From Paludibacteraceae bacterium (GTDB lineage: Bacteria; Bacteroidota; Bacteroidia; Bacteroidales; Paludibacteraceae): a DNA stretch of 64,000 nucleotides. The DNA is taken from positions 186,001 through 250,000 of the forward strand of contig JAEERP010000002.1 in assembly GCA_016285885.1 (NCBI GenBank), read 5' to 3'. Below are positions 1 to 64,000 of this stretch, in pieces; the stretch's first letter is position 1, and every line of letters begins with the position of its first letter. Made by a program: the position numbers and the translations under genes. Under the pieces are notes generated by a model. That model searched no databases and was not told the origin of the DNA. It was given only the letters and a program-made list of their open reading frames with translations.

Positions 1-122
1 TTTTGGAGAATATAGAGAACGAAAAGGATAAAGAGAAAGAAGAGTTGTCCGAAATTTTTTCTTCAATAAAAAAAGGGACGATAGAGACTCGTTCAGTAGA
101 CCAACTACTTGGTGAATTATGA
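1..122 (+). CDS. Antitoxin of a RelE/YafQ-type module (3' end only)
   Basis: An open frame enters from the left edge and stops at 120-122. The last 39 codons read as a lysine- and glutamate-rich helix ending in SVDQLLGEL. The stop overlaps the start of the next gene (ATGA), the usual coupling of an antitoxin with its toxin. Only the C-terminal part is visible, so the DNA-binding fold cannot be named. Confidence 0.6.
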   Translation, partial: LENIENEKDKEKEELSEIFSSIKKGTIETRSVDQLLGEL

Positions 123-454
123 AGTACAATATAAAAACGATACCAAAATTCGATAAGCAGGCGAAGGCTCTTGCGAAGAAATATCCGTCTTTCAAAAAAG
201 ATCTTTCTGAATTGGTTGATGTATTGTCTGAAAATCCTCATGCGGGTGTTTTATTGTTTGAAAACGTATATAAGATTAGGATGAATATTACCTGCAAGAA
301 AAGAGGAAAGAGTGGAGGCGCAAGAGTTATATACGTAAACCTTTTTGAGAGAGTATTGAATGATGAATTAGTTCTTATTGCCATATATGACAAAAGCGAA
401 AGGTCAACTATGACGGATAAAGAAATTATTGAGGTAATAAAAAGTGCAATGTAG
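119..454 (+). CDS. RelE/YafQ-like type II toxin
   Basis: A small basic protein of 111 aa. The N-terminal stretch (KTIPKFDKQAKALAKKYPSF) and the central YKIRMNITCKKRGKSGGARVIY segment fit the RelE/ParE fold: a two-helix hairpin, then a beta sheet with a conserved basic patch. The late AIYDKSE motif is also common in this family. Such toxins cleave ribosome-bound mRNA and are held inactive by the co-encoded antitoxin. The start overlaps the upstream gene by four bases. The exact subfamily (RelE, YafQ or HigB) and target are not certain. Confidence 0.72.
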   Translation: MKYNIKTIPKFDKQAKALAKKYPSFKKDLSELVDVLSENPHAGVLLFENVYKIRMNITCKKRGKSGGARVIYVNLFERVLNDELVLIAIYDKSERSTMTDKEIIEVIKSAM

Positions 455-561
455 TTCTTCCCCTTTTGTTTGCAATAGTCTAAACATAAGTATGCCCCTT
501 TTAACGCATGGAAAATCCAAAGACATCTCCGTGCCTTCGTGAGCGTATGCAAGGAATGTTT

Positions 562-1359
562 TTACTTCTCAGTATTCTCCATGCCCAAAAGCTTCAATGC
601 GTTCTTGTACAAGATCGCGTCCCTTTCCTCTTGGGTCAGGTTGAGTCTGTTGAAGCGTTCCAGCTCCTCTTTGTGGTCCCACATCGGGTAATCCACGCCG
701 AACAGCATCTTCTCGACGCCATGGTTGTGGATCAGTTTCTCCGCATAGGCGGGCTCTAATTTCCACAGTGAACTGGAGGTGTCGAACCATACGTTTTTCC
801 CCACGAGGTATTTCTCAGACTCGTCCCATTGGGTGTATCCGCCGAAGTGGGCCGCCACCACCTTTAGGGTAGGGTGCTTCTCCAGCACGTGGGCGATGCG
901 CTTCGGCCCTGAATAGTCGTATCTGAAATCGCCCGCATGCACAAGTACCGGCATGCCCAGTCCGGCGATGACTTCATAGATATCGTCCATCTCACGCTCG
1001 TCGATCGGAAACTTCTGGAAGTCCGGGTGGAGCTTGATGCCCTTCAGTCCCGCGGAGTAGATGCGGATGAGCTCGTTCTCGTAGTTCTCGTACTCGGGGT
1101 GGATGGTGCCGAACCCGATGAACTCGGGGTGTTCGGAGACCTCTCCGATGATGTAGTTATTGATGGATTCCACTTGGTGGGGCGCTGTCGCCGTGGAGTG
1201 CACGATGTAGTAGTTGACGCCGATGCGTCGCCCGCTCGCCAATAAATTCTCCGGGCTACCGTTGTATTTCATCTGGATGTGGTAGAACTCGCCTATCGTG
1301 TTACTTGCTTTGTCCGCTATCTTGGCGGGATATATGTGTGCGTGGAAATCTATTATCAT
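562..1359 (-). CDS. Amidohydrolase-family metal-dependent hydrolase
   Basis: A 265-aa TIM-barrel hydrolase of the amidohydrolase 2 type. The N-terminal DFHAHI motif supplies two metal-binding histidines, KLHPDFQ lies mid-barrel, VLVHAGD gives a further histidine, AAHFGG another, and FGVDYPMW near the C-terminus carries the catalytic aspartate. Relatives hydrolyse or decarboxylate small aromatic or ring substrates; the substrate here is unknown. It lies downstream of cysK on the same strand, but a strong terminator (1442-1473) separates them, so it is probably an independent unit. The start at MIIDFHAH is the natural one, because the metal motif begins at once. Confidence 0.85.
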   Translation of the reverse strand: MIIDFHAHIYPAKIADKASNTIGEFYHIQMKYNGSPENLLASGRRIGVNYYIVHSTATAPHQVESINNYIIGEVSEHPEFIGFGTIHPEYENYENELIRIYSAGLKGIKLHPDFQKFPIDEREMDDIYEVIAGLGMPVLVHAGDFRYDYSGPKRIAHVLEKHPTLKVVAAHFGGYTQWDESEKYLVGKNVWFDTSSSLWKLEPAYAEKLIHNHGVEKMLFGVDYPMWDHKEELERFNRLNLTQEERDAILYKNALKLLGMENTEK

Positions 1360-1441
1360 ATGGCGTAAAAATATGTTCGGAAACTCTATTCTTGATGCGC
1401 GAAATTAGCAAATTTTGGCGAATCTATTCTCCGCTTGGCAT

Positions 1442-1473
1442 AAAAAAACCGACAAGTTTTTTCCTTGCCGGTT
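1442..1473 (-). terminator. Intrinsic terminator of the patB-cysK unit
   Basis: On the minus strand, stem AACCGGCAAG pairs with CTTGTCGGTT over 10 bp (one G-U) around a GAAAAAA-like loop, followed by a run of T. It lies 25 bp after the cysK stop. Confidence 0.85.
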
Positions 1474-1498
1474 TCCCCTTGAATGGATGATTTTATTT

Positions 1499-2437
1499 CT
1501 AATTGTTTGAGAACAAAGGCGTTGATAGGTATCTGTCTCCTGAGTCAGGAAGCAAGACCACGATGTTCTTCCCTTTGTTCTCGGGGCGGGCTGCCAGTAT
1601 CGAGGCCGCCTTCAGGGCTGCGCCGGAGGAGATGCCCACCAGGATGCCCTCGCTGACCGCGAAGTTCTTGCCTTCCGTGAATGCGTCCTCGTTCTCTATG
1701 GCGATCACCTCGTCGTAGATCTTCGTGTTCAACGTATCAGGGACGAAACCCGCGCCGATGCCTTGGATCTTGTGTGCTCCCGCCGTGCCTTTCGACAGGA
1801 CAGGCGAAGTGGCGGGCTCCACCGCTACCACCTTCACGTTCGGGTTCTTGGACTTCAGGAATTCTCCTACGCCAGATAAGGTACCGCCTGTTCCCACACC
1901 CGCCACGAAGATGTCCACCTTGCCGTCTGTCTGGTCCCATATCTCAGGACCGGTGGTCTCCTTGTGCGCCTTCGGGTTGGCTGGGTTGACGAACTGCCCA
2001 AGGATGATGGAGCCTTGGATCTCCTTGTTGAGCTCCTCCGCCTTAGCGATGGCGCCCTTCATACCCTTCGCACCTTCGGTCAGTACGATCTCCGCACCGT
2101 AGGCCTTCAGCAGGTTGCGGCGTTCCATGCTCATGGTGTCCGGCAAGGTCAATATCGCTTTGTAACCCTTTGCGGCAGCTACGGCGGCGAGACCGATGCC
2201 CGTGTTGCCGGAGGTCGGCTCGATGATGGTGGCGCCTGGCTTCAGGAGCCCCTTCTTCTCCGCGTCCTCGATCATGGCGAGGGCTACACGGTCCTTGACG
2301 GAACCTGCAGGGTTGAGGTATTCCAACTTCGCTAAAAGTGTCGCGTTTGTCACGCCTGTTTTCTTAGCATAATTGTTGAGTTTCATCAGCGGCGTGTTGC
2401 CAATCAACTCCAATGCGCTTTCGATAATCTTAGCCAT
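1499..2437 (-). CDS. cysK: Cysteine synthase A (O-acetylserine sulfhydrylase), copy 1
   Basis: A 312-aa PLP enzyme that makes cysteine from O-acetylserine and sulfide. It has all the family marks: [10 protein letters not shown] at the start, PLP lysine in NPAGSVKDR, substrate loop [14 protein letters not shown]-phosphate loop [10 protein letters not shown], and GISSGAA and [10 protein letters not shown] near the end. It is about 90% identical by eye to the cysK at 34468-35406, so the two are recent duplicates or are kept alike by gene conversion. It lies 87 bp downstream of patB and is probably co-transcribed: PatB can release a thiol or sulfide that CysK fixes. A clear terminator follows. 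Confidence 0.95.
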
Positions 2438-2524
2438 ATGTTTTATGATTTATGTAACTGTTTCACACTCTTCTTTTCTTACCAATGTAGGGATATTTGA
2501 CGGATCATCCAATCCTGTTGCCCC

Positions 2525-3712
2525 TTATTTTATTGCCTTTTTAAGTTCCTGTAAGGCCTTCTCCAACACGCTTTTAGGGGAGGCCACGTTGAGGCGCATG
2601 AAGCCCTCCCCGCCCGGACCGAACATGGCGCCGTCGTTGAGCGCCAGGTGTGCCTGGTTGACGAACAGGTCTATCAGACCGGCGTGCGTGAGTCCCAACC
2701 CTCGGCAGTCGAGCCACACCAAGAAGGAGGCTTGCGGACGTAGGGGCTTGATGGCTGGGATATTGTCCGAAAGGAAATCCTCCACGAAGATGATGTTCTT
2801 CTCGATGTAGGCGAGCATCTGCCGTCTCCACTCCTCGCCCTCCTCGAAGGCGGCTATGGTGGCTATCGGGGCGAAGATATGCGCCTCGTTGAACTCGTTG
2901 GAGGCCATCCACCTGAACAGTGGGCGGCGGATCTCCTCGTTGGGCACGATGACGTATGAGCTGACGACGCCAGCCATGTTGAAAGTCTTGGAGGGTGCGC
3001 CCAAGGTGATGCTGCAGCTCTCCGCCTCCGCCGATACCGAGGCGAACGGGATGTGCTTATGTCCGAACAACGCCAGGTCGCAGTGGATCTCGTCGCTGAG
3101 GACGAGGACGTTGTTGGCGGCGCAGATCTTCGCGACACGTTCGAGCGTCTTCCTGCTCCAGACGATGCCGCCGGGATTGTGCGGGTTGCAGAGTATCAGC
3201 AGACGGTTCAGCGGGTCCGCCGCCAAGCGCTCCAACCCTTCGAAGTCCATCTCGTATCCCTTCAGGCGGCCGTCGTTTCCACGGATCTCCTTGAGCGGGT
3301 TGTTGACGACCTCGTGGCGGTTTCCCTCCGGCGTGATGCGGAACGGGTGGTACACGGGTGGTTGGATGATGACGCGCTCCTCCGGCTTGAGCATTGCGTT
3401 GACGACGATTCCGATGCCTTTCACGACGCCAGGCACGTAGGTGAGCCAATGGCTTTTGACGGTCCATTGATGATGGTCTGCGATCCATTTCCGGATCGAT
3501 GTCTCCCATTGGTCGGGTGGGAGGGTATAGCCAAGGATAGGGTGATCCAGTCGTTTCCTTATCGCGTCGATGATGAAGGGAGGCGTGGCGAAATCCATGT
3601 CGGCCACCCACAGAGGCAGCAGGTCCTCCCGTCCGAAGCGTCTTCCCAGAAATTCATGCTTCACGTCGTGGGAGCCCGTTCGGTCGATTATTGTGTCGAA
3701 ATCGTATTCCAT
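2525..3712 (-). CDS. patB: PatB/MalY-type cysteine-S-conjugate beta-lyase (cystathionine beta-lyase)
   Basis: A 395-aa fold-type I PLP aminotransferase-like protein. Seen: LPLWVADMDFATPP at the N-terminus (typical of MalY/PatB), YGYTLPP-like ILGYTLPP, LCNPHNPGG, SDEIHCDL (PLP aspartate) and APSKTFNMAG with the Schiff-base lysine. PatB enzymes cleave the C-S bond of cystathionine or S-substituted cysteines, giving pyruvate, ammonia and a thiol. Upstream of cysK1 on the same strand, it fits release of organic sulfur from cysteine conjugates, or conversion of cystathionine to homocysteine. Which substrate dominates cannot be read from sequence. Its start has no strong Shine-Dalgarno, as is common in this phylum. 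Confidence 0.9.
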   Translation of the reverse strand: MEYDFDTIIDRTGSHDVKHEFLGRRFGREDLLPLWVADMDFATPPFIIDAIRKRLDHPILGYTLPPDQWETSIRKWIADHHQWTVKSHWLTYVPGVVKGIGIVVNAMLKPEERVIIQPPVYHPFRITPEGNRHEVVNNPLKEIRGNDGRLKGYEMDFEGLERLAADPLNRLLILCNPHNPGGIVWSRKTLERVAKICAANNVLVLSDEIHCDLALFGHKHIPFASVSAEAESCSITLGAPSKTFNMAGVVSSYVIVPNEEIRRPLFRWMASNEFNEAHIFAPIATIAAFEEGEEWRRQMLAYIEKNIIFVEDFLSDNIPAIKPLRPQASFLVWLDCRGLGLTHAGLIDLFVNQAHLALNDGAMFGPGGEGFMRLNVASPKSVLEKALQELKKAIK

Positions 3713-3851
3713 AAGTTTGTTATCGAATTTATTGTACCCCGAAGTTACATTTAATTTTTCGAATGGAGTGTGGGGCGGACGCTTTTTTTGCGTGGAATCT
3801 GTGTGGAAATTTACTGTTTAGCTATCTTTCACGCTCTTCACTCATGGAGGC

Positions 3852-3983
3852 ATGTTGATGGACTTGCGGGAATTATTAGGACGTGATGTCGATTTGGTGG
3901 AGGAAGGCTCACTACGTCCATATGCCGCGGAAACAGCTAATCGTGATAAGATACTGATTTATGAGAGAAAAAGCGAGGGATAA
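3852..3983 (+). pseudogene. Remnant of MntA-type nucleotidyltransferase antitoxin (C-terminal 40 aa)
   Basis: Reading from 3852, the frame gives DLRELLGRDVDLVEEGSLRP, then an ETANRDKILIYER ending before the stop at 3981-3983. This is the characteristic C-terminal half of minimal nucleotidyltransferases of the MntA/HepT (HEPN/MNT) module. The N-terminal GSxARG-type catalytic segment is absent upstream, so the gene is truncated. Its stop overlaps the start of a HepT fragment, as in intact modules. Confidence 0.65.
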
Positions 3984-4043
3984 GGGACGGTTGATGGATA
4001 TCATCGAGTACTCAGGCAATGTAATTTCTACCCCACCAAATCC
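3961..4043 (+). pseudogene. Remnant of HepT-like (DUF86/HEPN) toxin, N-terminal part
   Basis: The frame from ATG 3961 begins MREKARDKGRLMDIIEYSGN, the usual opening of DUF86/HepT ribonucleases. It overlaps the MntA remnant in the standard way. After about 20 codons similarity ends; the sequence then runs into the palindromic element at 4044. The RX4-6H HEPN catalytic motif is missing. The module is therefore dead, perhaps broken by insertion or deletion at the palindrome. Confidence 0.6.
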
Positions 4044-4085
4044 ACTTTCGAACGAAACGCGTATTTACGCAAAACATTCGAAAGT
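4044..4085. repeat. Palindromic element with GCGTATTTACGC core
   Basis: An imperfect inverted repeat: outer arms ACTTTCGAA/TTCGAAAGT, inner core GCGTA-TT-TACGC. Two relatives with the same core but different arms lie at 4344-4381 and 5895-5932, inside the long repeats around the ATPase gene. The rest of 3984-4214 holds no gene that I can see. Confidence 0.7.
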
Positions 4086-4214
4086 AGTTAGGCGGTTAAT
4101 TATTTAGATGTGGTTTTTCCTTTGCTTTTGGCAGACATGTGATCCTCTCCTTTAAGAGTCGTAGTGTTTTGTTGTTTTAGATATACTGATTTTCAGTCTA
4201 TTAAATAAGTTTTA

Positions 4215-4381
4215 TACACTTTTTCGGGCGACTTTTCGTTATGTCTTCACACTTTTTCGGGTGACTTTTATCAATAAGTGCACACTTTTTCGGGCGACTT
4301 TTGTTTCCTCCATCCTTAAATTGTAGTGGCTTAGAGAGGGACATTCGAACGGAATGCGTATTTACGCAAAATATTCGAAAG
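4215..4381. repeat. Left copy of a 167-bp direct repeat with three iterons
   Basis: Nearly identical to 5766-5932 (by eye more than 90% over the first 125 bp, then diverging arms around the same palindrome core). It contains three copies of ACACTTTTTCGGGYGACTTT starting at 4216, 4249 and 4282, an exact 33-bp period with 12-bp spacers. It lies just past the 3' end of the ATPase gene. Both copies end in the GCGTATTTACGC palindrome. Confidence 0.9.
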
Positions 4382-4413
4382 TTTGGAAATGGCGGAATCT
4401 ACACAATAAACAG

Positions 4414-5736
4414 CTACAACTCCGTCAAAAGGAATCCCATATAGAACGGCAAGGTCAACAATGCGCCATCCCTTCCGATATTGTAATCACCTAATTTTAG
4501 GGCATCATACACATGATACTTCTCGGGGTGTTTCAGTAGTGTGGACATGGACTTTGCATTGCCTGTCCGAGCCTTGCACTCCACAGGCACACACTTTCCT
4601 TTGTACCGAATCACAAAATCGATTTCTATTCCATCGGTTTTTTGGTAATAATATAATTTGCGTCCCATTTTGCAAAGAAAGTCAGCCATTATATTCTCGT
4701 AGATGGCTCCCTTGTAACTGAGCAGATTCCCCTGTAAAATGTCTGATTGTGTCCCCGTATCTAACATGCTGACAAACAAGCCTGTGTCGGTCATATACAC
4801 CTTGAACGAGTCATGTATCGCATTGCCACTCAACGGCAACTCTGTTGTCGTCAAATTATAGCAACGCTGAATGATCCCTGCATCCTCAATCCATTGCAGA
4901 CAACCAATATATTCTTTGCTTCGTCCTCCCTTCCGAACCGTGGAGAACGAGAACTTTTTGTTATCCTTGCTCAACTGACGAGGTATCGATTCGAAACATT
5001 CACGAATTCTGTTTTTATCCGCAGGGTTGGCATACTTCACCATGTCGGACTTGTACTCATCCACAATACTCCGCTGAACTGCTATGACTTGATTGATGTC
5101 CCGTGTGTTTAGGAAAGCATGAACAGCCGCCGGCATTCCTCCGACCACAATATACTCCAACAGCAACTGCCTCATTCGATTGTGGATCGTCTGCGGTACA
5201 GGTGTCTCCTCTGCCAGCAACTTTTTCAACAAGTCGAAAACGGATTCCTGCAAACCATTTGCCCAAAGCCACTCCTCAAAATCCATCGGATACATATCCA
5301 CAATCGTCTCAAACCCGACCGGGATTGACGTTTCCGAATCGGATGACCGATAGCCGCTCACACCAAGCAATGAGCCGGTACATATAACATCGTATCTGCC
5401 ATCCAACTTGAAAAATTTCAGTGCAGCTCGAGCTTGCGGACAGTCTTGTATCTCGTCCAACACCAGACATGTCTTTTTCGCTTCAAAACGAGCAGTCGGA
5501 ACAGCGGCTGAAATCGCAACGGTCAAATAATCAACCTGTAAAGACCCCTTGAACAACTCACACAAATCCTTCTGCTCATGGAAATCAATATAGACTACAT
5601 TCTTATAATTTTTACGAGCAAACGACAGTACCGAGCTCGTCTTCCCACATTGACGACACCCTTTGATAACCAATGGATTCCTTTCTGATGAATTTTTCCA
5701 TTGTGCAAAAAAACTGTCTATCTTTCTGTTATACAT
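4414..5736 (-). CDS. Solitary AAA ATPase with DUF4143 C-terminal domain
   Basis: A 440-aa protein of the AAA_14/DUF4143 family. Walker A is GCRQCGKTS (about residue 26), Walker B is CLVLDEIQDCP (about 90-100), a sensor CTGSLLG follows, and the C-terminal third has the IEIDFVIRYKGKCVPVECKA segment, which resembles a PD-(D/E)XK nuclease core (D…E-x-K). Function is unknown; these genes are numerous and scattered in anaerobe genomes. A TAAATTTG -7 box lies at 5760-5767, touching the right flanking repeat. The gene is bracketed by 167-bp direct repeats, which suggests it moves or duplicates as a cassette. No partner gene is seen. Confidence 0.85.
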   Translation of the reverse strand: MYNRKIDSFFAQWKNSSERNPLVIKGCRQCGKTSSVLSFARKNYKNVVYIDFHEQKDLCELFKGSLQVDYLTVAISAAVPTARFEAKKTCLVLDEIQDCPQARAALKFFKLDGRYDVICTGSLLGVSGYRSSDSETSIPVGFETIVDMYPMDFEEWLWANGLQESVFDLLKKLLAEETPVPQTIHNRMRQLLLEYIVVGGMPAAVHAFLNTRDINQVIAVQRSIVDEYKSDMVKYANPADKNRIRECFESIPRQLSKDNKKFSFSTVRKGGRSKEYIGCLQWIEDAGIIQRCYNLTTTELPLSGNAIHDSFKVYMTDTGLFVSMLDTGTQSDILQGNLLSYKGAIYENIMADFLCKMGRKLYYYQKTDGIEIDFVIRYKGKCVPVECKARTGNAKSMSTLLKHPEKYHVYDALKLGDYNIGRDGALLTLPFYMGFLLTEL

Positions 5737-5759
5737 GTATATGCAAATTTGTTACGATG

Positions 5760-5767
5760 CAAATTTA
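5760..5767 (-). promoter_or_regulatory. -7 box of the DUF4143 ATPase gene
   Basis: The minus strand reads TAAATTTG, an exact match to the Bacteroidetes TAnnTTTG box, 24 bp before the start codon. It lies at the edge of the right direct repeat, so upstream control DNA would be the iteron array itself. Confidence 0.6.
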
Positions 5768-5932
5768 CACTTTTTCGGGCGACTTTTCATCATGTCTTCA
5801 CACTTTTTCGGGTGACTTTTATCAATTAGTGTACACTTTTTCGGGCGACTTTTGTTTCCTCCATCCTCAAATTGTAGTGACTAGAGAGGAGTTTATTCTA
5901 ACGAAACGCGTATTTACGCATTCCGTTAGAAT
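5766..5932. repeat. Right copy of the 167-bp direct repeat with three iterons
   Basis: Iterons start at 5767, 5800 and 5833, the same 33-bp period as the left copy. The terminal palindrome at 5895-5932 has arms ATTCTAACG/CGTTAGAAT around GCGTATTTACGC, so the core is kept while the arms differ from the left copy with compensating changes. Stretch 5933-6092 holds no gene that I can see. Confidence 0.9.
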
Positions 5933-6092
5933 GGGGGCGAAGGTGTGCGGGAACGGACAAATAGGTCCGGAAGCGATTTAAGTTTCTGCGAGGGTTGGAA
6001 AGTGATGGATGGGCGGATTACAAATAGAAGGGGACTTCCAAGAATTATATTCCAAAATGACAAAAACGGACATTGGGATAAAAAATAAGCTC

Positions 6093-6100
6093 TATATTTG
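6093..6100 (+). promoter_or_regulatory. -7 box of the putAbiC-like operon
   Basis: TATATTTG, matching TAnnTTTG, 25 bp before the first ATG. A TTG at 6073-6075 is 17 bp upstream, slightly short for the usual -33 spacing. Confidence 0.5.
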
Positions 6101-6125
6101 CGAAGTTTAATAATAAATTTGGTCA

Positions 6126-7127
6126 ATGAAAAATCAATATACTACAAATCAGGATGCGTCGCAATCAGAAAAAGATTGGAAAAAATGGCTGATAATATTT
6201 GCCATAGTGATTACTGTAATATGGTTTTCTGCTGGAATAATTTGTAACATATGGGGAGATAATTGGAATGCATTTAAAGATATATTCAATGCCATAAACG
6301 CACTTTTTTCTGGCTTAGCTGCCGCGGGAATGGTTGTCACTCTTTGGATGCAAAAAGATGAGTTGACGCAACAACGTGCTGCAACGAATGAAGGCACAGA
6401 AGCTCAACTTCAGCAAACAGAAACATTAAAAAATTTAGTGGAAGAGACAAGGGCAAACACCAATGCTTTGATTCAACAAGGGGGAGTAATCGAACGTTTG
6501 CAAAAGGAAATGGAGGAGCAAAAGATAATTTTGGCTGAAAGTTTGAAACAAACGGGTATTTCTAGACTGGAGGATATAATCTACAAAACTATTGATCAAC
6601 ATAATAACATCATAAATAATCTATCAGGTCCAATTAATGGTAAAAAATATGAAAAATTGGAATATTTAGAACTTTGGGCGGAAAAATATACACATGATGC
6701 AGTAAGTGTTATGGGGGATGCACATTACCTATCAGATGGAAATGAACCAGGAATGGTAACAATGGTCCCCAACTCTAGTTTTCTTTTTTCCGCGATGTCA
6801 AATTGTATAAATGTCATTCTTCCTATTCTTAAGTATATAGATGAAGCAGATATTCTCAAAGACAATGAAGCTGGAAAGGAGTTTGATAATAAATACAGAT
6901 ATTTTTCTTGGATTATGGGAACAATATCATATTCTGAACTATACCTATTAAGACGTTATTATTGGGATAATGCTCTTTATCCAGATTTTAAAAGGATATG
7001 CGAAAAATATGCTCTGCTAGAAGGTATACGTTTACATGAAGATAAAAGTTATGACAACGATCCTGCCTATTACCACGAAATCGCCAGAAGTAAATACATT
7101 GATAGCAAATCTCCGGTTTTACAATAA
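6126..7127 (+). CDS. putAbiC-like membrane/coiled-coil protein 1
   Basis: 333 aa. An N-terminal transmembrane helix (WLIIFAIVITVIWFSAGIIC), then a second hydrophobic stretch with the INALFSGLAAAGMVVTLWMQ motif, a long Gln/Glu-rich coiled coil (about 75-145), then a helical domain with ISRLEDIIYKTIDQHNNII. This layout is that of the 'putative phage abortive infection protein' family (putAbiC-like). It is first of three consecutive genes with the same architecture and is strongly AT-rich against the neighbouring nif-like genes, a sign of transfer. A defence role is inferred from the family name and the setting, not shown. Confidence 0.65.
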   Translation: MKNQYTTNQDASQSEKDWKKWLIIFAIVITVIWFSAGIICNIWGDNWNAFKDIFNAINALFSGLAAAGMVVTLWMQKDELTQQRAATNEGTEAQLQQTETLKNLVEETRANTNALIQQGGVIERLQKEMEEQKIILAESLKQTGISRLEDIIYKTIDQHNNIINNLSGPINGKKYEKLEYLELWAEKYTHDAVSVMGDAHYLSDGNEPGMVTMVPNSSFLFSAMSNCINVILPILKYIDEADILKDNEAGKEFDNKYRYFSWIMGTISYSELYLLRRYYWDNALYPDFKRICEKYALLEGIRLHEDKSYDNDPAYYHEIARSKYIDSKSPVLQ

Positions 7128-7154
7128 ATAGTGGACATCTCTTATATTTATAGA

Positions 7155-8153
7155 ATGATGAAACCAAATATATTCAACAATATGACAAAGCAAGAAATAA
7201 ACAAGCATACCTCAGAAGAGAATCAAATGAAATCTGGGGAAGGGAACTGCACAGAAGAAACACCAAAGAAATTTTGGGATATAGAGAATTTTAAAATGTG
7301 GATTGTGATAATTTCAGTAATTCTGATTGCATTTTATATATCTGTATACCTCTGTATAAACAATGCAGGTGATAGAGGGACTTTCGGAGACACATTCGGA
7401 GCTGTTAATGCATTGTTTTCAGGACTTGCTTTTGCAGGAATGTATGTAGCATTGACTCTCCAACGCAAAGAATTCAAACTCCAGCGCGAGGAGTTTGAAA
7501 AAAACACGGATGCTCTTAAAAGTCAAAAGGAAGAAATGACCAATCAAAAGAAGGAATTGGAGCAACAGAAAAAGATAATGGCAGAGCAACTAAAATTAGC
7601 AGGCATCTCACAAGTAGAAAGCACATTGTTCTACATGTTGGGACAACATGACAATATTATAAATTGTTTATCTGCTAAAACACCTAAAGCAATAAATGGG
7701 ATGCCAAATTATACTGTAATAAAAGGAATAGATTATATTAATCACTTGAATGACAAAATTATTAAACCTAATGAGAGATACTATCTTGACGACTCAGAAA
7801 GAATTAAATTGTTTCCTTACATTAATAACTTAATGCAAATTTTTAAATATATAGATGAAACCGATGTCTTGAAGAATGATGATGATGTTGATGATGAATT
7901 TGAAAAAAGACACAAATATTGTTCTATGGTGACAAGTTCTTTGTCAAACAATGAGTTAATATTGATTGATTATTATTTGTCCATATATACTGGCATAGAA
8001 TTAAACAGATTATGTACAATATATGCCTTGCTTGAAAATAAGAAAAATCCGAATGAATCAAAACCCAACGGACCAAAATATAACATAGATGAAGCCAAAG
8101 GTTATTTTAAGACAGACCGAGAGAGAAAGATTAAGGAGGGGAAAAGAAAGTAA
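7155..8153 (+). CDS. putAbiC-like membrane/coiled-coil protein 2
   Basis: About 332 aa, a diverged paralogue of the gene before it. Seen: a transmembrane helix (MWIVIISVILIAFYISVYLC), the GDTFGAVNALFSGLAFAGMY motif, a coiled coil rich in K, E and Q, then ISQVESTLFYMLGQHDNIIN. The frame is open from a GTG at 7131, only 4 bp after the previous stop; the first ATG is at 7155 and another candidate is at 7182. I chose 7155, but translational coupling to the GTG is possible. Co-transcribed with its neighbours. It may form hetero-oligomers with genes 1 and 3 (inference). Confidence 0.62.
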   Translation: MMKPNIFNNMTKQEINKHTSEENQMKSGEGNCTEETPKKFWDIENFKMWIVIISVILIAFYISVYLCINNAGDRGTFGDTFGAVNALFSGLAFAGMYVALTLQRKEFKLQREEFEKNTDALKSQKEEMTNQKKELEQQKKIMAEQLKLAGISQVESTLFYMLGQHDNIINCLSAKTPKAINGMPNYTVIKGIDYINHLNDKIIKPNERYYLDDSERIKLFPYINNLMQIFKYIDETDVLKNDDDVDDEFEKRHKYCSMVTSSLSNNELILIDYYLSIYTGIELNRLCTIYALLENKKNPNESKPNGPKYNIDEAKGYFKTDRERKIKEGKRK

Positions 8154-8157
8154 CATT

Positions 8158-9186
8158 ATGCAAGAAAATTCAGCAAATAAAAGCGGGAAGGGGAAAGAGC
8201 AAAAGAAAGAGCAAAAAATCCTTTGGATAGCAGGTGCTCTTGCGATATTCGGTTGTTTTGCTCCAATCATTTTTACCAGAACAAAACTTTTTGAGTGTCT
8301 TGATTTTTCGAACACAGGAGAGATTGGTGATACCATTGGCGGCACTATGACCCCCATTGTTTCCTTGGCAGCTGTGATTCTAACTTATCTTGCGTTCCTC
8401 AAGCAGGTGGAAGCCAACAAAATTCAGACTGAGCAATTTAATAAAACATTACAGCAGAAAGAGATAGATGATAAGAAACAACTAAAGAATAGTTTAAACC
8501 TCATGTCGTTGGATGTTGATTTCGCTATTCAAGACATGAAGGATAGAATAAAAAACTTTGACGATTATCTCAAGGATGATAATAAAAGAATTTATGGAGA
8601 GGGTATTCTTAAAGATATTCCAACCGCTTCTTTAACCCGATATAGAACAATAGATCGGAATCTTTTATATAACGCATATGAAGAGTTTATTATTCATGAT
8701 GATATAAAAGAATTATTCCGTAGGACATACTCGTTACTGGATTATTACAGTGAAAAGGTAAAAGAGATAATGCCCATTCTTGATGATAATATGCAGCGTT
8801 CTAATCTGTTACATGACAAAATCACTAAAGAATTGGAGAACTTTGAGGATATGTTAGATAAATATGGGGATGCAAATTTCTCGAAGTCAGACAAAAGAGT
8901 GATTGAATCCTTTAATAAAGAAGTTTTTCAATGCCCAAACAAAGAATGGACTCTCTTTACATTAGACTGCGCTTTAAAACACCACGAATCGGACTTTGCA
9001 GAAATTTTTTATGATGAGATAAAAGAAAGTTTTTTTAAACTGAAAGAGTTAACGTCCGATGTGAAGTCAGTGAACGAAGTTATCGTCTCAGAAATTAACG
9101 ACGTAAAAGAGAAATGGGAGAATGAGACTTTGAAAGAACTAGGGAAACTTAGAGATGTGTTACATAAAAGCCTGGGAGATGCATAG
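8158..9186 (+). CDS. putAbiC-like membrane/coiled-coil protein 3
   Basis: 342 aa from ATG 8158, 5 bp after the previous stop. It has two hydrophobic segments (ILWIAGALAIFGCFAPIIF and a GDTIGGTMTPIVSLAAVILT segment) followed by a coiled coil (VEANKIQTEQFNKTL). The C-terminal domain is longer and all-helical and does not resemble the domains of the first two genes. The open frame extends upstream to 8089, but that would overlap gene 2 by 65 bp, so the later ATG is better. Function unknown; the third member of what looks like one operon. Confidence 0.6.
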   Translation: MQENSANKSGKGKEQKKEQKILWIAGALAIFGCFAPIIFTRTKLFECLDFSNTGEIGDTIGGTMTPIVSLAAVILTYLAFLKQVEANKIQTEQFNKTLQQKEIDDKKQLKNSLNLMSLDVDFAIQDMKDRIKNFDDYLKDDNKRIYGEGILKDIPTASLTRYRTIDRNLLYNAYEEFIIHDDIKELFRRTYSLLDYYSEKVKEIMPILDDNMQRSNLLHDKITKELENFEDMLDKYGDANFSKSDKRVIESFNKEVFQCPNKEWTLFTLDCALKHHESDFAEIFYDEIKESFFKLKELTSDVKSVNEVIVSEINDVKEKWENETLKELGKLRDVLHKSLGDA

Positions 9187-9440
9187 GGGGGCATACCCTG
9201 CCTGAAAAACGTTATCCCTGTAGAAATGTGTCGCCTCTCCGAGGCTACCTCCCTCCACGAATCCATCGCACAGGGGTTCACACCCCTGCCTGGGGGATGC
9301 CGTCCCTTCGGGACTGTGGGATTTTTACGATTGTGCTGTAATTAATCAATCAACCCTCCTATTTGTGATTTGTGGAGACGCACGGCCATGTGGAGACGCA
9401 CGGCCGTGCGTCTCTACACGTGCCCCGTGATATAACGTCG
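9187..9440. repeat. GC-rich intergenic block with several hairpins and a 22-bp perfect palindrome
   Basis: No gene. A perfect hairpin CAGGGGT-TCAC-ACCCCTG lies at 9271-9288 and GTCCC-TTC-GGGAC at 9302-9314. At 9393-9414 there is a 22-bp perfect palindrome (half-site GAGACGCACGG), preceded by a partial copy at 9375-9387. The base composition differs sharply from the AT-rich genes to the left. It looks like an interspersed REP/BIME-like repeat. Confidence 0.6.
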
Positions 9441-9463
9441 TAAAATTCGCGACAAATAATCAC

Positions 9464-9491
9464 AAAAAACGACGCGAAACCCGCGTCGTTT
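9464..9491 (-). terminator. Intrinsic terminator of the second nitrogenase-like operon
   Basis: On the minus strand AACGACGCG pairs perfectly with CGCGTCGTT around a short loop and is followed by TTTTTT, about 40 bp after the nifK-like stop. Confidence 0.88.
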
Positions 9492-9529
9492 CCTGCAAAC
9501 CGAAGATTATATGTGGAATAAAATGAATC

Positions 9530-10828
9530 CTAATTGAAGCGCTGCACCGCTACGGTGTAGATGTCCTCGATCAGACGGATGCCTCCCGTGTAGCCTACGT
9601 AGAAATCGTCGAAGACCACCTTGTCCATCACGGGCCATGAGATGTTCAGGAAGTTGCCCTTGAGCTTCTCCGTCACCTCCTTCTCGTAGTAACCGCCTAA
9701 GACCAACGGATAGCCGTGGTAGTCGTGGCTCTTGATTTCCTCGTGGATCTTGAACCCATCGGTCTCGAAGGCGACGTCCGCCTTTATGCCGTAGTTGAGG
9801 CTCTGGAACTCCGCCGCGATCAACTCCTGATGCTCTTTAGGAGTGTCGTCGGTGATGAATTGCTTGGCTGGAACCAATCCCAAATCATTCACCAGGAACT
9901 TGGTGATGCCTAATGCGTATTGGGCGTCCGCAACCACCGTGAACTGCTTGTTGATCACACGGTTCTCCAAGAAGAGGTCGGCGTAGCGGGAGATCAGATA
10001 GTAGAAATAATCCTCGTGCTTCTTGATGACCTCCTCCACCTTCGCTTCGTCGACATGGGCGAATTTCCCCACCTCACGCAGGAACTTGCCTGTCTCGGTG
10101 GCGCCGATCGGAAGGACGGGGTAGTGCAGGTATGGAATGCCCAACTTCTTCTCCATGGTCTTCATGTTCTTCAGACCCACCCATGGGGAGACCAGCAGGT
10201 TGAACTCCGCCTCAGGTATCTTGTTGATGTTCTCGATGCCACGTTGGTAGCCGAAGATGGTGTTGGGGGTCAAACCGATCTCCCTCAAAAGGTTCTCCAA
10301 CTCACGGATGTTGCCGAGCCAGAAGAGGTCTTGGTAAGGCACGTCCGCCCAGAGGTTCACCAGCCCCTTCTGCTTCTTGTCGGACTTCTTGAGGTACTGC
10401 GTCACAATCGCCTCCACCACCTGCTCGTGGCCCTTGTAGTTGTTGCCCTTGAAGCCTGCCGTCGGTGCGAAAACCACTGGTTTGTCAGCGTCTGAAAATT
10501 TAGACACTACCTCCGCCGCATCGTCGCCCACGATCTCAGGGATACATCCCGTCAAGACCACATAGAGGTCCGCATCGATCACCTTCAGTGCATTGGCGAT
10601 GGTGGTCTCCAGTTTCTTCACACCACCGAAGACCACGTCCTTCTCGTTGATGGACGTACATGGGAAGATCTGCGGGGAGAGATAACCCGAACTACCCGTT
10701 GTGTCAGAAAGCTTCTGCGCACAGCCCGGACCCGAATGGAGCACGGGGCAAGCGCGGTCTATCGCTTGGACGGTCTGCATCGCCGCCAAAGCACATTTAT
10801 ATCGTTGTTTATCAAGTATCTTTGCCAT
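9530..10828 (-). CDS. Nitrogenase-like beta subunit (NifK/MarK-like), second pair
   Basis: 432 aa, shorter than true NifK (about 520). The three cysteines expected to hold the P-cluster-type cluster are present: C12 in YKCALAAM, C36 in SGPGCAQK and C95 in LTGCIPEIVGDD. The repeated TAGFKGNNYKGHE and SPWVGLKN motifs occur also in the other K-like protein here. Its start overlaps the D-like stop by one base (TAATG), so the two chains are made in equal amounts. It is expected to form an alpha2beta2 complex with the preceding gene. In the sulfur setting it is more likely part of a C-S bond reductase or a cofactor scaffold than a nitrogen-fixing enzyme. Confidence 0.86.
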   Translation of the reverse strand: MAKILDKQRYKCALAAMQTVQAIDRACPVLHSGPGCAQKLSDTTGSSGYLSPQIFPCTSINEKDVVFGGVKKLETTIANALKVIDADLYVVLTGCIPEIVGDDAAEVVSKFSDADKPVVFAPTAGFKGNNYKGHEQVVEAIVTQYLKKSDKKQKGLVNLWADVPYQDLFWLGNIRELENLLREIGLTPNTIFGYQRGIENINKIPEAEFNLLVSPWVGLKNMKTMEKKLGIPYLHYPVLPIGATETGKFLREVGKFAHVDEAKVEEVIKKHEDYFYYLISRYADLFLENRVINKQFTVVADAQYALGITKFLVNDLGLVPAKQFITDDTPKEHQELIAAEFQSLNYGIKADVAFETDGFKIHEEIKSHDYHGYPLVLGGYYEKEVTEKLKGNFLNISWPVMDKVVFDDFYVGYTGGIRLIEDIYTVAVQRFN

Positions 10829-12294
10829 TATTTTGCCTCCTCGAAAAATTTATCAACCTTTTGTTCGTACCACCATTGCGTGTAAGGCAGTTTGGAGCGT
10901 TTCGCCAAATTGGCCTCGAAGCTACGGTTCCGCACCGTGTCGAGCACCGTGTTCGCGAACTCCAACGTGTGTTTGTAACCGAAGATCATGTACTCGTCCG
11001 CCACGTAAATGGCTGGCGTTCCGTTCTTTATCGCCCAAACGGTGGAACCCGGGTGGCGGGAAAGGTACATGTCTGGCTTGTACTTGTTGAGGATGTTCAT
11101 CACCTCGTAGTTCTGTTGGTCGGCCACCGATGTCTCGAAGTCTATGTTGTTGTCTAACAGATACTTCATGGACGGTGGAACGTCTCCGTTCTCGTACTTC
11201 TTGTCGTAGTGCCAAGCCAATGCCCAAACCACCTTGATGCCCAGCTCGTTCAGCACTCTGGAGACCTCGAAGGTGTAGCCCGGACCCATGCCGAGCACTG
11301 CGGTGAGTCCCGTGAGCTCTTTCTTCACCTCCTCGATCTTAGGGAGGTAGATGGCGCGTTGCTCCTGGATATACTTCTCTATCTTATCCTCCCGGTGGGT
11401 CACCTTCCCGATCTCACGCAGCCACGTCTCGAAGCCCGTGATGCCGCACTGGTTGATGCTGCGCACGTAAGGCACGCCGTACTTCTCTTCCAAGGCGTTA
11501 CCCAGGTAGTTGCCCAACGTTCCGCAGATGCAGGTGGTGGCAAGGCTCTCCGACAGGTGCGAAAGCTCCTCTACCGTTGAGTTGCAGTAAAGGAAGACTG
11601 GGTCGAGGTCGAACTGCTTGAACATCTCGATGATCTCAGGACGAGCCGACTCGAAGAAGTTCTTGAAGTTGATTTTGTTCGTCTTCACCCCTGGACGAGG
11701 CTTCTGCACGATGGATTGCAGGACGGCGTGGTCGGAGATGTCAAAGCCTGTTGCCCAGATCTTCGACTTGAAGCCCTCGCAGTGAACCGCCACGACAGGC
11801 ACATCGATCTCACCCTTCACATCGTCCACGATGCTGTCTATGTCCTCACCGATGATACCGGTGGCGCAAGAGCTGGAGACGAAAATCGCTTTCGGATGGT
11901 AGCGACGGTTGGTCTCCAAGATGATTTTCCGAAGGCTTTCGGTGGATCCGAAGATCGTATCCTTCTCGTTCATGTCCGTGCCGACATAGACCGTGTCGGA
12001 GGTGACGCCACGTTTCTTAGACATCACCTTGGACATGTAATAACTGATGGAACTGGTGACCGAACAGCCCGAAGGACCGTGGTGGATGATTGCCACGTCA
12101 CGGATACCCGCCAATTGGCTCAAGCCACAGAGCGAAAGGCAGGTGCTGGATTGGGAGAAACATCGTGCGCACCCTTTCAGCGTGCCGCATTCCGACTTCT
12201 CCGCTAAGTCTTTTAATGATCCGATGTAGCCGGTGATGGAACCAATACGGTTCTCGCGGACCGCCACATTGGAGTTGTTTAAGTTGATGGACAT
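10828..12294 (-). CDS. Nitrogenase-like alpha subunit (NifD/MarD-like), second pair
   Basis: 488 aa. Expected P-cluster-type ligands are C52 (TCLSLCGL region), C77 (HHGPSGCSV) and C143 (SSSCATGIIGEDID). C257 in ATTCICGTLGNYLG aligns with the cysteine that holds the active-site cofactor in NifD. At the position of H455 in the first D-like protein (GDEHIPVGYDG) this protein has Tyr435 (ADEYMIFGYKH). HCEGFKSK and RHPGSTVW are shared with the first copy. The operon is cysK-like, this gene, K-like. No Fe protein gene accompanies it, so it must use the NifH at 32-33 kb. It could be a second reductase with a different substrate, or an EN-like scaffold. Confidence 0.86.
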   Translation of the reverse strand: MSINLNNSNVAVRENRIGSITGYIGSLKDLAEKSECGTLKGCARCFSQSSTCLSLCGLSQLAGIRDVAIIHHGPSGCSVTSSISYYMSKVMSKKRGVTSDTVYVGTDMNEKDTIFGSTESLRKIILETNRRYHPKAIFVSSSCATGIIGEDIDSIVDDVKGEIDVPVVAVHCEGFKSKIWATGFDISDHAVLQSIVQKPRPGVKTNKINFKNFFESARPEIIEMFKQFDLDPVFLYCNSTVEELSHLSESLATTCICGTLGNYLGNALEEKYGVPYVRSINQCGITGFETWLREIGKVTHREDKIEKYIQEQRAIYLPKIEEVKKELTGLTAVLGMGPGYTFEVSRVLNELGIKVVWALAWHYDKKYENGDVPPSMKYLLDNNIDFETSVADQQNYEVMNILNKYKPDMYLSRHPGSTVWAIKNGTPAIYVADEYMIFGYKHTLEFANTVLDTVRNRSFEANLAKRSKLPYTQWWYEQKVDKFFEEAK

Positions 12295-12308
12295 GTTTTT
12301 TGTGTTTT

Positions 12309-13292
12309 TTATTCTTCAAACAAATGCGTTGACAAGTATCTCAAGCCCGTGTCAGGCAAGAGCGCTACAATGTTTTTGCCCTTGAACTCTTCCCGCTGAG
12401 CCAATTGGGTGGCGGCGTAGAGGGCTGCTCCAGATGATGCACCCACTAATACACCATCACTCTTCGCCAAGAGGCGCGCGGCTTCGTAGGCTTGGTTGGT
12501 GTGGATCTCGAAATAACCATCGTATACTTTACGGTCCAAGTTGGCAGGGATATACTCCTCCTTGGTGTTCTCGAACGGATGGACACCTGTGATCTCCTCT
12601 TGGTCTGGACGCTCAGGTGATTGGAAGGAATCCTCTGTTGGCTGCACGCCGAAAATCTTCACGTTCGGGTTCTTCGATTTCAGGAAGTTGCCCACACCCG
12701 AAAGGGTTCCGCCCGTACCCACGCAGGCGACGAAGACATCCACCTTTCCGTCGGTGTCGTTCCAAATCTCAGGACCGGTGGTCTGGAAGTGGACGTTCGG
12801 GTTGGCAGGGTTGCGGGTCTGGTCGGCGAACCAAAGGTTCTTCTCGCCGGCGACGTGACGCTCCAACGCCTCCACACACTTGATGAAGTCCGGACCATAC
12901 TTCTCGAAGGACTCAACGATCTCAGGCACTTCCGACAGTTTCACCGTCTTTCCACCCAAGGCGTGGATTACTTGGAAACGCTCTTTCGACACCTGGTCTT
13001 GGATGTAAACACGGAAAGGGTAACCCTTAGCGGCCGCGATGGCTGCCAAACCCACACCCGTGTTGCCGCTGGTGAGCTCGATGATGGTGTCACCCTTCTT
13101 GAGCTTTCCTTCCCGCTCGGCCGTCTCCACCATGGCGAGGGCGATGCGGTCCTTGACGGACTGGTTCGGGTTGAAGTACTCTAATTTAGCGATAATGTTA
13201 GCCTTGAGGTTTTTTGCTTTGTTATATCCATTTAGTTGGAGAAGAGGGGTCTTACCCACTAACTCCGCTATTGATTGATGAATGTTTGCCAT
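12309..13292 (-). CDS. Divergent cysteine synthase-like enzyme heading the second nif-like operon
   Basis: 327 aa, fold-type II PLP enzyme. PLP lysine in NPNQSVKDR, LTSGNTGVGLA substrate loop, [10 protein letters not shown] phosphate loop, GASSGAA and PDTGLRYLST are intact. It differs from the two ordinary CysK copies by YIQDQVSKERFQ in place of LPDTMSxERR, by an insert near 117-150 and by a PTEDSFQSPERPDQ loop, so the substrate pocket may be altered. It lies 14 bp before the D-like gene and has its own promoter. The likely job is to trap the product (sulfide or a thiol) of the nitrogenase-like enzyme on an activated serine or homoserine; acceptor and donor are not known. Confidence 0.85.
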   Translation of the reverse strand: MANIHQSIAELVGKTPLLQLNGYNKAKNLKANIIAKLEYFNPNQSVKDRIALAMVETAEREGKLKKGDTIIELTSGNTGVGLAAIAAAKGYPFRVYIQDQVSKERFQVIHALGGKTVKLSEVPEIVESFEKYGPDFIKCVEALERHVAGEKNLWFADQTRNPANPNVHFQTTGPEIWNDTDGKVDVFVACVGTGGTLSGVGNFLKSKNPNVKIFGVQPTEDSFQSPERPDQEEITGVHPFENTKEEYIPANLDRKVYDGYFEIHTNQAYEAARLLAKSDGVLVGASSGAALYAATQLAQREEFKGKNIVALLPDTGLRYLSTHLFEE

Positions 13293-13333
13293 GTCTTTTC
13301 TGTTTTTTTTATTGATTTATTCTTTTTACTCTA

Positions 13334-13388
13334 CAAAGGTATGATGGTGATGTATTTTATCCAAATATTGACATAAAGTATGGATAAT
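13334..13388 (-). promoter_or_regulatory. Promoter of the second nif-like operon
   Basis: The minus strand shows TTTG (13361-13365), 20 nt, then TACCTTTG (plus 13334-13341), about 42 bp before the cysK-like start. The motif TATCCATA (13379-13387) sits 12-13 nt above the -33 box, as it does in the promoter of the first nif-like operon; it may be an operator. Confidence 0.7.
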
Positions 13389-13834
13389 AATTCTAATGTT
13401 TTGTATTTTTATGGAATGTATGTATTGTTGATTGTATTGGTGAAACCTGTTTGGTAGAATAAAACACTTCGGGGAAATATGTTCCAAATGGATTCCCCCT
13501 TCGAATCATCAAGTCTTAATGACTTTGCACCGCACCTGTTCCCATCCGATTTTTGAGGGATATGTAGCTCGACAGCGGCAATATGAGGAAATCAGATTTT
13601 GTCGGGTTTGAAGTGTCAGGGAAGGGAGAGAAGGGGGGGAGTTCAGAGTTGGAAGCGGCAAGATGGGAGGATTGTTTGGAAAAGAAATTAACTGACATTA
13701 AGTCACTTGGACAATGACAAAGCATGTCAAAATGTAAGTTTATTCTGTTTTGACTATAAACGGCATATGGTTTGATATATATAAGGTAGGAATGCAATGA
13801 ACTTGCATTGCTAAATTAACATATAATATACCAT
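13389..13834. other. Intergenic stretch between divergent units
   Basis: About 445 bp without a convincing gene. It must hold the promoter of the rightward membrane-protein/NTPase pair; no exact TAnnTTTG box was found close to 13835. A short minus-strand frame (13516-13797) lacks family features. Confidence 0.4.
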
Positions 13835-14539
13835 ATGAAAAATTTTGATCGTGCACATATATGTGCGTATGTTTCTTTGACTACTTCAGTCATCTTGATA
13901 GCTTTGTGGATTTGTAACGTAGGCGGGTTTACCGTTGTTAGTCTTGACTCATTTGTCGGAATAATTGTTGCTCTTCTTGCTATTATTGTTGCATTTGCGG
14001 TTGCATGGAATATATATAATGGCATAGATTTAAGAAATGAAGTTAAGGAGGCAAAATCTGAATTCAAAAAAGAGGTTGAAAAGGTACAAACCGAATTTGA
14101 CAAAAAGGTGGAAGAAGTAAAAAAAGTGGGAGAGAAAATGCAGGAAGAAATTGCGGCATTAAAAAAAGCTAATGGACATTCATCTCATTTGATTTTTTTA
14201 CAATTTGGAGACAACTCATATTCAACAGGAGATTATGCCAATGCTATTACGTATTATATTTGTTCATTAAGTATTGCATTGCAATGTGATTCAACATACA
14301 ATGTTGAATTGGTTTTAGACAAATTAGACTTTATGGTTGACATATACAAGGATATAGACCAAAATATGTCAGAATACCAAGCGGGAGGGTACTTGTATCA
14401 ATTTAACAACAAAACCATAAAGAACATTGAAGATTATAACAACAGAATAACATCATCCCAGGGATTTAATTCCATACATGAAAGATATTTGAATATATGG
14501 AATCGTATTCAAGAAATCATTGATAGATATAGACATTAA
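13835..14539 (+). CDS. Membrane-anchored coiled-coil protein with helical C-terminal domain
   Basis: 234 aa. Two transmembrane helices (about 10-28, and 40-62 with IVALLAIIVAFAVAWN), a charged coiled coil (about 68-112), then a helical domain where YSTGDYANAITYYICSLSIA looks like a TPR-type helix pair. I do not recognise a named family. It precedes a KAP-like NTPase gene by 29 bp on the same strand and is likely co-transcribed with it. Its layout echoes the putAbiC-like proteins at 6-9 kb, and it is equally AT-rich. A defence role with the NTPase is an inference. Confidence 0.6.
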   Translation: MKNFDRAHICAYVSLTTSVILIALWICNVGGFTVVSLDSFVGIIVALLAIIVAFAVAWNIYNGIDLRNEVKEAKSEFKKEVEKVQTEFDKKVEEVKKVGEKMQEEIAALKKANGHSSHLIFLQFGDNSYSTGDYANAITYYICSLSIALQCDSTYNVELVLDKLDFMVDIYKDIDQNMSEYQAGGYLYQFNNKTIKNIEDYNNRITSSQGFNSIHERYLNIWNRIQEIIDRYRH

Positions 14540-14568
14540 GAGAGAACCTCAGAGGAATAAATGTAATT

Positions 14569-16542
14569 ATGACGGATTTAACAAATACTATATTAGGCTT
14601 CATTGAGTCGCCCAATTCAGGAGCATTGATGATATCTGGAGATTGGGGATGCGGCAAGACGTATCATATTGAGAATGTTGTGTTTCCAAAACTGAAGGAA
14701 AAGGATTACATTCCTATAAGGGTGTCATTGTTTGGTATAACCTCTATTGATGATTTGCCGTTACTGATATCTGAAAAGTATACAGATAATATAAAAACAG
14801 GTGAAACTGATATAACAAAGAAAATAATTAAGAAAGGGAAGAATGGACTTTCCGAAATTTCATCTGTTGTTCCGAAAATAAGAGAATATATTGATATAGA
14901 AAAACTCATTAATAAATATAATAAATATTTCTATTATCGTTCTGTGCCAGCAAATAAAGTGGTTATTGTGCTTGATGATTTAGAGCGAGCGGTTAAAACC
15001 ATTGATATATATACTTTGTTGGGGGCCATCAATGATTTGGTTGAACAACGAAAATATAAAATTATTGTCGTGTCTAACAATTCATACCTGCATGAAAACG
15101 AAAAGGATAATCTTATTTTTAAAGAAAAGGTTATCGAAAAGACAATCGTTTATAATCCAGATATCGTCACCTTGTATAAAGATTTGTTAAATGAAGGGAA
15201 ATATGGAGATGATTATAAATCTTTTATGTGTAATTCCGATTGTATATCTATAATTAACCCTAACAATAGTGTTTACAAATCAAATCTGGTCAAAAGTTCT
15301 CTTAGTAACATTAGGATTTTGAAATTTGCAATAATCCATTTTTATAAAGTTTTTGAATGTTTGTGGAAAAACCAGAATGACAAAGAAGATGAGGATTTTT
15401 CTGTTTTTCTAAAAGCATTGTGGGCTTGCACTGTTGGATTGTCAGTAGAATATAAAAGAAACAAACTTACTAGTCAGAACAAAAATGAATATTCAGAATA
15501 CTCGGATTCCCCGCTTGCATCCTTCCTATTACTAGATAATATTAAAAAAGATGATGATGGATTGGTTGAAAATTTTTATGAGCCAGAAGAAGATAGGTTA
15601 CAAAAAGAAGAATGGATATCATCATCAAACATAATACGATATATGTATACAACTTATGTGGAAAATCATAATTTGCCTATCATTGTATCCACTGAGTTGT
15701 TTGATTTGATTACGTCTGGATACTATTTAAACGAAACGAGTTTGTTAGAAAGATGGAAAAAATTTAAAGAAGAAAGGCTTAGTGTCAAAAAAAACCCGGC
15801 ATATTCATTGCTAGAAATTTTTTTAAATTCGTCAATATATACTTTCCCAGATGACAAAATACCCTCAATGTTAAATGAGTTAGCTTCTCACGTGGAGAAA
15901 GGAGATTTTAATGATAACGTATCGTATGTCAATGCTGCAACTTACTTGTTGCATTACCAATCATTGACAAGCTATTCAGAAGACGAATTGAAACGTTTAA
16001 TAACCAACGGCATCGATAAAATGTATTTGAGAATTGCAGACGTCACTTCAATAATGAAAAATAGTCTTAATATGATAGAATATGAAATACCTGAAATTAG
16101 CAAGTGGGTTATAAAATATGAAAAGGGAAAAATGGAAGAAGTTTCTGCACAAAAAAAGAAAAGTGAAATTGAAGATATAAGTCAACAGTTTAGTAAAGAT
16201 ATAGAAGCACTTTCAAAAAGGATTACATCTAGTTACGGAGACTCAAAAACTCCAGATTTTATTGATACACCTATTCTTTCATATATACCAGAAGAAACTG
16301 TGATTGAAAAAATGAAGGATATTTCGCCAAGAGAAATTTTGGCGTTAGGAAATATCCTTAATTTCCGTTTTGAACCATCAAACACTCTTGTCAAGATAAA
16401 TCTAGAACTCCCTTTTATTCATAATATTGAAAAAGGAATATCAATGAGAAAAAAGGGGAAAAGATTTTCTGATTATGTAATAGAAGATTATTTGAATAAA
16501 ATAATTGAAAAAATAAAAGAAGAAAATCAAAATCTAAGTTAA
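14569..16542 (+). CDS. KAP-like P-loop NTPase
   Basis: 657 aa. Walker A GDWGCGKTY (about residue 25-33) and Walker B KVVIVLDDLERA (about 130-141) match the KAP/STAND-like P-loop NTPases that occur in bacterial anti-phage and signalling modules. The rest is a long helical region with a coiled coil near residues 515-550 (KMEEVSAQKKKSEIEDI). There is no transmembrane segment; membrane contact may come through the preceding gene. Very AT-rich. Function is not established from sequence. Confidence 0.7.
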   Translation: MTDLTNTILGFIESPNSGALMISGDWGCGKTYHIENVVFPKLKEKDYIPIRVSLFGITSIDDLPLLISEKYTDNIKTGETDITKKIIKKGKNGLSEISSVVPKIREYIDIEKLINKYNKYFYYRSVPANKVVIVLDDLERAVKTIDIYTLLGAINDLVEQRKYKIIVVSNNSYLHENEKDNLIFKEKVIEKTIVYNPDIVTLYKDLLNEGKYGDDYKSFMCNSDCISIINPNNSVYKSNLVKSSLSNIRILKFAIIHFYKVFECLWKNQNDKEDEDFSVFLKALWACTVGLSVEYKRNKLTSQNKNEYSEYSDSPLASFLLLDNIKKDDDGLVENFYEPEEDRLQKEEWISSSNIIRYMYTTYVENHNLPIIVSTELFDLITSGYYLNETSLLERWKKFKEERLSVKKNPAYSLLEIFLNSSIYTFPDDKIPSMLNELASHVEKGDFNDNVSYVNAATYLLHYQSLTSYSEDELKRLITNGIDKMYLRIADVTSIMKNSLNMIEYEIPEISKWVIKYEKGKMEEVSAQKKKSEIEDISQQFSKDIEALSKRITSSYGDSKTPDFIDTPILSYIPEETVIEKMKDISPREILALGNILNFRFEPSNTLVKINLELPFIHNIEKGISMRKKGKRFSDYVIEDYLNKIIEKIKEENQNLS

Positions 16543-16615
16543 TACGTTTACAATCATGTTTAAATACATTTGTGTAAAAGTGTTAGAGAAATAGATTCCC
16601 TTGAAAAAACAACTT

Positions 16616-16662
16616 AAAAGACATTGCCCGAACATCCATCATGGAGCAATGCCTTTCGTTGC
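16616..16662 (-). terminator. Terminator-like 47-bp repeat, left copy
   Basis: Minus strand: stem AAAGGCATTGC/GCAATGTCTTT (one mismatch or wobble) followed by a T-rich stretch, about 75 bp after the PDDEXK_9 gene. It differs from the 47-bp element at 18371-18417 in only a few positions. Confidence 0.7.
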
Positions 16663-16735
16663 GATTAACGCTATGTGTTCTTATAGTTGTGGGCAAGGTG
16701 TGGAACTACTGCGGGAAATGTCTTAAACGATATAC

Positions 16736-18283
16736 TCATTCCACTACCCACTCCGTCATATTCCGCTCCTCCGTGCTGAAGTTAACACCAACCTTCACAA
16801 TGTGTTTGTCGGCGGAGGAGATTTTCTTCGCATATTTCTTCTCATCAATCTGTGACAAGGCTTCTTTAGCGGACTGATCACGCTTGCACTCAATGATGTA
16901 GACGTATTTCTCTGTCTCGAAGAACACATCGATCCTGCCACCCAACACAGGGTGTTCCACACTCACTTTATGCCCTGTGGAGCGGATCATCAGGTAGAGC
17001 ATATTGCGGAAGTTCGCCTCTATCAATTTCGGTTCTGTGCTCTCAAAAGGCACTTGGCTCATGATGAGCTGAATTTGGGTCATGAAGGCATCCACATCGT
17101 CAGCATTAACAAATTGACGTAGTTTGACAAGGTCAAGGTCTTTCCTGTCACTGGTGTCGGATTTCGTGTAATTGGGTATTAAAACACGTGTGAAACCTTC
17201 TGAGACCTCTTCATTGGGGAATCCTAACAAATAACATTCGTCTTGATAGCCCTTTATGGTAAGATAGCCACTTTGGTAGAGCGCCGCTATAACATTGTTC
17301 TCCCCATTACCGAAAGTGGCGAGCATTTCGCCCGTGGTCAATAATTTGTCATCAAAAGAAGGAATATCGATGTCGTTTTTCCCAAGAATCTTAACCAAAT
17401 AAGTAGGCGTGCCCGTGGCATACCAATAATTCAATATTTTTTTGTCAGACAATGCATTAAGCAAACTGAACGGATTATAGACATCCTCCGACCGTTCACT
17501 GAAATGGTAGCCGTCAAACTTTCGTTTCAACATAGCATACATGTCCGATTTGCTGACAGAAAGCTTATCAGCAAACAACTGCACCTCGTCATCGAAATAG
17601 GTGTGCAGTTCACTCTCCGTGATGCCGCAGATGGTCGCATATTCATCGCTCATGGAAAGGTCTTTGGGGTTGTTTGCCGCACTGAAGATCCCCAACTTGC
17701 CGTAGCGAGTCACACCTGTCAGGAAGGCGAATTGAATGTACTTGTCTGCTTTTTTCAAAACGCCATAGAGGCTTTGCAGTATTTCCCTGTTTTTGTCTTG
17801 TATTTTCTGCTGTCCGATGGTGTCTGTCAAAGGCTTGTCGTACTCGTCTATCAAGATGACGGCTTTTTGTCCTGTCCGTTCGTAGGCACGTTGCAGCAAA
17901 TTAGCAAAACGAGTACCTATTCTTTTCCCAGTTTCGTCCTTGCCATACAGCACCTCCCACTTTTCGAAATGGGTAACTATCTGTTCTTTAACCGATTGTA
18001 TAGAATCATAGACTTCTCCGGAAAAATCCAGATGGAATACTGGGTATTTCACCCAATTTTGTTCCAACCGTTCCATGGCAAGACTTTTGAAAAGCTCTTT
18101 CTTGCCTTGGAAATAGGCCTCTAATGTGGTGGTGAGCAAACTCTTGCCGAAACGACGCGGGCGACTAAGGAAATAGTACTCGCCTGACGAAACCAGTTTA
18201 TAAACCAACTCCGTCTTGTCCACATAGGTGTAACCACCTGCTATGATTTTCTCAAATGTCTGTATACCGATCGGGTATTTCAT
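16736..18283 (-). CDS. AAA ATPase-like / PD-(D/E)XK nuclease protein (PDDEXK_9 family)
   Basis: 515 aa from the start MKYPIGIQTFEKIIAGGYTY; upstream in-frame codons exist to 18379 but the family begins at this methionine. The N-terminus has YVDKTELVYKL, SRPRRFGKSLL (Walker-like) and VILIDEYDKPL; the C-terminus has the nuclease signature GGRIDVFFETEKYVYIIECK. These proteins are frequent in Bacteroidetes, and their function is unknown. A TATATTTG box lies at 18312-18319. The gene is bracketed by two 47-bp hairpin repeats, so it may be an inserted cassette between metI and the DNA to the left. Confidence 0.88.
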   Translation of the reverse strand: MKYPIGIQTFEKIIAGGYTYVDKTELVYKLVSSGEYYFLSRPRRFGKSLLTTTLEAYFQGKKELFKSLAMERLEQNWVKYPVFHLDFSGEVYDSIQSVKEQIVTHFEKWEVLYGKDETGKRIGTRFANLLQRAYERTGQKAVILIDEYDKPLTDTIGQQKIQDKNREILQSLYGVLKKADKYIQFAFLTGVTRYGKLGIFSAANNPKDLSMSDEYATICGITESELHTYFDDEVQLFADKLSVSKSDMYAMLKRKFDGYHFSERSEDVYNPFSLLNALSDKKILNYWYATGTPTYLVKILGKNDIDIPSFDDKLLTTGEMLATFGNGENNVIAALYQSGYLTIKGYQDECYLLGFPNEEVSEGFTRVLIPNYTKSDTSDRKDLDLVKLRQFVNADDVDAFMTQIQLIMSQVPFESTEPKLIEANFRNMLYLMIRSTGHKVSVEHPVLGGRIDVFFETEKYVYIIECKRDQSAKEALSQIDEKKYAKKISSADKHIVKVGVNFSTEERNMTEWVVE

Positions 18284-18311
18284 CGTTTGCTTTATATTGT
18301 TTCTCCTTTTG

Positions 18312-18319
18312 CAAATATA
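18312..18319 (-). promoter_or_regulatory. -7 box of the PDDEXK_9 gene
   Basis: Minus strand TATATTTG, an exact TAnnTTTG match, about 30 bp before the chosen start; this supports the start at 18283 over the longer frame. Confidence 0.6.
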
Positions 18320-18370
18320 ACGATTATTTGGATATAGAGGATGGTTTATGCGGGGAATGAGTAAGGCACA

Positions 18371-18417
18371 AAAAGACATTGCCCGAACATCCGTCGCGGA
18401 GCAATGTCTTTCGTTGC
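18371..18417 (-). terminator. Terminator of the porin-metQNI operon; 47-bp repeat, right copy
   Basis: Minus strand: an 11-bp perfect stem AAAGACATTGC/GCAATGTCTTT, followed by TTTTT, 39 bp after the metI stop. Nearly identical to 16616-16662. Confidence 0.82.
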
Positions 18418-18455
18418 AAAATACTATGGTTTCTTATGTACTGTTTATAGTCGCC

Positions 18456-19118
18456 CTATTTTTGTGCTTTTTGGGAAGCCTTTTCCCCGATTGTCTGGAT
18501 GATTTGTACCAACCCGATCAGTAAGAGCACCGTAATGATCATGACATCTGTTTGGTAGCGATAGTAGCCGAACCGTATGGCAAGATCGCCGACGCCACCG
18601 CCGCCCACTATGCCGGCCATGGCTGAGTAGCCCACCAGCGTGACGGCCAAGACGGTTAGTCCACGGATCATGCCACTGAAAGCGCCTGGCAACAAGACGT
18701 TGGTGACGATCTTGAACCATGTGGCTCCCATGGCCACAGAAGCCTCTATCACGCCTTTGTCCACGTCATGCAGATTGCCCTCCACCAAACGTGCGTAGAA
18801 GGCGATGGCTACGATACCCAACGGTACCGACGCGGCCTCGGGTCCTATGGAGGTGCCGACCACAAACTTCGTGAAAGGCAACAGCAGCACAAGCAGGATG
18901 ACGAACGGAGTGGACATGATGACGTTCAGGATGAAGCTGACCAATAAGTTGACGAACCTGTTTTGACAGATGCTGCGCTTGCTCGTGATGTAAGACAACA
19001 CGCCTAATGGAATGCCCAATATGATTGCCAATAATAGTGCTATTCCGCACATTTCCAATGTTTCCCCGAACGCTGGCAACAAGTTGCTTGCCAGTTCGGA
19101 ATAGTTAGTTTCGTTCAT
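18456..19118 (-). CDS. metI: Methionine ABC transporter permease
   Basis: 220 aa, five or so transmembrane helices. The EAA-type loop reads EASVAMGATWFKIVTNVLLPGAFSGMIRGLT, which is typical of MetI, and GYSAMAGIVGGGGVGDLAIRFGY follows. It overlaps the end of metN by 14 bp. It forms the membrane channel of the D- and L-methionine importer with MetN and the lipoprotein MetQ. In this operon it could also carry other sulfur compounds. Confidence 0.95.
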   Translation of the reverse strand: MNETNYSELASNLLPAFGETLEMCGIALLLAIILGIPLGVLSYITSKRSICQNRFVNLLVSFILNVIMSTPFVILLVLLLPFTKFVVGTSIGPEAASVPLGIVAIAFYARLVEGNLHDVDKGVIEASVAMGATWFKIVTNVLLPGAFSGMIRGLTVLAVTLVGYSAMAGIVGGGGVGDLAIRFGYYRYQTDVMIITVLLLIGLVQIIQTIGEKASQKAQK

Positions 19119-20121
19119 TTATCACCTCCGTTCTATAAGTGTTCTTACTCAAATAATCTAATCCTTTGGCCAACTCGTCTTGCGCACCGATCAATTGGAC
19201 GATCAGTATGCCGAAAGGTTTGTCGTTGATATATTCAATCTTGCCGTGCAGGATATTCACGTCTATCGCGTAATGCTTCACCACGTTGGAAACGATTGAA
19301 TCCTCCGCCTTTTCGCCATTGTATACGATCCTCACCAAAGGCTTCGTGTGGTCTTGCGTCAGGCGCTCAGGGAGATCGAGGTCGAAGGTGTGCGACAGGA
19401 GCGTCTTCGTGAATTCGTGCCGTGGTTTCGTGAAGACATCAAACACTTCGCCTAACTCCACCACCTCGCCTTTGTTCATCACAGCCACTCGTTGGCAAAT
19501 CTTCTTGACCACATCCAGTTCGTGGGTGATAAGCACTATCGTGATGCCGAACTTGACGTTGATCTTTTTTAGGAGTTCCAACACGTCGTTGGTGGTTTCC
19601 GGGTCCAATGCCGAAGTGGCCTCGTCGCAGAGCAGGATCTTGGGGTTGTTGGCCACGGCGCGGGCGATTCCCACGCGCTGTTTCTGTCCGCCACTTAAAG
19701 TGTTCGGATATACATCCGCGCGATCAGCCAAGCCGACAAGCTCCAACAGTTCGGGCACTCGTTGTTTAATTTCCTCTTGGCTTCGCCCCGCTATCTCCAT
19801 GGCGAAAGCCACGTTCTGTGCCACTGTCTTGGTGCTGACAAGGTTGAACTGCTGGAAAATCATACCGATTGAGTGGCGGAACTTCGCCAATTCTTTCCCA
19901 GATAGGCTACTTATGTCCACACCATCCACTATCGTTCGACCGCCAGTGGGGAGTTGCAGCTGGTTGACCGTGCGGAGAAGCGTGCTCTTGCCTGCGCCAC
20001 TCGTGCCTACGATTCCCCATATCTCTCCCTTCCCTATCTCGAAGGAGACGTTCCTGACCGCATTCACCGTATGGTCCTTCTTGTCTGAAAATGATACACT
20101 TACTTTATCGAATTTTATCAT
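19105..20121 (-). CDS. metN: Methionine ABC transporter ATPase
   Basis: 338 aa from MIKFDKVSVSF; the frame extends upstream to 20175, but that region is not conserved-looking. Walker A GTSGAGKST, signature LSGGQKQRVGIARA, Walker B ILLCDEATSALDP and the H-loop LITHEL are all present. The C-terminal 80 residues form the NIL domain (NVVKHYAIDVNILHGKIEYI), which binds methionine and inhibits transport when the cell is replete. It lies between metQ and metI. Confidence 0.95.
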   Translation of the reverse strand: MIKFDKVSVSFSDKKDHTVNAVRNVSFEIGKGEIWGIVGTSGAGKSTLLRTVNQLQLPTGGRTIVDGVDISSLSGKELAKFRHSIGMIFQQFNLVSTKTVAQNVAFAMEIAGRSQEEIKQRVPELLELVGLADRADVYPNTLSGGQKQRVGIARAVANNPKILLCDEATSALDPETTNDVLELLKKINVKFGITIVLITHELDVVKKICQRVAVMNKGEVVELGEVFDVFTKPRHEFTKTLLSHTFDLDLPERLTQDHTKPLVRIVYNGEKAEDSIVSNVVKHYAIDVNILHGKIEYINDKPFGILIVQLIGAQDELAKGLDYLSKNTYRTEVINERN

Positions 20122-20195
20122 CTCTAAACTCTTTTTGATGGGTGAATAGATGCTTGACCCGTATCGATCAAGCATCTATGAAAAACAATTGTGTT

Positions 20196-21080
20196 TTATC
20201 TGTTTTGTATATTCCACTTATCCACATACCACTGCGGGCGCTGGAATCTGTCATATTCATGTGCCGGATCCTCGAAATAGTTCTTGAAATCCTCGGATTC
20301 GTAAGCCTCCTGCACATCCTTCACGAATTGGGCGTCCGCGTCTTTCGTGTTGACGACAAACCAGATGAGTAGTTCAGAAGGCAAAGCCTCGCCGACAATG
20401 GAGGAGGAGAGCTTCAGCCCGGAAGAGATGGCGTAGTTGCCTGGGATCACCGCGAGCGTGCTACCATCCAGGGAACGAGGTAACTGGGCGGCTTCCAATG
20501 GAACGATCTTGAGGCCGAACGGGTTCTCGTCGATGTCGTTCTCCGTCGCCGTTTTGTCGTCGACCGTGGATTTTATCGTGAGCAAGCCGATCGAGCGGAG
20601 GAAGCGTAACGCACGGGCCAGGTTGACCGCATCATTAGGCACGGAGACGATTCCGCCCGGCTGCAGTTGCGCTTTCAGTTCGTCAACATTCTGCGCCTTG
20701 TACTTGTCGGAATATAGTCCGAGAGCCGCTGTAGGCACGGAGAAGGTGGCCGTCAGGTCAACGCCCTTCGTGTCGCAGAAATTCTGCCTGTACAGGGTGT
20801 TCTGGTAAATGTTGGCGTCTATTTCATTGTTCGCCAAAGCGAGGTTCGGAGTCACCCAGTCTGTGAATTCCACCACTTTCACGTTGTAGCCTTTCTTCTC
20901 AAGGGCAGGTTGGATGGCCGCTTTGAAGAGGTCTGAATAAGGACCAGGCGAGAAGCCTACGGAGATATCTTTTCTGTCTGCACTGGATTCCTTGGATGCA
21001 TTGCCGCATGATGAAGAGATGAATGAGTATACTATAAGCAATGCGATTGTGATCAATTTAGTCTTTTTCATACGATTCAA
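20196..21080 (-). CDS. metQ: Methionine-binding lipoprotein (NlpA/MetQ family)
   Basis: 294 aa. A lipoprotein signal peptide with lipobox SSSC near residue 25, then SVGFSPGPYSDLFKAAIQPA, FTDWVTPNLALANNEIDANI and the GGIVSVPNDAVNLARALRFL segment, all typical of MetQ. It captures substrate in the periplasm for MetNI. A second start codon lies three residues later. It follows the porin by 42 bp in the same operon, giving a path from the outer membrane to the cytoplasm. Confidence 0.94.
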   Translation of the reverse strand: MNRMKKTKLITIALLIVYSFISSSCGNASKESSADRKDISVGFSPGPYSDLFKAAIQPALEKKGYNVKVVEFTDWVTPNLALANNEIDANIYQNTLYRQNFCDTKGVDLTATFSVPTAALGLYSDKYKAQNVDELKAQLQPGGIVSVPNDAVNLARALRFLRSIGLLTIKSTVDDKTATENDIDENPFGLKIVPLEAAQLPRSLDGSTLAVIPGNYAISSGLKLSSSIVGEALPSELLIWFVVNTKDADAQFVKDVQEAYESEDFKNYFEDPAHEYDRFQRPQWYVDKWNIQNR

Positions 21081-21122
21081 ATTTTTTAAATGTTAGACAA
21101 TGAGTTTTTATGATGATTGGAT

Positions 21123-22517
21123 TTAGAAGAAGAATGTGGCAGCTAGCAGACCTCTGACATTTGAGACATCATGTGTGTCCTTCACCTTCCCGTGGTCAGC
21201 GTAGTCTACTGCTCCGTAAGCGACACGGTTGTAATCGAGTTCGGCCTGGAGGGTCCATTGTTTGTGGGAGAACTTCAGTGATGGGGATAGCCTGAATATG
21301 TGGTCCACGTTTTGCCATCTGCCGAAGAAATTACCGCCTGCCAGGATGTCATCGTTGAATCCTAAGTTCTTGGAGTAGCCCACGAAGAAGCTTGGCGCCC
21401 ATGTTTTCCCGTATGAGAGGTTGAACCAGTACGAAGTGACTTTTGAGGTGGAATAGGTGCGTCTGCCGGTCTTCGCGTCAATCGATTTCACGGCGTAGCC
21501 TCCTTGCTGGAAATATTCGCTCAGGTTCTCACCATACAAACCTCCTGTTCTAAGACCGAATTTCCCTTTTTCGAACTGTAGGTAATAGCCTAATCCATAG
21601 GAGCTTACTTTCTCATCCGTCTTGTACACTTCGCTGTTGGCGTTGGTGACCTTCGTGGCGGGACGTATGCTTTTGAATTCACTCAATAATCCGGCGCTGA
21701 ACGAAGGGGAGGCGTAGCGCAGCTGCAGGTGGAACTCCGGCACAGGGTTCTGGCGGATATCGCTGTTGGACGACTCCTCGAGTATGGATTTATGCTCGGT
21801 TTGGTATACGCCTGCCACGACTAGGTTGAGTCGGTCTGTCGGTTTAAACGTGTAGCGGATTTGATCGCCTCGATTGAACGCTCGGAAAGGTATGCCTATG
21901 TGCAGTCCGGCCACGTAAGGGAAAGGAACGTCTGAGAATGGGTTCCATGCCTTACCCAAGAGCAATTCGCCTTTCTGCCAGATGAATTTGGCCCAAGCCT
22001 GCCGCATCCTGACATTCACGGTGTTTCCTCCGGAGAAGTCGAACTCCACGTATGCCTTTGAACTTGCCTTCCCCAACTTCGGCCCGTCTACCGTTGCGGT
22101 GAAACGGGTGGCTTGCGTGGAGAAGTTTTGTCTGACCACTTCGTTCAGGTCGTCTCCGTTGGTGTCATAGACCTCGTCCTGTGGGAAGAACCCGAAAAGT
22201 CCGTCGCTCGCACCCACGACCTCACGGCTGTCCACGTAATACTCAGCCCGGAAGAAACCTCCTAGTTTCACCTTTATTTCGTCCCCGAACCTTACGGCAG
22301 GGATCAGTTCCTTGGCGGTCTCTGATGTGACGTCCTTGTTGATTGTCTCAATGGGTTCTTGCCTCTTGGTATCCTTCGAGGAGATGCTTTCCGTACTTAC
22401 GACTGCCTCCGTCGCTTCTTGGTTCTTGATGGCTTCCGATTGGGCCTCTTGCGCATTCACTGTAGCCGTGTACAGTAAGAATAATGTTAATGTCTTGTAA
22501 AATATATTTCTTTTCAT
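21123..22517 (-). CDS. DcaP-like outer-membrane porin
   Basis: 464 aa. A signal peptide (YKTLTLFLLYTATVNAQ), a low-complexity Glu/Thr-rich linker to about residue 75, then a beta-barrel beginning VKLGGFFRAEYYVDSREV and ending in LLAATFFF, with the aromatic C-terminus used for barrel insertion. The barrel fits DcaP-like or phosphate-selective-porin-like proteins. It leads the metQ-metN-metI genes and follows the poly-Cys leader, so it probably brings sulfur compounds (methionine, sulfides or sulfonates) over the outer membrane. Substrate not determined. Confidence 0.8.
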   Translation of the reverse strand: MKRNIFYKTLTLFLLYTATVNAQEAQSEAIKNQEATEAVVSTESISSKDTKRQEPIETINKDVTSETAKELIPAVRFGDEIKVKLGGFFRAEYYVDSREVVGASDGLFGFFPQDEVYDTNGDDLNEVVRQNFSTQATRFTATVDGPKLGKASSKAYVEFDFSGGNTVNVRMRQAWAKFIWQKGELLLGKAWNPFSDVPFPYVAGLHIGIPFRAFNRGDQIRYTFKPTDRLNLVVAGVYQTEHKSILEESSNSDIRQNPVPEFHLQLRYASPSFSAGLLSEFKSIRPATKVTNANSEVYKTDEKVSSYGLGYYLQFEKGKFGLRTGGLYGENLSEYFQQGGYAVKSIDAKTGRRTYSTSKVTSYWFNLSYGKTWAPSFFVGYSKNLGFNDDILAGGNFFGRWQNVDHIFRLSPSLKFSHKQWTLQAELDYNRVAYGAVDYADHGKVKDTHDVSNVRGLLAATFFF

Positions 22518-22819
22518 TGTGTTCTGTCTTTAATCGTTTTTGACTTTTATTTCTTCTTAACTTTCTGTGAGAGAAGTTTTTGGGAGACTCTCATGAAATG
22601 TGGGTTAAATCCCCGAAGCTTATGGGAGGTCCCTCCTCCGAACCCGTCGCATGATTTCCTCTTGCTTACCCTTTCTTATTGTTACAACATATTTCCATAA
22701 TCGATATCGTTTTTTTTCTGTTCAACCTAAGTTTTTTTATGGGCTATGTAATTGCAATTACTTTATATACAATGTATTATTTCGCTTTTGATTAAAATGT
22801 GGACAAGACAAACCCGTAT
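22518..22819 (-). other. Long 5' region between the leader peptide and the porin gene
   Basis: About 300 bp without a gene or an exact TAnnTTTG promoter, which favours read-through from the leader promoter. Between about 22580 and 22660 the minus strand has self-complementary runs (GGGAGG with CCTCCC; GAGAG with CTCTC) that may fold. No known riboswitch consensus was recognised. Confidence 0.4.
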
Positions 22820-22897
22820 TTTTGGAAAAAATAGAGCTTGAAGATCGCACCCTAATGGGTTAACCTTAACGTTTTGTGATTGTCCGAATGTGGAATG
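22820..22897 (-). promoter_or_regulatory. Putative attenuator downstream of poly-Cys leader A
   Basis: Directly after the leader stop the minus strand carries TCGGACAATCACA, then TTAAGGTTAACCC, loop ATTA, GGGTGC, and 20 nt later TATTTTTTCC. The same blocks in the same order follow leader B at 28 kb. Conservation past a stop codon points to RNA function: a small hairpin plus U-run as terminator, with alternative pairing set by ribosome position on the Cys codons. Confidence 0.55.
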
Positions 22898-23080
22898 TTA
22901 GCAGATCGGCATACAACATCGGCAACAACAACAGTGCATGGAACATCGCATCTGTGTCCGCCGAGAAATTTTTATAGATTCTGAATAGTTTGAGGCATGG
23001 AATAGGCGCTCGTCAATCTTGGGAAGGTTCTTCCCAAGCATTGAGTTCGAAGTAGTATGTATGTTAATTGTCCTATTCAT
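22898..23080 (-). CDS. Poly-cysteine leader peptide A (60 aa)
   Basis: Starts at ATG 23080 with an upstream GAGAGGT ribosome site and ends MRCSMHCCCCRCCMPIC: nine cysteines in the last 16 residues. It is homologous to leader B (28271-28465): shared INI near the start, M-x-G-x-NLP at about 14-20, and RCS…CCCRCCMP-x-C. It is encoded between a perfect Bacteroidetes promoter and the porin-metQNI genes. The most economical reading is a cysteine-codon leader: ribosomes stall when Cys-tRNA is scarce, allowing read-through into the sulfur genes. A processed Cys-rich peptide (RiPP or metallophore) is the main alternative, because the leader part is also conserved. Confidence 0.7.
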   Translation of the reverse strand: MNRTINIHTTSNSMLGKNLPKIDERLFHASNYSESIKISRRTQMRCSMHCCCCRCCMPIC

Positions 23081-23104
23081 TTTTACCTCTCGTTTTTGAT
23101 ATTG

Positions 23105-23135
23105 CAAAGATAGTGTAAACGTATGTTTATTACAA
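23105..23135 (-). promoter_or_regulatory. Promoter of leader A / porin-metQNI operon
   Basis: Minus strand: TTG (23133-23135), 20 nt, TATCTTTG (23105-23112), then GCAATATCAAA at the start of the transcript. The -33 neighbourhood (TTTTTCTTG) and the GCAATATCAAA block match leader B's promoter. Stretch 23136-23387 has no gene that I can see and no clear terminator for tusA. Confidence 0.75.
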
Positions 23136-23387
23136 GAAAAATGAAAATTTTAGAGTATTTGCCTATATGTATATGTTATTGTAGTAAAATATTCCAATAA
23201 AATAATGTTTCGTATAATTTAGCGAAATAATTGTCTGTGAAGGGAACTCGTGGCGAAAAAGTGTCGCTTGAAATCTTGGCTGATTTCTTCCCACACACGG
23301 ATTAATAAGTATGAAAATCGGGGAAAAAACGGTTGCGCCGGACGATGTTTATGTGAGATTTCCTTCTGGGAAGCGTGAACGTAAATA

Positions 23388-23612
23388 TTATTTCTTGATG
23401 ATTACTTTGTGCACATTGCCTTCCACGTGGGAGATCCCTATCACGTGATAGCCTTGTTCGGCTGCGGATTTGGGCACGTTATTAAGGGGCTCACCCTCAA
23501 GCAGAAGCACTTCGAGTATGTCTCCTTGGGCGATTTGAGCTAATTTGAGTTTCGTCTTGACGAAGGTCATCGGGCAATGCTCCTTCGTTATGTCTAATGT
23601 ATGAGTTGCCAT
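23388..23612 (-). CDS. tusA: TusA-like sulfurtransferase
   Basis: 74 aa. The family signature, with the sulfur-carrying cysteine in the N-terminal HCPMTFVKTKLKL segment (CPMP-type motif, with T in place of the second proline), is present; the GDILEVLL and GYHVIGI segments complete the small two-layer fold. TusA proteins hand persulfide sulfur between enzymes. Last gene of the CBS operon, next to a DsrE-like protein, as in many sulfur-relay sets. Confidence 0.85.
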   Translation of the reverse strand: MATHTLDITKEHCPMTFVKTKLKLAQIAQGDILEVLLLEGEPLNNVPKSAAEQGYHVIGISHVEGNVHKVIIKK

Positions 23613-23673
23613 TTGAGTTTATGATTAGGAGTCGAGTGTTAAGAAAGAATAGCTGTACGTGAAAATCTAAAGG

Positions 23674-24159
23674 TTAGATGAATAGGGTCCGTCCACCTTC
23701 AGAGATTTCTAGGAAGGAAGCGACGCCGAGCGTGTCCTTCACTTCGTGGATGAAGTCCGATTGTTTGAGACCGAGAACGTGCATCGCCATTTCGCAGGCG
23801 TAGAGGTTGATGCCGAGGGCGATGGCGGCTTCCACCAGTTCCTCCAGTGTTGCGACGTTGTTCTTTCTCATCAGGAATCTAAAAATCCGGGGACCTGCGC
23901 CGAAAAAGTTGAATCGGCTGGTGGGTGTGCTCTTCAGTCCGCCCATCAAAAAACCGAAGATCTTAGTTAGAAACGTACCACCCACGAGGCTTCTGCCGGT
24001 CTTCCGCTTGATGGCGTCGAGTCCCCAGAATGTAAAGAATATGTTCACCTCATATCCTACCGCCGCAGCCCCTGTCGCGAGGGTGAAGGCGGCGGTGAGT
24101 CTGTCGAATTCGCCCGAAAAGGCGATGATTGAGAGTTTTTTTTGTTGATTGTCCGCCAT
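23674..24159 (-). CDS. DsrE/DsrF-like sulfur-relay protein
   Basis: 161 aa. The pattern SIIAFSGEFDRLTAAFTLATGAAAVGYEVNIFFTFWGL and the late INLYACEMAMHVLGL, with its conserved cysteine, match the DsrE/DsrF/peroxiredoxin-like family (DsrE2-like). Such proteins bind persulfide on the cysteine and pair with TusA. It starts 4 bp after the MoeB-like gene, so the two are translationally close. Confidence 0.85.
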   Translation of the reverse strand: MADNQQKKLSIIAFSGEFDRLTAAFTLATGAAAVGYEVNIFFTFWGLDAIKRKTGRSLVGGTFLTKIFGFLMGGLKSTPTSRFNFFGAGPRIFRFLMRKNNVATLEELVEAAIALGINLYACEMAMHVLGLKQSDFIHEVKDTLGVASFLEISEGGRTLFI

Positions 24160-24163
24160 GATT

Positions 24164-24967
24164 CTATTGTTGTTTTAGTTCGCAGCTTACCTGCTTGTAT
24201 TCAATGAGTCGCTTGATGGTGGGTTGTTTGCCGCACACGGGACAGTCGTCTCGTTTGGGGATGGACATCTTCCTGAAATCCATGTTTCTCGCGTCGAAGG
24301 TGAGGAGTTGGTCCGTCAGCAGTTCTCCCACGCCCGTGATGTATTTGAGCACCTCGGCGGACTGTATCGTTCCCAGCATTCCAGCGATGGCTCCGAGTAC
24401 TCCCGCTTGTGCGCAGGAGGGTGCGGATTCTGGTGGCGCGTCGAAGAGGCATCGGTAGCAGTTGCTGCCCGGGACATGGGTGAACGTCTGTCCCTCGAAC
24501 TGGAAGATACCCCCGTGGCTGAATGGTTTGCCCGTCAGGACGCAAGCGTCGTTGATTAGGTATTTTACGGGGAAGTTATCCGTCGCGTCCACGATGAAAT
24601 CATACTCCTTGAACAGATCCAGCGCATTGTCCGCCTTTAGAAACTCTTGGTAGGCGATCGCGTTGACGAGCGGGTTGAGCGCATTGACCTTCTCCTTGGC
24701 GGATAGGGCCTTCGAGTAGCCCACGTCGGGGGTAGTGTGGATGATCTGACGCTGCAGGTTGCTTAGGTCTACCGCATCACCGTCGATGATGCCTATTGTT
24801 CCGACGCCGGCGGCCGCCAGGTATAGGATGACCGGCGAACCGAGTCCTCCCGCCCCGACAACCAGGACCTTGGCGTTCCGGATCTTTTCTTGACCTTCCA
24901 CGCCCACCTCCTTCAAGAGAATGTGGCGGGAGTATCGATTGATTTCCTCTTCGCTAAAATCAAACAT
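24164..24967 (-). CDS. MoeB/ThiF/HesA-family adenylyltransferase
   Basis: 267 aa E1-like enzyme. RYSRHILLKEVG, ATP loop VVGAGGLGSPV, the IIDGDAVDLSNLQRQ metal motif and DATDNFPVKYLIND are all present; zinc is held by CYRC and CPVC. These enzymes adenylate the C-terminal glycine of a ThiS/MoaD/CysO-type carrier so that it can take sulfur. No such carrier is visible in the operon, although TusA and DsrE follow. Possible roles are thiocarboxylate-dependent cysteine synthesis with a carrier elsewhere, or thiamin/molybdopterin sulfur activation. Confidence 0.88.
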   Translation of the reverse strand: MFDFSEEEINRYSRHILLKEVGVEGQEKIRNAKVLVVGAGGLGSPVILYLAAAGVGTIGIIDGDAVDLSNLQRQIIHTTPDVGYSKALSAKEKVNALNPLVNAIAYQEFLKADNALDLFKEYDFIVDATDNFPVKYLINDACVLTGKPFSHGGIFQFEGQTFTHVPGSNCYRCLFDAPPESAPSCAQAGVLGAIAGMLGTIQSAEVLKYITGVGELLTDQLLTFDARNMDFRKMSIPKRDDCPVCGKQPTIKRLIEYKQVSCELKQQ

Positions 24968-25066
24968 AGTTCACTCTTAGTTAGTTATAAAGAATTTTTC
25001 TTAATCCATTGCGAACACATATTTAGTCCAATTATTAAACAATTCTCTCTAATTTTAGCTGATGTT

Positions 25067-25894
25067 TCAACTTTTCACATATCCCCAGATGCCGAGTGAA
25101 CGGCTTTGCTTGGGAAGGAATTTGAGCGGTAGAGCCTTTAAGCCTATACGCTTCCGTATTTTCTTGAACTCGTCCGAGTAGTAGTAATACTCGTCCGTCA
25201 GCTTAAAGGATTTGACCCATTGCTCGATTTGCCTCGGATTGTCGCATCCCCAGCGGAAAGAGGCTTTGGTGTTCTTGACGGATTCGTGGAGGTTGGTACG
25301 CTCGCTCAAGTACTTGTTCATGCGCTCCATGTACACTTCCGCGTTTTCGAAGTTCGCGTCGATGTTGTGGAAAACCCGCTTCACCTCTTCCTCTGTCAGG
25401 TACATCGCCACCCCCTCTAGGATGAACAGGAAGTGCCCGTTGGGGTGCTCCTCCTTGATGGATTTGATCCATCCGTCGGTTGTGATATTGCCTGTGAGAT
25501 ATTTGTTGTCGGACGATTCTGGCAGGAACTGCCGCCTCAGATTGATTACGTCCAGGAAGTCCAACTCGTAGGCTTGGTACTTCTTGCTGATGGCGACACG
25601 CTCAATGCGCGGGTCCAGTCCGCATGCGACGAGCACCACCACCGCATCGTCGTATTTGCTCACAAAGTTCTTCAATACGTTATCGAAATATTTAGTTCTA
25701 AATGACACACATAGTTGACATCGTTCATCTGCAGAAAATTTGCTAAAGTCATAATCTACCATCGAAAGGATATCTTCCGACGTCTTGTCCGTGATGATAG
25801 GATCTTTTTCCTTGGATTCTTTAGCCCTCATGAAGAGAGGAATCAAGAGCGTTTCTGAAACGTTCTCCTGAAATTCGGGTCTGATCTTGCCCAT
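25067..25894 (-). CDS. LCMT/PPM1-family SAM-dependent methyltransferase
   Basis: 275 aa. The leucine-carboxyl-methyltransferase-like signature is clear: CVSFRTKYFDN, the SAM loop VVLVACGLDPRIER, acidic YELDFLDVINLR and LFILEGVAMYLTEEEV. Bacterial members methylate small acids, polyketides or unknown substrates. It sits between the cystathionine enzyme and the MoeB-like gene in a sulfur operon, so it may methylate a thiol or a sulfur-bearing acid, or help recycle SAM. Substrate unknown. Confidence 0.8.
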   Translation of the reverse strand: MGKIRPEFQENVSETLLIPLFMRAKESKEKDPIITDKTSEDILSMVDYDFSKFSADERCQLCVSFRTKYFDNVLKNFVSKYDDAVVVLVACGLDPRIERVAISKKYQAYELDFLDVINLRRQFLPESSDNKYLTGNITTDGWIKSIKEEHPNGHFLFILEGVAMYLTEEEVKRVFHNIDANFENAEVYMERMNKYLSERTNLHESVKNTKASFRWGCDNPRQIEQWVKSFKLTDEYYYYSDEFKKIRKRIGLKALPLKFLPKQSRSLGIWGYVKS

Positions 25895-25936
25895 AATTTT
25901 TCTTTTTTGCAGATTAATAAATAATTATTTAGTGTA

Positions 25937-27094
25937 TCATTTCAATGCTTGGCGGAAATCGTTGATTAGATCTTCCGTGTTTTCTATGCCTGCCGAGATG
26001 CGGATCAGCGTGTCGGAGATTCCGTTCTTCTCGCGCACCTCCTTCGGCACGGAGGCGTGTGTCATGATGGCTGGTATCTCCGCCAGGCTCTCCACGCCAC
26101 CCAAACTCTCTGCGGTCGAGAAGAGTTTCAGCTTCGACAGGAAGTTCTCGGCGTCCGTGAGTGTTCCCTCCAGTTCGAACGAGAGAACGCCACCGAAGCC
26201 TGTGGTCTGCGCCGCCGCGATGTCGTGGTGCGGGTGATCTTTCAGACCGGGGTAGAGTACGCGCTTGACTTTCGGCGATTGTTGCAGGAACTCGGCCAAC
26301 GCCTGTGCGTTCCTCTGGTGTTGCTCCATGCGCACGGCGAGCGTCTTGGCTCCGCGCAGGGTCAGGTAACTGTCGAATGGTGAGAGCACCGCACCGACAG
26401 CGTTCTGGTTGTAGGCGATCTTTTTGTAAAACTCCTCGTTGTTCAGGACGATTGAGCCTCCCAACGTGTCGCTGTGTCCGCCGATGTACTTGGTCGTGCT
26501 GTAGACCACCACGTCGGCGCCCAATTCCAGCGGTCGCTGGAAGTATGGTGACAGGAAGGTGTTGTCCACCACGAGGATGAGCCCGTGTCTCTTGGCGATT
26601 TGTGCGATAGCTTTTATGTCGGCGATTTTTAGCAATGGGTTGGTGGGTGATTCTATCCAGATCAGTCTCGTCTCAGGTTTGATCGCCTTCTCGATGTTCT
26701 CGGGAACGGTCGCGTCGACGTATGAAACGGCTATGTTGAAGTTTACAAAGACATTGCTCAACAAACGTCTCGTGCCTCCATACAGGTCGTCGAAGCCAAT
26801 CACATGGTCGCCTGCCTTCAGCAGCGAAATGATCAATGTGGAGGCTGCCGCCAAGCCTGACGAGAATGCCAGTCCGTATTTTGCGCCGTCCAATGCCGCT
26901 AACTTCTCCTCCAGCGCTTTGCGTGTAGGGTTGAGGCTGCGGGTGTATTCGTAGCCTGCTGTTGGATGACTGGCTTTCTCTCTTGCGAAGGTGGTGGCCA
27001 AATGTATAGGAACTGCGACGTCGCCGCTTGCTCCTTCTCTGAAATCGGGCTCTTCTCCGTTGTGGATCGCCCTTGTTGAAAATCCGTATGCCAT
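25937..27094 (-). CDS. Cystathionine gamma-lyase/gamma-synthase
   Basis: 385 aa from MAYGFSTRAIHNGEEPD; an in-frame extension to 27154 would overlap the previous gene. Fold-type I PLP enzyme of the Cys/Met metabolism family: YTRSLNPTRKALEEKLAAL, SSGLAA, VVDNTFLSPY, PLP lysine in STTKYIGGHSD, and SLGGVESL…PAIMTHASVP. The last motif is typical of CGL/CGS rather than O-acetylhomoserine sulfhydrylase. Next to a CBS-like gene, gamma-lyase activity (cystathionine to cysteine) is the more likely role, as in the MccA-MccB pair, but synthase activity is not excluded. Confidence 0.88.
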   Translation of the reverse strand: MAYGFSTRAIHNGEEPDFREGASGDVAVPIHLATTFAREKASHPTAGYEYTRSLNPTRKALEEKLAALDGAKYGLAFSSGLAAASTLIISLLKAGDHVIGFDDLYGGTRRLLSNVFVNFNIAVSYVDATVPENIEKAIKPETRLIWIESPTNPLLKIADIKAIAQIAKRHGLILVVDNTFLSPYFQRPLELGADVVVYSTTKYIGGHSDTLGGSIVLNNEEFYKKIAYNQNAVGAVLSPFDSYLTLRGAKTLAVRMEQHQRNAQALAEFLQQSPKVKRVLYPGLKDHPHHDIAAAQTTGFGGVLSFELEGTLTDAENFLSKLKLFSTAESLGGVESLAEIPAIMTHASVPKEVREKNGISDTLIRISAGIENTEDLINDFRQALK

Positions 27095-27117
27095 GATAAT
27101 TTTGAATTTTGAATTTA

Positions 27118-28095
27118 TTATAGTTTGACGTTTAGGTTTTTCTCCTTCAACCATTCGTCGTTGAACATCTTGGAGAGGTATTTGTTACCGCTGTCGCAAG
27201 CTAGGGTGACGATCCGTTTCGGGGTGGTCTGTTCCTGTGCGTAACGTAGGGAGGCGCTTAGGAGCGTGCCGGTGGAGGATCCTGCCAGGATGCCTTCTTC
27301 CCTCAGCAAAAGACGGGCGGCGGTGAAGCTCTCCTCGTCGGTCACTTCATAGGCTTTCGTCACCAAATCGAAGTCCGCCAGCTTAGGAATGTAATCCTCT
27401 CCGATGCCCTCGACGAACCATGAACCCGCATCGTTGCGCAGTTTCTTCAGGTTGATGTAGTCCGCAAGGACGGAGCCTTTCGGGTCGGCGAGGATGAACT
27501 CGGTCTGTGGACTGACGGTCTTGAAGAATTTTGTCAAGCCGGTTAATGTACCCGCTGAGCCGACGCCCACGACGACAGCGTCCACCTTGTGCTCCAACTG
27601 CTCCCAGATTTCAGGGCCTGTGGTTAGGAAGTGCGTGTCGGGGTTGTCTTGGTTCTCGAATTGGTTGATGTAATAACCGCCCCGCTCCTGTGCGATCCGT
27701 GCGGCCAAGTCTTGGTAATACTCCGGGTGGCCTTTGCCCACATCGCTTCGGGTGATGACGGTCTCCACACCCAATGCGCGGAGGTGGTTGATCTTCTCGG
27801 TGCTCATCTTGTCAGGGATCACCAGCAAGAGCTTGTAACCTTTCAATCGGCTGGCCAACGCAAGGCCTAACCCTGTATTGCCTGCTGTCGCCTCCACGAT
27901 GAGTTGCCCCGGACGGATCGTTCCGCGCTTCTCCGCCTGGACGATCATGTTCAGTCCGGTGCGGTCCTTGATGCTACCCCCAGGGTTCTGGTTCTCCAAT
28001 TTTAAGAATAGGGAACTCTTACCTGTGTTCAATCTTGAGAGTTGGACAATCGGTGTGTTGCCAATCGTTTCCAATATGTTACTATAAACTGCCAT
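27118..28095 (-). CDS. Cystathionine beta-synthase-type PLP enzyme (MccA-like)
   Basis: 325 aa. PLP lysine in NPGGSIKDR and loop EATAGNTGLGLA (A in place of the CysK S), phosphate loop GVGSAGTLTGL in place of [14 protein letters not shown], and CDSGNKYLSKMFND at the end. This pattern is closer to CBS/MccA than to CysK. There is no haem or CBS-domain extension. With the downstream CGL it forms reverse transsulfuration, turning homocysteine (from methionine or captured methanethiol) into cysteine. First structural gene after poly-Cys leader B, 175 bp away. Confidence 0.88.
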   Translation of the reverse strand: MAVYSNILETIGNTPIVQLSRLNTGKSSLFLKLENQNPGGSIKDRTGLNMIVQAEKRGTIRPGQLIVEATAGNTGLGLALASRLKGYKLLLVIPDKMSTEKINHLRALGVETVITRSDVGKGHPEYYQDLAARIAQERGGYYINQFENQDNPDTHFLTTGPEIWEQLEHKVDAVVVGVGSAGTLTGLTKFFKTVSPQTEFILADPKGSVLADYINLKKLRNDAGSWFVEGIGEDYIPKLADFDLVTKAYEVTDEESFTAARLLLREEGILAGSSTGTLLSASLRYAQEQTTPKRIVTLACDSGNKYLSKMFNDEWLKEKNLNVKL

Positions 28096-28204
28096 TTTGG
28101 TATTTTTTATGTTTGATTATTTTTTTTATAAATACTTGGTATACAATAAGTTAATTGATTGTAACTTACCTAATCGGACAAAAGGAATCCGAGACTTGAA
28201 AAAA

Positions 28205-28270
28205 TAATGATGGTGGATAGCCCCCTAAAGGGATAACCTTAAAGATCTGTGATTGTCCGATTGTAGGAAT
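28205..28270 (-). promoter_or_regulatory. Putative attenuator downstream of poly-Cys leader B
   Basis: Minus strand: TCGGACAATCACA, TTAAGGTTATCCC, loop TTTA, GGGGGCTATCC, then 11 nt and a TTATTTTTTC run. The stem GG-TA-CCC/GGG-TA-CC is stronger here than after leader A. The order and spacing of blocks match those after leader A although the downstream genes differ. No promoter box lies between here and the CBS-like start, so read-through is needed. Confidence 0.6.
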
Positions 28271-28465
28271 TTAGCACATCGGCATGCAACATCGGCAACA
28301 ACACTCGCATATGGAACATCGCAGTTGTGCCTGACAAGAAATTCTTGTAGATACTGATAAATAGATAGAATGTGATTCGGCAAGGAATAGACCTCCGACA
28401 ACCTCGGGAAGATTCATCCCTGGCATTTGGGCTGCGGTAATATCTATGTTTATTCTCTTGTCCAT
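28271..28465 (-). CDS. Poly-cysteine leader peptide B (64 aa)
   Basis: Starts at ATG 28465 (upstream GAAAGG) and ends LRCSICECCCRCCMPMC, nine cysteines in the last 16 residues. N-terminal INI, M-x-G-MNLPE and the cysteine tail are shared with leader A while the middle differs, so the reading frame has been under selection in both. It precedes the CBS-CGL-methyltransferase-MoeB-DsrE-TusA operon. Cysteine-codon-based attenuation is the leading explanation; cysteine-rich leaders in front of sulfur genes are known from mycobacteria. Confidence 0.7.
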   Translation of the reverse strand: MDKRINIDITAAQMPGMNLPEVVGGLFLAESHSIYLSVSTRISCQAQLRCSICECCCRCCMPMC

Positions 28466-28490
28466 TTCTTTGCCTTTCGTTTTGATATTG

Positions 28491-28540
28491 CAAATGTAGT
28501 ATGGTAGAATGTTTGTTGCAAGAAAAATGATAATTATGGA
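28491..28540 (-). promoter_or_regulatory. Promoter of leader B / CBS operon
   Basis: Minus strand: TTG (28519-28521), 20 nt, TACATTTG (28491-28498), then GCAATATCAAAACGA. TCCATA (28535-28540) lies 12-13 nt above the -33 box, like TATCCATA at the two nif-like operons. Confidence 0.75.
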
Positions 28541-28641
28541 GTATTTTTCTAATAATACATTTCTAGTAGTTAATTTATTCTATCTAGGGGAGTGTTAAGA
28601 CGCGGATCATGGAAATTTTATCTGCCATGAATATCCATAAC

Positions 28642-28673
28642 AAAAATGCCGCCTGAACAAAGTCCAGACGACA
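28642..28673 (-). terminator. Intrinsic terminator of the main nif-like operon
   Basis: Minus strand: TGTCGTCTGGA pairs over 11 bp (with G-U pairs) with TTCAGGCGGCA and is followed by TTTTT, about 23 bp after the nifK-like stop. It separates the operon from leader B. Confidence 0.85.
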
Positions 28674-28695
28674 CTTTCCGAATATGAGGGTTTGA

Positions 28696-30045
28696 TTATT
28701 TTCCTCCAACAGATGCGCTATAGATCCTTTCCAGGAACTGCAAAGCGCCTTTGTAGCCGATGTGGGAACGGTTGACGATGAGCGTCTCGGACGAAGGCGT
28801 CGAGATCTCAAAGAACAAGGCGTTCTTCTTGTTGGCGAGGGTGAGTTCCCAAGAGGTGCCGAGAATCAATGGCTTGCCTGACGTGAACTCTACGCTCTCG
28901 ATCAGTTTCTCCACCTCGTAACCATCCTCTTCGAAGACGACATCGATGCTCACTCCCTCGGAGATATTGTTCTTGAAGTACTCCGAAATGGCGGGGCGGA
29001 ACTTCTCCGGTGTCTTGTCGGTGATGATCACCTGTTTCGGGATCAGACCGATCTGGTCCGCCAGGAACTTCGAGTAGGCCAATGCGTAGGATGCGTCCGC
29101 CGTCACGACAAACTCGCTTGGCATACCGTACCAATATTCCGCGAAGAACTCGGAGAAGTGTTCGAGGTAGTAGTAATAGATATCCGCCTCTTGCTTGATG
29201 AACTCCTCGGACTGCTTCTTGTCGATGCCTGCGAACTCCACCACCTGACGGATGAACTTAGCCGTAGCCTCCTCGCCGACAGGGATCTCAGGGATGTGCA
29301 GGTAGGGTTGGTTGTACTTCTTCTGGAGATGCTCCGCGTTCTTGACGCCCACCCATGGTGAAACCACCAGGTTGAATTGCGCCTGAGGAATGCGTTTCCA
29401 AGCCTCCACGCCCGGGTTCTCAGGACCGAACAACACGTTCACTTCCAAGCCTGCACCACGCAAGATACGTGCGAGCTCCTGGTAGTCTCCTCGCCAGTTC
29501 TGGTTGTAGTAAGGCACTTCAAACCAGAGGTTGACGAGGCCTTTCTTCTTCTCTCCTTCGTAGTTCCCTACGTATTGGTCGATGATGGCATCCACCACTG
29601 TTTCGTGACCGAAGATATTATTGCCCTTGAAACCGGCCGTGTTAGCGTAGACGATAGGGTAGCCCGCCTTCTGGTACTTGCCCACGAGGTCAGGCACGTT
29701 GTCGCCGATCAGCTCACCCGTACAACCCGTCAGGACCACGAAGAGGTCTCCGTCGTAGATCTTCAGCGTTGATTTGATAAGATTGTCGAGGGTCTTTATA
29801 CCACCGAAGACTACATCATTCTCTGTTGCGTTGGAGCTTGGCATGTTTCCGCCTCCAGCCGCGATACTACCTTGAAAACCGTTCTCGAAGGTCAACATGG
29901 CGGTAGTCTTCAGCTGACAGCCAGGGCTACAATTGGCGATTGGCACTGCACCTTTGATGGCCACTACGGTGTTGGTCGCACCCACCGCGCAAGCATATCG
30001 GACATCGGATATTACCGAAGGTTTCTTCTTTTGTATTTCGCTCAT
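28696..30045 (-). CDS. Nitrogenase-like beta subunit (NifK/MarK-like), first pair
   Basis: 449 aa. Cluster ligands: C19 in RYACAVGATN, C43 (with C39) in ANCSPGC, and C108 in LTGCTGELIGDN. The N-terminal extension of true NifK is missing. TAGFKGNNIFGHE, PYYNQNW and SPWVGVKN are shared with the second K-like protein. It follows the D-like gene by 36 bp and should pair with it. Last gene of the operon, before a terminator. The family is nitrogenase-like rather than nitrogenase: the dinitrogen-fixing accessory genes are lacking and the setting is sulfur metabolism. Confidence 0.9.
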   Translation of the reverse strand: MSEIQKKKPSVISDVRYACAVGATNTVVAIKGAVPIANCSPGCQLKTTAMLTFENGFQGSIAAGGGNMPSSNATENDVVFGGIKTLDNLIKSTLKIYDGDLFVVLTGCTGELIGDNVPDLVGKYQKAGYPIVYANTAGFKGNNIFGHETVVDAIIDQYVGNYEGEKKKGLVNLWFEVPYYNQNWRGDYQELARILRGAGLEVNVLFGPENPGVEAWKRIPQAQFNLVVSPWVGVKNAEHLQKKYNQPYLHIPEIPVGEEATAKFIRQVVEFAGIDKKQSEEFIKQEADIYYYYLEHFSEFFAEYWYGMPSEFVVTADASYALAYSKFLADQIGLIPKQVIITDKTPEKFRPAISEYFKNNISEGVSIDVVFEEDGYEVEKLIESVEFTSGKPLILGTSWELTLANKKNALFFEISTPSSETLIVNRSHIGYKGALQFLERIYSASVGGK

Positions 30046-30081
30046 TTGATTGATTCTTTTGATGTTAAAAACTTAGAGGAA

Positions 30082-31644
30082 TTATTCGCCCAATCGCTCT
30101 TCGATCTCCTTGAAGACCTCCTTATCGTTGGTGAGCTTGAACGGATCGGTCTGGCTAAACCACCAATCGTTGTAAGGCAAGCGTACGTGGCGCTGCAGTG
30201 TCTTGTTGAACTTCGTGCGGGCCAGCACACCCTTCAGGATTTCACCCACACGCAGGATTCCGTCGTAACCCACAGGGATGTGCTCGTCGCCTAAGGCGAA
30301 GGTTGGCACACCAAGGTGTCCTGCCACTGAGGCGAGACCTGGGTGACGGATGATCAGGAAGTCCGTCTTCACACGCTTCAAGAGCTGAGGCAACTGGAAG
30401 GCACGGGTCTTGCTGACCGTGTAGTGAGGAATGTCACCGTAGGTCTCGACCAACTCCTTCAAGGTGTCTTGGTTCTTACCCGCACCATCGTAGACGGGGT
30501 CGTGGTGGAAGACCAGGGCGGCCTCGTTCTTGATGCCCAACTCAGCCAACACGCTGATCAATCCGTGCGCGTAGGCGGAACCGGTGAGCACCATTCCGTA
30601 CTTGCCTTTGAAGTATTCACGGTACTCCTCCAATTTCGGAGCGATACGCTTATGCTCGCTTTCGATATACTCCTCAACTTCCTTCTCCTTGCCCACCACC
30701 TTGGCGATGGCGCGCAACCAAGCGTCTGTTCCCTTGATACCGTAAGGTTGTGGGGCGTCGATCTGTGGCACGCCGAACTGGTCTTCAAGCGCCGCACCCA
30801 TGTATCCACCGAGCGTTTCGCAGAAGGTGGTGGTGGCGACTGCCTCCGAAGCCTGACGGATCTCCTCGAACGAAGCACAGTCCAAAAGGTAGTTCACCCG
30901 CAAGCCAAGCGGTTTCAACAAGTCGGTGAACCAGTCCGTACCCCACAAGGCGATGATATTGATTAAATCTTTCTGTTTCTTTTTCGGATGTCTTTCAACA
31001 ATCTGTCTCAAAACACCATGGAAAGCCACGTCGAAACCGGTACTCCAGTGTTTGCTTCGGAAGCCCTCGCAGTGCAGTGGGATGATAGGCACACCCACCT
31101 CTGGCTCCAACTCCTCCGCCACGCTGTCGATATCCTCACCTGTGATGGCCGTCGCGCAGGCCATGGCGATGAAGATAGCCTTCGGATTGTAACGCTCCTT
31201 GGCGATGCGGATGGCTTGTCTCAGCTTGGCCGCGCCACCGAACACCATGTCTTTCTCTTGGAGGTTGGTACTCATGTTAAGTGTGTTCTGCTGAGGCTTG
31301 CCACGACGTTCCAATCCCTTGTGCATGGAGAGGTTGAACTTCGCACATTCACTACTACATCCGATAGGCGCATGGTCAATCAAGACACAATCGGTAAGGT
31401 TACCGATCTGACACTGTACGATGGCATTGGAGCACATGGTCTCTTGGTTCAGCGGGCTCTGCAATTCGCAAAGCCTACAGCCTTGTCCGGCGCCCTTGCA
31501 GCCTCCGTGCTTCTTTACGCTTCGCTCGTCGTAGGCAGACTGTTCGATCAGCTGCTTGGCCGAGCCGTCCCACCCGATGATCGTGCCGAGCCGCAACTCG
31601 CGGTTCTCGACGGTGGTCATATTTAAATTGATTCTATTCGCCAT
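30082..31644 (-). CDS. Nitrogenase-like alpha subunit (NifD/MarD-like), first pair
   Basis: 520 aa, the probable catalytic chain. P-cluster-type ligands C71 (TMCSNAIVQC), C96 (APIGCSSEC) and C163 (MACATAITGEDID); cofactor cysteine C275 in ATTTFCETLGGYMG. H455 in GDEHIPVGYDG is the best candidate for the histidine that holds the molybdenum-side of the cofactor in nitrogenase. An extra N-terminal cysteine set (CKGAGQGCRLC, residues 49-59) is shared in part with the second copy (CGTLKGCARC). With NifH and NifB in the same operon but no NifEN, it fits the MarBHDK type: reductive cleavage of C-S bonds. Substrate not known. Confidence 0.92.
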   Translation of the reverse strand: MANRINLNMTTVENRELRLGTIIGWDGSAKQLIEQSAYDERSVKKHGGCKGAGQGCRLCELQSPLNQETMCSNAIVQCQIGNLTDCVLIDHAPIGCSSECAKFNLSMHKGLERRGKPQQNTLNMSTNLQEKDMVFGGAAKLRQAIRIAKERYNPKAIFIAMACATAITGEDIDSVAEELEPEVGVPIIPLHCEGFRSKHWSTGFDVAFHGVLRQIVERHPKKKQKDLINIIALWGTDWFTDLLKPLGLRVNYLLDCASFEEIRQASEAVATTTFCETLGGYMGAALEDQFGVPQIDAPQPYGIKGTDAWLRAIAKVVGKEKEVEEYIESEHKRIAPKLEEYREYFKGKYGMVLTGSAYAHGLISVLAELGIKNEAALVFHHDPVYDGAGKNQDTLKELVETYGDIPHYTVSKTRAFQLPQLLKRVKTDFLIIRHPGLASVAGHLGVPTFALGDEHIPVGYDGILRVGEILKGVLARTKFNKTLQRHVRLPYNDWWFSQTDPFKLTNDKEVFKEIEERLGE

Positions 31645-31653
31645 AATGAATTT

Positions 31654-32124
31654 TTATTCTTCTTGATTTTTAAACTTCAGCTTCCTCTCGTCGATTTTGT
31701 AGTAGTAGGCGACGATCTTCTCCAAGGCCTCTTTGATAGGCATTTCGATGTCAAAAACCGATATCGCCTTGCGCTCGAACTGTTTCAGAATGTTGCGCCC
31801 GATCTTTTTGCAGATCACACATCGGCAATCGGAAAGCAACTCCACGGCTTCCGACTTTCCTCCGTTGTCGCAGCCGTTCTTGCTTCCGCAGCCGGTGCCA
31901 CAACCGGAGTTACAGCCGTTGCCATTATTTGTGCCACAACCAGTCTCGCCACCGACATTGTTGGTGCTCGGGAGAACCTGATCGTCTGAGGTTGGGACAT
32001 CCCTGGTCTCTGTTTTCAGGAAGTCCGTATCGTCGACCGTGTAGATGTCGAAGCTCCGAGCCGACCCAAAATGCAGGTCTACATTCACTCCGTCAGATGT
32101 GGCAACCGCAATTTTGTACCTCAT
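31654..32124 (-). CDS. NifX/NafY-domain protein with Cys/Gly/Asn-rich insertion
   Basis: 156 aa. The N-terminal half (YKIAVATSDGVNVDLHFGSARSF) and C-terminal half (CKKIGRNILKQFERKAISVF) form the dinitrogenase iron-molybdenum cofactor-binding fold that carries NifB-co. Between them, residues 60-90 are made almost only of G, N, C, S, T and K with cysteines at 63, 71, 75, 79 and 85, followed by C100, C102 and C105. This insertion may bind iron or hold a cluster in transit. It sits between nifH and nifD, ideal for a cofactor carrier. No close family name is known to me for the inserted form. Confidence 0.8.
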   Translation of the reverse strand: MRYKIAVATSDGVNVDLHFGSARSFDIYTVDDTDFLKTETRDVPTSDDQVLPSTNNVGGETGCGTNNGNGCNSGCGTGCGSKNGCDNGGKSEAVELLSDCRCVICKKIGRNILKQFERKAISVFDIEMPIKEALEKIVAYYYKIDERKLKFKNQEE

Positions 32125-32162
32125 AAACTATCAACTTTTACCTTTAAACTCTTAACTCTTAA

Positions 32163-33026
<864 letters not shown>

Positions 33027-33055
33027 TTATGCCACGAAATGTGGCGGGTGAATAA

Positions 33056-33421
33056 TTAAAATAAGTTTTGAATTTCGTTGTAAGAATAAATTTTGTCTAA
33101 AGCGTCGGTCAGCTCGCCCGGCAAGGCCATCGCCACGATCCCCTTCTGTGTCAGCAGGGCGCTGGCTCCTATTCCGATGCGTGACGCGGTGACGTATTGG
33201 CAGTCGGAGAAGAGTTCCACCCGCTTCTCCATGTCGTCCCTGGAGTGTACTCCGTTCTGACAAACCGGGGGTGCCGTGCGTCTCTCCACATAGACCCATT
33301 CTCCCTCGAAGAACTGGTAAATGTAAAAGTCCGTGGCTCTGCCAAAGTGCGTGTCGACCGTGTATCCGTCCGTCGAGGCCGCCGCTACTCGAAATGCGTT
33401 GTACTGCTTCTTGTCATCCAT
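33056..33421 (-). CDS. NifX-like cofactor-binding domain protein
   Basis: 121 aa, a single NifX/NifB-C-terminal-type domain: RVAAASTDGYTVDTHFGRATDFYIYQ, ERRTAPPVC, then LFSDCQYVTASRIGIGASALLTQKGI. It overlaps the end of the NifB-like gene by 8 bp. In many NifB proteins this domain is fused to the radical SAM part; here it is separate. Probably receives the NifB product. Confidence 0.82.
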   Translation of the reverse strand: MDDKKQYNAFRVAAASTDGYTVDTHFGRATDFYIYQFFEGEWVYVERRTAPPVCQNGVHSRDDMEKRVELFSDCQYVTASRIGIGASALLTQKGIVAMALPGELTDALDKIYSYNEIQNLF

Positions 33422-34331
33422 GTGAAAAAGTGTCTGATACTACAAAATCTTCTGAATAGACCTCCTTGGAGAACTCGCTCACGCCTGGCACGCCCACAGC
33501 GTCCGCGCGACAGCGGTTGCAGTGGCGGAAGACGTCGATGTACTTCCCCGCGCTCTTCCTCGCCTCCTCGATCTCGAAGCAGAAAGGCGCTTTTTCGTCT
33601 TTCAGTTCGTAGGTCGGTATCAGCGGGATGATGTTGTAGATGGAGGCGCCTAAGGAGGAAACCGTCTTGGCGATCTGCTCGATGTGGCTTCCGTTGATCC
33701 GCGGCACCAGTACGGTGTTGACCTTTACGGTGATACCGCTCTTCGCCACCTTGCGGATACCATTCAACTGGTTCTCGATCAATATCTTGGCACCCTCGTA
33801 AGCGTCGTATTTCTTCCCATGGTAGAGGACGAACTTGTTCAACTTCGCCTCGATCTCAGGGTCGATCGCATTCACGGTCACCGTCAGCGAATCGATCTTG
33901 GACGCAATCACTTGGTCCGCCTTCTCGTCGAGCAGTAATCCGTTGGTGCTCATACACTTGAGCAGGTGCGGGAACTCTTTGTCCACTAGGCGGAAGGTCT
34001 CCAAGGCCGTGTCGGTTGCCAGCGTGTCGCCCGGTCCAGCGATGCCTGCCACTTTGATGTCTGGACATATCTTCAGCGCCTTTCTAAGGATGGCGATGCT
34101 CTCCTCCGGTTTGATCACCTTCGCCGTAACACCTGGGCGGTTCTCCGTGTCGTTCAGCACGCGGCTGCAAAAGCGGCAACCGATGTTACATGCCGGACTG
34201 ACAGGCAAGTGAATCCTTCCCAGATTGCCCGGTTTAGAGGCGAAACATGGATGGTTATTGCGTAATTTCTCTTGGTTCTCAGTCATAAATTTTTGATATA
34301 ATAATCCCCCCTCCGACAACTTTTCAGCCAT
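33414..34331 (-). CDS. nifB: NifB-like radical SAM cofactor maturase
   Basis: 305 aa. HPCFASKPGNLGRIHLPVSP followed by radical SAM CNIGCRFC (C48, C52, C55), then RPGVTAKVIKPEESI, VAGIAGPGDTLATD, CMSTNGLLL and HCNRCRADAVGVPG with the two further cluster cysteines. NifB builds the 8Fe-9S-carbide core (NifB-co) of nitrogenase cofactors. With no NifEN present, the core may be used without maturation. A second start (34286, MTENQEKL) is possible. Preceded by a hairpin and cysK4 with no promoter between, so co-transcribed. Confidence 0.92.
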   Translation of the reverse strand: MAEKLSEGGLLYQKFMTENQEKLRNNHPCFASKPGNLGRIHLPVSPACNIGCRFCSRVLNDTENRPGVTAKVIKPEESIAILRKALKICPDIKVAGIAGPGDTLATDTALETFRLVDKEFPHLLKCMSTNGLLLDEKADQVIASKIDSLTVTVNAIDPEIEAKLNKFVLYHGKKYDAYEGAKILIENQLNGIRKVAKSGITVKVNTVLVPRINGSHIEQIAKTVSSLGASIYNIIPLIPTYELKDEKAPFCFEIEEARKSAGKYIDVFRHCNRCRADAVGVPGVSEFSKEVYSEDFVVSDTFSHG

Positions 34332-34381
34332 CGACGCATGTAGAAGATATGTTTGAAACGATGTGTTAACTAATTGTAGGC

Positions 34382-34425
34382 AAGGCCGCCGGGCATGGAA
34401 TGTAATCCCCCTTCCCGACGGCCTT
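34382..34425 (-). other. Hairpin between cysK and the nifB-like gene
   Basis: Arms AAGGCCGTCGGG and CCCGGCGGCCTT (12 bp, one mismatch), loop about 20 nt. The T-run lies on the plus-strand side, where no gene ends; on the transcribed minus strand it follows A-rich DNA. It may be an RNA stabiliser or processing site, or a partial terminator that sets the cysK to nif ratio. Confidence 0.55.
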
Positions 34426-34467
34426 TTTTGCCATCGGCATACGCTGAATGTATGCGAGATTCAGTGG

Positions 34468-35406
34468 TTAATTATTTGAGAACAAGGCGGTTGACAAGTA
34501 TCTGTCACCAGAATCAGGCAGGAGAACCACGATGTTCTTCCCTTTGTTCTCAGGACGTTCTGCCAAGATCGAAGCAGCCTTCAATGCCGCACCTGAGGAG
34601 ATACCCACCAAGATACCTTCGCTCACCGCGAATTTCCTTCCCTCGGTGAAGGCGTCCTCGTTCTCTATGGCGATCACCTCATCGTAGATCTTCGTGTTCA
34701 ACGTCTCTGGAACGAAGCCCGCACCGATACCTTGGATCTTGTGTGAACCAGCTGTTCCTTTCGACAAGACAGGTGATGTGGCAGGCTCCACAGCTACTAC
34801 CTTCACGTTCGGGTTCTTGGATTTCAGGAATTCGCCCACACCTGACAATGTACCGCCAGTACCTACACCAGCCACGAAGATGTCCACCTTGCCGTCTGTC
34901 TGGTCCCAGATCTCAGGACCTGTGGTCTCGCGGTGAATCTTAGGGTTGGCAGGGTTCACGAATTGACCCAAGATAACAGAACCTTTGATCTCCTTGTTGA
35001 GCTCCTCCGCCTTGGCGATGGCACCCTTCATTCCCTTTGCGCCTTCGGTCAATACGATCTCCGCACCGTAAGCCTTGAGAAGGTTTCTACGCTCCACGCT
35101 CATCGTGTCAGGCAAGGTCAAGATCGCCTTGTAACCCTTAGCGGCTGCTACTGCGGCCAAACCGATACCCGTGTTGCCGGATGTTGGCTCGATGATGGTG
35201 GCGCCTGCTTTCAGAACACCTTTCTTCTCCGCATCCTCGATCATCGCGAGGGCGATACGGTCCTTGACTGAACCTGCAGGATTAAGGTACTCCAACTTCG
35301 CCAAAAGCGTTGCGTTTTTTACACCTGCGTTCTTAGAATAATTGTTGAGTTTCAAAATCGGCGTATTGCCAATCAACTCCAATGAACTTTCAATAATCTT
35401 TGCCAT
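34468..35406 (-). CDS. cysK: Cysteine synthase A, copy 2, heading the main nif-like operon
   Basis: 312 aa from ATG 35406, which has a perfect AGGAGG 8 bp upstream; a TTG six bases earlier is less likely. NPAGSVKDR with PLP lysine, [28 protein letters not shown] and [10 protein letters not shown] are complete. Nearly identical to the copy at 1499-2437. As first gene of the nif-like operon it should convert sulfide (or a thiol) set free by the reductase, plus O-acetylserine from CysE, into cysteine. Confidence 0.95.
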
Positions 35407-35469
35407 TTTCAAATCCTCCTATTCGTTATGTTATTGTATTCTCTATCGTTTTGCTATCGTTTGACATTG

Positions 35470-35521
35470 CAAATTTACTGTAGGTAGATTAATTCACCAA
35501 ACATATTTAAAATTATGGATA
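35470..35521 (-). promoter_or_regulatory. Promoter of the main nif-like operon
   Basis: Minus strand: TTTG (35498-35501), 20 nt, TAAATTTG (35470-35477), then GCAATGTCAAACGA, which resembles the transcript starts of both poly-Cys leaders. TATCCATA (35514-35521) lies 12 nt above the -33 box. The remaining DNA to 35706 holds no gene. Confidence 0.75.
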
Positions 35522-35706
35522 AATTATCTATATAATAAATATACGATGGAATGGTATGCTAATATTGGAATCCGCCGATAGGTTTTTGTAGATTTTTATT
35601 CTATGAAGGGGTGGGAAGGGTAGATGCTATAACTGATATTCTATGCAAAAACGAAACAGGAGGCCATAGTTAAGGCCCTTGAATATCTAAGATAATTGCT
35701 TGAATG

Positions 35707-36273
35707 TTATTCTTGGATCATATTCAGGAAATACTGGTGAATTCTCGTGTCCTCGTTCAGCTCAGGGTGGAACGATGTGACGAGTTGTTTGCCTTGGCGG
35801 GCCGCAATGATATGTCCGTCGTGGCTGGAAAGCACATCGACGCCCTCGCGTACCTGTGTGATGTAAGGGGCGCGGATGAAGGTCATCGGCACGTTGCCTA
35901 TTCCTTTGAACTCCTCGTCGACGAAGAAACTGCCGAGTTGCCTGCCGTAGGCGTTCCGCAGCACGGAGATGTCCATGGTGGCGATCCTTTCCCTCGTGTC
36001 GTTTTCCACCTCCTTCGCCAGAAGGATCATGCCGGCGCAGGTGCCGAAGGCGGGCAAACCGTTGGCGATCTCCTGACGGATAGGGAGGAGCAACTCTTCG
36101 TCCTTCATGATCCGGAGCATCGCGGTGCTCTCTCCGCCGGGGAGGATCACACCATCTTTCGGTTGTTGCCAGTCGCTCAGTTTCCTTACAAGGAATGTCT
36201 CCACATGTAAAGAATGGAGCATTCGTTGGTGTTCCTCGAATGCTCCTTGTAATGCTAATATCGCTATTCTCAT
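35707..36273 (-). CDS. pdxT: Pyridoxal 5'-phosphate synthase glutaminase subunit
   Basis: 188 aa. Class I glutaminase with [11 protein letters not shown] at the start, GGEST oxyanion region, nucleophile cysteine in [10 protein letters not shown] and the SFHPELN His/Glu pair. It feeds ammonia to PdxS. It overlaps the PdxS stop by 4 bp. Confidence 0.95.
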
Positions 36274-37142
36274 TTTCCTCTTTCAGCCATTAATAGTTGG
36301 ATTTCGCTCTCGTTGATACCGACCATGGCCTCGCCAAGGTCTTCGCTCAACTCGGCCAAGATCTTAGGGTTGTTGTAGTTGGTCACGGCCTTCACGATCG
36401 CCTGCGCGCGTTTCACAGGGTCACCGCTCTTGAAGATACCGCTGCCGACGAAGACGCCCTCAGCGCCCAATTGCATCATCAAGGCTGCGTCCGCTGGGGT
36501 AGCCACACCACCTGCCGCGAAGTTCACGACTGGGAGTTTGCCGTTGTCGTGCACGAATTTCACGAGGTCGAAAGGCACACGCAATTGCTTAGCCGCCTCG
36601 TAGAGCTCGTCGTCGTTGAGCGAACCGAGTCTTCTGATCTCGCTCTGCATCATGCGCATGTGTCTAACGGCTTGGATCACATCGCCCGTGCCAGGTTCAC
36701 CCTTGGTACGGATCATGGTCGCGCCCTCGTTGATACGGCGCAATGCCTCGCCAAGGTCTTTCGCACCGCAGACGAAAGGCACTTTGAATTTACGTTTGTC
36801 GATGTGGTATACGTCGTCGGCTGGTGAGAGCACCTCGCTCTCGTCGATGTAGTCGATTTCGATCGCCTCTAAGATCTGTGCCTCGGCGAAGTGTCCGATA
36901 CGGCACTTAGCCATCACAGGAATAGATACGGCCTCCTGTATGCCTTTGATCATCTTAGGGTCACTCATGCGGGATACACCGCCTGCCGCGCGGATGTCAG
37001 CCGGGATCCTTTCCAACGCCATGACGGCGCATGCGCCCGCCGCTTCAGCGATACGAGCCTGTTCTGGGGTTGTCACGTCCATGATTACACCGCCCTTCAG
37101 CATCTGTGCGAGGTTGCGGTTAAGAATTGTTCTGTCTTCCAT
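36270..37142 (-). CDS. pdxS: Pyridoxal 5'-phosphate synthase lyase subunit
   Basis: 290 aa. [51 protein letters not shown] with a catalytic lysine, [10 protein letters not shown] and [17 protein letters not shown] are all present. With PdxT it makes PLP from ribose 5-phosphate, glyceraldehyde 3-phosphate and glutamine. PLP is the cofactor of at least six sulfur enzymes in this window. Confidence 0.96.
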
Positions 37143-37178
37143 CTGTCCTTTGTTTTTATGAATTTCTTATTTTGGGTG

Positions 37179-37234
37179 CAAAGGTGGACAGAATGTGCTA
37201 TTTGGCAAAATAAGTATTCCTATTTGGTAAAATA
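37179..37234 (-). promoter_or_regulatory. pdxST promoter with two direct-repeat operators
   Basis: CTATTTGGCAAAATA (37198-37212) and CTATTTGGTAAAATA (37220-37234) are direct repeats 22 bp apart, two helical turns. A CACCTTTG -7 box (one mismatch) lies at 37179-37186, and the proximal repeat covers its -33 region. The adjacent AraC-type regulator is the likely ligand. Confidence 0.7.
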
Positions 37235-37240
37235 TTGTGC

Positions 37241-38332
37241 TTAAAAACACAAAGAGGAGGATTTCCTGAACTGGGAAGGGGATACTTTTTCGTAGTGGCG
37301 GAAGAATTTGCAGAACATGGCTTGTGAGGTGAATCCTAATTTGTCCGCCACCTCTTGGATGGTGAGGCGGGAGGTCTCCAATAGTTGGATGGATTCTTGT
37401 ATCAGGTAGTTGTCTATCACCTGCTTAGGCGTTTTGCCCACTGCCTTATTGGTCACTTGGGAAAGGTACCTTGGGGTGATGGATAGCTGGTCCGCATAGT
37501 AGGCCACGTCGTGTGCGTGACGGTAATGCTCGGAGATGAGTGACATGAGTTGGTTGTACAGGTCCGCGTTCCGGTAGGCTTTGTCGGGGGAGGGCACGGC
37601 GTAGACCACTTGGCTGTGGATGTAGTCGTGCGCGTTGCGGATGGCGGTAGGGATATCGTCGCCCAACGCCAGCCTCACAGCGATGGCGGAGGAGAGCGCC
37701 CCGCTGACTCCATGCTTCTGCCAGCCGTCCATGTTGTGGGAAGAGAAGAAACGCTTCCTTCCCTTGTGGTAGAGCAGGGTGGTGATGCGTCCCTCGGTCT
37801 GGTGCCCGCCACGGAGCATGATGGCCTCCGCCCCCATGTCGGAAAAGGCTTCGGCTGTCGCCACCATGTCATCGTCTGTGAAGATCTCCTTGCCTAGTAG
37901 GAGCTTGGCCTCCTCGCATTTGATGATGAGCAGGGTGGAGATGGGTATCAGGTGTTTTTTTATCGCTTCGAGGGTTTCCTTGCGCACTAAGGGGATGCCG
38001 TCGGAGGAGATGATACCAGGGTCGCAGACGATGGTCTTGCAGGCGATGACTTCATTCCTCAGCCGTCGGATGGCCTGGTCGTCTCGTATCAGCCCGATCT
38101 TGATAGCCTTGGGTTTCGCCTTCTCGATGATGGATTGGGCCTGCTCCGTGACGATCTCTACGGGCAGGTCGAATATCCTTCTGGAGCCATCGCCCTTTTC
38201 TACGGATACGGAGGTGATGATGGAGAGCGGGTGGCCCCCCAGTTCCGAGATGGTCTGGATGTCGGACTGTATGCCCGTCTCGCCAAAACCGTCTGATCCG
38301 GTGATGCTTAGGATAGGGGTGTCGCTCTTCAT
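37241..38332 (-). CDS. ThiD-like sensor domain fused to AraC-type DNA-binding domain
   Basis: 363 aa. Residues 1-250 have the HMP/pyridoxal kinase fold (ILSITGSDGFGETGIQSDI, MLRGGHQTEG). Residues 265-363 have two AraC helix-turn-helix units (ADQLSITPRYLSQVTNKAVG and the LTIQEVADKLGFTSQAMFCKFF motif). The usual catalytic anion hole GTGC is replaced by GVSGA, and the substrate loop SDPSGGAG by SDGFGETG, so the kinase part is probably a ligand sensor for a B6 vitamer. It follows cysE by 24 bp and precedes pdxST, whose promoter carries its likely operators. Confidence 0.85.
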   Translation of the reverse strand: MKSDTPILSITGSDGFGETGIQSDIQTISELGGHPLSIITSVSVEKGDGSRRIFDLPVEIVTEQAQSIIEKAKPKAIKIGLIRDDQAIRRLRNEVIACKTIVCDPGIISSDGIPLVRKETLEAIKKHLIPISTLLIIKCEEAKLLLGKEIFTDDDMVATAEAFSDMGAEAIMLRGGHQTEGRITTLLYHKGRKRFFSSHNMDGWQKHGVSGALSSAIAVRLALGDDIPTAIRNAHDYIHSQVVYAVPSPDKAYRNADLYNQLMSLISEHYRHAHDVAYYADQLSITPRYLSQVTNKAVGKTPKQVIDNYLIQESIQLLETSRLTIQEVADKLGFTSQAMFCKFFRHYEKVSPSQFRKSSSLCF

Positions 38333-38356
38333 AGGCAGAGGGGACTCTCCGTTGGG

Positions 38357-39235
38357 TTATATTCCCGCACCGTCGGCGAACATCTCCTCGACCGCCCTTT
38401 GCTGAACGATCTTCGAGTATGGTCTGACGCTCTGGGTGACCCAGATGTTACCGCCCACGATGGTGTCGTGTCCGATGGTGATGCGTCCTAGGATAGAGGA
38501 GTTGGAGTAGATAGTGACATTATCCTCAATGATAGGGTGCCTTGGCGTGTTGAGCAGGACACCCTGCTCGTTCTTGGCGAATTTCTTGGCGCCGAGCGTA
38601 ACACCTTGATAGAGTGTGACGTGGTTGCCGATGATGCTGGTCTCGCCGATGACGACGCCTGTGCCGTGGTCGATGGCGAAGTATTCACCGATCTGTGCGC
38701 CCGGGTGGATGTCGATACCCGTCTTGGAGTGCGCCAACTCCGTGATGATGCGGGGCAGTACAGGCACACCTAGTTTCAGGAGGGCGTGTGCCACGCGGTA
38801 GTGGAGCATCACCTGTACGATCGGGTAGCAGAAGATGATCTCTCCGTAGGCGGTGACGGCCGGGTCAGCTTTCGCCATCGCTTCGATGTCCGTGTACAGA
38901 ACCCTTTTTATCTCAGGGATGGTGTCGATGAACTGCAAAACGATTTCGTCGCTCTTGTCCTCTTGGATTTCCTCCCCTTTGAAACTCTTGAAACTGAGGC
39001 TTATCTGTTCCTTCAGGTATTTCTCCAAGTTCTCTATGCTCACGCCCACGTGGTAGTGGCGGCTTTCTGTGCTACGGATCTCCGCACCGAAATAACCCGG
39101 GAATATGATTTGTTTGATTGTCTCTATGATTTTCTCGATGACAGGAATAGACGGTTGCTTGCCGCCCTCCGTCTTCATGAATTTTTCCTGGTCGGTGATT
39201 TTTGCGAGGTTTTTTACTATTTCTTTCTTATTCAT
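38357..39235 (-). CDS. cysE: Serine O-acetyltransferase
   Basis: 292 aa. A helical N-terminal part, then a left-handed beta-helix with hexapeptide repeats: HSKTGIDIHPGAQIGEYFAIDHGTGVVIGE, catalytic histidine in DHGTG, GVTLGAKK, and RHPIIEDNVTIYSNSSILG. It makes the O-acetylserine used by the CysK enzymes. A TAACTTTG box lies at 39261-39268. Its short C-terminal tail ends AGI, consistent with docking into CysK (the tail usually ends in isoleucine). Confidence 0.94.
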   Translation of the reverse strand: MNKKEIVKNLAKITDQEKFMKTEGGKQPSIPVIEKIIETIKQIIFPGYFGAEIRSTESRHYHVGVSIENLEKYLKEQISLSFKSFKGEEIQEDKSDEIVLQFIDTIPEIKRVLYTDIEAMAKADPAVTAYGEIIFCYPIVQVMLHYRVAHALLKLGVPVLPRIITELAHSKTGIDIHPGAQIGEYFAIDHGTGVVIGETSIIGNHVTLYQGVTLGAKKFAKNEQGVLLNTPRHPIIEDNVTIYSNSSILGRITIGHDTIVGGNIWVTQSVRPYSKIVQQRAVEEMFADGAGI

Positions 39236-39260
39236 TTCTACGTTTTTGTTTACGAAAATG

Positions 39261-39268
39261 CAAAGTTA
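39261..39268 (-). promoter_or_regulatory. -7 box of the cysE-regulator operon
   Basis: Minus strand TAACTTTG, exact TAnnTTTG match, 26 bp before cysE. No well-spaced -33 box is obvious. Confidence 0.5.
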
Positions 39269-39416
39269 TTAAAAAAAACGCAAAAGGGAACTGTTTGTAA
39301 ATTTAACTGTAAATTTATCCTTCCTTTTTGTGAGTGCTTGTGCGTCAGTTGATTAGCACTTTGCATTCCCCATATAATTAAACAATAAATAGCCTCAATG
39401 TGGATGCCTGATTTGC

Positions 39417-40910
39417 TTATTGGGGTTTCGACACGAACTTCCTCTTCTCATCTCGGCAAATAAGCTGTATCGCCCATTTGCCGGACTGAACAGACGGGGG
39501 AATGCCTCCGCCAGGGAATAACCATTGTCCGGCTAAGTAGAAGTGGTCCAGGTTCGGTATCCGCTGGTCCAATTGGTCGATCACATTTTTAGGTGTCGGT
39601 ATAAAGCCTTCGTAGGACCCCCTCCATGCCCCGGTGTAACGGATGGTGGTCAGTGGGGTGGCGATGTCACACACCTCGATGTGCTGGGAACTGCCGGGAT
39701 AATGTTTCTCCAATATCTTCTTGGCATCCTCTTCGATCCTCTTTTTCTCCTCGTTATAGGCTTCCTTGTCTAACTTTTCCCAAAGATCATACGGGCTGTC
39801 GAATCGGATGATGATGCAAGATTTGCCTTCCGGCGCCATCGTCGGATCAAAGTTGTAGTTCAGGATCCTATAGTTGTGCTTGAGCTCCGTGCTTCCGATC
39901 TTTTCCCCGCACGCTTGTACGACTTGTATGCTGTAATCGGTGTGAAGCTCTTTGTTGATGCCGAAAGAGACTTGCACCATGGAGGTGAACAATATCCATT
40001 TGGAATAGACATGGTCCAGCTTAGGAGATTTGAATTGACCTTTCAGCAGTTTGAAGAGCGTGGTGTAGCCATCGGCGGCGCTCACGACGTAGTCGGCTCT
40101 CAGGATGGTGCCGTCGGTCAGTTTCACCCCTTTGGCGGAACCGTTCTCCACGATGATCTCCTCCACCTCTTTCTTGAAGAGGAATTCACCCCCTAATGAT
40201 TCGTACTTGCTCTTCATCCGCTCCGCCACGCCTAGGGATCCACCGATCGGGTAGCCTGCGTTCTTGCGGAAATACCATCCCATAATCAAAAGGAATGCGT
40301 AGCAGGCGTAATTGCCTTCCCCATAGATGTTTAGAAGCTTTTTCTTTAAGACGTCGCTTTTGATGTTGAGCGACTCGATATATTGGGTGAAGTTCTTCCC
40401 CCTGTGCCGAATGGCTATATACAGGGAGGGAAAGCAGTGGAAGAATGCTTTGGTATATTTAAATGCGGTACGAAGCGCGGGCGCGATGTCAAACGGTTGG
40501 AGATGGGAGGCCCAACGGATGTCGCTGGCCAATTTATGGATGGCCTTCTTGTCTTCAGGGGAGATCGATAAAAGATACTCCATCCAACGGTCTAAGTCCG
40601 TGTAGATGATCAGGTCCGATCCGTCTTTGGCGATGTTCCGGTTGTGGATCTCCGCATTGATGATCTGCACTTGGTCGTTTATGATGTTGGTCTCGCACAT
40701 TGTGTTATGGAAGGCGCCTTCCTTCGTGCCCACTAGCCATTGGATGCTGTAATCGAACCTGTAATTTTTGCGGTACCATGCTGTGCATATACCTCCTGCA
40801 ATGCTATGTTTTTCAATGATTTGGGATTCAAAGCCGTTTGTCTGCGCATAGATGCCGACAGACATGCCTGACACACCTCCGCCTATGATGATAATCTTTT
40901 TCTTCTCCAT
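39417..40910 (-). CDS. FAD-dependent phytoene-desaturase/isomerase-like oxidoreductase
   Basis: 497 aa. N-terminal dinucleotide fold IIIIGGGVSGMSVGIYAQ, EKHSIAGGICTAWYRKNYRFD, mid-chain VVSAADGYTTLFKLL, and C-terminal FYLAGQWLFPGGGIPPSVQSGK, which binds FAD. This is the carotenoid/retinol oxidoreductase (CrtI-like) superfamily; in gut anaerobes its members reduce or saturate lipids and other compounds. Monocistronic by position. Its substrate cannot be told. Confidence 0.85.
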   Translation of the reverse strand: MEKKKIIIIGGGVSGMSVGIYAQTNGFESQIIEKHSIAGGICTAWYRKNYRFDYSIQWLVGTKEGAFHNTMCETNIINDQVQIINAEIHNRNIAKDGSDLIIYTDLDRWMEYLLSISPEDKKAIHKLASDIRWASHLQPFDIAPALRTAFKYTKAFFHCFPSLYIAIRHRGKNFTQYIESLNIKSDVLKKKLLNIYGEGNYACYAFLLIMGWYFRKNAGYPIGGSLGVAERMKSKYESLGGEFLFKKEVEEIIVENGSAKGVKLTDGTILRADYVVSAADGYTTLFKLLKGQFKSPKLDHVYSKWILFTSMVQVSFGINKELHTDYSIQVVQACGEKIGSTELKHNYRILNYNFDPTMAPEGKSCIIIRFDSPYDLWEKLDKEAYNEEKKRIEEDAKKILEKHYPGSSQHIEVCDIATPLTTIRYTGAWRGSYEGFIPTPKNVIDQLDQRIPNLDHFYLAGQWLFPGGGIPPSVQSGKWAIQLICRDEKRKFVSKPQ

Positions 40911-41282
40911 TCACATAATCAGTTATATAAATATCCGCCTTTCACGTAGTTGATGTTTATTCGACGGAATCGCTGTTGCTTGAATTTATTGAATATTTAC
41001 AAAAATGTATACGTTGCTGACTCTCGGTGTTTTGTCATGGATACGTACAAAATCGGCGCAAATTTTGGAAAAAAGCTTGGGATATGCAAGTAATTCGAGG
41101 TGAAACGATTGACACAGACTCGGAGACGAATCTAAATCCCTTTGAATGAGTGGTGTTAGCGCCTTCTGTCGTGGCGGGGGCTTCCGGCGTGGAGGACGTG
41201 AAATCATGGGATTCCTGGTGTGAACTGCGGTGGTGTACATGAAACGTTTAAGAAAAAGTTTGTGAGATAGTGCCCCTAAGGG

Positions 41283-41313
41283 TTTGTGTTTGCCAAGAAA
41301 AAACCTATTTTTG
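41283..41313 (+). promoter_or_regulatory. Promoter of the Dcu-type carrier gene
   Basis: TTTG (41283-41286), 19 nt, TATTTTTG (41306-41313), 28 bp before the ATG. The rest of 40911-41282 holds no gene that I can support. Confidence 0.7.
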
Positions 41314-41340
41314 TTAGAAAAACCTTAAAGAGATAATATC

Positions 41341-42687
41341 ATGGAGATAACGATGATGATTTTACAGCTGTTGGTGGTGCTGATGGCTTTGTATGTGGGT
41401 TCACGCTACGGTAGTTTGGCCTTGGGTGCCATCAGTGGTATCGGCTTGGCCATTTTGGTGTTCGGATTTGGACTAAAACCAGGCAATCCGCCTACGGATG
41501 TTATTTATATCATCATCGCCGCCGTCACTTGCGCGGGTATCATGCAGGCGAGCGGAGGTATGGATTGGCTGATTCAAATTGCGGAGAGGCTGCTGCGGAA
41601 ACATCCGAAGTACATCACCATCTTAGCCCCTCTTTGTACCTTCTTCCTGACCGTATTGGTCGGTACGGGCCACGTGGTCTATACGTTGATGCCTATCATC
41701 TGTGATATATCGTTGAAGAAGGGTATCCGTCCGGAACGTCCGTGTGGCGTGGCCAGCATCGCTTCGCAGGTGGGCATCACTTGTTCGCCTATCGCGGCGG
41801 CGGTGGCCTCGTTCGTTATCATCTCTAACGAGAACGGGTTCGGCGTCAATAATCTTGGTGTCATCGCCATCACTATCCCGGCCTGCATCTGCGGATTGAT
41901 GGCTGCTGCGGCGTGGTCCTACAACAGAGGCTTGGACCTTGACAAAGACCCTCAGTTCCAGGCTCGCCTGGCGGATCCGAAAATGAAGGAGTACATGTAT
42001 GGCAGCACCGCCTCCGTGCTCGACAAGGAGGTCAGTTCTCATGCCAAAGCCGCCGTCTACATCTTCTTGGGTGCGCTTGCCGTCATCGTGTTGTTCTCCG
42101 TCATGCAGATTGCGGAGCATGATATCCGTCCTGAGTACAATGGCAAACCATTGGGTATGAATATCATCATTCAGATTGTTATGATCGCGGCGGCTGCCTT
42201 GATGATCCTCTTCTGCAAGGCTGAGCCGAAGAAGGCGGTGGCGGGACCGGTGTGGCAGAGTGGTATGGTGGCGGTGGTCGCCATCTATGGTATCGCTTGG
42301 CTGGCGGACACCTATTTCTCCAATTACCTTGATGTGATGAAGAGCGGTTTGACCGGTATTGTCAGTGAATATCCGTGGAGTATCGCTTTCGCGTTCTTTG
42401 CGGTCTCTGTGTTGATCAATTCGCAGGGGGCGGTGGTCGTCGCCATGTTGCCGTTGGCCTATTCGTTGGGCATTCCTGGACCTGTCTTGTTGGGTGTTCT
42501 GCCAAGCGTCTACGGCTACTTCTTCATCCCTAACTATCCAAGTGACATCGCCACGGTGAATTTCGACCGTTCAGGCACCACCGTCATCGGCAAGTACCTG
42601 CTCAACCATAGCTTCATGATCCCAGGCTTGATTTGCGTGACCGTCAGCACCCTAGTGGCGATGTTTATGACGAAGCTGATTTATTGA
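41341..42687 (+). CDS. Anaerobic C4-dicarboxylate carrier (DcuA/DcuB family)
   Basis: 448 aa with about ten to twelve hydrophobic segments. LQLLVVLMALYVGSRYGSLA, VGTGHVVYTLMPIICD, GIRPERPCGVASIASQVGIT, FFIPNYPSDIATVNFDRSGTT are close to DcuA/DcuB. The carrier exchanges fumarate, aspartate or malate for succinate, in line with fumarate respiration. It stands alone between two minus-strand genes. Confidence 0.93.
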   Translation: MEITMMILQLLVVLMALYVGSRYGSLALGAISGIGLAILVFGFGLKPGNPPTDVIYIIIAAVTCAGIMQASGGMDWLIQIAERLLRKHPKYITILAPLCTFFLTVLVGTGHVVYTLMPIICDISLKKGIRPERPCGVASIASQVGITCSPIAAAVASFVIISNENGFGVNNLGVIAITIPACICGLMAAAAWSYNRGLDLDKDPQFQARLADPKMKEYMYGSTASVLDKEVSSHAKAAVYIFLGALAVIVLFSVMQIAEHDIRPEYNGKPLGMNIIIQIVMIAAAALMILFCKAEPKKAVAGPVWQSGMVAVVAIYGIAWLADTYFSNYLDVMKSGLTGIVSEYPWSIAFAFFAVSVLINSQGAVVVAMLPLAYSLGIPGPVLLGVLPSVYGYFFIPNYPSDIATVNFDRSGTTVIGKYLLNHSFMIPGLICVTVSTLVAMFMTKLIY

Positions 42688-42738
42688 GGCCTTTTCCCCG
42701 CTTGCCTATGTTTTGCCGTTAAACGTTGAACATGTGGC

Positions 42739-44103
42739 TTATCTCGGTGCGTTGTTGTAGACCGATTGAAGCGTGTAATTCGGATCCTCGTTGTAGTATG
42801 CGTTCACCATGATGTCGACCACCTCTTTGCCGTTGTTGAGGTAGGCTCCTGTCGCATGGTCGATCAGTCCGGACTGCTCTTTGCCTGTGCCGGCTGAACC
42901 GTTATCCCAGAAAAAGAGGGATAATCCATAATCTTTGGCGGCCTTGCAGACGTATTCGAGGTAATATTTGCGGAATGCTTCGGCACGGTCGGTGCTGCGG
43001 TGTACACAGCCGAATTCGCCGAGGTAAACGGGAACACCGTTGTCGACAAATTTTTTCTTCATGCGGTTGAAGTTGTCGATCACATTGTCTTCGTCTCCCC
43101 ATTCTTCCTTGTCTCTGCCGGTGTGTCCCCATTCGGTCTTCTCGTTGTTGAGCGCATAGGTGTAGGGGTCGTAGAAGTGTACAGCGACAAGCAATCTGTT
43201 CTTAACTACGTCTGTGGGCAATTTCAACTCACTGATTGTGAGGTCTATGTTGGTGACGTAACCGGGGCAACCCAAGTACCTGTATCTGTTTTCACCCCCG
43301 GTGGAACGTACTACGTCGACAAATAGTTGCAGCCACTCGTTGTATACGCGGTATTGCGCGCCACCATCGGTTCTGTTTTCGCCCCAACCCCAGTTGCCGT
43401 CGTGGATTTCGTTCATGGCTTCAAAGATCAGATAGTCCCCTTCGTATTTGAATCTTTCGGCTATCTGTTTCCATAATGCGGAGAGCTGGTTTTTCACTTG
43501 TGTGTTGCGTTCCGCGCTTTTTGAGGCGCCCAATATGTCCAGCCAGTATTTGCTGTCGGCTCCGTCGTGGTGTATGTTGATGATGGCTTTGAGCCCTACC
43601 TCCTTTGCGTAGCCCACCACCTCAGCCACTCGGTTCATGTATTTCTCTTCGATCTTATAATCAGGTGCGCTGCCGATGTGGCCCATCCATGTGATAGGGA
43701 TGCGCACGGAAGAAAAGCCGGCGGCCTTTACCGCTTGGAATGTCTTCAATGTCGCGGGGCGGTTCCCCCAAGCTGTCTCACTCGAGTATCCGTTGTTTTG
43801 AGCATCCAAGTTGTTCCCCAGATTCCACCCTAATCCAAGGCTTTGGGTGATGGTTTGTACGGATGTGCCGTCGATGGCGTGGTCCTTCTTGAACCTGATA
43901 TTGCGTGCGTTCCCGTCGAATGCTATGGTCTCGCCCTCTTCGGTGGTGATGGTGAAGTTGTTTCCTTGTTCGAAGCGGATAGCCTCGACGGAAGAGGTCG
44001 GATAGGTTTGTGTCGTACCATCTTCCATGGTGACCTCAACCCTGTTCTGTGCGTTAAGCGTAATCGAAGAGATAGCTAATGCTAAAAGAATGAGCCTTTT
44101 CAT
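42739..44103 (-). CDS. Secreted GH5-family endoglucanase/mannanase-like enzyme
   Basis: 454 aa. Signal peptide (LILLALAISSITLNAQ), a small N-terminal beta domain (20-75: VEVTMEDGTTQTYPTSSVEA) also found in the neighbouring small protein, then the GH5 barrel: GLGWNLGNNLDAQ, ETAWGNRPAT, INIHHDGAD, acid/base glutamate in FEAMNEIHDG and nucleophile glutamate in YLGEFGC. It cleaves beta-1,4 glycans. It follows the small gene by 19 bp and is probably co-transcribed. Confidence 0.9.
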   Translation of the reverse strand: MKRLILLALAISSITLNAQNRVEVTMEDGTTQTYPTSSVEAIRFEQGNNFTITTEEGETIAFDGNARNIRFKKDHAIDGTSVQTITQSLGLGWNLGNNLDAQNNGYSSETAWGNRPATLKTFQAVKAAGFSSVRIPITWMGHIGSAPDYKIEEKYMNRVAEVVGYAKEVGLKAIINIHHDGADSKYWLDILGASKSAERNTQVKNQLSALWKQIAERFKYEGDYLIFEAMNEIHDGNWGWGENRTDGGAQYRVYNEWLQLFVDVVRSTGGENRYRYLGCPGYVTNIDLTISELKLPTDVVKNRLLVAVHFYDPYTYALNNEKTEWGHTGRDKEEWGDEDNVIDNFNRMKKKFVDNGVPVYLGEFGCVHRSTDRAEAFRKYYLEYVCKAAKDYGLSLFFWDNGSAGTGKEQSGLIDHATGAYLNNGKEVVDIMVNAYYNEDPNYTLQSVYNNAPR

Positions 44104-44122
44104 TTGAGTCTGGTATTGGATG

Positions 44123-44569
44123 CTATTTTTTAATGATTTTCACGAATTGGTTTCCCGCCTTGATCAGGTAAGGCGCAGGAGACATTTTGTCTGTGTTTAT
44201 TGTCAATTCCGATTCTTCGGCGACTGTCGAGAAAAGCACTTTGCCGTCTGTACGTATGATTTGTACCTGGGAACCTTTCTCGAGCCCGGATAGGAGAATG
44301 TGGTCTTCGACGAGCGTATTGACCGAAAAAGTGTTCGTCGGAACTCCATCTGTGCCACTTGATACGGAGAAATTGATCTCCACCGTTTCGATGTCCAGTT
44401 TGAATGTGCTGCCGTCGGAATATTTCAGTTCAAGTTCATCTTCGGCAAAGGTTATTGTTGACACGTCGTCCCGTTCCGCCTTCTCTCCGTTTATCATCAG
44501 TGTTTTCCCCGCATGGACAAACGTGGAGAATCCTATGGCAAGTATTAATGAAATGAGTTTTCTGGTCAT
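44123..44569 (-). CDS. Small secreted protein with type IX-like C-terminal tail
   Basis: 148 aa. Signal peptide (ISLILAIGFSTFVHAG), a MINGEKAERDDVSTITFAED beta segment similar to the GH5 protein's N-terminal domain, and a C-terminal half (VQIIRTDGKVLFSTVAEES… APYLIKAGNQFVKIIKK) that looks like a T9SS type A sorting domain. It probably ends up at the cell surface. Function unknown. Confidence 0.7.
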   Translation of the reverse strand: MTRKLISLILAIGFSTFVHAGKTLMINGEKAERDDVSTITFAEDELELKYSDGSTFKLDIETVEINFSVSSGTDGVPTNTFSVNTLVEDHILLSGLEKGSQVQIIRTDGKVLFSTVAEESELTINTDKMSPAPYLIKAGNQFVKIIKK

Positions 44570-44802
44570 GCTTTTATCTGTTTAAATTGTTCTATTAATG
44601 TGTCGCAAAACATTAAAAACACACGTACAAGTTTTGCATTTGGTTGCAAATATAGATATTTTTTGACAAACGGAGATTTTTGGAGATGTTTTTGGGAGAT
44701 TATGTCTGAAACTATTCAGCCATCTATACAATTGCGCCGTAGAGAAGTCTTACGAAACCTCCCTACGACGCCCCCTTAACTAGTATAAAAATTACAAACG
44801 AA

Positions 44803-44900
44803 TTCTTAATTCAAAATTCTTAATTCAAAATTCTTAATTCAAAATTCTTAATTCAAAATTCTTAATTCAAAATTCTTAATTCAAAATTCTTAATTCAAAA
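44803..44900. repeat. Seven tandem copies of a 14-bp AT-rich unit
   Basis: TTCTTAATTCAAAA is repeated seven times without change from 44803 to 44900, ending 4 bp before the amt stop codon. The rest of 44570-44802 has no gene; a minor inverted repeat may lie near 44740-44765. Confidence 0.95.
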
Positions 44901-44904
44901 TTCT

Positions 44905-46293
44905 CTAAATGTCCCTCTGGTCCTTCTCCGAGTAATTCTCGAAGTACTCAGCTATCTCCCTTTCCGCGCTGTCGCTGAAAGCGTAGGACTCGTCGTGTTG
45001 GCTGACATCCAGACCCATGCGCTCCGACTTGACGCTGACACGCATCGGAATCATCTTATTAGTGACCCAATAGAGCGCGAAGCTGACGATGAACGTGTAG
45101 GCGACGACAATGACGACGCCCAAGACACTGTTGAGGAACTCCGTCCAGTTGCCGTGGATCAGGCCCGTGTAGGAGAAGACGCCCGTGAGGATGGTGGCGA
45201 AGATACCTCCCATTCCGTGGGTCGGGAACACGTCGAGCGCATCGTCGATGCTTGATTTCTCCCTCCAATGCACGGCGGTGTTGCAGACGAGCGTCGTGAG
45301 CAACGCGATGATGAAGCTTTGGCTCGTCGTCACCACGTCCGCACAAGGTGTGATGGCCACCAATCCTACCACCGCACCGACAGCCGCGCCCATGCCGGAA
45401 GGCTTTCTGCCACGCAGGCAATCGATGAAGATCCAGCTCATCATGGCCGTCGCACCAGCCGTGTTCGTGTTGAGGAACGCCTTGATGGCGATACCGTCCG
45501 CCGCCAAGCTCGAACCACCGTTGAAGCCGAACCAACCCAGCCACAGCAAGGCCGCACCCAATAAGACGAAAGGCACGTTGGCAGGGATGTGGTTCTCCGA
45601 GCGTACGTTCGTTCTGCGACCCAAGAAGAGCGCTCCGACGAGTGCCGCCACACCGCTGGAAGCGTGCACGACGATACCGCCCGCGAAGTCGTGTATGTTC
45701 AGCCATTTATGCAACAAACCATCCGGATGCCACGTCCAGTGGGCCAGCGGACAGTAGATGAAGATGCAGAAGAGCATCATGAAAACCATGTAAGCGGAGA
45801 AACGCACACGCTCCGCGAAAGACCCTGTGATAAGGGAAGGAGTGATGATGGCGAATTTCATCTGGAAGATAGCGTACAGCGCCAACGGTATGGTGGCGGT
45901 CAGGTAAGGTTCAGGCTTGGCGCCCACATTGTGGAACATGAAGTATTGTGTCGGGTCACCGATCAGACCCAGTCCGCCCAAATCGTTTCCGAAAGCGAGG
46001 GAGAACCCGAAAATCACCCACAGGACACTGATGATACCCATGGCGATGAATGATTGCAGGATGGTGCTGATGACGTTTTTCTTTCCCACCATACCACCGT
46101 AGAAAAAGGAGAGACCCGGAGTCATCATCAATACGAAAATCGTGGCCGTGATCATCCATGCCACATTGCTCGACGTGCACTCTTCCGTCTCCACAAACTC
46201 CCATAGACCCTGTTCTTCAGGGATGAAGATGCCCAATGCCGCTATGATAGCCATGAACGACATCATGATAATCCATCTCTTTTTTGTTTTCAT
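44905..46293 (-). CDS. amtB: Ammonium transporter
   Basis: 462 aa, about eleven transmembrane helices. AWMITATIFVLMMTPGLSFFYGGMVGKKNV, VWGDGGWL-type region reading HDFAGGIVVHASSGVAALVGA, and DDALDVFPTHGMGGIFATI with a pore histidine are typical of AmtB. No glnK gene is adjacent. It moves ammonium or ammonia and supplies the glutamine used by the divergent purF-like, pyrG and carAB genes. The 14-bp tandem repeat abuts its 3' end. Confidence 0.95.
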   Translation of the reverse strand: MKTKKRWIIMMSFMAIIAALGIFIPEEQGLWEFVETEECTSSNVAWMITATIFVLMMTPGLSFFYGGMVGKKNVISTILQSFIAMGIISVLWVIFGFSLAFGNDLGGLGLIGDPTQYFMFHNVGAKPEPYLTATIPLALYAIFQMKFAIITPSLITGSFAERVRFSAYMVFMMLFCIFIYCPLAHWTWHPDGLLHKWLNIHDFAGGIVVHASSGVAALVGALFLGRRTNVRSENHIPANVPFVLLGAALLWLGWFGFNGGSSLAADGIAIKAFLNTNTAGATAMMSWIFIDCLRGRKPSGMGAAVGAVVGLVAITPCADVVTTSQSFIIALLTTLVCNTAVHWREKSSIDDALDVFPTHGMGGIFATILTGVFSYTGLIHGNWTEFLNSVLGVVIVVAYTFIVSFALYWVTNKMIPMRVSVKSERMGLDVSQHDESYAFSDSAEREIAEYFENYSEKDQRDI

Positions 46294-46423
46294 AATAACT
46301 GATATTAAATATTGTACATAAATTATCTTTTGTTGTCGATTTTTAGTGTCTAATTGCTCTAAAAAATCGTATATTCATTGCATATTGTATTTAATATTTT
46401 ATATTTTCAATCATAATGACACG

Positions 46424-46453
46424 CAAAAATACTATTTATCTTTCAAATAGCAA
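46424..46453 (-). promoter_or_regulatory. Promoter of amtB
   Basis: Minus strand: TTG (46451-46453), 19 nt, TATTTTTG (46424-46431), leaving a 5' leader of about 125 nt. The divergent purF-like gene must also be started from this AT-rich 300-bp gap; only a weak TATGTTTTG match is seen near 46556. Confidence 0.6.
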
Positions 46454-46593
46454 GTCAAAATACAATATTTTTTACAAAAAGTTTCTTATTCTTTTGTTTT
46501 AAAAACTTTTTATTGTTTTTACTTGCGTGTTTGTAGCAAAAAGATTTACTTCGCGTATGTTTTGTAGTTTAATTGTCAACAAGAGGAGGATTT

Positions 46594-48384
46594 ATGGAGA
46601 CGCTACGTCATGAATGCGGCATCGCTATGATTAGGTTGCTGAAACCATTGGACTATTACCGCCAGAAATATGGTACGGACGGTTATGGTTTAGGCAAGCT
46701 CTATCTAATGATGGAGAAGCAGCATAACCGAGGTCAGGAGGGTGCGGGTGTCGCGTGTGTGAAGCTTCATTCCACACCGGGGCACGAGTATATGTTCAGG
46801 GAAAAGGCGGAGGGCAAGGATGCCATCACCAAGGTCTTTTCCTCCATCGGCCACTTGTTGGCCACACCGAGCGAGGATGACCCATCAGGCACACCACCAT
46901 TTCAAGGTGAGTTGCTGATGGGTCATCTTCGTTATAGCACCACAGGCAAAGGGGGCTTGCGTTATGTGCACCCGTTCCTGCGCCGCAACAACTGGCGAGC
47001 GAAGAACCTTTGCATCTGCGGTAACTTCAACATGACGAACATCGACCACATCTTCCAACTCCTGACGGAGCAGGGCCAATACCCGCGCATCTACAGCGAT
47101 TCGTACATCATGCTGGAGCTGATGGGCCATCGCCTGGACCGTGAGGTGGAGCGCCTCTACCGTGAGGCGAAGGAGTCGGGTCGGGTCAATACGGAGATCA
47201 CCGATTATGTGGATACGCATGTGGACATCAGCAACGTGTTGTCCTCCACCATGCCTCACTTCGACGGAGGCTATGTGGTCTGCGGTCTGACGGGTAGCGG
47301 TGAGATGTTCTCCATGCGTGACCCGTGGGGTATCCGCCCCGCCTTCTTCTACCGGAACGATGAACTTGTCGCGGTGGCGAGCGAACGTCCGGTGCTTCAG
47401 ACCACCTTCGATCTCTCTTGCGACGAGGTGGAGGAGCTGAAACCGGGTCAGGCGCTGATCGTGGGACAGAACGGAAAGCTCTTCCTGAAGTCCATCATCG
47501 ATCCGAAGCCTTATTCCCCTTGCGTCTTCGAGCGTATCTATTTCAGCAGGGGAAATGACCAAGACATCTACCAGGAGCGCAAGATGTTGGGTAGGCAGTT
47601 GCAGGACGCTATCCTGAAAGCGATAGACGGAGATGTGGAGAACGCGGTCTTCTCCTATATCCCTAACACGGCGGAGGTGGCCTACTACGGTATGGTGGAG
47701 GGCTTCCGCGAGAACTTCTCCCACGTGCGTGCGGAGAAGGTGGTCTCCAAGGACATCAAGCTGCGTACGTTCATCACGGAGGGAAAGAGCCGAAACGACC
47801 TCGCCGCCCATGTCTACGACATCACCTATGGCAGCGTGCGGCCTGGTGTGGACAACTTAGTTGTCATCGACGATAGCATCGTGAGGGGAACCACCTTGCA
47901 CGAGAGCATCATCAAGATATTGGACCGCCTCCATCCGAAGAGCATCGTCATCGTAAGCTCCGCTCCGCAGATCCGTTACCCGGACTTCTACGGTATCGAC
48001 ATGAGCCGAATCGGCGACTTCATCGCCTTCAAGGCGGCTGTGGCGCTGCGGAAGGATAGGGGAGAGGCTCTGATGCTGAAGGAATTGTACGATTCGTGCG
48101 CGGCCGCCCTCGCTGATGGTGGCTGGAAGAACGGAGAGAATGTCCTGAGACAATTGTACGATGGCTTGTCCGTCGACGAGCTGAACCAGAAAATGGTGGA
48201 GATCCTCTGCCCAGAAGGGGTGACGACACCAGTGAAATTGGTCTTCCAAAGCATTGAGGGACTGCACCATGCGATCCCGAAACATCCAGGCGATTGGTAC
48301 TTCACGGGACATTACCCGACGGAGGGCGGACTTCGCATGCTTTACCGTTCGTACATGGATTGGTATGAGAGTGGAAAAAAATAA
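46594..48384 (+). CDS. purF: Amidophosphoribosyltransferase-like glutamine amidotransferase
   Basis: 596 aa from ATG 46594, which has AGGAGG directly upstream; the seven codons before it are unlikely. METLRHECGIAMIRL suggests a short propeptide before the Ntn-type cysteine nucleophile. RYSTTGKGG and GNFNMTNID are glutaminase motifs, DPWGIRPAFF follows, and VVIDDSIVRGTT is the PRPP loop. About 90 residues longer than E. coli PurF. It may be the purine enzyme or a second paralogue. Followed by pyrG after 24 bp. Confidence 0.88.
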   Translation: METLRHECGIAMIRLLKPLDYYRQKYGTDGYGLGKLYLMMEKQHNRGQEGAGVACVKLHSTPGHEYMFREKAEGKDAITKVFSSIGHLLATPSEDDPSGTPPFQGELLMGHLRYSTTGKGGLRYVHPFLRRNNWRAKNLCICGNFNMTNIDHIFQLLTEQGQYPRIYSDSYIMLELMGHRLDREVERLYREAKESGRVNTEITDYVDTHVDISNVLSSTMPHFDGGYVVCGLTGSGEMFSMRDPWGIRPAFFYRNDELVAVASERPVLQTTFDLSCDEVEELKPGQALIVGQNGKLFLKSIIDPKPYSPCVFERIYFSRGNDQDIYQERKMLGRQLQDAILKAIDGDVENAVFSYIPNTAEVAYYGMVEGFRENFSHVRAEKVVSKDIKLRTFITEGKSRNDLAAHVYDITYGSVRPGVDNLVVIDDSIVRGTTLHESIIKILDRLHPKSIVIVSSAPQIRYPDFYGIDMSRIGDFIAFKAAVALRKDRGEALMLKELYDSCAAALADGGWKNGENVLRQLYDGLSVDELNQKMVEILCPEGVTTPVKLVFQSIEGLHHAIPKHPGDWYFTGHYPTEGGLRMLYRSYMDWYESGKK

Positions 48385-54352
<5,968 letters not shown>

Positions 54353-54377
54353 GCCTCTTTTCGGACGATTGTTTTAC

Positions 54378-54425
54378 ACCCCGTAGGTTCGAGACCGTTG
54401 GTCTATCCTGCGGGGTTCTTTTTTT
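54378..54425 (+). terminator. Intrinsic terminator after carAB
   Basis: ACCCCGTAGG pairs with CCTGCGGGGT over 10 bp (one G-U), then a run of seven T, 26 bp past the stop. Confidence 0.88.
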
Positions 54426-54524
54426 GCTCTCTCGGAAGATTTTTGTCGAATAGGGTAGGATGCCACCCCCTCGTGTATGACACTTTCTAAACACACGGGA
54501 TCCCCTTTCTTGTGCTCCCTATAC

Positions 54525-54560
54525 AAAAAGCGGGCTGTTCCACAGCATAGAACAGCCCGC
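54525..54560 (-). terminator. Intrinsic terminator of the secreted Ig-like protein gene
   Basis: Minus strand: GCGGGCTGTTC pairs perfectly over 11 bp with GAACAGCCCGC, followed by TTTTTG, 22 bp after the stop. Confidence 0.88.
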
Positions 54561-54582
54561 ATCTGTTTTAGGATAGGTTGGA

Positions 54583-56484
54583 TTATAGGTCAATCAGCAC
54601 CTTTTCGTGACCTACGATGTAGTAGGATCCCTTCTTTAATCCATTCAAAGCCTCAGACCTCTTGACGTTGGTTTTTACGATGATACCGGAGATCGTATAG
54701 ACGTTCACCATCTCGTCCATCTCTGCCGCAGGTTGCGTCTCTACGCCTACTTCCTCGGTAGGTGCGCACATGTAGATTTGGATGTCGTCCAATACCAAGT
54801 CGTTCCCATTCTTATTGTAACTTTCACTACCGCCGCCATAAGAAATGACGGACAACTCTATACTGCCACCTTCCCACAGTTCGAAATCCAATCGGGCAAC
54901 GGCCCAATTTTTGCCGTCAGTCGAGGATTTCTTCACACGCACTGACTTGTAAATGTCACCAGTTGTCAAATCCTTCACTTGGATGTAAATATCCACAGGA
55001 TTTTCACCGTTAGAGAATGTGTTCACATGGCAGAGTGCCGTGTAGTTCGTTTCGTACAATCCGTGAATTCGTCGCGTGTAAATTACATGGTCTCGTTCGT
55101 TGTTGCAGTTTAAGAACAGCATGCCTCCATATGCGCTTGTACCATATGTGTGGTCTGGAATGAATGTCCATCCATTCTTTTTCGGACTTTGCCCGTTTCC
55201 GAAATAGGCTTCCAACCCCCATCGCGTACCATCTTGAACGCTGTCGTGAGCACATGTCACGTTAGCGGCGACGCAATATTTGCCTTCTGTAGACGGAATA
55301 GTGTCACATTCCGCATGAGCATATTGGGTTAATTCAACGCATGTCGTCCACTTGTTTGCATTGTTGTAGGATACTTTTATTGGATTATCAATGTCGCTGT
55401 AGTCCCACATCCAATACTCTGTCGCAGAGGTAAAGGTGCCGAAGTCTTCCTGCCAGATTAGTTTCAGAGGTGTTTGGTCACCGATGTTGTTCTCACAACA
55501 CATTTGGTCTTCAACGGTATGACTTTCGGATTTTATTGCTACTATGTTTCCTTCCTCATCAGGGACATTCATCTCATAGTAGTAAGTGTGTTTCCCGGGT
55601 GTATTCCCGGAAATATGGGTGATTTGGGAACCTCTCTCTGAAATTACAGTCCCATCCTTGTACCATGTATAGGCGGAGTCTGGGTAATTGCGATATTTTT
55701 TAGCCACGGAAAGAGTGACGGTTTCGTCTCCTGTACAAACGCTTTCCTCTCCTTGAATTTTGGCGTCCACCACCCCATACACCTTTATGCTCTTGATCAT
55801 GATGGCTTGGCCAAGGACACCTTTTGCCGCGCTAATGTGCAAATTTAGCGTTCCACCGCTTATCGGGTTAGAACCTGTGCTGTTTGGCGTGACAACAAGT
55901 GTACTTGTGTGTCCCGATTTAATCATGTGGCTGTCAAGATTTTGGCTGAGTTCTCCGTTTGTTGTGTTGTTGTAATCTGGGTTGGCTATCGCACGCAACG
56001 TCACATTATAATGGGAGGATTGTATCTCATTATCAGTTAATGGCACAGAATATTTGATTTCCACCTTGTAGTCGCTCTTGTCCTTGAGTCCATTGACAAT
56101 CATGTTTAAAAGGACTTGTTCTGATTTGGTGGTGGAAGTGACAACCCCCCATCCTTCCTCATCAATCATTCTTATTTCATCCAATTTTTTAGGATTAGAG
56201 GTGATGGCGTATTGTGCTTTGCTGAGGAAATCAGACTTCTTCTCCGTGGAACGTGTTGTTGTCGCCAGCGATAGGCTTGTCAATAACCGTGGTTTTATCA
56301 AAGAATTACCAAATCCGTCCACCTTGTCTATTGATGCAAAATTGGACGTGGATCCTTTGCCCGAACAAGAAAAATCCGTCTCTGCCACCAATACCATGTT
56401 TGTGTTCCCTTGTGCAAGGAGATTCCCTACAACTCCTAATAGGAACACAAGAAGAGTTAATCGTTTTTGTAAAAATATCTTCAT
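54583..56484 (-). CDS. Secreted multidomain protein with Ig-like domain and type IX tail
   Basis: 633 aa. Signal peptide (LTLLVFLLGVVGNLLAQ). Residues about 25-240 are an unassigned beta-rich region, 240-330 an Ig/PKD-like domain (ESVCTGDETVTLSVAKKY… AYTWYKDGT), 345-570 a jelly-roll-like domain, and the last 45 residues (VNVYTISGIIVKTNVKRSE) a T9SS type A sorting tail. Probably displayed on the surface or released. Relatives of its Ig part occur in the large protein at 60.7 kb. Confidence 0.75.
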   Translation of the reverse strand: MKIFLQKRLTLLVFLLGVVGNLLAQGNTNMVLVAETDFSCSGKGSTSNFASIDKVDGFGNSLIKPRLLTSLSLATTTRSTEKKSDFLSKAQYAITSNPKKLDEIRMIDEEGWGVVTSTTKSEQVLLNMIVNGLKDKSDYKVEIKYSVPLTDNEIQSSHYNVTLRAIANPDYNNTTNGELSQNLDSHMIKSGHTSTLVVTPNSTGSNPISGGTLNLHISAAKGVLGQAIMIKSIKVYGVVDAKIQGEESVCTGDETVTLSVAKKYRNYPDSAYTWYKDGTVISERGSQITHISGNTPGKHTYYYEMNVPDEEGNIVAIKSESHTVEDQMCCENNIGDQTPLKLIWQEDFGTFTSATEYWMWDYSDIDNPIKVSYNNANKWTTCVELTQYAHAECDTIPSTEGKYCVAANVTCAHDSVQDGTRWGLEAYFGNGQSPKKNGWTFIPDHTYGTSAYGGMLFLNCNNERDHVIYTRRIHGLYETNYTALCHVNTFSNGENPVDIYIQVKDLTTGDIYKSVRVKKSSTDGKNWAVARLDFELWEGGSIELSVISYGGGSESYNKNGNDLVLDDIQIYMCAPTEEVGVETQPAAEMDEMVNVYTISGIIVKTNVKRSEALNGLKKGSYYIVGHEKVLIDL

Positions 56485-56598
56485 ACTCGTCTATTTTGAT
56501 AGTCTGAGTTGCTATTATAAGAATGTCTAATTTACAAGGTACTTCAATTGCTTCTGGTTTTTTCAATCATGCACATATATGTAAATCTATATTTTGTG

Positions 56599-56606
56599 CA
56601 AATATA
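56599..56606 (-). promoter_or_regulatory. -7 box of the secreted Ig-like protein gene
   Basis: Minus strand TATATTTG, exact match; no clear -33. The remainder of 56607-56855 has no gene. Confidence 0.5.
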
Positions 56607-56855
56607 ATTATTTTTAAGTTTATCTGATTCTTGTTCTGTGTAAATGGTGTCCATTCTTAGGCGGGTTTAACACTATTTATTAAAGGGGATATATTCTATC
56701 TATATTTTAAATGGATTGTGTGATAGTCTGATTTATTTAGCTCCGTCGAGTTGATGGTTCCTGCTCTTTCTATCTTTCTTCCTGTTATTCAGGTGTTTTT
56801 CCCTTGCTAATGGGTCGATATCTATTTTGGGGAGGAACTCAATTTCAGCTCGTTA

Positions 56856-58349
56856 TCATAGTGATATTCCTCGTCGTTTCTTCTTCGGCCGATTCACCTT
56901 CTGCGAATCCGTTTTCTGTGCCTGTGTTTCCTTCGGTGGAGACAGCCTTCCCGCTGAGCCCGCCACGACGCAGTTGAGGTCCTTGTCCAGTTTCACGTGG
57001 GTCTGCTTGTAGGCGATCGTCTCTCCGTTGAGGAGCCGTTTGCGCTCCGTGTCGCCTAGGCTCATCTTGTCCAATGTTTGGTCGAGGCTCTCTTTCGGTT
57101 GTTTGAGGAAGAGGTGTGCCTTGTTGCCCAGCATCATCAGTTTGGCGGTATGCCCGTTCTTCATCTGCAGTGGCTCGGTCAGCTTGCCGTTTTGCGCCGA
57201 ACGTATCTTCCTCACGGACCTCTCGTCGAAGAGTTCGGATAGGCGATACTCCTTGGCCTTCCCATCGCAAGTTGGCAGGGCGATGCCTTCCAGCGTCTGA
57301 TAATTGCGGGGTTGCAGGTCCACTTCCGCCATCACCTTTTGGCACTCCTTGTTGATGCGGTTGATGTTCATGACGTCCACCAGGTCCTGATTCTTCACGT
57401 CGATGTCGTTCCAATTCTTTTTCGGGTCATACTCGTCGATTTTCTTGAAGAGGTTCTGGGCCACCATCTCCGTCTTGTCCACATCCTCAACCGTCACCAC
57501 GTTGAGGCTCGCTTTCCCCAGCACCGCCGCTGTCGTCTGTTTGGAGGCTTGCTCCACCTTCGCATTGCCCAACACCAGCACATTTTCCTTGCCCTCCCGT
57601 ATTTTGATCTCCTCCGCCAATTGTTTGTTGAGGCTGTCGTAGAGAGGCGAGGGGACTTTGCCGATTTGTTTTATTGAATTCTTAATTTCACGACTGAGTT
57701 CAGAAATGTCTTTTCCTAATTTCTTGAGATTCTTTTTCGCCAACTTCACATCCTCTTGCCTTGGCGAATTTTGGATGATATCCAACGTGTCCAACTTCGC
57801 CCGTTGTGTGCAAAACAGGTTGCGTCGCATTTGAAGCTGGGACTTCTGTTTCATTATACGTTCATATTCCTCAATGTCAATTGTGTTATTGTTAAGGATT
57901 TTGGCACTTGAGCCATTCTCGAATAGAGTTCTCTCCAATCCATTTTCTTTGTCATTGAATAGAGTTATAAATTTTTGTTCGGGGATGTAATATTGCGTCA
58001 TGCCGCCCATTCCATACGCAGTGTTTTCTGAAGTTTTTCCCGTTTCAACCTCCAAGTCTCTCTTTAACGTAAACTTAGCGATTTCGTTACGATAGGAGCA
58101 CTCTTCCGTTCCAGTTTTCTTCCAAGGCGCAATTTGCAACATCCGATTCAGCAACACATCGTCATCCTTGACGATTTCAAGCGCATTTTTAGGGAACAAA
58201 TACGCACAAGGACACATTTCCCCATCTTTATATGATACAAGGGCACAAAGTTCTGTGCCCGCTTTTAGCACCACCTTTTCATACGAGTCTATACCCGCAT
58301 ACTTGTCGGTGCCTTGCCATTCCGAGGCAGATTTCAGGTTTTCTTCCAT
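56856..58349 (-). CDS. DUF3945-like protein of mobile-element type
   Basis: 497 aa, soluble and highly charged. The central part (about 170-240) is helical and coiled-coil-like. The segment LGDTERKRLLNGETIAYKQTHVKLDKDLNCVV near 435-465 and a similar RLSELFDERSVRKIRSAQNG unit resemble the repeats of DUF3945-type proteins carried on Bacteroidetes conjugative elements. The C-terminus is a basic tail (KKKRRGISL). It follows another unknown gene by 14 bp. Function unknown; the family assignment is tentative. Confidence 0.5.
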   Translation of the reverse strand: MEENLKSASEWQGTDKYAGIDSYEKVVLKAGTELCALVSYKDGEMCPCAYLFPKNALEIVKDDDVLLNRMLQIAPWKKTGTEECSYRNEIAKFTLKRDLEVETGKTSENTAYGMGGMTQYYIPEQKFITLFNDKENGLERTLFENGSSAKILNNNTIDIEEYERIMKQKSQLQMRRNLFCTQRAKLDTLDIIQNSPRQEDVKLAKKNLKKLGKDISELSREIKNSIKQIGKVPSPLYDSLNKQLAEEIKIREGKENVLVLGNAKVEQASKQTTAAVLGKASLNVVTVEDVDKTEMVAQNLFKKIDEYDPKKNWNDIDVKNQDLVDVMNINRINKECQKVMAEVDLQPRNYQTLEGIALPTCDGKAKEYRLSELFDERSVRKIRSAQNGKLTEPLQMKNGHTAKLMMLGNKAHLFLKQPKESLDQTLDKMSLGDTERKRLLNGETIAYKQTHVKLDKDLNCVVAGSAGRLSPPKETQAQKTDSQKVNRPKKKRRGISL

Positions 58350-58363
58350 AGTGTTTTATCCAT

Positions 58364-58909
58364 TTAACTCCAACAAACATCATCGGGAATTTCATCCAAC
58401 CGTTTCTTGTCTTCTTCTGTTAGGTTATCATATCTTATGGTGATTGAGATGTCCGGTTCATGCATCAGACAAATATTCGAGCTGAAAGTGCCCCAATCCG
58501 TAAGATAATCGTTGTCATACTTCTCTGAGTCGATGTTAGACGAACTTAATCCAACTTCCTTCATCAAGAACTCATCGTGCATTCGCTTGATGTCGAAAGC
58601 AGCTTCCCTCCAATTCTCATCGTAAGGTCGATCGTGGAATTCAGCGGATTCCTTTGACGTTAGTATAATTTCTTGCACATAACCTTTTTCTCCATATTCA
58701 AGAAGAATACACATGTACATTTCATATCCGTCAATGTTTATCGATTTAAAATTATAGATGGTTCTCTCCATCTTAAAATTTTCTCCCTTAATCAAATACT
58801 CCGAATTGAACAGCCCCGATTTTTGGAACTCCTCCTTTGTCATGAACGGGTGCACTTCCCACCCTTTTTCTGCGTCGATGACGAACTTGCCGGTCTTTAG
58901 GTCTAACAT
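58364..58909 (-). CDS. Hypothetical protein, 181 aa
   Basis: Starts at ATG 58909 with a strong AAAGGAGG site upstream and a good promoter. No signal peptide or membrane segment. It has an alternating beta pattern (FKMERTIYNFKSINIDGYEMYMCILLEYGEKGYVQEI) and an acidic helix. I do not recognise the family. It forms a two-gene operon with the DUF3945-like gene. Confidence 0.65.
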   Translation of the reverse strand: MLDLKTGKFVIDAEKGWEVHPFMTKEEFQKSGLFNSEYLIKGENFKMERTIYNFKSINIDGYEMYMCILLEYGEKGYVQEIILTSKESAEFHDRPYDENWREAAFDIKRMHDEFLMKEVGLSSSNIDSEKYDNDYLTDWGTFSSNICLMHEPDISITIRYDNLTEEDKKRLDEIPDDVCWS

Positions 58910-58953
58910 ATTGCCTCCTTTTTTATCGTTATTTGTTTTTGATTTGTTTTACG

Positions 58954-58985
58954 CAAATGTAAGATTTTAATCATGATCTTGCAAA
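58954..58985 (-). promoter_or_regulatory. Promoter of the 58364-58909 operon
   Basis: Minus strand: TTTG (58982-58985), 20 nt, TACATTTG (58954-58961), a full match to the phylum's consensus. Confidence 0.7.
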
Positions 58986-59062
58986 TATATTTGTGTCAAA
59001 AATACTATTTTATTCACTGTTAATCGTTTGCGAAATATTTTTGTGTATTTTTAACTTCACTA

Positions 59063-59093
59063 TTGTTTCGTATTAATTTAAATGTTATTTTTG
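59063..59093 (+). promoter_or_regulatory. Promoter of the TraO-like/lipoprotein/surface-protein genes
   Basis: TTG (59063-59065), 20 nt, TATTTTTG (59086-59093). It leaves an untranslated leader of about 150 nt before 59248; nothing else is seen there. Confidence 0.6.
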
Positions 59094-59247
59094 CGGAGAA
59101 TTTAAGAAAGTATTGACCGAAATTGCCTATTCAATCGCAAGTTGTGGTTTATTGATATAGCACGTATTGGATGAAAAACATAGAGGATTTGTGTTATAGG
59201 TGGCATACGGGAAGTGTTATTTAAGTAGGTTATAATAGAAAAAAAAG

Positions 59248-59823
59248 ATGAAATGTAAAATCACAAGGATGGCGACATACAAGTTGTTGAGTCTGTCAGT
59301 CGCACTCATGTTCTATATAACGAGCATGGCGGAACCCATCAACCAATACGAGGCCGTGACGCTCTCACACGTAAAGGGATGCCAATCGGTCGGCCTCCGG
59401 GCGGGACACGGAACGAAGAACATAATCGACTTCGGACTAACCTATGCCTATTGCTTCAACACCAGGATGTCGCTCTTGGTGGAACTGGATCATGAGAGAG
59501 CTTACTTCGGTTACACTGACTTCATAAACACAATACTCGTATCTCCAGGCTTTGAGCACAACCTGATAAACTCCACCAAATGGTTTTATTGGCACTGGGG
59601 GATAGGTCCAGCCATCGGATATGACAAATGGCTTTGTGACCGAGTCAATGTGCAAGAGAAAGGTCTATGCTTCGGTGCACAAGTAGGCACAGGTGTGGAG
59701 TTTATCCCATGGACGAAGGTGTCATTCGTACTGAAAGCACAGCAATACGCACTGTTCAGCAAAGCAGAGAATTACTTGAAACCCAACTTCTCTTTGGCTG
59801 TCAGATTTAACTTCCACAGATAA
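59248..59823 (+). CDS. Outer-membrane beta-barrel protein, TraO-like
   Basis: 191 aa. Signal peptide (LLSLSVALMFYITSMAEP), then SVGLRAGHGTKNIIDFGLTYAYCF, alternating beta strands, GIGPAIGYDKW and a terminal SLAVRFNFHR strand. The size and pattern fit the TraO family of Bacteroidetes conjugative transposons, but no other tra gene is present. It may be an OM partner of the lipoprotein and large protein that follow. Confidence 0.55.
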   Translation: MKCKITRMATYKLLSLSVALMFYITSMAEPINQYEAVTLSHVKGCQSVGLRAGHGTKNIIDFGLTYAYCFNTRMSLLVELDHERAYFGYTDFINTILVSPGFEHNLINSTKWFYWHWGIGPAIGYDKWLCDRVNVQEKGLCFGAQVGTGVEFIPWTKVSFVLKAQQYALFSKAENYLKPNFSLAVRFNFHR

Positions 59824-59834
59824 AATTGAAGGAC

Positions 59835-60695
59835 ATGAAAAAAATAATATATGTTTTAGGAATTATCGCATGTGCAATTGTCTGCGTATCTTGCGACACT
59901 CGAGATGACTGGTTCAAAGAAAAAAGTTCCGAGATTAAATTCTATATAAACTATCCAGACCACATTGATACGGTAGATGCCCATTACCCCACAATGCAAG
60001 AAATCACAATACGTACTGAAAAAGTTTATGGAAGTACTATCGAAACCGATGAAAGCGGATTCAGAGTATATCGTGAAATGTTGGGGCAAATTGATTTCAT
60101 CAAGCCATGGAGGGTGTATCTAGATCCCCAAAACCCCGGGACAGGAGACGCTCAAAAATTTAACATAGGATCTTCAAGCACACACAAAGAAAACGACTAC
60201 ACATTGATCAGTGGAATAACCCATGATGAAGTTCAATTGTTCGATTCGGACACATCTGCAAGACAATTGGGATATCGTTATTACATAATCGTATATGGTG
60301 ACCTCTTTTGGAATGAATATCCAATAAGAGTAAAGGTTAATATAATTGGGAATATAGCCCCCATTCCAGTAATAGCAATATCAGGAGAAGGAATGGAAAG
60401 GAAAATCGATTTAGGAAACAGCTACGACAAAGATGGCAGCGTAAGTAAATACGAGGTGTGTATTGATGGAAATATCATAGAATACAGGAAAAACGAAAAT
60501 CGTTACGAACAAAGAGAAGGATATTGGCAAAGCGGCAAAGCCGCATACGGAGGAACCTATATCACCGCCACATCCATAAATGTTTTCAACCACGTATTCC
60601 AAGAACCAGGTAAGCACACCATCTACTATCGTTGTTTGGACAACGAAGGAGCTTGGAGCACTTGGGGTAAAGAAACGGTCGAGGTGAGAGAGTAA
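59835..60695 (+). CDS. Lipoprotein with DUF-like beta domains
   Basis: 286 aa from ATG 59835 (a TTG at 59826 is in frame). Lipobox VCVSC near residue 19 marks a lipoprotein. The mature part is beta-rich: the AIPVIAISGEGMERKIDLGNSY-like stretch near 175-195 and a GSVSKYEVCIDGN segment suggest a PKD-like domain at the C-terminus (TIYYRCLDNEGAWSTWGKET). It sits between an OM barrel and a giant surface protein, likely one operon. Confidence 0.7.
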   Translation: MKKIIYVLGIIACAIVCVSCDTRDDWFKEKSSEIKFYINYPDHIDTVDAHYPTMQEITIRTEKVYGSTIETDESGFRVYREMLGQIDFIKPWRVYLDPQNPGTGDAQKFNIGSSSTHKENDYTLISGITHDEVQLFDSDTSARQLGYRYYIIVYGDLFWNEYPIRVKVNIIGNIAPIPVIAISGEGMERKIDLGNSYDKDGSVSKYEVCIDGNIIEYRKNENRYEQREGYWQSGKAAYGGTYITATSINVFNHVFQEPGKHTIYYRCLDNEGAWSTWGKETVEVRE

Positions 60696-60727
60696 TTCAT
60701 TGTATTTGATTTGAAAAAGCAAGCAAA

Positions 60728-63700
60728 ATGAAGAAAATAAAGACGTTGATATTATTGGTTTTGATGATGTTGAATGCATCATCTGTTTCTGCCGAAGATT
60801 ACGTGTGCGAAGATACTTATTGGGACTATTCGAATGATTGTTGCCATGTGAATATTCCTTCGAAAATATGGAAATATTATGGTTTAACATATACGCTTAC
60901 GGACAAAAAACAGCCCATAAGAATGTATTGTGCTAGAAAAGAAGTTAAATCTGATGGGGTCATTCCTCTCATAAGAGGAGAATACATGTGCTCGATTTCG
61001 GGGAAAGGCAAGCATGGCGCATGGGGGAAGCTCAAAGAATATTTGGTTTACAGCGTAAATGGAGAAGCCTGGAAACCCGTTATGGCTGACCCCTTATATG
61101 AAACGAGTTGGGATTTGGTAGAGGGAATGTATCATCATGATTTGGTGGATTCAAAATCCATTAATGTGTCCGTGTCAGGTCTTGTGGACGATAAAGATTT
61201 TGAGGGGAAAGATTATTGTACAATCCGATTTAAAGTGGTTGTGAATGTTCATGCAATTACAAGGTCAGATGATTGCGAAGATCCCCAAAAGAACATATGT
61301 ACGGAGATTATATCGGTAAAAGTATATAAATGTGATGGCGGTCAGATCCAAGGCGGGAAAGGGTATACTAGTACGCAATCTGCTGATAGTGATATACATA
61401 ATATCTATGCGGTGGATGATGGGAATGGATTGGAGATTTTGAACAAGGAACTCCCTACTATTTACAAATACGAGCCTCAGACTTGGATATGGAAGGTTTC
61501 TAACGTCTTCCAACAAGGTTCATGCGTTGTGGGTGAAGTGAGAAGTAGTGAAACTCCTCAGTATAATTATGGGAAAACCATATCTTATGATCAGCTTATA
61601 GGCATTTGTTCGGATTTAAATTTAGGGAACGAGGATGGTGGAGGATTAAAACCAGGGTCTGAGTTTTATGTGGAACGTGTTAACTATGTGAATGCAAATA
61701 TCAACTGTTCTAGTAATAGCTTGCATTTCAAGGTATATCCCGAGGTGTTTTTACCCGGGTTCGACTATCAGAAAGATACTGTGATATGTGAGCAGATTGG
61801 GAAAACACAGTCTTCGGATCAATGTTTTCGTGTAGAGGGCCGTAATGTAAATGTGCCTAGCGGATTTGATCCCAATGTATACGGATTCTCGTATCGATGG
61901 GAATATAAAGTAGGGAGCCAGAGTTGGCGAGAGTTGCCGATGGCAACCAATGGAGGATTTCAGTCTCTTTCTAATGATGAGTTGACAAATTACTCGGAGA
62001 CATTTGGACATGACCCGTCTCACCTTTATTTGAAAAAGGAAGAACTGAAACGAGGCATTCAATACAAATTTCGCCAAAAAGTAGTACTTGCTTCGTTTGG
62101 AAACAGGGAATTATATGCCTCAAATGGATTCGGGGAGATTAGGGTTCGTGTTTACGAAAACATAAAACGATCAGACTTCATTATGGCGGATTTCCCGAAG
62201 GTGTGTCAGAATGCGATGGTCGATACAGCGGTGAACATTCAGTTTAATCCATCCAACGATGATAAGTCCATTTATTCGATTCGGGATTTCGAGAACAATC
62301 GAAGTGGATTTAGGTATAGTATGTCTGCTGTTGGACTTTTGGAGGGTGAATTGTCTGAGGTGGCAAATGCAGAGGACTATCGTTTCCGCCTGAATGGCTC
62401 AGTGTCGGATAATGTCATTATTCGTGTGCGTGTGACGGACGGTTGTGGTACGAATGTGGATTTGAGCGACACAATGTGGATGAAAAAGAAACCTATTTTC
62501 CCTCCTTCCATGATTGAGGGGCTTAACTGCTCCGTCACGACTGCCAATGATAGAGTATACATAGCTGTGGCACAGGGGCAGAGCTCTGCAATGGTTTCAA
62601 TAAATGGAACCGACGAGGACTTCGACCGCAGCAAGTATTACATATCATTGGGGAAGGTTAGTGATAATGGGGAAATTATCTATGATGATTGGATCCTTAT
62701 GAACAAAACGGCGGGCTATGCTATCCAGCCTTCTGTCTATAGTTATGTAAAGATGAAAAAAGAGACTAATGGATGTGAGAGCGATGAGGTGGATTGCTTG
62801 ATACAGAATTGCGAGTCTTGGATTAATCAGATAGGAGTGGGCAATTCAATGGAAAAGGAATATCGGATATGTAAGGATGAAGGTAATCCTGCCATTCGCA
62901 ATAGTCAATTGAGAGGTGCGTACGGGGAAGAGAGTTATTCTTATAATTGGAAATATAGTAAAGATGGTGATGTGTGGACTATTATAGAGGGACAAACAGA
63001 GAAGAATCTGCCCGAGAATGTGATTAATCCTGTATCAGACACTTTCTATATTCTTCGGGAGGTGACATCGACGATGGGTTTGACCCAAATTAGCAACGCA
63101 AGCAACAGGGTGATGATTGTTAAGTATCACATGCCTTTAATTCATATATTGGTGAACGGATCGGACCAAAGGGAGAGAAAGTTCTGTTATGGGGAGAAGA
63201 TAAAAGTCACGGTTGAGGAATTTCTCCCTGACGGCGCAAAATCAGAAGGTGGTGATATGCGTTTCAACGTGTGCCGTCGGGATGCTAACAATAGATACAA
63301 AACTATCAACGACACATGGACGAGAGAACTAAAGGATTTGCCTCTCGAACTCACTGAAAATGAGACGTTGTATGGTGCGGTGGTGATGTGTGGCGATACT
63401 GCGTACACCGAGGCGTTGAACATAGCTGTAGGTAGGAGATTGGATGATTTTAGGGAGTCAATTGGAGCATGTAAGGTGAAAGGCGACAGCGTATTGATCG
63501 TCCTGCCGAGTATGTATGGTGTCTCGTACAGTTTCACATACGGAGATAAGGTATATCCTCCTACTGTGGATAGCCTATATGTGAGATTGCCAGAGGTTGG
63601 TAACGCATACTATGCCGTCACAGCGAGCGATGACGAGTGCAGTGTGAAGGTGCATAGGGAAATCATTGCGGAGGATATGCAAGAAAGGCTTACGCAACAT

Positions 63701-64000
63701 CCTCTGTCGTTGGACGAAGATTTGATTGACGGCAAAGTTTGTGCGGGGAGTAGTGTGACGATAAAAAGTGTGACTTTGGACGAAAGACAGGAAAACATGG
63801 TCTTCACTTGGTATGAAAATGGTGATAAACTCAAAGGTTCCTCTTCTTTGTACAGTTATGTTCCTCAACAGCCTGGAATGAGCAATATAATCGTTAGGCA
63901 GACCGATTACTATGTCATGGGCGCTGTGAGTAAAGAACTGTGCATGACCAAGTATGATACAATTCAGGTACAGACAATCCCACCTATAAAACTTGGTCCG
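60728..64000 (+). CDS. Large secreted surface protein with Ig/PKD-like repeats (3' end outside the window)
   Basis: The frame is open from ATG 60728 to the right edge: at least 1091 aa. Signal peptide (TLILLVLMMLNASSVSAED), then a cysteine-bearing N-terminal region (CEDTYWDYSNDCCHVNIPSK), followed by repeats of about 100-200 residues in which a cysteine-led strand and a W/F-Y-x-W strand recur (for example VCAGSSVTIKSVTL… FTWYENGDKL at the end). This is the pattern of Ig/PKD-type adhesins exported by the type IX system; the sorting tail would be beyond the edge. It begins 32 bp after the lipoprotein. Confidence 0.75.
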   Translation, partial: MKKIKTLILLVLMMLNASSVSAEDYVCEDTYWDYSNDCCHVNIPSKIWKYYGLTYTLTDKKQPIRMYCARKEVKSDGVIPLIRGEYMCSISGKGKHGAWGKLKEYLVYSVNGEAWKPVMADPLYETSWDLVEGMYHHDLVDSKSINVSVSGLVDDKDFEGKDYCTIRFKVVVNVHAITRSDDCEDPQKNICTEIISVKVYKCDGGQIQGGKGYTSTQSADSDIHNIYAVDDGNGLEILNKELPTIYKYEPQTWIWKVSNVFQQGSCVVGEVRSSETPQYNYGKTISYDQLIGICSDLNLGNEDGGGLKPGSEFYVERVNYVNANINCSSNSLHFKVYPEVFLPGFDYQKDTVICEQIGKTQSSDQCFRVEGRNVNVPSGFDPNVYGFSYRWEYKVGSQSWRELPMATNGGFQSLSNDELTNYSETFGHDPSHLYLKKEELKRGIQYKFRQKVVLASFGNRELYASNGFGEIRVRVYENIKRSDFIMADFPKVCQNAMVDTAVNIQFNPSNDDKSIYSIRDFENNRSGFRYSMSAVGLLEGELSEVANAEDYRFRLNGSVSDNVIIRVRVTDGCGTNVDLSDTMWMKKKPIFPPSMIEGLNCSVTTANDRVYIAVAQGQSSAMVSINGTDEDFDRSKYYISLGKVSDNGEIIYDDWILMNKTAGYAIQPSVYSYVKMKKETNGCESDEVDCLIQNCESWINQIGVGNSMEKEYRICKDEGNPAIRNSQLRGAYGEESYSYNWKYSKDGDVWTIIEGQTEKNLPENVINPVSDTFYILREVTSTMGLTQISNASNRVMIVKYHMPLIHILVNGSDQRERKFCYGEKIKVTVEEFLPDGAKSEGGDMRFNVCRRDANNRYKTINDTWTRELKDLPLELTENETLYGAVVMCGDTAYTEALNIAVGRRLDDFRESIGACKVKGDSVLIVLPSMYGVSYSFTYGDKVYPPTVDSLYVRLPEVGNAYYAVTASDDECSVKVHREIIAEDMQERLTQHPLSLDEDLIDGKVCAGSSVTIKSVTLDERQENMVFTWYENGDKLKGSSSLYSYVPQQPGMSNIIVRQTDYYVMGAVSKELCMTKYDTIQVQTIPPIKLGP

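Follow-up and report, generated by a model that had tools for sequence, protein, structure and literature searches.

Two D/K pairs related to methylthio-alkane reductase, with a NifH-type reductase, in a putative sulfur-scavenging island of a Paludibacteraceae bacterium

The DNA analysed here is a 64,000-nt window from a Paludibacteraceae bacterium (GCA_016285885.1, contig JAEERP010000002.1, positions 186,001-250,000 of the forward strand), and every gene given with coordinates below lies on its minus strand. The window carries a nitrogenase-like operon of B (33414..34331), H (32163..33011), D1 (30082..31644) and K1 (28696..30045), in which two genes for NifX-domain proteins are interspersed: X1 (33056..33421; PF02579, 62 bits), which overlaps the end of B, and X2 (31654..32124; PF02579, 50.6 bits), which has a Cys/Gly-rich insert. 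Profile scores in the operon are E=2.6e-60 and 5.9e-76 for PF00148 and E=2.1e-130 for PF00142. A second D/K pair, D2 (10828..12294) and K2 (9530..10828), is found elsewhere in the window with no H of its own adjoining. These two MAR-related pairs account for all four PF00148 proteins in the whole 3.75-Mb genome, and there is therefore no NifEN elsewhere in it. The first-pass annotation had placed K1, D1, H and B at exactly these ORFs, had listed their cluster-binding cysteines correctly (H Cys97 and Cys132; D1 Cys71, Cys96, Cys163 and Cys275; K1 Cys19, Cys43 and Cys108) and was right that NifE and NifN are missing; it made no mention of the pair at 9530-12294, so that two catalytic pairs exist where it described one. 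The values of dN/dS for D1, K1 and H (0.002-0.08, from comparisons with dS >0.1 and unsaturated, of which 11/11, 5/10 and 6/10, respectively, were kept) indicate strong purifying selection. No Rfam family matched the window at its gathering threshold, and no relative was found in the viral contigs searched.

Both subunits of the operon pair resemble the methylthio-alkane reductase (MAR) of Rhodospirillum rubrum. D1 is 55% identical to MarD and scores 607 bits against it (9fmg_A), with 141 bits for the best non-MAR match, and K1 scores 487 bits against MarK (9d9u_C), with 67 bits for the next. For the D tree we started from 465 D/K matches (346 distinct); adding three references to the D-type proteins of at least 385 aa gave 179 rows, of which 75 remained after thinning at 85%, with no NfaD of E. 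proavitum or P. riograndensis among them. In this tree D1 and R. rubrum MarD share a 22-row clade with support of 100/100, MarD adjoins a 20-row D1 subclade at 93/74, and a branch at 100/99 separates the MarD clade from rows taken, by motif and operon, as NifD, VnfD/AnfD and NifE. The MAR structure paper, from which we took the ligands and pocket residues for checking, describes a P-cluster held by Cys66/91/158 of D and Cys32/56/121 of K, and an [Fe8S9C] cluster with Cys270 and His429 as ligands, the latter in Loop I and accompanied by Arg428 (PMC12552129). D1 keeps 12 of the 12 MarD residues checked: the P-cluster ligands (Cys71, Cys96 and Cys163, with Cys19, Cys43 and Cys108 in K1), Cys275, His434 and Arg433 as the counterparts of Cys270, His429 and Arg428, and all six pocket residues (Cys73, Gln74, His194, Trp195, Phe199 and His375 in MarD). 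By tree, residue set and score, D1/K1 is assigned as MAR-type. The MAR reading of D and K offered in the first-pass annotation is thus borne out, by clade, by residues, by the sulfur neighbourhood described below and by the lack of any NIR_SIR domain found in the genome, and the phylogeny that it proposed as a check puts D1 inside the MarD clade and outside the true nitrogenase clades, with no nifEN elsewhere in the genome. Separately, read-through from D1 into K1, for which an open frame of 985 aa had been a candidate, was rejected: the window's D1 terminates at a TAA codon and is followed by another stop within the spacer, and frame and stop codon vary over 83 D-K pairs.

The H protein is another matter. 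It exceeds the NifH cut-off (TIGR01287, 463 bits against 394) and scores 485 bits to NifH of C. pasteurianum (1cp2) versus 296 to MarH (9fmg_D); it is classed as NifH-type, not MarH, and the locus is therefore not a simple MarBHDK. The parallel with MarBHDK drawn earlier stands for D and K and fails for H and for the number of catalytic pairs. An H above the equivalog cut-off is also what a true minimal nitrogenase fixing N2 would have, which is how surveys of gut Cluster III nifH regarded close relatives: P. bryantii B14 has been published as a candidate gut diazotroph, in a study that kept it and Lachnospira as candidates and reported incorporation of 15N2 by faecal samples (Igai 2016), and a Roseiflexus nitrogenase without NifEN has been described (PMC11573651). 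We nevertheless regard this reading as extremely unlikely, since D1 falls in the MarD clade and has Arg428-His429 rather than the nitrogenase pattern, the genome holds no further PF00148 protein, and R. rubrum MAR is reported not to reduce 15N2 in vitro (PMC12552129). What is shared with nitrogenases is the NifH-type reductase; D and K lie outside the Nif, Vnf and Anf clades, and NifEN is missing. Likewise, set against the Mo-nitrogenase NifHDK of C. pasteurianum, H is a close relative (1cp2, 485 bits), whereas D and K stand elsewhere in the tree, have no NifEN beside them and carry a MAR-type ligand loop. Judged by sequence, D/K are not a nitrogenase.

B is a NifB-type radical SAM enzyme without a NifX domain (279 bits to NifB 7jmb; 253 bits to TIGR01290, below the cut-off of 344). 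In six relatives with a D1 identity of 96-97%, the identity of X2 is 67-71%. In a second H tree, built without two representatives whose branches were long or odd (L186, and L156, which represented H of Fibrobacter) and without rows at least 99% identical to the window protein, H groups with the lineage of the D2 operons, and for this reason D1/K1 probably took the slot of D2 in a D2-type operon.

The second pair is more distant from MAR. D2 scores 307 bits to 9fmg_A and K2 371 bits to MarK (9d9u_C); in the D tree D2 forms a separate clade, a sister group to MarD and relatives that stands outside MarD and two further groups, and 9fmg_A is the best match to its predicted structure (TM 0.84/0.88). 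The cluster ligands are present (Cys52, Cys77, Cys143, Cys257 and Arg413-His414, equivalent to Arg428-His429, in D2; Cys12, Cys36 and Cys95 in K2), and the pocket is altered: His194 is replaced by Ile, as it is in all 20 further D2 rows, and Cys73 by Ser. Directly upstream of D2 lies a divergent cysteine synthase gene (12309..13292; TIGR01136, 324 bits, cut-off 344).

Relatives of D1 occur in rumen Bacteroidota, Fibrobacter, Ruminococcus and Succinivibrio, and those of D2 also in a Treponema. D1 of Segatella baroniae B14, which we take to be the former Prevotella bryantii B14, is 94% identical to that of the window, and in P. bryantii B14 the MAR-type D/K is the only pair. In even samples, a high-scoring MAR-type D was found in the centre genome only among 299 Pseudomonadota and in the own genome only among 395 of the Bacteroidota group. 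Most of the 20 Clostridia-family loci have D2/K2 in an operon with cysK, nifB, nifX and nifH, and a homologue of the window cysK at 34468..35412 precedes B-X-H in most of the D2 operons examined; in 14 of the 20 further loci, the first recognisable gene on the 5' side of D2 is a cysK homologue. A cysK lies within 4 kb of 28/37 D2 copies compared with 18/81 D1 copies (p 5e-8, kinship uncorrected), and of 22/27 versus 13/43 when the count is limited to copies flanked by 4 kb or more on each side (p 6e-5, kinship uncorrected); the 9/37 D2 copies lacking one include some on short contigs. The link is not exclusive to D2, because cysK is also near D1 in its own lineage, one lying 2.8 kb from D1 in the window. 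NIR_SIR domains are present in 5/25 D2-bearing and 29/55 D2-free genomes (p 0.007, kinship uncorrected).

This distribution bears on whether D2/K2 is a reductase at all, or whether it matures the cluster of D1/K1 as an assembly scaffold like NifEN. Every genome of the first sample that has D2/K2 also has D1/K1 (12/12), and in the window no H adjoins D2/K2, as might be expected of a scaffold. Against this, D1/K1 occurs without D2/K2 in 3/15 genomes of that sample (drafts), 16/20 further loci have H and B within the D2 stretch, D2 is the sole match at E 1e-40 in five genomes (G850, G924, G1048, G1060 and G1117) once every first-look candidate is scored, and none of the six P-cluster cysteines or two L-cluster ligands is lost from D2/K2; we find a scaffold role very improbable. 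It is also improbable, if less strikingly so, that D2/K2 is 'Nfa' (group IV-A) and thus an unusual nitrogenase, N2 fixation having been proposed in Endomicrobium proavitum. A published tree shows Nfa as a neighbour of MarD and IsrD (PMC11423573), and our trees contain no NfaD sequence; however, NfaH is reported to group with MarH and not NifH (PMC9147875), whereas D2 operons carry a NifH-type H, D2 is linked with cysteine synthase, and it has Arg428-His429 together with Trp/Phe at the positions of NifD Gln191/His195.

The first-pass annotation held that every neighbour of the operon deals with sulfur, and this is broadly so for 18.4-39.2 kb, exceptions being a porin-like protein, an LCM-type methyltransferase and PdxS/PdxT/ThiD. 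Upstream of B is cysK, a cysteine synthase (34468..35412; TIGR01139, 446 bits, above cut-off), and further on a cysE-type serine acetyltransferase (38357..39235; TIGR01172, 154 bits, below the cut-off of 211). Downstream of K1 come a CBS/OASS-like enzyme (27118..28095; TIGR01137, 341 bits, below the cut-off of 510), an enzyme of the cystathionine gamma-lyase/synthase family (25937..27154; NF005871, 506 bits, cut-off 513; NF005810, 470 bits, cut-off 594), the LCM-family SAM methyltransferase (25067..25894; PF04072, 65 bits), a MoeB/ThiF adenylyltransferase (24164..24967; PF00899, 271 bits), a DsrE2-family sulfur carrier (23674..24159; PF13686, 132 bits) and the three genes of a MetI-MetN-MetQ-type importer (18456..21080; 184, 377 and 130 bits, all below cut-off). 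An LCM protein is also encoded in a Fibrobacter D2 locus. Four of the genome's five strong CysK-family matches sit in the window, and the genome has two MetY genes. A single PAPS-reductase-fold match in the genome (52 bits) leaves some chance of sulfate assimilation.

As to substrate supply, mtnA belongs to the route by which R. rubrum converts methylthioadenosine to methylthioethanol. We looked for mtnA in the genome and did not find it, and that route is therefore probably not the substrate source here; in this respect the earlier parallel with MarBHDK does not carry over. D1/K1 may accordingly be a MAR homologue acting on another substrate, such as an imported S-methyl amino acid, rather than on volatile methylthio-alkanes. 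D1 falls in a separate subclade of 20 rows next to R. rubrum MarD, Clostridium sp. LS has a D1-type protein in addition to a MarD-like one at 65%, and an importer gene of the tested types lies within 4 kb of 30/81 D1 copies; yet all six pocket residues checked are identical to those of MarD, and we consider a different substrate unlikely, while giving it real weight. Some relatives are adjoined by NMT1/TauA-type importers, which would suit isethionate reductase (Isr) or a different group IV enzyme that cleaves sulfonates. The chance of this is close to negligible. IsrD is described as lacking Cys275 and two of the three P-cluster cysteines, and IsrB as nearest to BciD (PMC11423573), whereas B here is NifB-like and both D1 and D2 keep Cys275 and the D-side P-cluster cysteines; by its ligands, isethionate reductase is ruled out.

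Among the closest known systems is R. rubrum MarBHDK (9fmg, 9d9u), with which the island shares cluster ligands, hallmark residues, a NifB-type B and a sulfur neighbourhood, and from which it differs in its NifH-type H, two NifX-domain proteins and two catalytic pairs, in the absence of a detectable mtnA and in the loss of His194 and Cys73 from D2. IsrBHDK of Rhodobacter capsulatus is likewise a group IV sulfur-scavenging BHDK; it has a different B, no L-cluster ligands and two fewer P-cluster cysteines on the D side. Heliophilum fasciatum has several group IV pairs (NflDK1-5), one of them a MarDK, and a single NifH-like protein has been proposed to serve them; that H resembles MarH, unlike the NifH-type H here, and one of the pairs has been proposed as an N2-fixing Nfa (PMC9147875). 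The presence of the family in this phylum is already in print: the NifE-like and NifN-like genes of P. bryantii B14 and Fibrobacter succinogenes belong to the same gene family (PMC4356463; PMC3464626), those of P. bryantii having been reported as of unknown function (Inoue et al. 2015; PMC4356463). Links to cysteine synthase are also in print. What differs here is the assignment to MAR by tree and residues and the addition of a second pair; in the titles and visible abstracts of the papers listed we found no assignment of rumen Bacteroidota, Fibrobacter or Ruminococcus to MAR.

Taken as a whole, we think it probable that the island serves organic-sulfur scavenging, with two catalytic components and a single adjoining supply of electrons and cofactor. 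Families, ligands and gene linkage are read directly from the DNA; what B, X and H do, that both pairs share them, and what the substrates and products are, we infer as follows. B, aided by X1 and X2, would build the [Fe8S9C] cluster, and a dimer of the NifH-type H would supply electrons with ATP, both being common to D1/K1 and D2/K2. D1/K1 would act on a methylthio compound taken up from outside, releasing methanethiol by reductive cleavage of a C-S bond; the two MetY enzymes could convert this to methionine, and the CBS/CGL genes may pass its sulfur on to cysteine. D2/K2 would be a sister reductase with a changed pocket; judging by the CysK linked to it, cysteine synthesis would receive sulfide, or some comparable nucleophile, from this enzyme.

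These assignments would place a C-S bond reductase family in rumen bacteria of several phyla, including Fibrobacter and Ruminococcus, and point to a further, as yet uncharacterised enzyme that combines those cluster ligands with an altered pocket. They also offer a testable correction to surveys of nitrogen fixation in gut and rumen, the NifH-type helper protein of the island being of the kind that gene surveys take for nitrogen fixation. R. rubrum MAR is reported to release methane, ethane and ethylene in vitro and to reduce acetylene and not N2 (PMC12552129); given that the MAR-type pair is the only one in P. bryantii B14, detection of nifH and acetylene reduction can mislead jointly. More tentatively, and with somewhat more doubt than conviction, we propose that D2/K2 represents a new class of [Fe8S9C] reductase, making sulfide from an organic or inorganic source directly for the linked cysteine synthase. 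If so, anaerobes of rumen and gut would use D2/K2 in place of sulfite reductase, and the Cluster III nifH of ruminant and human gut, long taken as a sign of N2 fixation, would largely belong to such sulfur-scavenging systems.

The nitrogenase-like operon proposed in the first-pass annotation is present, with Pfam matches far beyond chance, on the minus strand in the order B (a NifB-type radical SAM enzyme, 33414-34331), X1 (a NifX-domain protein, 33056-33421), H (a NifH-type ATP-dependent reductase, 32163-33011), X2 (31654-32124), D1 (30082-31644) and K1 (28696-30045), and the cysteines listed in that annotation are all where it placed them. Its description of the genome as "Bacteroidales-type" is also correct, since loci with 99% D1 identity derive from Paludibacteraceae MAGs, three of which come from yak rumen, sheep rumen and yak omasum according to their labels. 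Four PF00148 proteins are encoded genome-wide (3.75 Mb, 46 contigs, completeness given as 100), every one within the window: D1, K1 and a second catalytic pair that the annotation did not mention, D2 (10828-12294, minus strand) and K2 (9530-10828, minus strand). X2, a NifX-domain protein with a Cys/Gly-rich low-complexity insert, evolves much faster than D1. An LCM-family SAM methyltransferase (25067-25894, minus strand) recurs next to D1 loci in relatives, and a counterpart was found in one Fibrobacter D2 locus.

By sequence, the best solved relatives of D1 and K1 are the methylthio-alkane reductase (MAR) complexes of Rhodospirillum rubrum: D1 scores 607 bits to 9fmg_A versus 141 for the best nitrogenase, and K1 487 bits to 9d9u_C versus 67 for the next structure. 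In a tree of 75 representatives, D1 and R. rubrum MarD share a 22-row clade (support 100/100), and the rows taken as NifD, VnfD/AnfD and NifE by pocket motif and position in nif clusters form a 26-row group across a 100/99 branch; the phylogeny that the annotation had proposed as a check thus bears out its MAR parallel for D. Passages of the MAR structure paper (PMC12552129) provide the twelve MarD residues used for checking: P-cluster Cys66/91/158, cluster ligands Cys270 and His429, the hallmark Arg428, and pocket residues Cys73, Gln74, His194, Trp195, Phe199 and His375. D1 keeps 12/12 and K1 all three MarK cysteines. Based on this placement and these residues, D1 is MAR-type by the sequence tests made. 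The 20-row D1 clade is sister to R. rubrum MarD (93/74 at that fork) and has Thr for Cys73 in two representatives, the remaining eleven positions being constant. Clostridium sp. LS encodes both a 65% MarD-like and a D1-type protein, and a shifted substrate for D1 relative to MarD is therefore possible; we infer both the substrate and the product assigned to these reductases. The same genome (L171-L179) holds 28 nitrogenase-component-1 matches, including MarD-like, D1-type, D2-type and further groups, some adjoining importers.

The second pair is also closest to MAR (D2, 307 bits to 9fmg_A; K2, 371 bits to 9d9u_C) and retains the six P-cluster cysteines, Cys270, Arg428-His429, Gln74, Trp195, Phe199 and His375, but the D2 pocket differs from that of MarD in that Ile replaces His194 and Ser replaces Cys73. 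Ile194 and the ligands are kept in 20/20 further D2 rows. D2 falls in a separate six-row clade (100/97) outside MarD and two other groups; one row, L175, has a long branch and Ala instead of His429. D2 could also be Nfa, the group IV-A nitrogenase-like enzyme, a less likely reading for which our trees leave room in that they contained no NfaD sequence. The predicted D2 model (mean pLDDT 77.9, pTM 0.81) best matches 9fmg_A (TM 0.84/0.88), and the listed non-MAR nitrogenase-family chains reach 0.65-0.71 by query length, although the underlying alignment consists mainly of D1-type rows and may draw the model toward MarD. Purifying selection acts strongly on both D2 and K2 (dN/dS 0.005-0.08, 9/9 comparisons each), as it does on D1/K1.

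In a first sample of 61 genomes, where pairs were distinguished by score, plus identity where sequences were fetched, D1/K1 occurred in 15 and D2/K2 in 12, each of the latter also carrying D1/K1. D2-type proteins (at least 60% identity) were found in 25/397 genomes of the [Clostridium] polysaccharolyticum family (Lachnospiraceae at NCBI), two being short partial matches, and with all first-look candidates scored D2 was the sole match at E 1e-40 in five (G850, G924, G1048, G1060, G1117). A common arrangement among 20 D2 loci of this family runs cysK-B-X1-H-cysK(divergent)-D2-K2-X2. Of these stretches, 16/20 contain both H and B, and in 14/20 the recognised gene closest to D2 on its 5′ side is a homologue of the cysteine synthase gene cysK. 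H, B and cysK are all absent from the stretches at L277, L278 and L279. Given the genomes with D2 as sole match, this linkage and the kept ligands, D2/K2 looks like an autonomous reductase, often tied to cysteine synthase, rather than a scaffold. Near the pair, plus-strand regions 6126-9186 and 13835-16542 encode a 657-aa protein that matched nothing in Pfam and possible membrane proteins, of which one weakly matches putAbiC; these could be defence genes.

Our genome scan for D1 relatives, restricted to the best 80 of 570 confirmed stretches (79 loci), included rumen Bacteroidales, Prevotellaceae, Segatella baroniae B14, Fibrobacter, Ruminococcus flavefaciens, Ruminococcus albus, Clostridium, [Clostridium] polysaccharolyticum and Succinivibrio. 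Thirty of these genomes held 2 to 28 PF00148 proteins each. The genomes surveyed in this work are largely drafts and may be incomplete. Plasmid pTS2 of Treponema saccharophilum carries a D2-type gene (60%), a second D/K pair and, within 9 kb, a cysK-radical SAM-NifX-nifH set whose H is annotated 'nitrogenase iron protein'. The simplest reading is transfer among five phyla, D1 and D2 types together. On pTS2 (382 kb; L285) an ABC importer lies between the two pairs. At L186, a D-type protein (7460-8854, minus strand) beside a divergent H has 1/3 D-side P-cluster cysteines, lacks Cys270 and looks like IsrD, the isethionate reductase D subunit.

The H protein exceeds the NifH equivalog cut-off and scores 485 bits to C. 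pasteurianum NifH versus 296 to MarH. In a tree that omits the long-branched Fibrobacter H, it groups with the H proteins of Clostridia D2 operons and of rumen Bacteroidota in a clade of 12 rows (98/98); a separate 9-row group (99/95) comprises Clostridia and Succinivibrio H, mostly beside D1-type genes. In the D2 tree, six Bacteroidota rows (100/100) nest in a 20-row Clostridia clade (100/99). From these placements we infer that the Clostridia cysK-B-X-H-cysK-D2-K2 operon would have moved into these Bacteroidota, with D1/K1 now filling the slot next to H and cysK-D2-K2 lying about 16 kb off. Under such a module swap, one H and one B would supply both pairs.

The surroundings are rich in sulfur metabolism. 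Setting aside two weak matches (47 and 25 bits), the genome has five strong CysK-family matches, four inside the window; CBS-like and CGL-like enzymes near K1 would fit homocysteine-to-cysteine transfer, and one of two MetY genes ends 9.5 kb left of the window. A genome search found no NIR_SIR (nitrite/sulfite reductase) domain and one PAPS-reductase-fold match (52 bits); mtnA was not found in the genome, and the substrate therefore probably comes from import. In comparisons that ignore kinship, many loci being near relatives, cysK (excluding CBS) lay within 4 kb of 28/37 D2 versus 18/81 D1 copies in the fetched loci, or 22/27 versus 13/43 where each flank offered 4 kb or more of sequence. The tested importer types were represented within 4 kb of 30/81 D1 and 12/37 D2 copies. 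NIR_SIR, likewise compared without regard to kinship, occurred in 5/25 D2-bearing versus 29/55 D2-free genomes of the [Clostridium] polysaccharolyticum family (p 0.007), the 55 being picked in handle order from the 353 that gave no match in the survey of that family. Beside PdxS and PdxT, a phosphomethylpyrimidine/pyridoxine kinase is fused to an AraC-type DNA-binding domain (37241-38332, minus strand), possibly a PLP-sensing regulator amid many PLP enzymes.

These findings bear on reports of nitrogen fixation. Segatella baroniae B14, formerly P. bryantii B14, encodes two PF00148 proteins, and because both are the D1/K1 pair its gene content does not support a nitrogenase reading. Within the literature searched, the following are new: a residue-based assignment of these rumen genes to MAR, recognition of the D2 clade, its altered pocket and its operon, a partner H of NifH type, and the proposed module swap. 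Passages of earlier work describe nitrogenase-like pairs in multiple copies, linked to O-acetylhomoserine sulfhydrylase, cysteine synthase and ABC transporters (Dos Santos 2012, PMC3464626), and P. bryantii genes with Group III nifH, related to Fibrobacter and likely transferred, N2 fixation being deemed unlikely (Inoue 2015, PMC4356463). As given in parts of Igai 2016 (PMC4995403), P. bryantii B14 and Lachnospira were still retained as gut candidates, and Cluster III nifH occurred in 10.7-31.7% of individuals from four populations. Although the same paper reports that the nitrogenase histidine is retained in other Clostridiales of the clade concerned, the human-gut nifH OTUs may, in our interpretation, be part of these same systems.
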